Source: a virus. From it: 35,589 nt of DNA. How positions within the stretch are numbered: position 1 is the stretch's first letter; each line of letters starts with the position of its first letter. A program made the position numbers and the translations under genes. The stretch is from IMG/VR virus record IMGVR_UViG_3300017727_004944, positions 1 through 35,589 of that record. The stretch is one strand, 5' to 3'. This document shows positions 1-35,589 of this stretch, piece by piece. Under the pieces are notes generated by a model. It was not told the origin of the DNA. It saw nothing but the letters and a program-made list of their open reading frames with translations, and did no database searches.

Positions 1-308
1 TCTTTACAGTATTCTAAATCAATATTTCTTTCACCATGAGGAAATATTTCTGAGTTAGGTAAATTAATATCTGAGTTCCAACTTAATACTGCTGAGTATA
101 AATGTCCCCATTGTTTAGCATAATTATGTAAACCAAAAAATTCATTTGGTTCATTAATTAATAATATATTAATTGGGTTTATAGCTAATTCTTCAGGTGT
201 ACCAGGCCTGTCATTAAAAATTGTTATAGGTTTTTCTTTAAATCTTTCAATACTACCTAATCTTTTTTCATACCTTTCTTGAGGAATAAAATTACTAAAT
301 ATTACCAT
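1..308 (-). CDS. Partial glycosyltransferase-like protein (GT10-like), C-terminus off the window
   Basis: The reading frame is open from an ATG at 308 to the left edge, giving about 102 residues; the rest lies outside the window. The start overlaps the stop of the preceding gene by a few bases, as is usual here. The N-terminus has a short beta-strand (VIFSNF). Further on come an EPNEFFG segment, a WGHLYSAVLSWN stretch and an IFPHGE motif. The spacing of EPN, W..LYS..L and F.HG reminds me of phage GT10 (fucosyltransferase-like) proteins, but the catalytic C-terminal half is not visible. Its position at the end of a run of glycosyltransferase genes supports a sugar-transfer role. The function is inferred; the frame itself is well supported. 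Confidence 0.55.
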   Translation of the reverse strand, partial: MVIFSNFIPQERYEKRLGSIERFKEKPITIFNDRPGTPEELAINPINILLINEPNEFFGLHNYAKQWGHLYSAVLSWNSDINLPNSEIFPHGERNIDLEYCK

Positions 309-697
309 GATATCTCCCAGTCTTTAAATTCAGCAGCTATACAATCAACTTTATAATCTTTCCTCCCACCTTCATTTTCTTGGATTTTATTTTTGGCAGT
401 ATTTCTTATACCATTTAACCCATGTGTCAATCCTAAATTACCATCTCCAGTTCCAGCTCTATATTTAGTTTCATTATGCCAAATATGAAGATTCATCTGA
501 GATAGAACTACAATTGCTCTAACATCTTCTCCAGTTAATTTAATATTATCATCTTTAAGTATTTCTCCAATATCATGAGTTATTTCTGCTATTTCTTTAG
601 CATACTCTTCTTTATGGTCTATAATGAATACTTCTTTTAACTGAACAATAGATAATCTATCTACTAATTCAGACAATGTTGGTAGGTATTTTCTCAT
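302..697 (-). CDS. Hypothetical protein of a glycosylation locus
   Basis: This 131-residue soluble protein begins with a helical LSELVDRLSIVQLKEVFI segment. Similar openings occur in small phage and bacterial proteins encoded beside glycan-synthesis genes. The rest is mixed charge, with a Gly/Thr-rich turn near residue 83. I see no signal peptide, membrane segment or recognisable catalytic motif. It sits between a 46-residue ORF and the GT10-like gene, and its stop overlaps that gene's start, so it is probably co-transcribed with the sugar-transfer genes. The biochemical role is unknown. Confidence 0.75.
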   Translation of the reverse strand: MRKYLPTLSELVDRLSIVQLKEVFIIDHKEEYAKEIAEITHDIGEILKDDNIKLTGEDVRAIVVLSQMNLHIWHNETKYRAGTGDGNLGLTHGLNGIRNTAKNKIQENEGGRKDYKVDCIAAEFKDWEISW

Positions 698-698
698 A

Positions 699-839
699 TT
701 ATATATTTCTAAATCGTCTTTTATCAGACCATTGTACTTTTTTGCTATTACCTAGCATTTTATATTTACTAATTTTATTATTTAAATCATTTCTGGTTTC
801 ATTGGTATGTGGGTTGCCATTTGTTTGTTGATCTTTCAT
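699..839 (-). CDS. Small basic hypothetical protein (46 aa)
   Basis: This short frame exactly fills the gap between the GT2 gene (stop at 841) and the next gene (start at 697). It starts at ATG 839 and ends in TAA at 699. The product is polar and basic (SKKVQW and SDKRRFRN near the end), rich in Asn and Lys, with no membrane segment. Support comes from its perfect tiling between neighbours and a start-stop spacing typical of this genome, not from any recognised family. It could also be a non-coding spacer, which is less likely given the open frame. Confidence 0.5.
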   Translation of the reverse strand: MKDQQTNGNPHTNETRNDLNNKISKYKMLGNSKKVQWSDKRRFRNI

Positions 840-840
840 T

Positions 841-1464
841 TTAAAGGGTGCTATAATAATTGTTTTGTTTAACTTGTCTTTCTATATCTTTAGGATGATA
901 TAACGCAAAACATTCCTCTTCATGAAGATTAGAATATGTGCTATAACCTTCTAGTACTTCATGTACTCTATTTACCCATTTAATTTTAGGATGATTTTTA
1001 TAAATTCTCCATTGAAAATCAGGCCAATTAACCCAACCTTTATCATTTACTCTCCACCCCCACTTTTTTTCATATTCTTCAGTTAAACCATGTACTTTAT
1101 TAACTCTAGGTACTCTGATTACTTCATTATCTGGGTTACTTATAATAATTTCTGGTAGATATTCAATCAAATCCATATGTGGTATTTCATCTGCATCTAT
1201 TTGGAAAATCCAATCTCCACTACACATTGAAGTTAGTTTATTTTTCCAATCAGCAAAATGTCCTTTAAATTCACCAGGTATCCAATTAAATTCACCATTA
1301 ATGGATTTTGCTCTTAGAAATTGTTCTACACCTTCATGACCATTATTAATATCATAAAGTACCACAATTTCATCTTCATACCTCTTATGTTTTAAAAGAA
1401 ATGGTATGAGTTTTTGTATTTCTACAAACTCGTTGCATACTGTTATAGCGTAACTTATTTTCAT
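841..1464 (-). CDS. GT2-family glycosyltransferase
   Basis: This 207-residue protein opens like a GT-A fold glycosyltransferase (ISYAITVCNE, with the nucleotide-binding strand and a loop acidic residue). It carries a DXD-type metal and nucleotide-sugar site at QIDADE (about residues 88-93). Later FQWRIYK and VHEVLEGY segments resemble the acceptor-side motifs of GT2 enzymes of the SunS/WaaE type. It would transfer a sugar from a nucleotide donor in the cytoplasm. It is read from its own consensus promoter (1487-1515), with the start 22 bases past the -7 box. The substrate is unknown; virion protein, DNA and host glycan are all possible. Confidence 0.85.
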   Translation of the reverse strand: MKISYAITVCNEFVEIQKLIPFLLKHKRYEDEIVVLYDINNGHEGVEQFLRAKSINGEFNWIPGEFKGHFADWKNKLTSMCSGDWIFQIDADEIPHMDLIEYLPEIIISNPDNEVIRVPRVNKVHGLTEEYEKKWGWRVNDKGWVNWPDFQWRIYKNHPKIKWVNRVHEVLEGYSTYSNLHEEECFALYHPKDIERQVKQNNYYSTL

Positions 1465-1486
1465 ATGTTTAATTTTGGTATGATTA

Positions 1487-1515
1487 AATATACGAAAGAA
1501 TATTGGTTAATCCAA
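1487..1515 (-). promoter_or_regulatory. Phage/Bacteroidota-type promoter, TTGG-N19-TATATT
   Basis: On the minus strand TTGG lies at 1515-1512 and TATATT at 1492-1487, separated by exactly 19 bases, with TTCG just before the -7 box. The -33 element lies inside the 3' end of the upstream epimerase gene. It drives the GT2 gene starting at 1464. It is one of nine sites with the same layout in this window. Confidence 0.75.
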
Positions 1516-2460
1516 CTTTAGATATTCCTTTAATTTAATTGTAGGTTTCCAATTTAGAACTTTTTTTGTTTTTGAAATGTCAGCCCTAGTAAATCTACTT
1601 TCACCAATTCTTTCTGGGATGAATTTATGTTTACCTCCTATCATTTTTACTATATCTAATATAGTGTGTTCTTTTCCTGTTCCTACATTATAAATTTCAC
1701 CAAATCCTTCTTTCACTGACATAGCTGACATATTGGCTGCTACAACATCTTGAACATTAGTATAATCTCTAGTTTGTAAACCATCTCCTACTACTGTCAT
1801 AGCTTTACCTGCTATTTTTTGTTTTAAAAATAATCCAATAACAGGAGCATATTGACCTTTAGTACATTGTCTATCCCCATATACATTAAAATACCTAAAT
1901 GTTATGGTTTTTAAACCGAATAATTCAGTATACATTTTACATAATTCCTCACCTGCTACTTTAGTAACAGAATACGGATTTAGACAATCATTAGGCATTG
2001 TTTCTTTTAAAGGTGGTTTGTTTTTTAAACCATAAGCTGATGATGTTGAGGAGTATATAACTCTGTCACAACCAGCTTCTCTAGCTGCTTGTAAAACATT
2101 ACAAGTACCACTTACATTTGTTTTTGTTGCTAATGTAGGATTTTGAATCGCTGGTTGGATTCTTGATTCTGCCGCTAGATGGAAAACCACATCAATATCT
2201 TTAAAAAGATCTTTAATTAAGTCATAGTTTCCTATGTCAAAGACCCAGTTCATTACTTTTGAACTTTTATTAAAGTAAAATTGTTCATGTGCATCTGATG
2301 ACTGGTTATCTATTACTCTAATTTCATCAAATTCTTCATTATTAACTAGAGCATCTACTATATGAGATCCTATAAAACCGTTTCCCCCAGTAACAAGAGC
2401 TTTTTTATATTTTTTTTTATTTAATTTTCCAATATTTTTTATTTTACTTAAAATTCCCAT
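1507..2460 (-). CDS. NAD(P)-dependent nucleotide-sugar epimerase/dehydratase (extended SDR)
   Basis: This 317-residue extended short-chain dehydrogenase has the Rossmann motif GGNGFIG at about residues 25-31. An acidic residue (VIDNQ) at the end of beta-2 favours NAD. The STSSAYG segment and the catalytic YSVTK (Tyr and Lys) follow in the expected order. Later motifs FRYFNVYG and RDYTNVQDV are typical of UDP-glucose 4-epimerase or GDP-mannose dehydratase-like enzymes. The N-terminus has a Lys-rich extension of about 20 residues before the fold. It probably makes an activated sugar for the adjacent glycosyltransferases. Exact substrate specificity cannot be read from the sequence. Confidence 0.9.
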   Translation of the reverse strand: MGILSKIKNIGKLNKKKYKKALVTGGNGFIGSHIVDALVNNEEFDEIRVIDNQSSDAHEQFYFNKSSKVMNWVFDIGNYDLIKDLFKDIDVVFHLAAESRIQPAIQNPTLATKTNVSGTCNVLQAAREAGCDRVIYSSTSSAYGLKNKPPLKETMPNDCLNPYSVTKVAGEELCKMYTELFGLKTITFRYFNVYGDRQCTKGQYAPVIGLFLKQKIAGKAMTVVGDGLQTRDYTNVQDVVAANMSAMSVKEGFGEIYNVGTGKEHTILDIVKMIGGKHKFIPERIGESRFTRADISKTKKVLNWKPTIKLKEYLKLD

Positions 2461-2480
2461 TTTTTTTTTATTTATTTATT

Positions 2481-2975
2481 TTAATTTTCTCCTTTAAATA
2501 CCTCTATATAATCTAAAGCCTCCATAAAATCGTTATGAGGAAATCTTTTTTCTGTAGTCATATCCATTCTCCACTCATAAAACTCTCCTTTTTTGTTAGG
2601 AATAGGATATTTTTCTTTTTCTTCTTCTTTAATTTCTACGGCTTTTACAGCAGCCCATTCATAATTATCTTGTGAAGGGGTTTCATTTTCTACACCATAA
2701 TCTCTAGCTACTGCTGCAAACACCATACCTTGTTGTGGTAAATTAACTGTTTGAGGCATCCAAACCATTCCTTCATCATCTTCACCTAATAAAGCTTTAT
2801 ATAATTCTGGTAGTATTTCTATTTGTTCTTCAAAAAACTTTTCCCCCTGTTTCATTATGGATGAAGTTTGAAAACCACAACCATAACAAGAATATAATTC
2901 TACACCATTTACTTCATGCTTATAACAAGCATCTCCCCCACATCTATTACATTTTATTAATTTATCTTCTACCAT
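2481..2975 (-). CDS. Zinc-ribbon phage protein of unknown function
   Basis: This 164-residue protein starts with a four-cysteine zinc ribbon: CNRCG near residue 9 and CYGCG near residue 30. An acidic helical middle and a long region with few motifs follow. The C-terminus has an EWRMDMTTE segment that may bind a partner. It lies within one base of the GT4 gene upstream and 20 bases before the epimerase, so it is part of the glycosylation operon by position. I do not recognise a catalytic domain. Proteins with an N-terminal zinc ribbon of this kind are frequent in marine myoviruses, without an assigned role that I know of. Confidence 0.75.
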   Translation of the reverse strand: MVEDKLIKCNRCGGDACYKHEVNGVELYSCYGCGFQTSSIMKQGEKFFEEQIEILPELYKALLGEDDEGMVWMPQTVNLPQQGMVFAAVARDYGVENETPSQDNYEWAAVKAVEIKEEEKEKYPIPNKKGEFYEWRMDMTTEKRFPHNDFMEALDYIEVFKGEN

Positions 2976-2976
2976 T

Positions 2977-4275
2977 TTATACTTTTTTTAATTTTGATTT
3001 TTTAGGCATTTTAATTTTATCCATTCCCGGAAGTTTTAATTCCATCTTTTTAGGTAAAATTGGAAGGGATATATCAAATATTTCATTAATTTGATTACTC
3101 ATTGATTTATAACTAAATTTTGTTTTTGAAATTTTAGTTTGTCGTTTTGCTTTTGTAACCCAATCATTATAATTTTTAAAGGTATCCTCAAATAAATATT
3201 TTACATCACCTAAATTAGGTTTAAACCATTGTGCTTCTTTTAATAACATATTAGGAACTAATGATGAATTGTGGAGTTGTTCTAATTCACCCCCAATATA
3301 CCCAACATCCCCTTCATTTAAAAAATCTGTATGGCCAGACCAAGCTGTTGTAATAATAGGTTTATTAACTAAACTAAATTCTAGTAAAGGTCGACCAAAT
3401 CCTTCACCTCTAGTTAAACAAACCATGGTTTTTACTTTTGGATGGTTATATATTTCATTTACTTCAATGTTAGATAACTCACCATGTAATAAATAAATAG
3501 CAGGTAAATCATTAGATGGAATTGAATCTTTTATCATATCAATTCTTCTCATAATTTCAGATCTATCCATATGACTCCCACTTACAACTGCTGTTTTTAG
3601 AATTAATGCTGGTTTAATCTTTTTATCTTTAAAAATTTCATAAAATGTTTTTACTAATAAACCTACATTTTTCCTATCATGACCTAACTCTCCATGCATC
3701 CAGTGTCCTACAAATAAATAAGCATAATCTTCAGGAATGTCATTTATATTATTATATAAATCCTTATTTGAATATTCTTTAATAGGTTTATAAACATCTA
3801 AATTAGCTCCTTCAATTAATACTTTAACTGGTTTTTCTAATTTAATTACTTTTTCACCTTCATTATCTTTTGTAAATTCACAACTTTCAAATACTCTTTT
3901 AGAATGGTTAGATGAAGTTAATATTAAATCCATACGATTACATCCTTCAATCCAACTTCCATCACATATAGTGGTTTCAATTCCTGCTGTTAGTCCAATA
4001 TTATACTTACCTACAGCTTGGAATTCATTGGGAACTGTTATCTGACACCAATAATCAGGCTTTTCAGTTAATTGAGGGATAATATGTTTAGCTAAAAATC
4101 CCCACTTTTTTTCATTATCTTTAATAAAATTACGTTGAGTATTACCCCACCTTTGAGATAAGATTTTTACTTCATATCTATCTGATTCAATTATAGCCTT
4201 GACATAATCCCTAGCTCTGGCTCCATAACCACTATATGTGTCTATAGGACAACTTACAATAAATGTATTTTTCAT
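2977..4275 (-). CDS. GT4-like glycosyltransferase (GT-B fold)
   Basis: This 432-residue protein opens with TFIVSCPIDTYSGYGARARDY, where a Gly-rich loop follows beta-1 as in GT-B enzymes. In the C-terminal half, FVGHWMHGEL, an EVNEIYNHPKV segment and TRGEGFGRPLLEFSL give the E-x7-E donor-binding signature of GT4 retaining transferases. The last 25 residues are a Lys/Met/Pro-rich tail (KMPKKSKLKK) that could be an interaction tail. It directly follows a second GT4 gene with a one-base gap, so the two may act sequentially on one acceptor. The sugar and acceptor are unknown. Confidence 0.87.
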   Translation of the reverse strand: MKNTFIVSCPIDTYSGYGARARDYVKAIIESDRYEVKILSQRWGNTQRNFIKDNEKKWGFLAKHIIPQLTEKPDYWCQITVPNEFQAVGKYNIGLTAGIETTICDGSWIEGCNRMDLILTSSNHSKRVFESCEFTKDNEGEKVIKLEKPVKVLIEGANLDVYKPIKEYSNKDLYNNINDIPEDYAYLFVGHWMHGELGHDRKNVGLLVKTFYEIFKDKKIKPALILKTAVVSGSHMDRSEIMRRIDMIKDSIPSNDLPAIYLLHGELSNIEVNEIYNHPKVKTMVCLTRGEGFGRPLLEFSLVNKPIITTAWSGHTDFLNEGDVGYIGGELEQLHNSSLVPNMLLKEAQWFKPNLGDVKYLFEDTFKNYNDWVTKAKRQTKISKTKFSYKSMSNQINEIFDISLPILPKKMELKLPGMDKIKMPKKSKLKKV

Positions 4276-4276
4276 A

Positions 4277-5710
4277 TTAGTATACTAATTTATGATTTAA
4301 AACTTTGTTATTTTCATTTTTATCACTAGTAAATGTAAATTTTGGTCTTGGGGTAAATGTTTTAAATAATTCATCCATTCCCTCTACTACTCTACTAGAC
4401 ATTTTTTCAGATGTAAATCCTGCTTCTTTACCTAAAGCCCATTCCATCCCTTTTTTACCTATTCTTTTTCTTTCCTTATCCCCCATATCGTACATAGCTC
4501 TTATTTGTAAAGCAGCTTCTTCTGATGAACACCTATCATCATAAATGTATGGTGTTTTTGGGGAGCCTACTAATGATAAATTTGTTGGGAAAACTGGTAA
4601 AGCCCACTCACCACATTTTGTGTATGTTTTCTTATGATTAGAAGGAATATCTGAATTTGGTGTATACCATTTTCCTTTATTATCAACAAATCTCATTTGA
4701 TCTTGCATACCACCTGTTACATTAGCAATAATAGGAGTACCTGTAAGTAAAGATTCTGTTAATGATAACCCCCAACCTTCAGCTGAGGATAATAAAATAG
4801 TAGCATCTGCAACATTATATAAAAGAGACATTTGCTCAGTTGTTAATTTATTTGCTGAGATTCTAATATTATGATCTTTATTAGGAAATAAAAACTTAAT
4901 TACTGCTGGTAAATCAGTACCATGATCATCTATAGGATTCGTATGTAATACAAACTGACATTTACTTCTTTCTTCTTTAGGTAAACCATCTAAAAAATAT
5001 TTCCAAGCTAAAATTGTATCTGGGATTGATTTTCTTCTAATATTTCTAGAATTGAAAAATAAAGTAAATTTATCTTTATTCATACCCTGTGAAACATACT
5101 CATCAATTTTTTGTAAGTCTTTATTATCCTTATCTATAGGTTTAAAAATATTATGATTTAAACCATGAGGGATATATTTAATAACCTTAGATTTTCCATC
5201 TTCACCTAAAACCATCTCATTTATATTTTTGGTTTGTTTAGATATTCCAAATAAAGCATCACATGAGTTATAAAAGTCTTTATTATACATTGGAGCTGGT
5301 AAATCATCCCAAATATTTAAATATGCAATTGGAATTTCCTTTCGAATTTCATTTTCAATATTGAATAACCATTCAAAATATCTAGGATCTGTAATTAAGA
5401 ATAAGGCATCAATTTTTTCCCTTTTAATTACCTCTCTTAGTAGATCAGGATCACCATAACCATCACAAGGATATAATGTTACTTTAGAGTCATTAATCCC
5501 TATTATTTTATTAGTTGCTTCACTTAAATCTTGGATATTACCCTTATCTGGGTGTTTAATTGCTCCTGCTAATTGAGTCCAATTATATCTGTGAGAAGTA
5601 TTAGTTACTATTTCTCTACCTATTTGAGCAACTCCTGAATGTACTCTAATATCATCTGTTAATAGTAAGATATTTTTTCTATCTTTTTGTTTAATATAAC
5701 CTTCTTTCAT
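4277..5710 (-). CDS. GT4-like glycosyltransferase (GT-B fold)
   Basis: This 477-residue protein has an N-terminal Rossmann half starting ILLLTDDIRVHSGVAQIG. The C-terminal half carries FNSRNIRRKS (start of the donor domain), LLYNVADATILLSSAEGWGLSLTESLLTG (the E-x7-E signature) and ANVTGGMQDQ. These are the hallmarks of GT4 family retaining transferases. A DDLPAP segment lies in the interdomain region. It heads the glycosylation locus, 24 bases after a small ribbon-helix-helix gene. Two adjacent GT4 genes, an epimerase, a GT2 and a GT10-like gene suggest synthesis of a short branched glycan; what it decorates is not known. Confidence 0.87.
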   Translation of the reverse strand: MKEGYIKQKDRKNILLLTDDIRVHSGVAQIGREIVTNTSHRYNWTQLAGAIKHPDKGNIQDLSEATNKIIGINDSKVTLYPCDGYGDPDLLREVIKREKIDALFLITDPRYFEWLFNIENEIRKEIPIAYLNIWDDLPAPMYNKDFYNSCDALFGISKQTKNINEMVLGEDGKSKVIKYIPHGLNHNIFKPIDKDNKDLQKIDEYVSQGMNKDKFTLFFNSRNIRRKSIPDTILAWKYFLDGLPKEERSKCQFVLHTNPIDDHGTDLPAVIKFLFPNKDHNIRISANKLTTEQMSLLYNVADATILLSSAEGWGLSLTESLLTGTPIIANVTGGMQDQMRFVDNKGKWYTPNSDIPSNHKKTYTKCGEWALPVFPTNLSLVGSPKTPYIYDDRCSSEEAALQIRAMYDMGDKERKRIGKKGMEWALGKEAGFTSEKMSSRVVEGMDELFKTFTPRPKFTFTSDKNENNKVLNHKLVY

Positions 5711-5734
5711 TTAAATAACTTTTTTTAATTACTA

Positions 5735-5923
5735 TTATTTTTCTAAATTAACTTGTGAGTTTATTTTTTTCCTAAAATCTTCATCTGTTAAATATAAAAA
5801 TAGAGATCTATCTGCTAATTTTTGAAAACTAAATTTTCTTTTTACACATTCGATTTTAAAATCATCAAATAAATCACTTTTTACTTTTACACTAGTTAAT
5901 GTCATGTCTTTTGAATTTGCCAT
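5735..5923 (-). CDS. Ribbon-helix-helix DNA-binding protein
   Basis: This 62-residue protein has the Arc/MetJ layout: a short beta-strand (LTSVKVK, residues 9-15), helix 1 (SDLFDDFKIECVKRK) and helix 2 (SFQKLADRSLFLYLT) with a polar tail. Small RHH proteins of this pattern are common in large phages and act as dimeric transcription regulators. It lies upstream of the first GT4 gene, so it may regulate itself or this locus. The leader (5924-5965) is A/T-rich and contains no copy of the TTGG-N19-TATATT promoter. I infer the fold from the pattern; the target is unknown. Confidence 0.75.
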   Translation of the reverse strand: MANSKDMTLTSVKVKSDLFDDFKIECVKRKFSFQKLADRSLFLYLTDEDFRKKINSQVNLEK

Positions 5924-5965
5924 AATTTTTATTTTAATTTATATTTGTCTATACATATATGCAGA

Positions 5966-6922
5966 TTAAAAATTCTTGCCAACAGCATTACATAATTCTG
6001 TATTTTCTTTGTATGGGCAAAATGAGCAATTCCATTTACTTGGGTTTGCATTAAATATAGTATCCTTATATGAACCATCCAAGTTGAAAGCTTTATTTAT
6101 AAAATCATCTAAATTTTTAGTAGCTTTATTTACTTTATTTCTACCAGATGCTGGGGTAAAAGTTTGTATTCTTTTTTGAGGAAATTCTCCATCTAAATAT
6201 ACCTTCCTTCTAACTATAAAAAATTCAATATCAATGTTCTCAATAGGTATATTATATTGCTTACTAAAGAAGTATTTATAAAGTATTAATTGAAATTGCT
6301 TAGACTCATCTTTTTTAGCGTATTTACCCCATCCCTTTGTTGACGTTTTTATGTCGATTATTTTAAATGTATTTGTGGGTTCATGGTACATTACGATATC
6401 TAAGTAGCCCATGTATTTAACGCGGTTAAGACGCAGATTAGGCGCAATAACTATGGGTATCTCACAACCAACTAAATACCATCCTTTTTTACTAAAATGT
6501 CCACCTTTTTTCTTTTTGAAATTCTGGAGGATTGCTATACCATCGTCATAAAATTCTCTTAATTCTTCAGGTGTGCTAAAATGTTTACCTTTATTTTTTT
6601 TATAATCATTAGCATAACATTCTCTTAAGGTTTCTTCAAATAATTCTTCTATATTAATTCTATCAGCTTCAGCACCACTAGTTTCATACATTACATCTAA
6701 ATAATGTTGTAAAACTTCATGTAAAGCTGTTCCAAAAGTCATATGAATACTTTGTTCACTAATTTTATGACCATCCCTATATTGGAGAGACCATTTTTTA
6801 GGACATTGAGTAAACATAGATAATTGAGAATAAGATATATTCTTTTCAACTGCAAAATTAAGAGGAGTTGGAGGGTTTTCCCTAATATCTCTTACTATTA
6901 TGGGTAATTTCTTTTTAGCCAA
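5966..6922 (-). CDS. PD-(D/E)XK nuclease, RecB/Cas4-like with a probable Fe-S cluster
   Basis: In this 318-residue protein, SYSQLSMFTQCPKKW near residue 30 is the N-terminal signature of RecB/Cas4-type nucleases and supplies the first cluster cysteine. GTALHEVLQHYLD follows. The active site is split as GYLDIVMY (Asp) and IDIKTST (D-x-K), with QFQLILYKYFF as the QxxxY motif. The C-terminus has CSFCPY followed by LC, giving the other three cysteines for a 4Fe-4S cluster. Such enzymes cleave or resect single-stranded DNA ends. In a phage, roles in recombination-dependent replication or host DNA degradation are plausible. It sits just after the Nmad1 gene. Confidence 0.88.
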   Translation of the reverse strand: MAKKKLPIIVRDIRENPPTPLNFAVEKNISYSQLSMFTQCPKKWSLQYRDGHKISEQSIHMTFGTALHEVLQHYLDVMYETSGAEADRINIEELFEETLRECYANDYKKNKGKHFSTPEELREFYDDGIAILQNFKKKKGGHFSKKGWYLVGCEIPIVIAPNLRLNRVKYMGYLDIVMYHEPTNTFKIIDIKTSTKGWGKYAKKDESKQFQLILYKYFFSKQYNIPIENIDIEFFIVRRKVYLDGEFPQKRIQTFTPASGRNKVNKATKNLDDFINKAFNLDGSYKDTIFNANPSKWNCSFCPYKENTELCNAVGKNF

Positions 6923-6925
6923 AAT

Positions 6926-7420
6926 TTATTTTTTCCACTTATCACGACCTACTAATAAGCCAATAATGCCATAATTAGCAACATCTAAAAATGTATCTTC
7001 CATACCTTCACCTTTAACAAAATTCTTACCATTTACTAATAGATTTTTTAGTCTAGATATTTTGTCAGTTAGTCTAATTGCTAAACCTGTTAATGAAAAT
7101 GTTTTATCTGCTTTACTATTAAGGATATCTCCACCTAATGATATATTATTCAACCCATAATCCATATGTTTAGCTGCAAACATTTTATACATTTCTTTTT
7201 GGATTTGTTTAAATTCTTCCGATAATTCTGGATATTCATGTTCAAATACTTCTACTGCAGTTGAATTAATAGTTGGTATCTGCCTTTCTAGTACTTTATT
7301 TTGTACAGGATTCCCATCATTAATAAATGTTGGTGTTTCTTTTTTAGTAAATTTAGCATTCATTATTTCTCTATCACTCATATCATTTTGTTCCTCAAAC
7401 TTTTTAATTATATCACTCAT
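6926..7420 (-). CDS. DUF1599 / nucleotide-modification-associated domain 1 (Nmad1)-like protein
   Basis: In this 164-residue protein the C-terminal 100 residues match the pattern I associate with DUF1599/Nmad1: a helix with MFAAKHMDYG, then LTGLAIRLTDKISRLKNLL, then DTFLDVANYGIIGLL. The N-terminal 60 residues are polar and probably disordered. This family was proposed, from genome context, to take part in phage nucleotide or DNA modification; no activity can be read here. Its presence in the same genome as a 7-deazaguanine pathway is consistent with that. It overlaps the preceding 77-residue gene by 8 bases. Confidence 0.72.
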   Translation of the reverse strand: MSDIIKKFEEQNDMSDREIMNAKFTKKETPTFINDGNPVQNKVLERQIPTINSTAVEVFEHEYPELSEEFKQIQKEMYKMFAAKHMDYGLNNISLGGDILNSKADKTFSLTGLAIRLTDKISRLKNLLVNGKNFVKGEGMEDTFLDVANYGIIGLLVGRDKWKK

Positions 7421-7646
7421 TAATAACTTCTTTAGTGGGTTTATTAAAATATTTTTCTAATGTTGCTAATCTATCATCAGCATCTACTAACATTATTAAT
7501 GCTTCTTCTGCATTTTTATAAAAGTCTCCTGTAGAATGATCACCAATACCCACTGCATGGTTTGATAATAATTCTAAACTAAGTAATGCTTTTGATTTAT
7601 CAGCTAATGCTGAGTCTTTTAACATGTTATACACTTGTGCTATCAT
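7413..7646 (-). CDS. Small hypothetical protein downstream of the clamp loader
   Basis: This 77-residue, mostly helical soluble protein contains SKALLSLELLSNHAVGIGDHSTGDFYKNAEEAL, a segment with a conserved look (Leu-rich helix, then a GxGDH turn). It overlaps the genes on both sides (four bases with gp62, eight with the Nmad1 gene), which argues for translational coupling in the replication operon. I recognise no catalytic motif. It may be a small replication accessory protein, but that rests on position only. Confidence 0.7.
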   Translation of the reverse strand: MIAQVYNMLKDSALADKSKALLSLELLSNHAVGIGDHSTGDFYKNAEEALIMLVDADDRLATLEKYFNKPTKEVINE

Positions 7647-8059
7647 ATTGTTTTCAATAGTTTTTTAATTTCTTTATCTTCTAAACCTACACCCTGTAGG
7701 ATATTTTTTACTTCTGATTTTCCTAATATTGGAATATACGAACAAGCTTCATCAAATCCAATTTTTAAATAATTAGCTATTATTTTAGATAAATCTTTTG
7801 TATCTTTTTTATTTTGGTTTTTAATGTATTTATTCCAAATTTTCTTCTTAGGAAGTATTTCTTTATAAAAATTATAAAGACCTTCTTTATCAGTTGGGTG
7901 GAATTTTTGAGCTAAATTAACTATGTCAATATACCCCTTATTCATAGATAAAAATCTATGAACCATGTAAGAATTCCACCCATCCCAATCTTCTTTTTCA
8001 AATTGGGTGGATGAAGTTTTCTTAACAGTTATTTCATTTAACCAATTAAATACAGTCAT
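7643..8059 (-). CDS. Clamp loader small subunit (T4 gp62-like)
   Basis: This 138-residue protein resembles T4 gp62. It starts with FNWLNEI. WNSYMVHRFLSMNKGYIDIVNLAQKF is the characteristic gp62 segment, and YNFYKEILPKKK...YIK comes next. It lacks Walker motifs, as expected for the non-ATPase subunit that bridges the ring of gp44 subunits. T4 gp62 is somewhat longer, about 187 residues. It lies two genes after the large subunit, overlaps the intervening 80-residue gene by one base, and works with the sliding clamp and split polymerase encoded upstream. Confidence 0.8.
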   Translation of the reverse strand: MTVFNWLNEITVKKTSSTQFEKEDWDGWNSYMVHRFLSMNKGYIDIVNLAQKFHPTDKEGLYNFYKEILPKKKIWNKYIKNQNKKDTKDLSKIIANYLKIGFDEACSYIPILGKSEVKNILQGVGLEDKEIKKLLKTI

Positions 8060-8301
8060 TAAATAATATCTTCTTTATATTCTTCTCTTAAATCTGGAGG
8101 TAATGTTAAACCTACAATTTTTTGTGTTTCAGCATCATAAAATACTGGAATTGGCATTACTGCATCTTCATCTGTACCTGCTACAAATTTAGATACTTTT
8201 CTTAAAAGAACTCCTTGTTGGAAAATCTTTTTTCCTTCTGGTGTTTCGAATGAAGTAGTGCTTTTTAAGTCTACTTGAGGTGGCATTTGTTGATTACTCA
8301 T
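8059..8301 (-). CDS. Small hypothetical protein between clamp loader genes
   Basis: This 80-residue soluble protein has a polar, Gln/Pro-rich N-terminus (residues 1-12). A compact beta-rich domain follows: IFQQGVLLRKVSKFV, then MPIPVFYDAETQKIVGLTLP. No motif tells its function. It lies between the gp44-like and gp62-like genes and touches the latter by a one-base TAATG-type junction, so it is likely co-translated with the clamp loader. A structural or assembly role beside the loader is possible but unproven. Confidence 0.7.
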   Translation of the reverse strand: MSNQQMPPQVDLKSTTSFETPEGKKIFQQGVLLRKVSKFVAGTDEDAVMPIPVFYDAETQKIVGLTLPPDLREEYKEDII

Positions 8302-8321
8302 TTTTAATTATTTATTTGTTA

Positions 8322-9227
8322 TTAATTTAATTTAATTAGTTGGTTAATTAAGGCCATACAATTGATTTCTTTATCAATTCTAAAATTAGATTGATATGAA
8401 TATTCATTTATATGGAAGGCAACCATTCCTTCTTTTCCGGGTGCATATTCTGAAGATTTTTCATATAAGGTTCTATATAATTCCTCAAAATCTTTTACAT
8501 TAGCATTTGCTATAATTTGTCTAATATTAGTCCAAGATTTACCATTTGATAATTCTTTAAGAACATCTTTGATATAATTAGATGATACTAATGCTGTTGT
8601 ATCTAAATTTAATTTGTTGTCTGTTGTAGATACTTGTATAGTATTAAGCATCTTACGAACATCAGGATAGTTATTATCTACAATAATTCTTAAATCATCT
8701 TCAACTGTAGAAATATTTTCTCTTTTAACTATTTTTACTAAATGTTTTAGAATATCTAATTTATTTGGGGGAATAACTTTTAATGTTTGACATCTTGATT
8801 GCAAAGGATCAATAATACGTTCTATAAAATTACAAGTTAAAATAAATCTTGTAGTGCGTGAAAATGTCTCAATAACATTACGAAGAGAAGCTTGAGCTTG
8901 AATAGTTAGAAAATCTGCTTCATCTAAAATAACAACTTTAAGAGGTTTAAATGACATTGTACTAGCAAATCCTGATACTTTATCCCTAATGGTTTCAATA
9001 CCCCTTTCATCTGAGGCATTAATATAAAGGTGGTCACAATCAATATTTTTAACAATTAACTTTGCTAATGTTGTTTTACCAGTTCCTGCTGGTCCATAAA
9101 ATATTAAATTTTGAATATCATTTTGACCAATATAATTTGATATTGATTTTTTAATACTTTCATTACCTACATAATTATCTAAATTTGTAGGACGATATTT
9201 TTCTACTAATAGTCCGTGATCTTTCAT
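8322..9227 (-). CDS. Clamp loader large subunit (T4 gp44-like AAA+ ATPase)
   Basis: In this 301-residue AAA+ protein, YRPTNLDNYVG opens the ATPase domain as in RFC and gp44. Walker A is GPAGTGKT (residues 45-52), Walker B is LDEAD (101-105), sensor 1 is TCN near 131-133, and the SRC motif (144-146) carries the trans-acting arginine finger. A helical collar domain follows. It opens the sliding clamp and loads it at primer ends together with the gp62-like subunit. Its promoter at 9234-9262 puts the -7 box only six bases before the ATG, suggesting a leaderless or nearly leaderless message. Confidence 0.93.
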   Translation of the reverse strand: MKDHGLLVEKYRPTNLDNYVGNESIKKSISNYIGQNDIQNLIFYGPAGTGKTTLAKLIVKNIDCDHLYINASDERGIETIRDKVSGFASTMSFKPLKVVILDEADFLTIQAQASLRNVIETFSRTTRFILTCNFIERIIDPLQSRCQTLKVIPPNKLDILKHLVKIVKRENISTVEDDLRIIVDNNYPDVRKMLNTIQVSTTDNKLNLDTTALVSSNYIKDVLKELSNGKSWTNIRQIIANANVKDFEELYRTLYEKSSEYAPGKEGMVAFHINEYSYQSNFRIDKEINCMALINQLIKLN

Positions 9228-9233
9228 AACTTA

Positions 9234-9262
9234 AATATACAAAATATTTTTTAAAATTCCAA
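9234..9262 (-). promoter_or_regulatory. Promoter TTGG-N19-TATATT for the clamp loader gene
   Basis: On the minus strand TTGG lies at 9262-9259 and TATATT at 9239-9234, with the exact 19-base spacing. The -7 box is preceded by TTTG rather than TTCG. Only six bases separate the box from the ATG at 9227, so transcription would start at or next to the start codon. Confidence 0.72.
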
Positions 9263-9264
9263 GC

Positions 9265-9537
9265 TTAAACACCTTGTCTAAACTCTCCATATATGGAAAA
9301 CATTTTTTCTTCTTTTGGCTTAACTTGTTCTTCAGTTGAATGAATAGCATATAATTTGCTCCCCATAGGATCTAATCTATATTCTCCTTGAAATTGAGAT
9401 TTAGTTGAGTATGCTTCTAAAGCTTCTGTTAAAGTAGGCCATACTTGTTTTTTATTATCACCAACAAGTTCCCACCTGTCTCCAGGTGGTACTCTTGTTG
9501 CAATAAGTTCATTATGTTCATTAATTATTGTTTCCAT
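9265..9537 (-). CDS. Hypothetical protein after groEL
   Basis: This 90-residue soluble protein contains IATRVPPGDRWELVGDNKKQVWPTLTEALEAY, which looks like a small mixed alpha/beta fold with a substrate-like loop. A LYAIHSTEEQ strand follows. No known motif is evident. Its ATG lies one base after the GroEL stop and its stop lies just before a promoter, so it is the last gene of the chaperonin transcription unit by position. It could be a chaperonin partner, but nothing in the sequence shows this. Confidence 0.7.
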   Translation of the reverse strand: METIINEHNELIATRVPPGDRWELVGDNKKQVWPTLTEALEAYSTKSQFQGEYRLDPMGSKLYAIHSTEEQVKPKEEKMFSIYGEFRQGV

Positions 9538-9538
9538 A

Positions 9539-11170
9539 TTACATTCCCATTTGCATCATTTGTGATGGATCCATTTGTGGTTGTTGTTTTTCTTCTGTAG
9601 GTTCATTTACTACTATACATTCTGTAAGTAATACTGTTCCTGCTACCGCTGCTGCATTTTCAAGTGCTACTCTTGTTACTTTAGTAGGATCAATAATTCC
9701 TGCTTCTTTCATATTAACAATTTCACCTTTTTTAAGATCATATCCAGCCCATGTATCATTACCTGAATCCACTAATTGGTATTTACCTAACATCTGAGCT
9801 CCAACTGAATCATGTCCAGCATTTATAAGTATTTGTTCAAATGGTTTACCACATGATTTATAAACAATTTCTGATCCAACATCACATTGATCAATAGACT
9901 CTCTAGCATATAAAAGTGCTGCTCCACCCCCAGGTACAATACCTTCTTCAATTGCTGCTTTTGTAGCATGCAAAGCATCATCTACTCTATCTTTCTTTTC
10001 ATTCATTTCAATTTCAGTAAACCCACCTACATGAATGATAGAAACACCACCTGCAATTCTTGCTAATCTGGTCTGTAGTTGTTCTTTTTCAAAATCACTA
10101 TCAGCTGCTTCAATTTGAGATTGAAGTTCTTCAATTCTTTGATTAATAGCATCTTCATTACCCTTACCATCAATAATAGTTGTTTTTTCTTTTGTGATAG
10201 TAGCTGTTCGTGCTTCACCAAACCAATCAAATTGGAATTTATCCCATTTATGGCCTTTTTCTTTTGAAAAAACCGTTCCACCAGTCATAATAGCAATATC
10301 TTCTAAAATAAGCTTTCTTCTATCTCCAAAATCTGGGGCTTTAACTGCACATGCTTTAATAGTTCCTCTACCTTTATTTACAATAAGAGTAGCTAAAGCT
10401 TCATTATCAATATCCTCAGCAATAATAAGTAATGATTTATTATTTGAAGCACAATTTTCTAATAAAGGGAGTAAATCTTTTACTGCTGTTAATTTTTGAT
10501 CAACAATAAGAATTTGAACGTCTTCTAAAGTACTAGTCATTGTGTTGTTATTAGTAACAAAGAAATGAGATTTATATCCTCTCTCAAATTGAATACCTTC
10601 AACTGTTTCAAGATAAGTATCTCCTGATTTGCTTTCTTCAATATGTACTATACCTTCATGTCCTACTTTTTGCATTGCTGTTGCAATTAATTTTCCTACT
10701 TCAGGATCATTATTTGCTGATATAGTAGCTACTTGCTCTAATTGTTCTTCAGATGAAATATCTTCTGCTATATTTTCTCTTAAACTTTTAGTAACAGTTT
10801 TTACTGCATTATCAATACTTCTTTTAATTTCAACCGCATTAGCTCCATTAGCTAAATGTTTAAGACCATCTTTAATCATCTCTCTAGCCAATAGAGTAGA
10901 TGTAGTAGTACCATCACCATCTTTATCAGCTGTTTTTACAGATGCTTCTCGTACTAAATTTACACCTAAATTTTCAATAGGATCTTTAACAGAAATATGT
11001 TTAGCTACTGTTACACCATCTTTAGTTGACTGTGCTTGATTATGTTCTTTCTCAATAACAACATTTCTACCATTAGGTCCTAACGTTGACACTACAGCAT
11101 CTGCTAATGTATCAATTCCCTTTACTAATTTATCTCTCCCTTCTGGGCCAAACTCTATAATTTTACTCAT
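9539..11170 (-). CDS. groEL: GroEL-type chaperonin (Cpn60)
   Basis: This full-length 543-residue type I chaperonin shows STLGPNGRNVVI near residue 28, the ATP-site loop KDGDGTTTSTLLA near 82, the apical-domain stretch VEGIQFERGY, and DALHATKAAIEEGIVPGGGAALLYA in the second equatorial segment, which carries the ATP-hydrolysis aspartate. The C-terminal tail is Met/Gln-rich (QQPQMDPSQMMQMGM) instead of a long GGM repeat. The equatorial signatures look intact, so it should form an active ring. It overlaps the groES stop by eight bases. Whole GroEL genes are uncommon in phages; this copy probably folds phage replication or capsid proteins, or substitutes for the host system. Confidence 0.96.
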   Translation of the reverse strand: MSKIIEFGPEGRDKLVKGIDTLADAVVSTLGPNGRNVVIEKEHNQAQSTKDGVTVAKHISVKDPIENLGVNLVREASVKTADKDGDGTTTSTLLAREMIKDGLKHLANGANAVEIKRSIDNAVKTVTKSLRENIAEDISSEEQLEQVATISANNDPEVGKLIATAMQKVGHEGIVHIEESKSGDTYLETVEGIQFERGYKSHFFVTNNNTMTSTLEDVQILIVDQKLTAVKDLLPLLENCASNNKSLLIIAEDIDNEALATLIVNKGRGTIKACAVKAPDFGDRRKLILEDIAIMTGGTVFSKEKGHKWDKFQFDWFGEARTATITKEKTTIIDGKGNEDAINQRIEELQSQIEAADSDFEKEQLQTRLARIAGGVSIIHVGGFTEIEMNEKKDRVDDALHATKAAIEEGIVPGGGAALLYARESIDQCDVGSEIVYKSCGKPFEQILINAGHDSVGAQMLGKYQLVDSGNDTWAGYDLKKGEIVNMKEAGIIDPTKVTRVALENAAAVAGTVLLTECIVVNEPTEEKQQPQMDPSQMMQMGM

Positions 11171-11543
11171 TGTCTTCTAATTTTATATCATTAATTGCTT
11201 TTTCTTCTTCTTTAGTAACTTCAGTTTCTGATAGAATATCTTCAACATCAACTACTTTTTTAACTTTGGCTAAAATTTGATTTTCAGGTCCTACATAAAA
11301 TTCCTCTCCATTATGTTCTAATTTAGTAAAACCTTGTGTAGGTAATACAACAATATCTCCTACTTTACTTATAGTAGGAATAAATGTTCCTGATATTGTA
11401 TGTTGACCTGGTCCTACTGCTATAATTTCTCCATGTTCATTTTTGTCTTTACCAATATCAGGTACGACAATTGATCCATATGTTTCCTCTTCTACTTCTA
11501 GAGGTTTTACGATAACTGCATTAAATAGTGCTTCTAATTTCAT
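11163..11543 (-). CDS. groES: GroES-type co-chaperonin (Cpn10) with an acidic C-terminal extension
   Basis: This 126-residue protein has the Cpn10 layout: FNAVIVKPLE (first strand), the mobile loop with EEETYGSIVVPDIG, whose IVV tripeptide would bind GroEL, HGEIIAVGPG, the KVGDIVVLPTQG roof-strand segment, and an ILAKVK end. A further 25 to 30 residues rich in Glu and Asp follow the canonical end, making it longer than the usual 95 or so residues. The extension may be phage-specific and its function is unknown. It is coupled to groEL by an eight-base overlap and to the 98-residue gene upstream by a four-base overlap. Confidence 0.92.
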   Translation of the reverse strand: MKLEALFNAVIVKPLEVEEETYGSIVVPDIGKDKNEHGEIIAVGPGQHTISGTFIPTISKVGDIVVLPTQGFTKLEHNGEEFYVGPENQILAKVKKVVDVEDILSETEVTKEEEKAINDIKLEDNE

Positions 11544-11836
11544 AGGTTTTTATAATTTTGTAATTTTTTTAATTCGATTAATAACTCATCCCACCTTTCA
11601 ACATATTCTTTAATACTGTTGTAGTGTTCTTTTTCATTGTTTAGTTTTTCTTTTGCTACTTTTTGTAAAGCTGCTCCAAAAGAAGAATAATGTCCTTGGG
11701 GTTTTTCATAATCTTTACCTAGGCTACCTTTTTCTAAATATTTTGCTTGAGGAGTAACAACTTCATACACAGTATAACAGTGTGTATCTTTACCTATAAA
11801 ATAGGGTTCTAACAGAGGGTCTGTGATTCTTGCCAT
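11540..11836 (-). CDS. Hypothetical protein upstream of groES
   Basis: This 98-residue protein opens with ITDPLLEPYFIGKDTHCYTVYEVV, apparently a compact beta-rich head with one Cys. A helical, Lys/Glu-rich C-terminal half from about residue 55 is likely a coiled coil (KVAKEKLNNEKEHYNSIKEYVERWDELLIELKK). Proteins with the same DPLLEPYFI opening seem familiar from large phages, but I know no function. It is the first gene after a consensus promoter and is coupled to groES by a four-base overlap, so it is expressed with the chaperonin genes. Confidence 0.75.
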   Translation of the reverse strand: MARITDPLLEPYFIGKDTHCYTVYEVVTPQAKYLEKGSLGKDYEKPQGHYSSFGAALQKVAKEKLNNEKEHYNSIKEYVERWDELLIELKKLQNYKNL

Positions 11837-11862
11837 ATAACTTTTTATTTTTTATTTACGTT

Positions 11863-11891
11863 AATATACAAACTTTTATTCAATAATCCAA
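11863..11891 (-). promoter_or_regulatory. Promoter TTGG-N19-TATATT for the groES-groEL unit
   Basis: On the minus strand TTGG lies at 11891-11888 and TATATT at 11868-11863, 19 bases apart, with TTTG before the -7 box. The start codon of the first gene is 26 bases downstream, past an A/T-rich leader. The TTGG element overlaps a 7-bp inverted repeat (11890-11912). Confidence 0.72.
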
Positions 11892-11912
11892 CCTAAAGGG
11901 CGAACTTAGGTT
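11890..11912. repeat. Inverted repeat (7-bp stem, 9-base loop) after hsp20
   Basis: The arms AACCTAA (11890-11896) and TTAGGTT (11906-11912) pair perfectly around a GC-rich loop. The repeat lies nine bases beyond the hsp20 stop and overlaps the -33 element of the next promoter. It lacks a U-tract on the minus strand, so a classic terminator is unlikely. It could be an operator or an RNA 3' end stabiliser. Confidence 0.4.
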
Positions 11913-11920
11913 AAAAATAA

Positions 11921-12340
11921 TTAATTGATTTTTATAACTTTTGGTGTAGCTGATTTTGCAAATGGAACTGCTACAATTAGTAGACCATCATTAAAATTAG
12001 CTGTTGCTTTTGTTGGGTTAAATTTTGTTCCTAATTTATAAGCTAAATTAAAAGAACGTTTAGCAATCCCTCTATGAATATATTTCCTTTCAGGATCGGG
12101 TGTTTTTGCTTTATCATAACTAAAGTTAATTGTATCTCCTTCTAACTTAACTTCAATGGCTTCTTTAGGGATGCCAGTACAAGCTAACTCAAAAGTTAGA
12201 CCTAAATCATCTTCAAATATGTTAATTGGGTATTGTTGTTTGGCTTGTTCAGCCGGAATGAAAGCTGCTTCACTTTCAAATAAATTACGAAATAATAGAT
12301 CAAATGGATTAAATGATCTCTCTAAAATGTGTGTGTTCAT
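11921..12340 (-). CDS. Small heat-shock protein (Hsp20 / alpha-crystallin family)
   Basis: This 139-residue protein has an N-terminal amphipathic arm with FNPFDLLFRNLF (typical of Hsp20 opening helices). The alpha-crystallin domain runs from about residue 38 (YPINIFEDDLGLTFELAC) to about 128, and the C-terminal anchor motif I-x-I is at VIKIN. The domain contains FNDGLLIVAVP, the counterpart of the usual A-x-x-x-n-G-v-L signature. It acts as an ATP-independent holdase and would pass clients to a GroEL/ES system such as the one encoded next to it. It has its own 92-base leader, flanked by related sequences. Confidence 0.93.
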   Translation of the reverse strand: MNTHILERSFNPFDLLFRNLFESEAAFIPAEQAKQQYPINIFEDDLGLTFELACTGIPKEAIEVKLEGDTINFSYDKAKTPDPERKYIHRGIAKRSFNLAYKLGTKFNPTKATANFNDGLLIVAVPFAKSATPKVIKIN

Positions 12341-12432
12341 ATCACTTTGTTTTTGTGCTGTCTTTAGATCAGCGGTTAATAATAAAATAAATAACTTACG
12401 CCCTTAGGTCAGTTTATTCTCTGATACATATA
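12341..12432 (-). other. Leader region of hsp20, no consensus promoter
   Basis: These 92 non-coding bases lie between the clamp stop and the hsp20 start. They hold no TTGG-N19-TATATT site. On the minus strand the segment at 12410-12392 (GACCTAAGGGCGTAAGTTA) resembles, in inverted orientation, the inverted repeat at 11891-11912 beyond the gene. A short CTGAT/ATCAG repeat straddles the clamp stop and is not followed by a T-run. Its role is unknown; a heat-shock or temporal operator is possible. Confidence 0.35.
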
Positions 12433-13167
12433 TTAAAAATCAGTTTCTGCTTTTCTTACCATAAAATATTCTGAAGAAATTGAATCTGTTTTAAATTTCA
12501 TTTCAATTAATCCCATTGTACTAATATTTAAAGTGCCTTCTTCCATGTCTTTATTAGCATGAAGAATTGTTTTAAAAGTATCTGAATTGAATGGAATTTT
12601 TAAATTTTGTTCTGTAATATCCCCCATTATTTGATAGGTGATTTTATTGTTATGTCCTGATTCATCACCAAAAATAAACTCACAAACATTTTCCCCATCT
12701 AAATTAGTTGTAGTTGTTACTAACATATTATCTACTTGAGATAATGCACTTTTAGCTTTAATTAGATTTTCAATATCTTCAGTTGTTAAGTTTAATTTAA
12801 CTACAAATTCAGGCATATTAACAGTACCTACTTTACCTATAAGTAGAGCATCTGATAAAGCATAAGTTAAATTAAAGTTTAAATCTGATATTTTTAATTT
12901 AGTAAATATTTTATTTGTTTTTTCTAGTTCTAAAAGTAAATCTCCATTACAAATACTAACTAAACTATTAAGTTTTTTAGTATCATAAATTGCCAATGTA
13001 CTATCTTCTAATTCAAATTCATTACAAGTAAGTTTACCTATAATATCTTTAGTAGGAGACATAAAGTCAATACTTAATGTGTTATCTTCTATAACCCATT
13101 TTACGGCTTCATTAACATTTAAATAATATTTGTTAATTACTGATTGTAGTTTTTGTTTATTTATCAT
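12433..13167 (-). CDS. Sliding clamp (T4 gp45-like processivity factor)
   Basis: This protein of about 244 residues has beta-alpha repeats typical of PCNA/gp45 clamps and occupies the gp45 position between the polymerase and clamp loader genes. Features include an acidic LSIDFMSPTKDIIGKLTC strand, a LLLELEKTNKIFTKLKISDLNF hairpin and an ending with IEMKFKTDS...YFMVRK. I start it at ATG 13167 because this makes an ATGA overlap with the stop of the polymerase C-terminal ORF; an ATG 15 codons upstream would overlap the polymerase by 49 bases. It would form a trimeric ring around DNA and tether the polymerase. Confidence 0.85.
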   Translation of the reverse strand: MINKQKLQSVINKYYLNVNEAVKWVIEDNTLSIDFMSPTKDIIGKLTCNEFELEDSTLAIYDTKKLNSLVSICNGDLLLELEKTNKIFTKLKISDLNFNLTYALSDALLIGKVGTVNMPEFVVKLNLTTEDIENLIKAKSALSQVDNMLVTTTTNLDGENVCEFIFGDESGHNNKITYQIMGDITEQNLKIPFNSDTFKTILHANKDMEEGTLNISTMGLIEMKFKTDSISSEYFMVRKAETDF

Positions 13168-14096
13168 ATGTTGAAAAACATTTGTTGGTAAGGATTTAGG
13201 TTTAATGTCCAACCCAGATCATTATAAAATCCCTCTAATTTATTTAATAATATTGATTCAAAAATTTTCTTTCTATCTGCATATTGCTCAATGAATATAC
13301 GAATTTTTTCAGGCAAATCCCACTCTAAAAAAGCAATCGCATCAATTTGATAAGGATTAGGTTTAAGGTAAATCCATTTAACTTTACTACCTTGTGTAAT
13401 ATAATTGTGTGTCTTATTTAATCCCCAAAATTTAAGCAAATCATTATAAATAATTGTTGCTTTAACAGCTGCAGGTGCTCCTTTACCTATAATTGAAAAC
13501 ATTTCTCCTGCTCTAGCTTTACGTTCTGTGTATTTATTTAACTTTTTAACAGATGTAGGATTTCCTAATTCTGTAAGAGAAATAGTTCCATCTAAAATTT
13601 GTGTTTTAAATAATTTTAATCTATTATCTATTTCACTTTGTTCCGCTCCTTTTAAAACATCAACTAAGGTTTTATGGAAAAATTTACCTAATACAGGTGG
13701 AAAATTTGCTTTTTTAAACTCAAGACCTTTAACATCAAGAGATTCCTTTACAATACCTTCTTGCTTTGTAATCCATTGAGCATAACGTCTTGTAGCTCTA
13801 AAATAAGCTGAACGAATAACACACTCAGTTTTCATTTCTAATCTATGTTTACCTTTAGCATTAAAGCAATTTGTGGCTAATGAGTCATAGGAATCAGTAA
13901 TAATATCCTGATATTTTAAAGCAATGTTTTCTAATTTATCATCTTTCTCTTCACTAGGCATAGTTTCAAATTCAGGATATAAATGCCTTAATAAAGGTTC
14001 AGCATGTATATAAATTGAATCTGTATCTGAATATGCTACATAATTTGTATCATCTGAATCACAAATCCACCATGGAGTATCTTCTAAATGTTTCAT
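13164..14096 (-). CDS. DNA polymerase family B, C-terminal part (palm motif C and thumb)
   Basis: This 310-residue ORF carries polymerase motif C, YSDTDSIY (residues 22-29), with the two catalytic aspartates at 24 and 26. KHRLEMKTE and RATRRYAQW follow, then KYTERKARAGEM and a thumb-like end. The last residues NPYQQMFFNI resemble a clamp-binding PIP-type tail. It overlaps the N-terminal ORF by ATGA and the clamp ORF by ATGA. It has no exonuclease or motif A/B and so cannot act alone. Both pieces together are about 870 residues, close to T4 gp43 (898). Confidence 0.9.
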   Translation of the reverse strand: MKHLEDTPWWICDSDDTNYVAYSDTDSIYIHAEPLLRHLYPEFETMPSEEKDDKLENIALKYQDIITDSYDSLATNCFNAKGKHRLEMKTECVIRSAYFRATRRYAQWITKQEGIVKESLDVKGLEFKKANFPPVLGKFFHKTLVDVLKGAEQSEIDNRLKLFKTQILDGTISLTELGNPTSVKKLNKYTERKARAGEMFSIIGKGAPAAVKATIIYNDLLKFWGLNKTHNYITQGSKVKWIYLKPNPYQIDAIAFLEWDLPEKIRIFIEQYADRKKIFESILLNKLEGFYNDLGWTLNLNPYQQMFFNI

Positions 14097-15775
14097 AATT
14101 CTAATCCTTCTTTTATAACTTTATTCATATGTCTATTGGCTGCTAATGCAGATTCTTGTATAATTCGCTGTCCACTAAGCGTTATAGACTCAGATAATAT
14201 AACATTCCCATAACGGAATGACCCTAAAGCAGTAGCACCATATAACGAATTAAGTAAAATCTTCATAGTATATTGTTTCATATGAAAAGCAGCACCTAAT
14301 TCTTTATTTCCATCTTTATATGCTTTTTTCATTTCGTTTTTATACTCAACTCTTTCATCAAACCATTTTTTTAAAATAGTAGATAATACTGACTCACGAT
14401 CTGTATTAAACATAACACCATTTGCTGAAATAGATAGATCGTTTTGTTCTACCATTGCAACAATTCTACCTATATTAACTTTTGTTCTATTTCTTTTTAA
14501 ATTTTCAACAATTAACTCTTCAGCATAATCTCTACATTTTAAATCATTTAAACCCAAACGATTATTTCTATCATCAGCATCTATAATTCTTCCAACCATA
14601 GTTTCCTTACCAATATTAATAGTCATAATAATTGAAGGGTATAGTGATGTTAAATCTTCATCAAAAACATAATTATAAATTCCTGCTTTAGGACAAAATA
14701 AATACCCACCAGCATAATTCTTTTTAGAAATTGGATTACGTTCCTTTGCAGGAGGGATAATACCTTTACTTAGTAGATAAGCCGAAATAGCTCCATCTTG
14801 TGTTTTAGTATTGGCATAAACCTCACTATAATTATGTTTACCTTTATGTGCTAGGTTTTTAGTTAATGCTAAGTAATCTAACTTTTCATCTAGTTTTTTT
14901 AATATCTCAACATCAACAAAATTATATTTAATAAATTTATGAATATCAGTTTCAAATAATTGATCAAGATTACCTTCATATTCTATTTTATTCATCCCTA
15001 CATATTTTTCTCCAATGGCATCTAACCTCATAGAAGGTTCATCTGCCCAACTGAATTTTTTATGTAGTCTCATGTAATCTAAAGATTCAACACCTGCTAT
15101 TTGAATATATTGGTCTTTAAACCAAGGTGTTTCTCTTACATAACCAATAGGAGATAAATGTCTTGCAAAATCTTCTCCTAATACATTACACATTCTATAA
15201 TATAAATAAGGGACATCAAAGTAATCACTATTCCATCCTACTATAATATCAGGATCCATTTCCCTAAATAATTCTAGAAATTTAGCTAGTAATTCTTCTT
15301 CTGTTTTACAAGGAATTATTTCTTTATTTCTTGCCTTAGTATGTTTTAATTGTCCTTTAGGATCTAAAATAACAATACCCCACAAATCTACTTGTTTATC
15401 ATACCAAGCTATTGATGTTACTTTTTTAGGTGCTGACTTAATATATTCTTCTGTAAGAGCATCACCCATTTCTGTTTCAATATCAAAAAATATTTCTCTA
15501 TGGGTCGAAGAGGGTTCATCATTAATTCCATATTTTTCAACTAGAAATTTTTGATAGGGGGGCATATCATGGAAATGAAGTTTTGGAGTATCATTTCTAT
15601 AGTTTTTAATTTTTTTAAGGGGTTCACCATTTAGTCCCGTAAATTGGGCATCAGCTTCATGACATTCAATATAAGCTTGATTATCCCATTCTACTTTAGA
15701 ATAACCCTGATCTTCCCATAAATGTATTAAAAACTTATTATCTTTAAGACGTCTTGCAAATGCCTTTTTATACAT
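14093..15775 (-). CDS. DNA polymerase family B, N-terminal part (3'-5' exonuclease, palm motifs A and B)
   Basis: This 560-residue ORF has exonuclease motifs FFDIETE (Asp98, Glu100), WNSDYFDVPY (Asp187) and YNFVDVEIL (Tyr284, Asp288). Palm motif A is DLTSLYPSI (Asp374) and fingers motif B is KILLNSLYG (Lys504, Asn508). The frame ends right after the helix that precedes motif C, and the missing catalytic piece starts four bases upstream of this stop as a separate ORF. All catalytic residues of a gp43-type enzyme are therefore present across two chains. No intein or intron sequence lies at the break. It replicates the phage genome with the clamp and helicase encoded nearby. Confidence 0.95.
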   Translation of the reverse strand: MYKKAFARRLKDNKFLIHLWEDQGYSKVEWDNQAYIECHEADAQFTGLNGEPLKKIKNYRNDTPKLHFHDMPPYQKFLVEKYGINDEPSSTHREIFFDIETEMGDALTEEYIKSAPKKVTSIAWYDKQVDLWGIVILDPKGQLKHTKARNKEIIPCKTEEELLAKFLELFREMDPDIIVGWNSDYFDVPYLYYRMCNVLGEDFARHLSPIGYVRETPWFKDQYIQIAGVESLDYMRLHKKFSWADEPSMRLDAIGEKYVGMNKIEYEGNLDQLFETDIHKFIKYNFVDVEILKKLDEKLDYLALTKNLAHKGKHNYSEVYANTKTQDGAISAYLLSKGIIPPAKERNPISKKNYAGGYLFCPKAGIYNYVFDEDLTSLYPSIIMTINIGKETMVGRIIDADDRNNRLGLNDLKCRDYAEELIVENLKRNRTKVNIGRIVAMVEQNDLSISANGVMFNTDRESVLSTILKKWFDERVEYKNEMKKAYKDGNKELGAAFHMKQYTMKILLNSLYGATALGSFRYGNVILSESITLSGQRIIQESALAANRHMNKVIKEGLEL

Positions 15776-16265
15776 TCTTTAATTCTTCTTTAGTAAAAAA
15801 TTGTTTTAGATCTGGTCTATAATATTTAACATTTTTCATTACTTTCCTATCTCGTGTTCTATAGACAATATAATAATCGCCAACTTTTTCATAGTGACAC
15901 GGTTCCTTTTGTTCAATTGATCTTTTTTCCACTGTCGCTTGTGCATCCTCTTCGCTTGAACAAGCCTTTGACATATTCGACCCTTGTACTTCTTGATACG
16001 CTGGCCATATCTTATCCTTAAGACCATGTAACATAGTTCCGTTACCCAATGAAACATAGGCAATGTCACATAAAGCATCAAGAATCTCAACAATATCTCC
16101 TGTTTCACAGGCATGTTTATATTCTTCAAGTTCTTCAAGGATGAAATCATAAACAAACTGCCATTCTTTTTTTTCTGGAATTGTTGGTTCATAATTATTA
16201 GGTTTACCCATAGTGGAATTAAATTCCTCTACTTCATTTACAAATGGTACATTACTTTTACTCAT
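15768..16265 (-). CDS. MazG/PRA-PH-like nucleotide pyrophosphohydrolase
   Basis: In this 165-residue protein, FILEELEEYKHACETGDIVEILDALCDIAYVSLG shows the E-x2-E and E-x2-D metal-binding pattern of all-alpha NTP pyrophosphatases (MazG, HisE, dUTPase-type). The C-terminal third is a beta-rich extension (GDYYIVYRTRDRKVMKNV) not needed for that fold. It hydrolyses NTPs to NMP and PPi in relatives; the preferred nucleotide is not deducible. It overlaps the polymerase start by eight bases and follows folE, fitting a role in adjusting nucleotide pools for replication or base modification. Confidence 0.82.
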   Translation of the reverse strand: MSKSNVPFVNEVEEFNSTMGKPNNYEPTIPEKKEWQFVYDFILEELEEYKHACETGDIVEILDALCDIAYVSLGNGTMLHGLKDKIWPAYQEVQGSNMSKACSSEEDAQATVEKRSIEQKEPCHYEKVGDYYIVYRTRDRKVMKNVKYYRPDLKQFFTKEELKNV

Positions 16266-16277
16266 AACTATTATTAT

Positions 16278-16976
16278 TTAAATATTATGTCCTCCGTTAT
16301 TAATCTTCAGACTGTCAAAAAATTCTTTTCTTGCTAAATTATCATTTTCTCTAAATACCCCAGATGCTTTGGTTGTTACCATAGCTGCTCCTTGATGTTT
16401 AACACCTCTACAACTAACACAGTTATGTGTGCCTACAATAGTAACAATTACACCTTTATTACCTTCAGTAATTTTATCTACAGCATTATGGATAGCTGAT
16501 GTTAATTGTTCTTGAATAGCTCCCCTACGACCAAATAATTCAACGATTCTATTTAATTTAGATAAACCAATTACTTGACCTTCATCTCCTGCAATATAAC
16601 CAATATGAACTACTCCCCCAATTGTTTGGTGATGATGTGAACACATTGAGGTAAGTGGAATATTTCTTTCAATAACAATACCATCATAACCATCAGATGG
16701 GAATGATGTTATAGGAGACATTGCAGTATATCTACCTGCCCATAAATCATTTACATATGCTTTAGCTACACGTCTTGGGGTTTCCATTGAGTTTGGATCA
16801 TTTCTCCAATCACATTTTAAAGCATCTAAAAACTGACCGTATGCTTCTTCAGCTTGGTCTATCATTTTATCTTTTTCTTGTTGTTTTAAAGGGAATCCTG
16901 GTGCTACACCATTAGCAAAACCTTCTTGTACAACTTCTAATTCTTCGTGAATTTTTCTTCGTTTGTTTTCTGCCAT
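16278..16976 (-). CDS. folE: GTP cyclohydrolase I
   Basis: This 232-residue protein has zinc ligands at Cys112 and His115 in MCSHHH and at Cys186 in HNCVSCRGV, plus IGLSKLNRIVELFGRR, LTSAIHNAV and HQGAAMVTTKASGVF, all standard FolE segments. It converts GTP to dihydroneopterin triphosphate, the first step toward both folate and 7-deazaguanines. With QueD, QueE and QueC encoded just upstream, the 7-deazaguanine route is the likely purpose. It has its own promoter (16998-17026) with a 21-base A/T-rich leader. The N-terminal 35 residues are a charged extension. Confidence 0.95.
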   Translation of the reverse strand: MAENKRRKIHEELEVVQEGFANGVAPGFPLKQQEKDKMIDQAEEAYGQFLDALKCDWRNDPNSMETPRRVAKAYVNDLWAGRYTAMSPITSFPSDGYDGIVIERNIPLTSMCSHHHQTIGGVVHIGYIAGDEGQVIGLSKLNRIVELFGRRGAIQEQLTSAIHNAVDKITEGNKGVIVTIVGTHNCVSCRGVKHQGAAMVTTKASGVFRENDNLARKEFFDSLKINNGGHNI

Positions 16977-16997
16977 TTTTAATTTTTTATATAATAT

Positions 16998-17026
16998 AAT
17001 ATACGAATAATTTGGTGAAATTCCAA
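16998..17026 (-). promoter_or_regulatory. Promoter TTGG-N19-TATATT for folE
   Basis: On the minus strand TTTGG ends at 17023 and TATATT lies at 17003-16998, 19 bases apart, with TTCG immediately before the -7 box. It lies in the gap between the phosphoribosyltransferase stop and the folE start. Confidence 0.77.
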
Positions 17027-17027
17027 A

Positions 17028-17459
17028 CTATAGTTTATAATCTTGAATTGCTTCTGCATCATTTCTCTCCCAAGGATAAATAATCCAATTATTACTACTC
17101 CATTGATTAGCAAATAAAGTAGGTTCAAAAACTGATGTATGAGGTTTATAATGTAAACATGCTGTTTTTAAATTAAAAGGAAATGCAAATTCGTCTTGAT
17201 AAGTTTTGTAAAAATTTGATAATGTAACACCACTATCACATATATCATCTATAATTAATGTATCAGGAGTTATTGTGCCTTTAGTCATTGGGATTCCTAA
17301 TTTATGTGAAACCATAACAGCAGGAATTAATCCACCTCTAGGTAACCCCCAAATATCTTTAATTTCTAACTTTGAAATTAATATTTTATCACATAACTTT
17401 TTTACTAAAACCTCTACATCATCCCAACTAAGAAATGATTTATTTTCTGTTTTTACCAT
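17028..17459 (-). CDS. Purine-type phosphoribosyltransferase (xanthine/hypoxanthine-like)
   Basis: This 143-residue protein has the type I phosphoribosyltransferase fold. The PRPP-binding motif is TLIIDDICDSGVTL (residues 67-80), with two acidic residues followed by the phosphate loop. WGLPRGGLIPAVMV (37-50) matches the early PPi-loop region of xanthine-guanine phosphoribosyltransferases. The hood sequence HYKPHTSVFEP resembles the xanthine type. It would make a purine nucleotide from a base and PRPP. Position within the queC-folE cluster raises the possibility that it handles a 7-deazaguanine base, but purine salvage is the simpler reading. Confidence 0.82.
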   Translation of the reverse strand: MVKTENKSFLSWDDVEVLVKKLCDKILISKLEIKDIWGLPRGGLIPAVMVSHKLGIPMTKGTITPDTLIIDDICDSGVTLSNFYKTYQDEFAFPFNLKTACLHYKPHTSVFEPTLFANQWSSNNWIIYPWERNDAEAIQDYKL

Positions 17460-17465
17460 AAATTC

Positions 17466-17804
17466 TTATCTTTTACCTCCATTATACTCTACAGCATGTC
17501 CTTCAGTTATTAATTGTTTATTTACATTTACTTCATTAACAAATATAATTCCTAAACATCTACCATATTTACCAACACCTTGGGATTCTAAGATAAATGA
17601 TCCTTTTTCTAGTAATTCTTCTAATCTAATTTTAGCAGCAATCCCTCTTGCTTTTTCTTCTAAATCTCTAGTTCTTGATTCTGGAGCGTTCATTCCTACC
17701 ATTCTAATTCTTACTTTTTTCCAAGTATTAAATCCTAAATCTACAAGGGCATCAACAGTATCTCCATCAACAACTCTATCTAATTTTGCATTGTATTTAT
17801 ACAT
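17466..17804 (-). CDS. Staphylococcal nuclease-like (SNase/TNase) endonuclease
   Basis: This 112-residue protein is a minimal SNase OB-fold domain. VVDGDTVDALVDLGF (residues 11-25) holds the Ca-binding aspartates, VRIRMVGMNAPESR holds Arg32/34 and Glu42, and GKYGRCLG holds Arg82. The catalytic set (Asp, Arg, Glu, Arg) is therefore present. I see no signal peptide, so it acts in the cytoplasm. It could degrade host DNA or RNA while modified phage DNA is spared; this is inference from its place among the 7-deazaguanine genes. It overlaps the preceding 44-residue gene by eight bases. Confidence 0.88.
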   Translation of the reverse strand: MYKYNAKLDRVVDGDTVDALVDLGFNTWKKVRIRMVGMNAPESRTRDLEEKARGIAAKIRLEELLEKGSFILESQGVGKYGRCLGIIFVNEVNVNKQLITEGHAVEYNGGKR

Positions 17805-17931
17805 TTTCTATATATTTTTTTAATTTATCTATTAATACTAATACTTCATCAGGTTCCATTGTTATAGCACAACATACATTTATATTTTCTGTTATTTCTT
17901 CTAATACTTCTAATGCCTCTTGTTTATTCAT
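17797..17931 (-). CDS. Small acidic hypothetical protein (44 aa)
   Basis: A short frame links queE and the nuclease gene. Its ATG (17931-17929) shares one base with the queE stop and its TAA overlaps the nuclease start by eight bases. The product is helical and acidic (EALEVLEEITENI, then CCAITMEPDEVLVLIDKLKK) with a paired Cys-Cys. Exact tiling between two real genes makes it likely to be translated. The function is unknown. Confidence 0.6.
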   Translation of the reverse strand: MNKQEALEVLEEITENINVCCAITMEPDEVLVLIDKLKKYIENV

Positions 17932-18716
17932 TAGACCTCTCTTTTGTCTTCAAAAGCTATAATATGTGGTCTCCAAGTCATCCTATAACCATTATCCCTA
18001 ACCCAATCAAATAATACAGGATAAGATTTAAATAATGCTTCTCTAGAATCCCCAGCAGGCATAAACCAAACTTTTTCTGGTTTGACTTCTAATTGAGTTA
18101 TGCAATCCATAATTTCAGCCAATGCATCTTGATCTTTACCATCCCACACAGGTTTAATATGAAAATCAGAATGATAAGCTATTGATTGTTTAATTGCATC
18201 GTAATTAAGCCTAAGCCTATTATGTGTTTTAATCATTTTTTCATCTGTTTCTTTTCCTTGAGGAGTTAAAACTCCTAACTGTGGAACAGAATTAGAAAAC
18301 TTAGGACTAATAGATAACAAATTAATAGGATAATCTGTGGGGAGAAAATGAGATCCCTCAGTTTCAATAGTAATAAATATATCATTTTCATGTGCAAAGT
18401 GTGTTAATTCATTTACTAGAGCTGGATGCATAGTAGGCGAACCCCCTGTTAACATCATCTCTTTTATATGAGGATTATTTTTGTACATTGCAATAATGTC
18501 CTTAAAGTTAAAATGTCCTTTTTCAGGATGAATACTGGTATACCAAGAGTCACACCATCCACCTTCGCCAAAATAGCATCGATGGGTGCAACCTGTTGTT
18601 CTAATAACTACTGTAGGATAACCAGCTCTAGATCCTTCTGATTGAACTGCTGTGTAAATTTCTACGATAGGGAGATTCTTATCGTAATCTTCGATTCTTT
18701 TCAATTGTTTATGCAT
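17931..18716 (-). CDS. queE: QueE-like radical SAM enzyme (7-carboxy-7-deazaguanine synthase)
   Basis: This 261-residue protein has an opening EIYTAVQSEGSRAGYPTVVIRTTGC with the QueE substrate-contact QxEG. Cluster cysteines are Cys43, Cys47 and Cys55. The spacing is C-x3-C-x7-C rather than C-x3-C-x2-C, because FGEGG is inserted before WCDS. MLTGGSPTMHP is the SAM GGE-like motif, and ISPKFSN follows. It would convert 6-carboxytetrahydropterin to 7-carboxy-7-deazaguanine. It lies downstream of queD and overlaps a 44-residue gene by one base. The fold is clear; activity with the altered cysteine spacing is inferred. Confidence 0.88.
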   Translation of the reverse strand: MHKQLKRIEDYDKNLPIVEIYTAVQSEGSRAGYPTVVIRTTGCTHRCYFGEGGWCDSWYTSIHPEKGHFNFKDIIAMYKNNPHIKEMMLTGGSPTMHPALVNELTHFAHENDIFITIETEGSHFLPTDYPINLLSISPKFSNSVPQLGVLTPQGKETDEKMIKTHNRLRLNYDAIKQSIAYHSDFHIKPVWDGKDQDALAEIMDCITQLEVKPEKVWFMPAGDSREALFKSYPVLFDWVRDNGYRMTWRPHIIAFEDKREV

Positions 18717-18758
18717 TCGTTAATTTTTTTAAGTGGTTTTTCATTCACTGTTGTACTT

Positions 18759-19223
18759 TTATTCGCTGTAATATGCAGCATTTTTACCATGTTCCATAAA
18801 TTTAACTTTAGTAACTCTAACTCTATTATTAGTTTCAGTTTTAACAAATTCATTTATGTTACTATAAATATATTCAGCAAATTTTTCTGCACCAGTAGCT
18901 GGAATTATTCTTACTTGGGCTACTCCTGCTTTATCCATTTGTTTAAAGGCTTCTATTTCAGGATCATCTTCAGCTATAACCATAGTATGATCAAACATAT
19001 AATCCATCCATGCTTTTGGTTGTAACCCATCAATTCTAGTTTTAGCACGTTTCATTCCACCAAAGTCCCAAACCCAATTTCTATCATCTAATTCACCTTC
19101 AAAATATATTTTAAATGATATACCATAACCATGAACAAACCTACAATGTGTATCTTTTGCTTTCCATTGACGGAATACTGTTGAAAATCCATCAAATACT
19201 TTACTTGATTGAAATTTACCCAT
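18759..19223 (-). CDS. queD: QueD-like 6-carboxy-5,6,7,8-tetrahydropterin synthase
   Basis: In this 154-residue protein of the 6-pyruvoyl-tetrahydropterin synthase fold, FSTVFRQWKAKDTHCRFVHGYGISFKIYFEG contains the catalytic Cys27 and His31. The usual HGH is HGY here, a variant I associate with a longer QueD group. NWVWDFGGMKRAK is the DFG segment and FDHTMVIAEDDP is the acid/base region. It turns dihydroneopterin triphosphate into 6-carboxytetrahydropterin. The start overlaps the stop of the thioredoxin-like gene by eight bases, and it is followed by queE after a 42-base A/T-rich gap. Confidence 0.9.
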   Translation of the reverse strand: MGKFQSSKVFDGFSTVFRQWKAKDTHCRFVHGYGISFKIYFEGELDDRNWVWDFGGMKRAKTRIDGLQPKAWMDYMFDHTMVIAEDDPEIEAFKQMDKAGVAQVRIIPATGAEKFAEYIYSNINEFVKTETNNRVRVTKVKFMEHGKNAAYYSE

Positions 19224-19539
19224 TATAGTTATTTGTATTAAAGTTTATAATATCATCTAATATTTTAGTAACACCCTCTAAAGATATAGTACTCATTTGA
19301 TTTCCACCTACATAAAGATGTGTTTTAGTACCTGAGGTATCTGTAAATATAATAGAAGGTACTTCTTTTGCCCCCATTTTATGAGTATAATCTGCTTCAT
19401 ATTCAGTATTAACTTTTCTTGTTGGGACTACTCTAGCTACTTGATGCATAACACCATCAACAATTTTTCCTAGAGGTTCATTTTCCATTGCTGGATTTGT
19501 AAAATAATGTATTGCTACATCTTTATTTGCATATTTCAT
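19216..19539 (-). CDS. Thioredoxin-fold-like protein lacking CxxC
   Basis: This 107-residue protein starts with AIHYFTNPAMEN, placing NPAM where a redox CxxC would be expected. KMGAKEVPSIIFTDTSGTKTHLYVGG carries the cis-proline loop and final strands of a thioredoxin fold. With no active-site cysteines it cannot act as a disulfide reductase. It lies directly after an intact thioredoxin gene (four-base gap) and overlaps queD. It could be a scaffold or partner for a neighbour. The fold call is by pattern and moderately secure. Confidence 0.6.
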   Translation of the reverse strand: MKYANKDVAIHYFTNPAMENEPLGKIVDGVMHQVARVVPTRKVNTEYEADYTHKMGAKEVPSIIFTDTSGTKTHLYVGGNQMSTISLEGVTKILDDIINFNTNNYNG

Positions 19540-19543
19540 ATTA

Positions 19544-19792
19544 TTAATTTAAAAGGTTTTTAATTTCATTAGAAGATCTAGATCCACTTACTTTATTTAT
19601 TTCAATACCATTTTCATCAAGCACAACCATAGTAGGAATACTTCTAATTGAATATTGAGCTGATAAATCTGGGTTAGAATCTACATCTATTTTAGTAATA
19701 GGGAATCCTTCTGCTACTAAATTATTTATAGTTGGTGCTAATTGTTTACAAGGCCCACACCATGCAGCCGAAAAATATAAGATTTTTTTCAT
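19544..19792 (-). CDS. Thioredoxin
   Basis: This compact 82-residue thioredoxin has active site WCGPC at residues 11-15, the KIDVDSNP strand, and the cis-proline loop SIRSIPTMVVL. It is shorter than E. coli thioredoxin (about 108) because the N-terminal helix and strand are missing, as in several phage thioredoxins. The likely job is to reduce the ribonucleotide reductase encoded at 31-34 kb, whose NrdA ends with a CxxC-type tail. It may also serve neighbours in this block. Confidence 0.93.
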   Translation of the reverse strand: MKKILYFSAAWCGPCKQLAPTINNLVAEGFPITKIDVDSNPDLSAQYSIRSIPTMVVLDENGIEINKVSGSRSSNEIKNLLN

Positions 19793-19808
19793 TTTTATTT
19801 ATTATTAA

Positions 19809-19982
19809 TTAAACTAATTCTTCAATTATACCTATTACTTCACTCAATATAAGTAAAGCAGTTGCAGCAACCAAATTAAAAGGAATAAAGAAATATCCTG
19901 CAATTCTTACACCAGATTTAAAAAAACTTATTTGTTGGTGAAGTTTTGGATCTGGGATTTTTTCTAATTTATTCTTGTTCAT
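19809..19982 (-). CDS. Small membrane protein (57 aa)
   Basis: This frame (ATG 19982, TAA 19809) overlaps the queC stop by 14 bases. A polar Lys-rich N-terminus is followed by one or two hydrophobic stretches (RIAGYFFIPFNLVAATALLILSEVIGII) and a short acidic end. Tiling and clear membrane character support it as a real gene. The function is unknown; its position between queC and thioredoxin does not point to one. Confidence 0.6.
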   Translation of the reverse strand: MNKNKLEKIPDPKLHQQISFFKSGVRIAGYFFIPFNLVAATALLILSEVIGIIEELV

Positions 19983-20796
19983 ACGCTATTAATACTTGTT
20001 CAACATAAGATTTTGCTATTTCATAATCAACAGGACCAGTTTCATCAGCATATTGTACCGGGTCTGGTCTTCCTAATTTAATAAATGCCTCTACTCTTTC
20101 GACCGAAGATGCTGATTTATAATCAGACCACCCTTCAGGAGTTGGTTTATATGAAGTATTGGTTCTAGCATAAACTTCATCAAAATCAATACCTAATTTA
20201 TCACATAATATCTCCCCGTCTTGAAGAATAGTAAATTTATCACCTTTAAGATATGGGGTATAATATCCTACTCTATCAGCCTCCCAATTACCTTCTCTAA
20301 ATGCCTTATCATCTGCATCTCTAAATTCTTGTCGACAGTCAGGATAAATGTCATGATCGCCGGCATGTATTCCTAAGGCAATTGAAGTTGGTTCTTTTGT
20401 TCGATTTGCTACAGATAAAGCAACTGCTTGAGATATTGAAGCAAATATTTTATTTCTATTAGGTACTACCGTAGCTTTCATATTTTCAGCTGCATAATGT
20501 CCTTCTGGAACTTCATCTCCTCCTTCAACTAAGGCTGAGTCTAATAATTTTACTAATCCATCTAATTTAATTACTTCATAAGTTACATCATGACCATTTC
20601 TTTTTAAATAATCTACTAATGCTCTTGCTCTTTTAAGTTCAACTCTATGTTTTTGACCGTAATCAAAAGATAAAGCTGTTACTGTTTCAAATTTATCAAG
20701 ACATTTAAGCAATAATGTACTTGAATCCATACCACCTGAAAGTGATACTACTGCGTGTTTTGGTTTTTCAAAACCAGGAATTTCTAATTGTGTCAT
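19969..20796 (-). CDS. queC: QueC-like 7-cyano-7-deazaguanine synthase without the zinc cysteines
   Basis: This 275-residue PP-loop enzyme has SGGMDSS at residues 20-26, FDYGQKHRVEL, NRNKIFASISQAVA and GDHDIYPDCRQEF, all QueC signatures. QueC normally ends with a Cys4 zinc site (pattern C...CGxCxxC). Here the corresponding region (about 211-238, TNTSYKP to KSASSVER) has Ser215, Ser228, Ser230 and Ser231 or other residues, and no cysteines. The rest of the protein is full length. It would convert 7-carboxy-7-deazaguanine to preQ0 via the amide. The lost zinc site may change stability or stop the reaction at the amide. No copy of the consensus promoter lies just upstream of it. Confidence 0.87.
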   Translation of the reverse strand: MTQLEIPGFEKPKHAVVSLSGGMDSSTLLLKCLDKFETVTALSFDYGQKHRVELKRARALVDYLKRNGHDVTYEVIKLDGLVKLLDSALVEGGDEVPEGHYAAENMKATVVPNRNKIFASISQAVALSVANRTKEPTSIALGIHAGDHDIYPDCRQEFRDADDKAFREGNWEADRVGYYTPYLKGDKFTILQDGEILCDKLGIDFDEVYARTNTSYKPTPEGWSDYKSASSVERVEAFIKLGRPDPVQYADETGPVDYEIAKSYVEQVLIAYEQE

Positions 20797-20844
20797 TTTA
20801 TTTATTTTATATTTGCCAGGTATTGTACGTATAGGCTAACGTTG

Positions 20845-21636
20845 TTATAAATTATTTACTTTTCTAAACATTTTTAAATTATAATCCAAAAGATCAAAAT
20901 CAACTTGATCATTTAACATATAGAAAAAATCATTCATGTTTGCTTTTGGTTTTTTATACAGACCATAACCTTTATATTGTATATCTTCTAAGGTAGCCAT
21001 TACTGGATTTGATGTATCAATTGATTCTATACAATTAATATCTTTATACCAACCAAATTCTTGGGGGACAGCACATCCTAATAAATGAATTCTATCATCT
21101 TGTTTAATATCACCCATCTTCATTAAAGCTGATATTACATATAGTCTACCTAATGCTTTTCCTAAATCTTTATTTGGATGAGGACAAACATCATTATAAT
21201 AAGAAGCTCCATATGAAAAACAAATTTTACCATATCCTAAGTCTTTATATGCTTTAGCACATTCAGAGGCTTCATGTATAGTTTTAGCTTGTACTACTGC
21301 TACCTTTTCTACTTCTTTTGGAAAGTCATAAATATTCCAAATAGTAGCATTTATTATAGATTCTTCTGCATTTTCCCAAACATCAGGAACTATAAATTCA
21401 TTAGGTTTTAATTCATTAATCCAATATATAAGACGTGAACTATCATAAGCTTCTCCTAATTCATGAAGTGAATTATCCATTATAATATAACGTCCTGCTG
21501 CTTTTGCCTTTCTAAAATATTCTAAATATTTAGGCTCCTCATCTAATAAATGGGGAAGACAATAATCATAATCATTAAATTTTAAACTATCGTCTAGTAG
21601 ACACATTGGTGTCTCGTGACTTATTTTTATTGCCAT
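20845..21636 (-). CDS. TGT-like transglycosylase, candidate DpdA-type DNA 7-deazaguanine transferase
   Basis: This 263-residue protein contains KISHETPMCLLDDS near the start, GRYIIMDNSLHELG, an IVPDVWENAEES strand with a candidate catalytic Asp, VAVVQAKT, KICFSYG, and HLLGCAVPQEFGWY...ESIDTSNP. This TIM-barrel order is one I associate with the tRNA-guanine transglycosylase superfamily members of large phages that exchange guanine in DNA. The zinc site of tRNA TGTs is not evident and the protein is shorter than bacterial TGT (about 370). Together with FolE, QueD, QueE and QueC it completes a pathway to 7-deazaguanine DNA. tRNA as target cannot be excluded. A consensus promoter sits 20 bases upstream. 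Confidence 0.72.
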   Translation of the reverse strand: MAIKISHETPMCLLDDSLKFNDYDYCLPHLLDEEPKYLEYFRKAKAAGRYIIMDNSLHELGEAYDSSRLIYWINELKPNEFIVPDVWENAEESIINATIWNIYDFPKEVEKVAVVQAKTIHEASECAKAYKDLGYGKICFSYGASYYNDVCPHPNKDLGKALGRLYVISALMKMGDIKQDDRIHLLGCAVPQEFGWYKDINCIESIDTSNPVMATLEDIQYKGYGLYKKPKANMNDFFYMLNDQVDFDLLDYNLKMFRKVNNL

Positions 21637-21766
21637 ATGTTATTATTTTGTATTTAATATACGAAAAGGATTGTTGTAGACCAAGTCCACCTAAAAGAAA
21701 AGTCCAAATATTAGGATGCCAATGTTCACCACAAAGTCCAAGTGCGTGTCTAATAAATTCTACCAT
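21587..21766 (-). CDS. Small conserved-looking phage protein (59 aa)
   Basis: The frame runs from ATG 21766, sharing one base with the stop of the gene upstream, to TAG 21587 inside the next gene (50-base overlap in another frame). The N-terminal half (FIRHALGLCGEHWHPN, then IWTFLLGGLG) has a Cys/His cluster and a short hydrophobic stretch, and it looks like small phage proteins with HALGLCGEHWHPN openings. The C-terminal part is read across a promoter, so the natural protein may function mainly through its first 40 residues. No function is known. Confidence 0.6.
   Translation of the reverse strand: MVEFIRHALGLCGEHWHPNIWTFLLGGLGLQQSFSYIKYKIITYGNKNKSRDTNVSTRR
21656..21684 (-). promoter_or_regulatory. 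Promoter TTGG-N19-TATATT for the TGT-like gene
   Basis: On the minus strand TTGG lies at 21684-21681 and TATATT at 21661-21656, 19 bases apart, with TTCG before the box. It is embedded in the 3' half of the 59-residue ORF and begins the 7-deazaguanine transcription unit. Confidence 0.75.
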
Positions 21767-21963
21767 TAGTCTTCTTCTACAAATTCTACGTCACCATAAT
21801 CATCAATTGGTTTATCTCTTACTAGATCCCAATCAGCATCATCTATAATATCTTGTTGAATATCTTCATCACCTGTTTTCCACTTTACTAATTCTTCTTC
21901 TGTTAACACATATTCTTCCCATCTGAAGTTTGCGTAATTTACTGTTCTTGTTAATTTAGCCAT
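21766..21963 (-). CDS. Small acidic hypothetical protein (65 aa)
   Basis: This very acidic 65-residue protein has an N-terminal aromatic-rich strand (NYANFRWEEYVLTEEEL). A long run of Asp and Glu follows from about residue 32 (DEDIQQDIIDDADWDL and a VEFVEED end). It could mimic nucleic acid or bind basic partners, but that is speculation from composition. Its start overlaps the uvsE stop by one base and its stop overlaps the next ATG by one base, so all three are probably translated from one message. Confidence 0.7.
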   Translation of the reverse strand: MAKLTRTVNYANFRWEEYVLTEEELVKWKTGDEDIQQDIIDDADWDLVRDKPIDDYGDVEFVEED

Positions 21964-22859
21964 TATATTACTCTTTTAAAAATTGCTTGTTCTTTTAATT
22001 TTGCCTCAATTACAATATCTGGTTCAAGACCATATGTTTGTATCTTTTCATAAATAATATCAGAGTGAGCTTGAGGACGAATTGACTCATCTAATTTTTC
22101 TTTTCTACGACTTTCTGAGTAGTGACAACATTGAGCAATTCCTTCAGGCCATGTAATTGCAGCCATTTTTAATGCTTCTTCTTCAGTCAAACCACCAGTG
22201 TTAAACTTATGATGAAAATAATCAAATGTAATTGGAATCCCAATTGTTTGGTAAATACCATCAAATAAATCTTTTACTGAGTATTCGTTTGGGCTGTCAT
22301 CATTTTCAATAACGAGACGTTTTTTAGTATCATCATTAAGCAACTCAAAATTCTTACAAAAACGCTCTAATGTTCCTTTTTTATCACCATAAGCACCCCC
22401 TACATGAATATTAATTTTATTATAATTTGATGGTTTAAAACCAAGCATATTAAACTGCTCACTATGGCAATTTAATTCACGAATGGTTTTTTCAACAACT
22501 TTTTGATTAGGAGATGCTAAACAGTTATAAGGACCAGGATGCATAGTAAGACGTTGATTTGCATCTGTTGCAATCTTTCCTATTTCTAACATCATACTAC
22601 AAATTTCATCATAATCCTTTAAATCGGATAATTTGTATTCATCTGACCAAGCAAATATTTGGGATGAAAGACGGAATAATTTTATTCCCATCTCATTATT
22701 CCACTGGACAATTGTTTTAAGATCTTTAACATTAAGTAATGCAAGATCAGAGACATAATCAATACCTTTAGCATCAAATGTTTTTCGACGCATTGTTCGA
22801 TTTGTCATAATTTTATTTGCACTGAGTGCTGTGTTGATACACGCGTAACCTAGATTCAT
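21963..22859 (-). CDS. uvsE: UV-damage endonuclease UvsE/UVDE
   Basis: This 298-residue TIM-barrel protein has an opening NLGYACINTAL, FRLSSQIFAW, RLTMHPGPYN, NIHVGGAYGDK, RLVIENDD, PITFDYFHHKFN and AHSDII in the order of UVDE enzymes. These segments supply the His/Glu/Asp ligands for the metal cluster. It nicks DNA 5' of UV photoproducts, a useful repair function in sunlit water. It is transcribed from the promoter at 22879-22908 with a short A/T-rich leader. The family assignment is clear; activity is inferred from conserved ligands. Confidence 0.93.
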   Translation of the reverse strand: MNLGYACINTALSANKIMTNRTMRRKTFDAKGIDYVSDLALLNVKDLKTIVQWNNEMGIKLFRLSSQIFAWSDEYKLSDLKDYDEICSMMLEIGKIATDANQRLTMHPGPYNCLASPNQKVVEKTIRELNCHSEQFNMLGFKPSNYNKINIHVGGAYGDKKGTLERFCKNFELLNDDTKKRLVIENDDSPNEYSVKDLFDGIYQTIGIPITFDYFHHKFNTGGLTEEEALKMAAITWPEGIAQCCHYSESRRKEKLDESIRPQAHSDIIYEKIQTYGLEPDIVIEAKLKEQAIFKRVI

Positions 22860-22878
22860 ATAACTTTTATTTTGCCGT

Positions 22879-22908
22879 AATATACGACCTATAATTCACT
22901 CCTCCAAA
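22879..22908 (-). promoter_or_regulatory. Promoter TTGG-N19-TATATT for uvsE
   Basis: On the minus strand TTTGG ends at 22904 and TATATT lies at 22884-22879, 19 bases apart. GTCG rather than TTCG precedes the -7 box. The TTTGG element overlaps the last codons of the 48-residue upstream gene. Confidence 0.75.
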
Positions 22909-23042
22909 TCCTTTTTGGGGTGTTTTTTCTTTCTAACGTAATTTTTTTTACTTTTAAAAGGAGGAGGTACTCTTAAACTATCCCAAATTTCTTGTTGGGT
23001 TAATTGTACCTTTTCTAGTTTTACTCCTTTTTTCTTTTTCAT
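22896..23042 (-). CDS. Small Lys-rich protein (48 aa)
   Basis: The frame runs from ATG 23042 (one-base overlap with the stop of the gene before) to TGA 22896. The product is strongly basic, with Lys clusters at both ends (MKKKKGVKLEK and YVRKKKHPKK) around a helical segment (TQQEIWDSLRV). It could bind nucleic acid by charge. It is supported by tiling and reading-frame length, not by family recognition. Its 3' end includes the -33 box of the uvsE promoter. Confidence 0.55.
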   Translation of the reverse strand: MKKKKGVKLEKVQLTQQEIWDSLRVPPPFKSKKNYVRKKKHPKKDLEE

Positions 23043-23281
23043 TAGAATGGTAATTCTTCTTTTTTATTTTTATTAATAGGTTCTGAGTGGTCTTCTAATT
23101 TTCTGTAATCAAAAGAAGCAAAGGGTTGTTCACCTAATTCTAGTATACCAACTCCACCACCATACTTTTCATCAATTTTTTTCTTCATTTGATGAGCTCT
23201 TTTACGAGCCATATAATCATTTTCAGCATAGACATACATATCCATCTTTACTACATATCTTTTTTCTTTATTCATCATCAT
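23042..23281 (-). CDS. Hypothetical protein with an SSB-like C-terminal tip
   Basis: This 79-residue protein's N-terminal domain (YVVKMDMYVYAENDYMARKRAHQMKKKI) looks like a small beta-alpha phage fold. A turn with GGGVGILEL follows. A polar, likely disordered tail ends in KKEELPF, similar to the acidic-hydrophobic tips of bacterial SSB proteins (for example DDIPF). The start is one of three consecutive ATGs; I use the first. It overlaps the 77-residue gene upstream. A DNA or replication-protein partner is possible through the tip; no enzymatic motif is seen. Confidence 0.7.
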   Translation of the reverse strand: MMMNKEKRYVVKMDMYVYAENDYMARKRAHQMKKKIDEKYGGGVGILELGEQPFASFDYRKLEDHSEPINKNKKEELPF

Positions 23282-23501
23282 CTACTGTTATAAATTCTCT
23301 ATCTGTATTAATATTATCAAGCATTTCAATTGCTTCTTCCATCATTTCTTTCATTTCAACTACCATATGATCTAATTCTGCTTCTCTAACACAATTTTTA
23401 ATCTCATATTTATAGTGATCTAATTCTTCAATTTTTTCAACCACTTCTTTTAATTCTGGGACACAATCCCAACCATCTTCTATTGTTTTTATTTCTGACA
23501 T
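23268..23501 (-). CDS. Acidic helical hypothetical protein (77 aa)
   Basis: This 77-residue acidic protein is almost entirely predicted helix, with Glu-rich heptad-like repeats (VVEKIEELDHYKYEIKNCVREAELDHMVVEMKEMMEEAIEML). A coiled-coil dimer is likely. The end is DDDE. No enzymatic motif is present. It is separated by one base from the gene upstream and overlaps the gene downstream by 14 bases, so it belongs to the accessory unit before uvsE. Confidence 0.7.
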   Translation of the reverse strand: MSEIKTIEDGWDCVPELKEVVEKIEELDHYKYEIKNCVREAELDHMVVEMKEMMEEAIEMLDNINTDREFITVDDDE

Positions 23502-23502
23502 A

Positions 23503-23895
23503 TTAATAATTTTGGTTTAAAATTTCTTCATCTGATGGCTCGTAGTCATTAAAATCATAACTATCCTCATCTTCTTCTAATTTTTTAGCTGCAATTTCTT
23601 CATCTTTTGCTTGATCATCTCTCCAAGCAATTTCTGGAAGGAGACCTGCATTTTCTATTACTGACCAAATTCTTTCCTTCCATAGATCCATATGTACTTC
23701 TTCAATTACACAACCCCACCCAAGTCTTCGAGTAAGTTCACCTAAAAGTTCTACAAATTTATCAGATAACTCATTTAATTCTCCATCAACTGGGAAATTA
23801 GTTCCGTATTTTTTAGACCCATTAGTTCCTTCTTCATACATTGCTTTAATTTCTAACCATTTAGGTGTTAACCATTGTTTTTTTAATTTTGCCAT
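23503..23895 (-). CDS. Hypothetical protein with an acidic tail (130 aa)
   Basis: In this 130-residue protein residues 1-90 contain WLTPKWLEIKAMYEEGTNGSKKYGTNFPVDGELNELSDKFVELLGELTRRLGWGCVIEEVHMDLWKERIW, a helical, Trp-rich region. From about residue 95 the sequence is very acidic (KDEEIAAKKLEEDEDSYDFNDYEPSDEE), which suggests a disordered tail or nucleic-acid mimicry. I do not recognise the domain. It lies in a run of small genes typical of phage early accessory regions. Confidence 0.7.
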   Translation of the reverse strand: MAKLKKQWLTPKWLEIKAMYEEGTNGSKKYGTNFPVDGELNELSDKFVELLGELTRRLGWGCVIEEVHMDLWKERIWSVIENAGLLPEIAWRDDQAKDEEIAAKKLEEDEDSYDFNDYEPSDEEILNQNY

Positions 23896-23900
23896 AACTT

Positions 23901-24164
23901 TTATTTTATTTTTATTTGTTTATAATTTATTTTACCTACTGATTTTCTACCTAAAATATCAAAAGTATACAATGTAACACAGGTAGGACCCCATTTAGTA
24001 ACATTCATACCACTATATTCAGCATAAATAGATCCAGCATCTTTAGTAACTGTAAATATTTTTGGATTCATTCCATATTCACCATCTTCTCCTTTACAGT
24101 AAGTAGTAATACCTTCAACTGTAAATTTTACATTACCTTTTTGTAATTGTTTTTTAATATCCAT
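23901..24164 (-). CDS. Small beta-rich hypothetical protein (87 aa)
   Basis: This 87-residue protein is predicted mostly beta: VKFTVEGITTYCKGEDGEYG, then IFTVTKDAGSIYAEYSGMN, then TCVTLYTFDILGRKSVGKINYKQI. It has two Cys residues and no membrane segment or signal peptide. It is five bases from the next gene and three bases from the small membrane protein upstream. Its function is unknown. The basic C-terminus could contact nucleic acid, but this is weak evidence. Confidence 0.65.
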   Translation of the reverse strand: MDIKKQLQKGNVKFTVEGITTYCKGEDGEYGMNPKIFTVTKDAGSIYAEYSGMNVTKWGPTCVTLYTFDILGRKSVGKINYKQIKIK

Positions 24165-24167
24165 AAT

Positions 24168-24350
24168 TTATTTTTTAATACCCATTAAACAAAAACTACC
24201 TAACATAAATGACATAACACAAAATCCCATCTCATTGTCAATACCCGCAAAATGAATGTAATTTTGAACAACACCATGCATTGTTCCTAGACCTACTGCA
24301 AAAGCACCTATTGCTCCTACTAAATACTTAAAATCAATTTTCTTTAACAT
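24168..24350 (-). CDS. Small membrane protein (60 aa)
   Basis: I start this at ATG 24350, not at the ATG 47 codons upstream, because a promoter and leader lie between them. The product MLKKIDFKYLVGA... has two hydrophobic stretches, about residues 9-28 (with GAIGAFAVGLG) and 43-58 (CVMSFMLGSFCLMG), so it is probably a two-pass inner-membrane protein with a short loop. Holin-like behaviour is possible, but the dedicated holin is elsewhere. It has its own leader with a GNRA-type hairpin. Confidence 0.7.
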   Translation of the reverse strand: MLKKIDFKYLVGAIGAFAVGLGTMHGVVQNYIHFAGIDNEMGFCVMSFMLGSFCLMGIKK

Positions 24351-24373
24351 AACCTTTATTTTTATTAATACTT

Positions 24374-24385
24374 GGGCTCGCACCC
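24374..24385 (-). promoter_or_regulatory. 5'-leader hairpin with a GNRA tetraloop (copy 1)
   Basis: On the minus strand GGGUGCGAGCCC folds into a 4-bp stem (GGGU/GCCC with a U-G closing pair) and a GCGA tetraloop. It lies 13 bases downstream of the -7 box of the promoter and about 24 bases before the ATG. The second copy (24846-24857) differs only in the loop (GCAA), which is also a GNRA loop. Confidence 0.55.
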
Positions 24386-24398
24386 GTTTTACCCCGTA

Positions 24399-24427
24399 AA
24401 TATACGAACACTCCCTCGCTTCTCCAA
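24399..24427 (-). promoter_or_regulatory. Promoter TTGG-N19-TATATT for the 60-aa membrane protein
   Basis: On the minus strand TTTGG ends at 24424 and TATATT lies at 24404-24399, 19 bases apart, with TTCG before the box. It is part of the 65-bp repeat. The transcript would carry the GNRA hairpin before the ATG at 24350. Confidence 0.77.
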
Positions 24428-24450
24428 ATATCTGCGCGGGAGTCTTTAAT

Positions 24451-24828
24451 TTATTTTCTATTATTTTTTGAAATAAAATCACCACTATCATATGATTTTA
24501 AAATATGACATTGTTTACATAACAGTTGATAATTTTCTGGTTGTTCCCCTTCTAATGTATGTTTTATATCTGATATAATATGATCTACATCAAATAACCC
24601 TGCTAGTTGTTTAGTGGGTCTATCTGGGAAATATGATTTGGCATTATAACCACAACATTCACATTGTAATTCACCTTTTAAAATTTTCTCAACCTTATAC
24701 ATTAAGTGAGGTCTTGAAGGGGCATTTGCCGCATACTTTTTATATTGAATATGATCTGAACAATATTTGTATTTTTGTGACTTATTATAAAATTCTGTTT
24801 CTTTATTGCACCACGTAACTCCACACAT
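24451..24828 (-). CDS. HNH endonuclease, homing-endonuclease-like
   Basis: This 125-residue protein has an N-terminal zinc-like cluster (CGVTWC and CSDH). The HNH core has QCECCG (about 56-60), FDVDHI (Asp82-His83), then EGEQPENYQLLCKQCHILKS with Asn99, Cys104, Cys107 and His108. The beta-beta-alpha metal site is therefore complete. Stand-alone HNH genes of this size in phages are usually homing or group I-intron-type endonucleases. It is flanked by 65-bp direct repeats that each carry a promoter and leader, which suggests it entered as a cassette. It is read from the promoter at 24871-24899. Confidence 0.85.
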   Translation of the reverse strand: MCGVTWCNKETEFYNKSQKYKYCSDHIQYKKYAANAPSRPHLMYKVEKILKGELQCECCGYNAKSYFPDRPTKQLAGLFDVDHIISDIKHTLEGEQPENYQLLCKQCHILKSYDSGDFISKNNRK

Positions 24829-24845
24829 AACTTTTATTTTTTATT

Positions 24846-24857
24846 GGGCTTGCACCC
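24846..24857 (-). promoter_or_regulatory. 5'-leader hairpin with a GNRA tetraloop (copy 2)
   Basis: On the minus strand GGGUGCAAGCCC forms the same 4-bp stem with a GCAA loop. It sits 13 bases after the -7 box, as in copy 1, and 17 bases before the HNH start. The stem is unchanged and the loop change keeps the GNRA rule. Confidence 0.55.
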
Positions 24858-24870
24858 TTTTTACCCTGTA

Positions 24871-24899
24871 AATATACGAACCCTTTCTAGCTTTTCCAA
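24871..24899 (-). promoter_or_regulatory. Promoter TTGG-N19-TATATT for the HNH gene
   Basis: On the minus strand TTTGG ends at 24896 and TATATT lies at 24876-24871, 19 bases apart, with TTCG before the box. It is the second copy in the repeat pair. Confidence 0.77.
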
Positions 24900-24903
24900 A
24901 TAT

Positions 24904-25302
24904 TTACGCGAATGTCTTCCACTTGCTTTCTTCTTTAGTTGCTGCTATTTCATAAGGATGAGTATCATATTCATAACCCATTTTATAATATCTTTTAAAC
25001 CATATAGGAGATTGGAGATAATGTTGATATTCATGAATTAAAGCTTGTATAATCCATTTTTTATTTATTGCTTTAGGCCAATAAATTACTATTGTATTTT
25101 CTTGTCTATCAAACTCAGCATCAGGATTACATTCAGTTTCTGATAAGATATCTTCGTCATAAGCCTCTCCGGTTAATCTAATATAAATATTATGATGGAG
25201 TTCTACATAGGGAGTACAATTATGATACTTAGAATATCCATAATATTTTTCAATTCTGGGATAAACTTCATTAATAATTAATTGTATTTCCTCTTTATTC
25301 AT
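24904..25302 (-). CDS. Putative zinc metalloprotease-like protein (HExxH)
   Basis: I start this 132-residue protein at ATG 25302, just after the -7 box, rather than 22 codons upstream. IHEYQHYLQSPIWF contains H90-E91-x-x-H94 and THPYEIAA supplies Glu118 as a likely third zinc ligand, the gluzincin-like arrangement. The fold before it is alpha/beta (YVELHHNIYIRLTGEAY). No signal peptide is present, so it is cytoplasmic. A small phage HEYxH protein of this kind could cleave a host or phage protein; no target is evident. The transcript would be leaderless or nearly so, with six bases from box to ATG. Confidence 0.7.
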   Translation of the reverse strand: MNKEEIQLIINEVYPRIEKYYGYSKYHNCTPYVELHHNIYIRLTGEAYDEDILSETECNPDAEFDRQENTIVIYWPKAINKKWIIQALIHEYQHYLQSPIWFKRYYKMGYEYDTHPYEIAATKEESKWKTFA

Positions 25303-25308
25303 AATGTG

Positions 25309-25337
25309 AATATACGAAAGGTATTTAGGAATACCAA
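25309..25337 (-). promoter_or_regulatory. Promoter TTGG-N19-TATATT for the metalloprotease-like gene
   Basis: On the minus strand TTTGG ends at 25334 and TATATT lies at 25314-25309, 19 bases apart, with TTCG before the box. The ATG at 25302 begins only six bases past the box, as for the clamp loader gene. Confidence 0.75.
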
Positions 25338-25342
25338 ATATT

Positions 25343-25555
25343 TTACATAAGAGAGCGATTATCCCCATTTGGGATAATAAAGAATTTTCTTCCGCCTATA
25401 GCAAAATTTCCCCCTTGTTTAAGCATTTTTTTAAAAAAGTCTAATTGGTGATCTGTCCAAGATTCACTTTCTTTAATTAAAACCTCTTTATCGGTAATTA
25501 ATTCTCTATTCATATGAATTTTTACATTACCTCTTATTGATTGTTTACTTAGCAT
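25343..25555 (-). CDS. Small hypothetical protein (70 aa)
   Basis: This 70-residue basic soluble protein has a helical segment with a Trp (LIKESESWTDHQLDFFKKMLKQGG) and a beta hairpin NFAIGGRKFFIIPNG. It is separated by five bases from the membrane protein upstream, so it is probably the last gene of the envelope unit. I recognise no family. Its stop lies just upstream of the next promoter. Confidence 0.65.
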   Translation of the reverse strand: MLSKQSIRGNVKIHMNRELITDKEVLIKESESWTDHQLDFFKKMLKQGGNFAIGGRKFFIIPNGDNRSLM

Positions 25556-25560
25556 AACTT

Positions 25561-26661
25561 TTAGTATTTTATTATATTATCATCATTATTTTTAGGATCA
25601 TTAAAGATTTGAATATCTTTATTTTCTTGTAAATCTCTAATTTCCCACTGTGTTAATTTTCTTTTAAATATTTTTTCAATTGCTGCTTGTTCTTTTGCTA
25701 TATCTCTTTGAACATATCCTTTAGGAAGAGCTGGTTTTGGAGTAGGTGTTTCTTCTTCCCAATCTGTATGTTTTGCTTGTACTTCAGGACTAGCACTTTT
25801 ATCTTCTTTCTTAACTTCTACTTTTTCCCCGTAAAGGTTTTTTTTGGTTTTTGGTCGTATTTGGTCAAAGGCATAATTAGCTGCTACTACTAAAGCAATT
25901 GCTAGAGGATCAAATACAAAAATAATGGTTAATAATAACCAATTAATAATTTTATCCATTGAGGTCCCCGTTAATCCTGATAGATATTTTAAAGGGCCTA
26001 ATTCACTAGATACAGCGTCACTTGTTCTTACTTCTACTATTTCAGTTTCATAATTAAATAACTTAGTATTTAATTCATCTACCTTAGCATTAATTTGGGT
26101 TTGACGTTCAATAGCTTGATCTAATTGTTTTTCTAATGCTTGACGAGTTGCTCTAGAGGTTGTTGTAATTATTTGACCAGTTTCTTTGTCTTTATATTGT
26201 ATAGTATTGTTAGATAAACCAGCACGTAAATCAGCCACTGCCCCATTAATAGATGTTTTTTCTTCGTTATATACCACTAACTGTTCTTTAACATTGTCCC
26301 GTTTGGTTTCTATTAATACAATTTGGGCATCAATTGTTCCAGCTTTTGCAGCAGTTTCTTGATAAGCTGCACTTAAAAAACCATAAATACCCATTGAAGT
26401 AATTAAAATTAATACAACACAAGATAAAGATAAATAATATTTTAATAATTTAGGAAGGGTTTTTCTATATTGATATAGTAAAGATGCTATAACTAATTTA
26501 GCAATTTCTAAAGAAGCTGCCATTACTATTACTGCAAAAGCTGCACCTGCAAATAATTTACTTAAACCACTAACAGAATAGAACGCTGCTGATGCTGATA
26601 CTGATAAAGCTGATAATGCTATTATAAAAGGAAATATTCTTTTTTGAATTTTAGACCACAT
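25561..26661 (-). CDS. Large membrane protein with a periplasmic coiled coil
   Basis: This 366-residue protein has four predicted membrane segments, about residues 10-30, 35-60, 78-98 and 238-262. Between the third and fourth lies a 130-residue extracytoplasmic region that is a long coiled coil (from VLIETKRDNVKEQLV through RQALEKQLDQAIERQTQINAKVDELNTKLFNYE). A cytoplasmic tail of about 100 charged residues follows FVFDPLAIALVVAANYAF. The last membrane motif, with FDPLA, recurs in membrane proteins of marine phages and Bacteroidota that I cannot name with certainty. It follows the holin by ten bases and could be a spanin-like or surface-exclusion protein; neither is shown. Confidence 0.78.
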   Translation of the reverse strand: MWSKIQKRIFPFIIALSALSVSASAAFYSVSGLSKLFAGAAFAVIVMAASLEIAKLVIASLLYQYRKTLPKLLKYYLSLSCVVLILITSMGIYGFLSAAYQETAAKAGTIDAQIVLIETKRDNVKEQLVVYNEEKTSINGAVADLRAGLSNNTIQYKDKETGQIITTTSRATRQALEKQLDQAIERQTQINAKVDELNTKLFNYETEIVEVRTSDAVSSELGPLKYLSGLTGTSMDKIINWLLLTIIFVFDPLAIALVVAANYAFDQIRPKTKKNLYGEKVEVKKEDKSASPEVQAKHTDWEEETPTPKPALPKGYVQRDIAKEQAAIEKIFKRKLTQWEIRDLQENKDIQIFNDPKNNDDNIIKY

Positions 26662-26671
26662 AACATAATTT

Positions 26672-27085
26672 TTATTTTCTAAAACCCTTATGCTTATCTA
26701 TACGATCTAATATTTTATTTAATTCTTCAATTTTAATTAAACCCGCCATAGATGCATTTTTAAGGGCACTTATTAATTGTAATACCATGAACGGTACGAT
26801 AATTACTTCAGATAACCAACCTGTTCCAGAAAATCCTTTTTCTACCATTAATATAACTGTTAAAATAGCTAACCAAACAAATGTATTTTTTGTTATTTTT
26901 AATGCTTTATATGTTTTAAAGCCTTCTCTTTTTATTCCTGCCCAAATACCAAAGATTCCATCTAACCACAATACAGCTGCTACAGCTAAATATTGTTCCA
27001 TGTTATCCATTGATAAATTTAAGAAATATGTACACAAATATGTGCAAAATGATGTTACTCCCACTATTAATAATTTTGTTTGCAT
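26672..27085 (-). CDS. Holin, phage holin family 4 (TcdE/Bhl-like)
   Basis: This 137-residue membrane protein starts with a hydrophobic segment (LIVGVTSFCTYLCTYFL). A second, LAVAAVLWLDGIFGIWAGIKREGF, carries the Asp-Gly turn followed by Lys typical of holin family 4. A third, FVWLAILTVILMV, and a fourth, SEVIIVPFMVLQLISAL, come before a charged tail. It is placed four bases after the endolysin stop, the classic lysis pairing, and is likely to form the membrane lesion that releases the endolysin. Confidence 0.82.
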   Translation of the reverse strand: MQTKLLIVGVTSFCTYLCTYFLNLSMDNMEQYLAVAAVLWLDGIFGIWAGIKREGFKTYKALKITKNTFVWLAILTVILMVEKGFSGTGWLSEVIIVPFMVLQLISALKNASMAGLIKIEELNKILDRIDKHKGFRK

Positions 27086-27089
27086 TCTG

Positions 27090-27989
27090 TTATAAATTTA
27101 CTAGCATTTCTAATAATTCAGGTTGAGGGAACATATCATATTTATCTTTTCTGGTATTAGTATGTGTCCACATTCCTTTAACTCTTCCATAATACGCATC
27201 TGGGTTAAATAAAAACCCATCAGCTCCTTTAGCTTTTACTTCTTCAACTAATCCTTTAGTAATATCAATATTATCCCTATCTGCAATATATAATATCCAT
27301 AATCTTAAGGCTTCAATTTGGGCATCTGAGTATCTATGCCATGTTTTATGTCCTTTAAAAGGTTTGTCTAATGTTACAATTTGGTCTTCAACAACTCTAG
27401 TACCAGCATATGTTTTACCATCTACTATATACCCAAAATTATTTACTTCAATTCCTACAGAATTAACATGCATTTTTTGATTTCCATTTCTTCCTAAATG
27501 CCATCCATAATTACCTTCTGGGAATGCTTGAACTAATGTTCCATCATATTGATCATCATTACCCTTTACGGATTGACCTCCTAATACAAACTCTGTACAA
27601 ACAGCTCCTCTATTGTCTCTCCCCCAATGATCAATTGTCCTAAAAGGATTATTCCATCCTGCTGTATGATGTAAGAAAACATATTCAGGTTTTACAGGAC
27701 CTTGTTTATATTCATTCCAAGGAAGATAGTGTTTATGGATATGTAAACCATTAAAAGTTTCAAAAATTCTTTCAAAATCATCAGTAGTAAAAGGTTCATC
27801 TGCTTCTGATAACTCCATTAAATCCCAAGTTATAGGACCTACTATCCCATCATCCTCTATTTTATTATCCTTTTGCCACTTTTTAACAGCTGCTTTTGTT
27901 CCAGGGCCATATATACCATCTGCTACAATATTTAAAAATTGCTGTAATTCTTTAACTTCTTTCCCTTTTGAACCTACTTTTAATACCAT
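27090..27989 (-). CDS. Endolysin: N-acetylmuramoyl-L-alanine amidase with peptidoglycan-binding domain
   Basis: This 299-residue protein has an N-terminal PG_binding_1 module (residues 1-58, GSKGKEVKELQQFLN and DGIYGPGTKAAVKKWQ). The amidase_2/PGRP domain follows from about residue 100. FLHHTAGWN holds the first zinc His (107/108). WHLGRNGN, SVGIEVNNFG and HKTWHRYSD supply His164, Glu181 and His214/218. There is no signal peptide, so it needs a holin, which follows at once. It cuts the bond between muramic acid and the stem peptide. The binding module is N-terminal, unlike the usual C-terminal order. Confidence 0.93.
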   Translation of the reverse strand: MVLKVGSKGKEVKELQQFLNIVADGIYGPGTKAAVKKWQKDNKIEDDGIVGPITWDLMELSEADEPFTTDDFERIFETFNGLHIHKHYLPWNEYKQGPVKPEYVFLHHTAGWNNPFRTIDHWGRDNRGAVCTEFVLGGQSVKGNDDQYDGTLVQAFPEGNYGWHLGRNGNQKMHVNSVGIEVNNFGYIVDGKTYAGTRVVEDQIVTLDKPFKGHKTWHRYSDAQIEALRLWILYIADRDNIDITKGLVEEVKAKGADGFLFNPDAYYGRVKGMWTHTNTRKDKYDMFPQPELLEMLVNL

Positions 27990-28012
27990 TATATTATATT
28001 TAATTATAAATA

Positions 28013-28432
28013 TTAGTAAGATGACTCCTGTTTAACTACTTCAATGGCTCTTAACATTTTATTGTAATCTACAGGGCATAATAAATCTAAACCTGCTTTG
28101 GCTGTAAATTTTATATATGCATCTCCTCGAATATAAAGAAGAATGGTGGGTGCCATTCTAATCCTTAATTCTTTTTTTAGTTTTGGAGACTTTGCTATAT
28201 CTACATGATAATATTTAACCCCATCTAAATTATCAATTTTTTTCCAATCTTTAAATGCATTATTTTTATTAAATTCTGCCCAAAATTCTACTACTATTAC
28301 ATCATGGTCAGAATGATCATCAAATGCCCCATAACCTGTTACTTTTTCTTTAAAATCATTATCACTAATCCATTGTTGACAAAAAGCAGGAATTGTTATT
28401 AAAAGAAAAAATATTAAAAATAAATTTTTCAT
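28013..28432 (-). CDS. Secreted thioredoxin-fold protein lacking CxxC
   Basis: I start this at ATG 28432 (one base from the preceding stop), which gives a signal peptide MKNLFLIFFLLITIPAFCQQ. An ATG eight codons further up would place charged residues before it. The mature protein has VIVVEFWAEFNKNNAF, the thioredoxin active-site strand with FNKNN in place of WCGPC, then YYHVDIAKSPKLKKELRIRMAPTILLYIRG with the cis-proline. It is a thioredoxin-like domain without redox cysteines. It is exported, so the substrate is in the periplasm or outer membrane. It lies between a coiled-coil membrane protein and the endolysin. Confidence 0.78.
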   Translation of the reverse strand: MKNLFLIFFLLITIPAFCQQWISDNDFKEKVTGYGAFDDHSDHDVIVVEFWAEFNKNNAFKDWKKIDNLDGVKYYHVDIAKSPKLKKELRIRMAPTILLYIRGDAYIKFTAKAGLDLLCPVDYNKMLRAIEVVKQESSY

Positions 28433-28433
28433 A

Positions 28434-28718
28434 CTATCTTTGTTTTTGCAATTCATATAAACGTTGATCTATTTTTTCTAGTTCTTCTAGTATAGACTCA
28501 ACATCATCTTGTGTATCCATAATGGTTTGACGAATTAATTCATCTTTTAAATCATATTCAATTCGATCTATTGGAGGTACTGGGAGTTCTTTTGCTTTTT
28601 GTATATCAGCTTGTAATGCAAACCACATACCTACAACTGTAGCTACTCCTACTAAAACTAATCCAATAGTTTTTAAATCTAAAATTACTTTTGTTTCTTC
28701 GTTTATTTGTTTTGCCAT
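28434..28718 (-). CDS. Single-pass membrane protein with coiled coil (94 aa)
   Basis: This 94-residue protein has one membrane span near residues 17-36 (TIGLVLVGVATVVGMWFALQ). A Pro-rich linker (ELPVPPIDRIEY) and a C-terminal coiled coil (DDVESILEELEKIDQRLYELQKQR) follow. The arrangement resembles an i-spanin (Rz-like) or a membrane tether, and it lies two genes upstream of the endolysin. It has no lipobox or signal cleavage site. An Rz-like role in lysis is a reasonable guess only. Confidence 0.72.
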   Translation of the reverse strand: MAKQINEETKVILDLKTIGLVLVGVATVVGMWFALQADIQKAKELPVPPIDRIEYDLKDELIRQTIMDTQDDVESILEELEKIDQRLYELQKQR

Positions 28719-28721
28719 TTT

Positions 28722-29915
28722 TTATCTAAAAGTATAATTCAATCCAAAAGTAGATTGATATAATTTACTATCCCACATTTTACTATATTCACCTTCAACA
28801 AATACCCCAAGATTTTTACCTACTTTCCACCCAAAACTAGCACCAAAAGAATAATCACTCCATTGTTCTAAATCTGAATTTTGTACTAATCCACCTTTGC
28901 CCCAATTATTTCTATTTAAATAGGATACTTCTTCATCACCCATAACATATTTGTGATAAGGTAAAATATAATTACCATAGGCATGTAGCCAAAAATTATT
29001 TTTATAATGGTAAAAATCAAATCCTATAATAGGAGCAACTTCACCAAATCTATCTAATTGACTCCATATTTCATTATTATATCGATTCATTAAACTTGGA
29101 AATATTGTTTCCCTAAAATCTAAATCAGAATGAGCAACTTCTACACCATTAGAATCTACCCAACACCAATCTTGTGTTATTACTTCTTCTCCTGTATTAG
29201 GATCAGTACTTGTTTGTTCATAAAAAATGTCATCATAACCATATTCAAATCCTAACTCATACCAATAATTAGTAGGAAAACCTGAGTCGTTAGTTTCATT
29301 TAACCATATTTCAATAGGATTATACCCATAAGGTCTATCATGAGTTCTAAATATTGCTCCTGCTGATATAGAAAATTTATCACCAATAGGTAATCTTGCT
29401 CTAGCTTCTGCTGATTGGTATTTTAAATTTATTCTACCAACTTCTCTACTTTCAGCTTTTACTATATGATGTTTACCTGTATGTTTTAAGAAAAATCTAT
29501 GGTTATTAAATTTTCTACCTTGCCATCTTTCTTTTTCTAAATGGAATTGGTATTCAAATCCTGTAACGGCTGATGTAGGAGCTGTAAATGCTAATTGTTG
29601 TTCAGTGCCGTCATAATAGTTTTTTGGTTTTCTTTCATAATCAAATCTTGCCAATTTTCTAATACCAAAACCATATCTGTAATCAAAAGGAAATGATGGG
29701 GTATTATCTACTACATCAGGTATTGAATATAATGATCCATCTTGATTAGTTCTAACAAAATAAGAAGGAGATGATGCTACAACTGAATTTCTAATTTCAC
29801 CTGCACCATAAACAGTTCCATATTTTAAAAAATCTTGATAGAATGAATCTAATAAACCTTGGGCTTGTACTTGAGTTCCTATTAATAATAATAGGATTGA
29901 AAATATTTTTTTCAT
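28722..29915 (-). CDS. Outer-membrane beta-barrel protein
   Basis: I start this at ATG 29915 (four bases after the preceding stop), which gives signal peptide MKKIFSILLLLIGTQVQAQ, about 19 residues. The mature part of about 378 residues is rich in alternating aromatic strands (WLHAYGNYILPYHKY, SFGASFGWKVG, LGVFVEGEYSK) and ends in STFGLNYTFR, an aromatic near-terminal pattern like the beta-signal read by BamA. The architecture resembles a Bacteroidota outer-membrane barrel. Phages rarely encode such a protein. It may alter receptors (superinfection exclusion) or help lysis. No exact homologue is known to me. Confidence 0.78.
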   Translation of the reverse strand: MKKIFSILLLLIGTQVQAQGLLDSFYQDFLKYGTVYGAGEIRNSVVASSPSYFVRTNQDGSLYSIPDVVDNTPSFPFDYRYGFGIRKLARFDYERKPKNYYDGTEQQLAFTAPTSAVTGFEYQFHLEKERWQGRKFNNHRFFLKHTGKHHIVKAESREVGRINLKYQSAEARARLPIGDKFSISAGAIFRTHDRPYGYNPIEIWLNETNDSGFPTNYWYELGFEYGYDDIFYEQTSTDPNTGEEVITQDWCWVDSNGVEVAHSDLDFRETIFPSLMNRYNNEIWSQLDRFGEVAPIIGFDFYHYKNNFWLHAYGNYILPYHKYVMGDEEVSYLNRNNWGKGGLVQNSDLEQWSDYSFGASFGWKVGKNLGVFVEGEYSKMWDSKLYQSTFGLNYTFR

Positions 29916-29919
29916 TTTT

Positions 29920-30201
29920 TTATATATTATCGTTTTTATCTTCGTTTTTAGGTTGTCTATTCCCAAAAATCTTTTCTAACCCTGCTATGCCAAAACACCC
30001 TAAGGTTATTATTAAAAACGATTCATATATAAACTCATTAATTACCAAACCTTTTTGAAAATATCCTGTGATTAGGTCTACTAGTGCAAATATTATCATT
30101 ACTAAAAATGACATAAATCCAATAACACTCTTTTCATTAATGTCATTGTTATCTTTAAATATGTTTTTAAAAGCCATAAATTTTGATTTTAAATTATTCA
30201 T
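29920..30201 (-). CDS. Small two-pass membrane protein (93 aa), holin-like shape
   Basis: This 93-residue protein has a charged N-terminus (to about residue 24) and two hydrophobic stretches (VIGFMSFLVMIIFALVDLI and SFLIITLGCFGIAGLEKI). A polar tail rich in Asn, Asp and Lys follows. Two segments with charged ends and a small loop are the shape of many small holins and pinholins. It is four bases before the outer-membrane barrel. With a family 4 holin already present, this could be an antiholin or an unrelated envelope protein. Confidence 0.7.
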   Translation of the reverse strand: MNNLKSKFMAFKNIFKDNNDINEKSVIGFMSFLVMIIFALVDLITGYFQKGLVINEFIYESFLIITLGCFGIAGLEKIFGNRQPKNEDKNDNI

Positions 30202-30244
30202 AATATTATAAACTTTTTTATTAAAACTATTTTAAAACTAATTG

Positions 30245-30529
30245 TTATTTTTTTGAAGGTTTTCTTCCTCTTTTTTTAGTTGTTCTTTTACCAGCAGCTG
30301 CTTTAGCAACATCTTTAACTTCTTTTGCTGCTTTAGAAATTGCTACTTTTGCTTGCTTTGCTTCTTTTTTAACTGCTTTAACTCTTTTTTGAGTTTCTTC
30401 AATTGTATCTTCTACTACATCAGGGATAAGATCTTTATCTCTATCGCCTACTTTCCCTGTTTTTTGTAAATAAATAAGAACTGCTGCTCCTACTAATACA
30501 ATTAAACAAATTACTCCAAATATTGCCAT
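30245..30529 (-). CDS. Membrane-anchored protein with a Lys/Ala-rich, histone-like tail
   Basis: This 94-residue protein has one N-terminal membrane segment (residues 3-20, IFGVICLIVLVGAAVLIYL). A Ca-site-like stretch DRDKDLIPDVVED resembles the DxDxDxIPD pattern of thrombospondin type 3 repeats. Its C-terminal half is Lys/Ala-rich and helical (KAVKKEAKQAKVAISKAAKEVKD), ending KRTTKKRGRKPSKK, similar to histone H1 tails and AT-hooks. It could bind DNA or acidic polymers at the membrane. It follows the terminator, so it needs its own promoter; no consensus copy is seen in the gap. Confidence 0.72.
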   Translation of the reverse strand: MAIFGVICLIVLVGAAVLIYLQKTGKVGDRDKDLIPDVVEDTIEETQKRVKAVKKEAKQAKVAISKAAKEVKDVAKAAAGKRTTKKRGRKPSKK

Positions 30530-30562
30530 AATAATTAATTTTAATGATTCAATGATAAATAT

Positions 30563-30594
30563 AAAAAAAGAGGTGCTTATGCACCTCTCTTAAT
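30563..30594 (-). terminator. Rho-independent terminator after the lipoprotein gene
   Basis: A perfect 8-bp stem, AGAGGTGC (30569-30576) and GCACCTCT (30581-30588), flanks a 4-base loop. On the minus strand a run of seven T follows directly (30569-30563). It sits 27 bases after the lipoprotein stop (30621), so it ends that transcript. It is the only strong intrinsic terminator I see in the window. Confidence 0.88.
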
Positions 30595-30620
30595 AATATA
30601 GTTAATTTTTCTTTTTTATT

Positions 30621-31133
30621 TTATTTTACTATTTCTACTACTGGAGGTGTATATGCTTCAGTTGTAATAGTTACTGTATTTGTTGTGTTAGTTTGTACTG
30701 CTGGATCCTTTAACCATTCAGTTACGTATATCCAATTTGTACCTTCATAATTAAATTGTTTTGTTGGGTATCCTTTATTACACACATTATCACAATAAAC
30801 ACGTGCTATATGTCCATCCCAACCATATTGCATATTAAACGTCCCATTTCCAGGGTTTGGTTGATCTACGCTTTTAGGAGGCATTGGGTAAACATTAATA
30901 TGATCTGAATCAACTTCATTAGAAGATAATTCAACAGTATCACCAGCTGCTACAACCCCAGAATCTGGTCCTGTCATTGCCCAACTTTGTTCCCATTTCA
31001 TATCTTGATCGGTATTATTAATTACTGTTAAAGTAAATTTAGCAGGGTCTGTTTTTACTTCTGCTTTTTTGTTAGTATTATTACATGCTACTAATAAAGT
31101 AGATGCAATTAAAAGTGTCAATAGTTTTTTCAT
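30621..31133 (-). CDS. Phage-encoded lipoprotein
   Basis: This 170-residue protein has signal peptide MKKLLTLLIASTLLVAC with a lipobox LVAC, Cys17 being the lipidated residue. The mature chain starts NNTNKKAEVKTDP and continues as a beta-rich domain (FTLTVINNTDQDMKWEQSWAMTGPDSG, then VELSSNEVDSDH and IYVTEWLKDP) with two cysteines (YCDNVCN) that may pair. The Thr-rich end TVTITTEAYTPP is linker-like. It would be anchored in the inner or outer membrane. Phage lipoproteins often act in superinfection exclusion or lysis; nothing specific is recognisable. The terminator follows 27 bases on. Confidence 0.87.
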   Translation of the reverse strand: MKKLLTLLIASTLLVACNNTNKKAEVKTDPAKFTLTVINNTDQDMKWEQSWAMTGPDSGVVAAGDTVELSSNEVDSDHINVYPMPPKSVDQPNPGNGTFNMQYGWDGHIARVYCDNVCNKGYPTKQFNYEGTNWIYVTEWLKDPAVQTNTTNTVTITTEAYTPPVVEIVK

Positions 31134-31185
31134 TTGTTTGTTTATTTGTTTTATTAAATTATTGGTTATAACTATATTATTTTAT
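31134..31185 (-). other. A/T-rich spacer before the lipoprotein gene
   Basis: These 52 bases between nrdA and the lipoprotein gene are almost pure A/T. They contain no TTGG-N19-TATATT site. The lipoprotein is probably made by read-through from the nrd genes, or from a promoter of another class that I do not recognise. Confidence 0.35.
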
Positions 31186-32901
31186 TTATCCATCACAAGA
31201 TATACAATCTGCCATTCTAGAACCTAAGTCGCCTTTAATAACGGAATCAGTTCTTAAATAATAAAATGTTTTAATTCCTAATTTCCATCCTTCTAAATGT
31301 ACTTGATTAATCCATTTTGGTGAATCACTTGGATCAAATGATAAATTTAAAGATTGAGTTTGATCTATATATCTTTGACGCATAGCTGCTTGTCTAACTA
31401 GCTCTAATTGATTAATTTCAGGAAATGTTAAAAATAATTCTTTTTCTTCAGGAGATAAAATATTATCTGGTAAGCCTTGTGCTGATCCATCTTCTGATAG
31501 CATTTGATCCCACCATTTATCTTTATCTTCTCCCTTAGCTAATAATATTTCTTGTAATACTTTATTTTTTCTTATAAAGGTACCTTTAGCACCATTAAAT
31601 GTATAAATGTTAGCAGGTAAAGGTTCAATACCTGCACTAATACCACCACAAATAACTGAGTTAGATACTGTTGGGGCTATTGCTAATAAGTGGGTATTTC
31701 TCATTCCTGTTCCTTTACACCATAATGGTTCTCCATATTCTTGAGCTAAAGCCATTGATGCTTTTTCTGCTTTGCCTCTAATATCTGAAAATATATTATG
31801 GGTATGAGCTGTTGATGCTATAGAATTAAATGGTAATCCTTTTTGTTGTAAAAATGAATGCCAACCCATTACACCTAAACCTAATGCTCTACCTTTTTTA
31901 GCATGTTGGTGGGTTCTTCTTAATGAATCCTTACCATTAGATTTATCTATAAATTCTTGCATTACCCCATCTAAAAACCAAGTAGCTAATTCAACTGCAT
32001 CTGTATCTTTCCATTCATCATATTTAGCTAAATTCATAGAAGATAAACAACATATAAATGAGTGTTCTTCATCTGTAAATAATGTAATTTCAGAGCAAAT
32101 GTTAGTCATACTTACTTCTAAATTATTTAATCTATAAGCAATTGGATTATCTTTATTAACATTATCCTTATACATTATATAAGGTTCACCTGTTTCCATT
32201 CTAGATTTAAGAACAGTAGCCCATCTGTTCATTGATTCAGGATCTCTTGCTTCTAATTTTCTCATAAAGGCATCTCCTACAACAACACATTGATGTAAAT
32301 TAAGACATTGTCTGTTAGGATCTCCTTTTGGTCTGCGAATTTGTAAAAATTCATCTATATCTCCATGTTCAATATCTAAATTAACAGATGCTGCTCCTCT
32401 TCTAACATTACCTTGATTAGTAGCAATTATTGATGAATCAAATATTTTAGCCCAAGGTACTACACCTTCACTTTTACCATTTCCAGTAATTTCTTTTCCA
32501 CGTGTTCTAATGCGTGATAGTGAAATACCTACACCCCCACCGGATGCTGTTAGCTTCATTAGTTCTGCGTTAGTTAACCCTATACCACGTATAGAATCAG
32601 GTGTATCAACACCAAAACATGATATTGGTAAGCCTCTATCTGTTCCCATATTTGATAATACAGGAGATGCTAAACCTAACCAACCATTCCACATTATTTT
32701 AAAAAATTTATTAGATAGTTCTGGTTTTTTAAGTCTAATAGCTGCTGCATTAGCTACTCTCCTATATGCTGATTTAACTGTTTCACCTGGAAGTAAATAT
32801 CCTTTACTAATTGTAGCTAAAGAAATTTCATCCATCCATTCCGGATATTGTTTTCCGGGTTCCCATTGACTATAATCTACCTGTAGTGCGTTGTTTTCCA
32901 T
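31186..32901 (-). CDS. nrdA: Ribonucleotide reductase class I large subunit, short form
   Basis: This 571-residue catalytic subunit has PISCFG (Cys95, redox pair), TASGGGVGISLSR, NLDIEHGDIDEFLQIRR, SMTNICSEI (Asn267, Cys269 for thiyl radical, Glu271), SFICCLSS (284/285, redox pair partner), TFYYLRTDS (two tyrosines of the radical path) and a C-terminal CISCDG with two cysteines for reduction by thioredoxin. It begins after the N-terminal ATP-cone of standard NrdA, which is absent, so overall activity should not be switched by ATP/dATP. It makes dNDPs with NrdB encoded three bases upstream. The phage thioredoxin at 19.5 kb is a plausible reductant. Confidence 0.95.
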   Translation of the reverse strand: MENNALQVDYSQWEPGKQYPEWMDEISLATISKGYLLPGETVKSAYRRVANAAAIRLKKPELSNKFFKIMWNGWLGLASPVLSNMGTDRGLPISCFGVDTPDSIRGIGLTNAELMKLTASGGGVGISLSRIRTRGKEITGNGKSEGVVPWAKIFDSSIIATNQGNVRRGAASVNLDIEHGDIDEFLQIRRPKGDPNRQCLNLHQCVVVGDAFMRKLEARDPESMNRWATVLKSRMETGEPYIMYKDNVNKDNPIAYRLNNLEVSMTNICSEITLFTDEEHSFICCLSSMNLAKYDEWKDTDAVELATWFLDGVMQEFIDKSNGKDSLRRTHQHAKKGRALGLGVMGWHSFLQQKGLPFNSIASTAHTHNIFSDIRGKAEKASMALAQEYGEPLWCKGTGMRNTHLLAIAPTVSNSVICGGISAGIEPLPANIYTFNGAKGTFIRKNKVLQEILLAKGEDKDKWWDQMLSEDGSAQGLPDNILSPEEKELFLTFPEINQLELVRQAAMRQRYIDQTQSLNLSFDPSDSPKWINQVHLEGWKLGIKTFYYLRTDSVIKGDLGSRMADCISCDG

Positions 32902-32904
32902 AAA

Positions 32905-33891
32905 TTAAAATATTGAATTAGCATCCCAATCTTGAACTCCTTTGGAATAATTAGTAACTCTATTTGCAAAAAAATCTGTGTGTTGTTTTCCTGCAGATAA
33001 ACTATCAAACCACTTCATTCTTTTTACTGCTTCTTGATCTATACCATTAACAATTGCCCCATATCCTAAATCACTCATTTTAGTATTTACTCTATGTTTA
33101 ATAAATGATACTAAATCATATTTTGGACATCCTTTTAAATCACCCATTTCATATACTTTATCAATAAAATCTAATTCTAATTTTAATGAAAGTTTTGCTG
33201 CTTCTTCAATATCTTTTTTTAACTCAGGTGTATTAAATTCAGGATGTTCTTGCATTAAAGTTCTAAATAACCAACACCCAGCTTCTGAATGTAAAGATTC
33301 ATCTCTAATGCTCCATTCTACTATTTGACCTACACCTTTAAGCTTATTATCTAATTTAAATGATAATAAAACAGCAAATGAAGAAAATAAATTTACACCT
33401 TCTGTAAATGCTGAAAATATTGCTAAAGATTTTGCTCTTTCATGCCAATTGGGAGTACCATCGTGAGAATCTCTTACGGTAGTTAATGCTTCAATTTTAG
33501 CCATTGTAGCTTCATCTTCTAAAAATTCACTAAAATCATCTAAACCTAATTCTTCATTTAATAAACTATATGCTTCAGCATGAATGGTTTCAAAAGCTCC
33601 AAATGTAACAGCCATTTTAATTACTTCTGGTTTTCTAAACCACTTTGTAACTAAAGTTGACCAGTAATCATTTACTACTGTTTCGGTTTGGGCAAACCCC
33701 TTTAATATAGTACCAATTATATTTTTTTCAGTTTCTGATAGATTTTGTTTCCAATCATTAACATCACTCATCATAGGTACTTCTGTATGAAGCCAATGTG
33801 CTTGTTGTTGTTTTAACCAGAAATCAGATGCTTCTTGGTATTCAAAAGGTTTATATACCACCCTTTCTTTAAGTAAAGAGGTTTTTGCCAT
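32905..33891 (-). CDS. nrdB: Ribonucleotide reductase class I small subunit
   Basis: In this 328-residue ferritin-like protein the diiron ligands are Glu70 (AQTETVV), Glu101 and His104 (ETIHAEAY), Glu164 (FTEGVNL), and Glu198 and His201 (RDESLHSE). Tyr108, four residues after His104, is at the radical tyrosine position of class Ia enzymes. All ligands are therefore present. The C-terminal tail ends WDANSIF, which would dock on NrdA. It is located between the helicase gene (four-base gap) and nrdA (three-base gap), so the three are transcribed together. Confidence 0.96.
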   Translation of the reverse strand: MAKTSLLKERVVYKPFEYQEASDFWLKQQQAHWLHTEVPMMSDVNDWKQNLSETEKNIIGTILKGFAQTETVVNDYWSTLVTKWFRKPEVIKMAVTFGAFETIHAEAYSLLNEELGLDDFSEFLEDEATMAKIEALTTVRDSHDGTPNWHERAKSLAIFSAFTEGVNLFSSFAVLLSFKLDNKLKGVGQIVEWSIRDESLHSEAGCWLFRTLMQEHPEFNTPELKKDIEEAAKLSLKLELDFIDKVYEMGDLKGCPKYDLVSFIKHRVNTKMSDLGYGAIVNGIDQEAVKRMKWFDSLSAGKQHTDFFANRVTNYSKGVQDWDANSIF

Positions 33892-33895
33892 GTTT

Positions 33896-35260
33896 TTATT
33901 TATTAAGTTCGAAAAATTTATTTTTTAATGATTGCTTATCAAAAGTATCTAGGTCATTATTAAATCCATTTATAGGTTGAGTAGGTTCCTTTTCATAGTC
34001 TTCTGGGTCATAATCTATAACCTCAAAATGACCTGTAGATGTATCTGCTTTTACACCAAAGGTTAAACCATCAATACCATATCTGTTTTTCATAATGTGA
34101 AATCTTCCTGTACCATTTACTTTATCTGCTTTTTTTCTTGAAAGGGAAATACAGACATCAGTAATCATAATCTTATCATATGATCCTGCTGCTTTATCTC
34201 CTTCTACAATGTCGTCTTTTGCACCAGCTCTATTAACTTGAGAAACAGACCAAATTGGTATATCTAATTCTCTAGCTAATCCCTTAGTGCTTGTATAAAT
34301 ATCATCAATTTCACCCTTACGATCAGCTGTTTTTTTCTTTGTGCTAAGGAGATCAACATAATCTATAATTACTAAATCTGGTTTAATTCCTGAATCTCCT
34401 ACTTTAGATATGTGTGATTCTATAGTAGACATAGTTGCTCTTCCTGTTGGAAATTCTTTAATAATTAATTCCCCAGGTAATTGAGGAATTATATCCTCAA
34501 TCTTTTCTCGATTCTGAAGAATTCTATCAACTGGTATTTGTGAGAAAAAAGCATCATACCTTCTTCCTACATAAGCTTCTCCTAATTCTAGAGTATAATG
34601 AATTACATTATAACCCATTTTTACAGCATAACCTCCTAATGCTACTAACGACCAAGATTTACCACCTCCTGGATTACCAAATATGAGACCAAAATCTCCA
34701 TTTCCCAATCCACCTTGTAGTAATTCATTAATTTTAGGCCAAGGCGTACCAATAGTAGTTCTAGCATCTTCCCTAAATCTAGTTTCAATATCTTTATTAT
34801 ATTCATGTCCTACATTTTTATCATTTCCTGCTTTTAATGCTGACTCTACTAAATGTTTAATACCATCAAAGTCACCCGCTTTAAGTAAATCTACACTATT
34901 AAGTAATGCTTTTTTAAGTTGTTGGTTTTTACAAAATGTTGAAAATTCTTCTTGTACATATTCTAAATCTTCTTCAGAAGCTTGGTATGCTTCTCTAAGT
35001 TGTTCTTTAACAGATAGTTGTAATACTTCATTATCAATTTTTTTTACCTCAACTTTAAGAATATCCATTGAAGGGGTAGTATGATATCTATCATAATATC
35101 TTAATATTTCTTTAATAATCCATTTATGTGCTTGATTATCAAAATATTCTTCACTTAACACATCATGTATACTAATTAAAAATTGCTTATGTGTAAGCAA
35201 CGAAGATATTGCTTTAATTTGAAAGTGAATACCATAATGGTTTAAATTTACTAATGTCAT
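33896..35260 (-). CDS. Replicative DNA helicase (DnaB/T4 gp41-like)
   Basis: In this 454-residue RecA-fold hexameric helicase, residues 1-150 form the N-terminal helical domain seen in gp41/DnaB. Walker A is GNPGGGKS (195-202), Walker B is VIIDYVDLL (297-305), and SQVNRAGAK (glutamine sensor) and KNRYG (arginine finger region) follow. It unwinds DNA ahead of the split polymerase. It has no primase domain. It is the first gene in a unit with nrdB and nrdA. The end of the protein is a polar tail of about 30 residues that may bind a partner. Confidence 0.9.
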   Translation of the reverse strand: MTLVNLNHYGIHFQIKAISSLLTHKQFLISIHDVLSEEYFDNQAHKWIIKEILRYYDRYHTTPSMDILKVEVKKIDNEVLQLSVKEQLREAYQASEEDLEYVQEEFSTFCKNQQLKKALLNSVDLLKAGDFDGIKHLVESALKAGNDKNVGHEYNKDIETRFREDARTTIGTPWPKINELLQGGLGNGDFGLIFGNPGGGKSWSLVALGGYAVKMGYNVIHYTLELGEAYVGRRYDAFFSQIPVDRILQNREKIEDIIPQLPGELIIKEFPTGRATMSTIESHISKVGDSGIKPDLVIIDYVDLLSTKKKTADRKGEIDDIYTSTKGLARELDIPIWSVSQVNRAGAKDDIVEGDKAAGSYDKIMITDVCISLSRKKADKVNGTGRFHIMKNRYGIDGLTFGVKADTSTGHFEVIDYDPEDYEKEPTQPINGFNNDLDTFDKQSLKNKFFELNK

Positions 35261-35265
35261 GTAAC

Positions 35266-35577
35266 TTATTTTTTTATAACTAATTTTTCAAAAATTTCTT
35301 TTACCCAAAATTCAACATTTCGTATCATACCCCCAAGTTTATCTTGGTTGTAAAATGCTACAAATTGCTCTGGAATATATGGAGGTATTTCTGAATTGAC
35401 AACTTCATTTAAATATTTTTCATCATCTTTACTAATCATAGGATTATCTAAATCCATAACCTTATAATTTTTTTCTAGTTCATCTATATTTTGAATTACT
35501 CTAGCATACACTACATGATCTTTAAATTTAGATTCGCATATAGAATATATATCTTCTAGAGTCATATCACGTTCCAT
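35266..35577 (-). CDS. Hypothetical protein upstream of the helicase
   Basis: This 103-residue, mostly helical acidic protein contains MTLEDIYSICESKFKDHVVYARVIQNIDELEKNYK, then a polar linker and an end with Trp and Lys (FWVKEIFEKLVIKK). I use ATG 35577 because a TAATG-type junction there fits the genome's pattern, but the frame stays open to the window edge, so a longer N-terminus is possible. It lies five bases before the helicase gene, where a helicase loader or accessory factor would be expected. No motif proves that role. Confidence 0.6.
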   Translation of the reverse strand: MERDMTLEDIYSICESKFKDHVVYARVIQNIDELEKNYKVMDLDNPMISKDDEKYLNEVVNSEIPPYIPEQFVAFYNQDKLGGMIRNVEFWVKEIFEKLVIKK

Positions 35578-35589
35578 TAACTCAGGAAA

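Follow-up and report, generated by a model that had tools for sequence, protein, structure and literature searches.

A predicted guanine-replacement operon in an uncultured phage encodes a QueC variant without the zinc motif and a DpdA-like protein of a separate sub-clade

We found that a 35.6 kb viral fragment (the window, by which we mean the whole stretch of DNA analysed) encodes what is best read as a pathway that replaces guanine in phage DNA after replication; from its genes and their sequences we put the probability of this reading at about 0.85. The kind of pathway is already known, and what is new is a QueC without its zinc motif and a sub-clade of the transglycosylase DpdA. In the proposed mechanism, FolE, QueD and QueE would convert GTP to 7-carboxy-7-deazaguanine, which QueC would amidate to ADG and dehydrate to preQ0, and a 263-residue protein with a TGT fold would then insert the 7-deazaguanine base into DNA where guanine had stood. 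Some or all guanine of the phage DNA would thus probably give way to 7-cyano- or 7-amido-7-deazaguanine. Much of it could be replaced, as has been reported of firehammervirus relatives, and the modified genome would be shielded from restriction. We infer this action on DNA rather than tRNA, together with which base is installed, how far it replaces guanine and its protective role. An earlier note on this DNA had proposed 7-deazaguanine modification of the phage genome and left the final base open, and that reading is supported by the gene set, the TGT fold and the conserved gene order, all of which, like the intact catalytic motifs of QueC, are established by comparison.

The window has the gene content of a large lytic phage, including a clamp loader, a sliding clamp, GroEL/GroES, ribonucleotide reductase, a DnaB-like helicase and an endolysin, and no tRNA genes were found in it. 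The long open reading frames (ORFs) of the region with a family match are nearly all on the minus strand (Table 1). In the direction of transcription (21636 to 16278) the order is the TGT-like gene, QueC, thioredoxin, thioredoxin-like, QueD, QueE, SNase-like, phosphoribosyltransferase and FolE, and beyond FolE a MazG-like protein and then a DNA polymerase are encoded. FolE, QueE, QueD, QueC and the TGT-fold protein all stand at the limits that the earlier note had given, on the minus strand throughout; 16278 and 21636 are ORF ends, the first being the end of the FolE ORF and the second the start of the TGT-like ORF. The family assignments for FolE, QueC, QueD and QueE also held, with profile matches far above chance.

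Table 1. Features of the candidate 7-deazaguanine operon and its neighbours; positions are those of the window.
Feature	Coordinates	Strand	Evidence
Candidate TGT-fold DNA guanine transglycosylase (DpdA-like, 263 aa)	20845..21636	-	tblastn, AlphaFold model, Foldseek, invariant residues
QueC without zinc motif (275 aa); ex-zinc region, residues 212-234	19969..20796	-	PF06508 3.5e-37
Thioredoxin (accessory)	19544..19792	-	PF00085 7.4e-19; position kept between QueC and QueD
Thioredoxin-like (accessory)	19216..19539	-	NCBIfam thioredoxin 0.00061, below cut-off; position conserved
QueD-like 6-carboxytetrahydropterin synthase, FRQ...HGY variant	18759..19223	-	PF01242 1.1e-13, phrog_2389 2.1e-40
QueE-like radical SAM 7-carboxy-7-deazaguanine synthase	17931..18716	-	phrog_2076 9.1e-54; C43, C47, C55
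SNase-like nuclease (neighbour, probably outside the pathway)	17466..17804	-	PF00565 1.6e-11
Guanine/xanthine-type phosphoribosyltransferase	17028..17459	-	phrog_8995 1.9e-14, NF006613 1.4e-12
FolE, GTP cyclohydrolase I	16278..16976	-	PF01227 1.9e-42, phrog_2197 2.5e-58
MazG-like nucleotide pyrophosphohydrolase (neighbour)	15768..16265	-	phrog_671 3e-27

Profile and sequence searches passed over the transglycosylase: its ORF gave no Pfam TGT or NCBIfam match, PF01702 found nothing anywhere in the window, PDB sequence searches returned no credible TGT match (E 1.2 to a DNA-guanine transglycosylase), and comparing profiles against an alignment of three TGT/DpdA sequences produced no match. Its AlphaFold model, built from 25 sequences, had a pLDDT of 92.4, and all 50 matches listed by Foldseek against the PDB were tRNA-guanine transglycosylases (best E 7.4e-8). 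By tblastn it was 39.7% identical to the DpdA of Flavobacterium phage immuto, which is annotated as a DNA guanine transglycosylase. These model matches and this identity are the basis for assigning a TGT fold to the 263-aa protein. Residues invariant from the window to Campylobacter phage CP220 include D54, D85, Q116, H184-LLG and D207-TSNP, and D54 and D207 each fall at the end of a strand, in the order expected of them. By their order on successive barrel strands, the invariant residues are putatively matched to the TGT aspartates and guanine-binding residues.

The TGT fold is common to tRNA enzymes, and the genes might instead boost queuosine precursor for host tRNA, the TGT-like protein targeting tRNA and not DNA; precursor boosting was raised by Hutinet et al. 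for phages in which the pathway occurs without DpdA (PMC6884629). For the window this is very improbable, given that the protein is just 263 aa long, whereas E. coli TGT has about 375, and that it has no Pfam TGT match, that its relatives are found in phages with 7-deazaguanine DNA, and that no QueA-like, QueG-like or other queuosine-tRNA enzyme was matched among the window ORFs scanned.

Relatives of the TGT-like protein occurred in 22 isolate phage records, chiefly immuto and Campylobacter phages (hypothetical proteins at about 36%), among them CP220 with 36% identity over 98% of the window protein (tblastn), and at 70 IMG/VR loci with 54-100% identity. Fletchervirus NCTC12673, within the same isolate collection, was not among the matches. 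CP220 is a firehammervirus; firehammerviruses carry dADG and fletcherviruses deoxyinosine, a division that fits the presence of relatives in CP220 but not in NCTC12673. Cui et al. in 2023 reportedly named the firehammervirus transglycosylase DpdA3 and are said to have found full replacement. Compared with DpdA3, the window protein is related over its full length but falls outside the CP220/immuto clade: in a tree of 55 transglycosylase sequences it sat in a large clade, and CP220, immuto and L161 were grouped apart (100/100), and long branches make the placing of the window clade unsure. The window enzyme thus appears to be of the firehammervirus/immuto type of DpdA while forming, with its clade, a sub-clade apart, so that the specificity of the CP220 and immuto enzymes may not carry over to it.

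The order of the genes is conserved well beyond the window. QueC lay no more than 3.5 kb downstream of the transglycosylase gene in 85 of the 93 IMG/VR loci with enough sequence (a count from two scans, with some loci from the same contig), QueD and QueE also followed in most loci, and both thioredoxin-type genes kept their position between QueC and QueD in other loci. The phosphoribosyltransferase gene adjoined FolE in 18/53 loci and in immuto. Because DpdA exchange must release free guanine, this enzyme could return it to GTP and hence to the pathway; we regard that as a doubtful and minor idea, since the gene is missing in close relatives. Two observations also argue against an obligatory partner: neither the close relatives (about 164 kb) nor CP220 has the gene, and it adjoins FolE in Brevundimonas phage StAshley too, with no queuosine or DpdA gene annotated in the parts inspected.

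According to PMC13329287, canonical QueC (PF06508 cluster 1) has the motifs SGGxDS, YxQxHxxE, VPxRN and YPDC together with a zinc motif C(x)8CxxCxxC, residues Y35, R99, Y131 and Y189 are essential in E. coli QueC, and ADG is a known intermediate of the enzyme. The window QueC shares the catalytic motifs and the essential E. coli residues, including the tyrosine that aligns with Y189 (Y216), but all four zinc cysteines are gone; the ex-zinc region reads TNTSYKP...SDYKSASSVER, and TxTSY...D[YFH]KS takes the place of the zinc motif. CxxCxxC was present in 0/89 distinct QueC sequences of the clade (139 full-length members, all without it), whereas SGGxDS, YxQxHxxE and VPxRN were each found in 89/89 and YPDC, as [YF]PDC, in 87/89. 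The four cysteines are present in QueC of E. coli, CP220, Hedgerow, SeppeHuegi, Dp-1, phiSM, HVTV-1 and two Vibrio phages, and immuto alone among the sequences compared resembles the window in lacking them. The model of the window QueC had a mean pLDDT of 85.5, blocks of ten residues across the ex-zinc region averaged 81-94, and Foldseek ranked QueC structures first, then Cap9; as modelled, the zinc-less protein keeps the QueC fold. No description of this form was found in the accessible part of PMC13329287 or in a wider literature search of partial coverage, and a QueC that keeps the catalytic motifs yet lacks the zinc one is, by its sequence, a new variant.

Loss of zinc might itself fix the product, with the zinc-less QueC halting at the amide and ADG entering the DNA. 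The cysteines are missing from every QueC of the clade and ADG is an intermediate on the normal route, but this account is weakened by the company that the enzyme keeps, and we judge it improbable. The zinc-less form occurs alongside QueF, an enzyme that requires the nitrile, in immuto and at loci L125, L131, L161 and L172. Among the best 80 QueC relatives from bacterial and archaeal genomes, 78 kept the zinc cysteines; two zinc-less bacterial sequences, 57% identical, came from a Thiotrichales bacterium and a gammaproteobacterial MAG. In both of these genomes, which are possibly incomplete, the zinc-less form was the sole QueC save for weak matches of longer proteins, and both carried QueF, which in the MAG directly adjoins the zinc-less QueC and is followed by lgt and thyA. 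Firehammervirus CP220, for its part, has all four cysteines in its QueC, yet firehammervirus DNA is reported to contain dADG, and the essential tyrosine is kept in the zinc-less enzyme. The strongest evidence is that it is the sole QueC alongside QueF in two bacterial genomes, so the zinc-less form probably still makes preQ0.

QueD has diverged in a similar way, with just H31 of the zinc histidine triad kept and F and Y at the other two positions (FRQ...HGY), while C27, D78, H79 and E113 (the catalytic Cys, Asp-His and Glu) are invariant in the alignment. This type of QueD is also found in immuto and phiSM; it is not a phage invention, as relatives on plasmids carry the annotation 6-carboxytetrahydropterin synthase and FRQ...HGY is also present in the Thiotrichales genome. 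With metal ligands missing from both QueC and QueD, the product of the pathway may have changed. The cluster cysteines of QueE (C43, C47 and C55) are invariant in a CX3CX7C arrangement with longer spacing than in E. coli, the longer loop lying between the second and third of them. C112, H115 and C186 of FolE, which we take to be the zinc ligands Cys, His and Cys, are invariant in 42 distinct sequences.

The earlier note had reported no QueF, and we likewise found neither QueF nor Gat nor ArcS in the window. The record being a 35.6 kb fragment, the absence of QueF from it proves little alone, and support comes from relatives. No QueF, GATase_6 or ArcS was found in three near-complete genomes, each about 164 kb long, that are closely related to the window. 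No GATase_6 or ArcS domains were found in same-group records of about 52-178 kb, where QueF occurred only in immuto; among the fetched loci, QueF was confined to immuto, L125, L131, L161 and L172, and weak QueF matches in G009 and G010 proved from their coordinates to be FolE genes. Late enzymes encoded beyond the fragment could still yield preQ1, G+ or a further form, as immuto and L161 carry QueF with a formyltransferase-like gene, but the result from the close relatives makes this improbable too. Given that neither QueF nor an amidotransferase is present, we expect the DNA to contain preQ0 or the corresponding amide, ADG. Within the guanine-replacement reading, the amide is our first candidate at a little under an even chance, the nitrile is a close second, and another form is unlikely.

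In CAjan (Escherichia) and Rosebush (Mycobacterium) phages the minimal set FolE-QueD-QueE-QueC-DpdA leads to dPreQ0, with about 30% of G replaced, and Campylobacter phages that had the pathway, though no DpdA known at the time, were reported as highly dADG-modified (Hutinet et al. 2019, PMC6884629). As the late enzymes were not found and QueF was limited to the five exceptions above, the window clade has a minimal set like that of CAjan and Rosebush, without QueF or amidotransferase, but its DpdA is of a different type, with its relatives in the dADG phages. SeppeHuegi and Hedgerow, relatives of CAjan and Rosebush (Hedgerow belongs to the Rosebush group), differ from the window in having canonical zinc QueC. 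The firehammerviruses CP220, CP21 and CPt10 share with the window FolE-, QueD- and QueC-like genes and a full-length transglycosylase relative (about 36%), and CP220 likewise has no QueF or GATase_6 match. However, CP220 QueC keeps its zinc cysteines, the CP220 genes are scattered whereas those of the window form one operon, and the two transglycosylases belong to separate sub-clades. A further system like that of the window is found in Flavobacterium phage vB_FspM_immuto, with QueC, QueD and QueE 66-83% identical or closely alike, a zinc-less QueC, an HGY QueD, a DpdA at 40% and a FolE with a neighbouring phosphoribosyltransferase; unlike the window, it has QueF, a formyltransferase-like gene and a kinase beside DpdA.

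Guanine modification in DNA is a known phage defence against restriction enzymes, and if guanine is largely replaced, phages of this kind would resist many of them. The analysis links many metagenomic phages to 7-deazaguanine DNA through a transglycosylase that Pfam misses and that is mostly unnamed in databases. Tentatively, these may form a large uncultured aquatic phage clade that replaces most or all guanine with preQ0 or ADG by means of its own DpdA sub-clade and of QueC and QueD without the usual zinc sites, some members returning the freed guanine to GTP by a phosphoribosyltransferase. Because the zinc motif counts in published work as a defining mark of canonical QueC (PMC13329287), the zinc-less enzyme of these phages makes the role of zinc in QueC directly testable.

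In two bacterial genomes, one from Thiotrichales bacterium 19S9-11 and the other a gammaproteobacterial MAG, the only QueC, apart from weak matches of longer proteins, was the zinc-less form, which keeps the catalytic motifs and has lost the four zinc cysteines. The Thiotrichales genome also carried the same variants of QueD (FRQ...HGY) and QueE (CX3CX7C) as the window. In the available stretch of some loci with a zinc-less QueC (among them L137-L140, L153-L155 and L162), no DpdA of the window type, a DpdA-like candidate with a TGT fold, was seen; these might rely on a different transglycosylase.

Directly upstream of this transglycosylase in the window lies a gene for the UV-endonuclease UvdE, an adjacency found only in the window's closest relatives. 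The phage also encodes GroEL and GroES, as does Flavobacterium phage vB_FspM_immuto, where both genes lie near that phage's own pathway genes. A single cluster, which might have some connection with further DNA modification, holds a nucleotide-sugar epimerase/dehydratase gene and three glycosyltransferase-like genes.

The family B DNA polymerase of the window is divided between a 560-aa ORF and a 310-aa ORF, with an overlap of 4 bases. An N-terminal ORF of this kind, 559–592 aa long, is kept across eight related records; in more distant records the polymerase is one ORF of 862–929 aa.

Positions of the features described in the window and in the bacterial loci
Sequence	Feature	Position	Strand
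Window	Sugar-related cluster	841-5710	minus
Window	GroEL and GroES	9539-11543	minus
Window	Family B DNA polymerase, two ORFs	13164-15775	minus
Window	UvdE	21963-22859	minus
L181 (bacterial)	Zinc-less QueC region	6592-8795	
L182 (bacterial)	Zinc-less QueC region	65-1761
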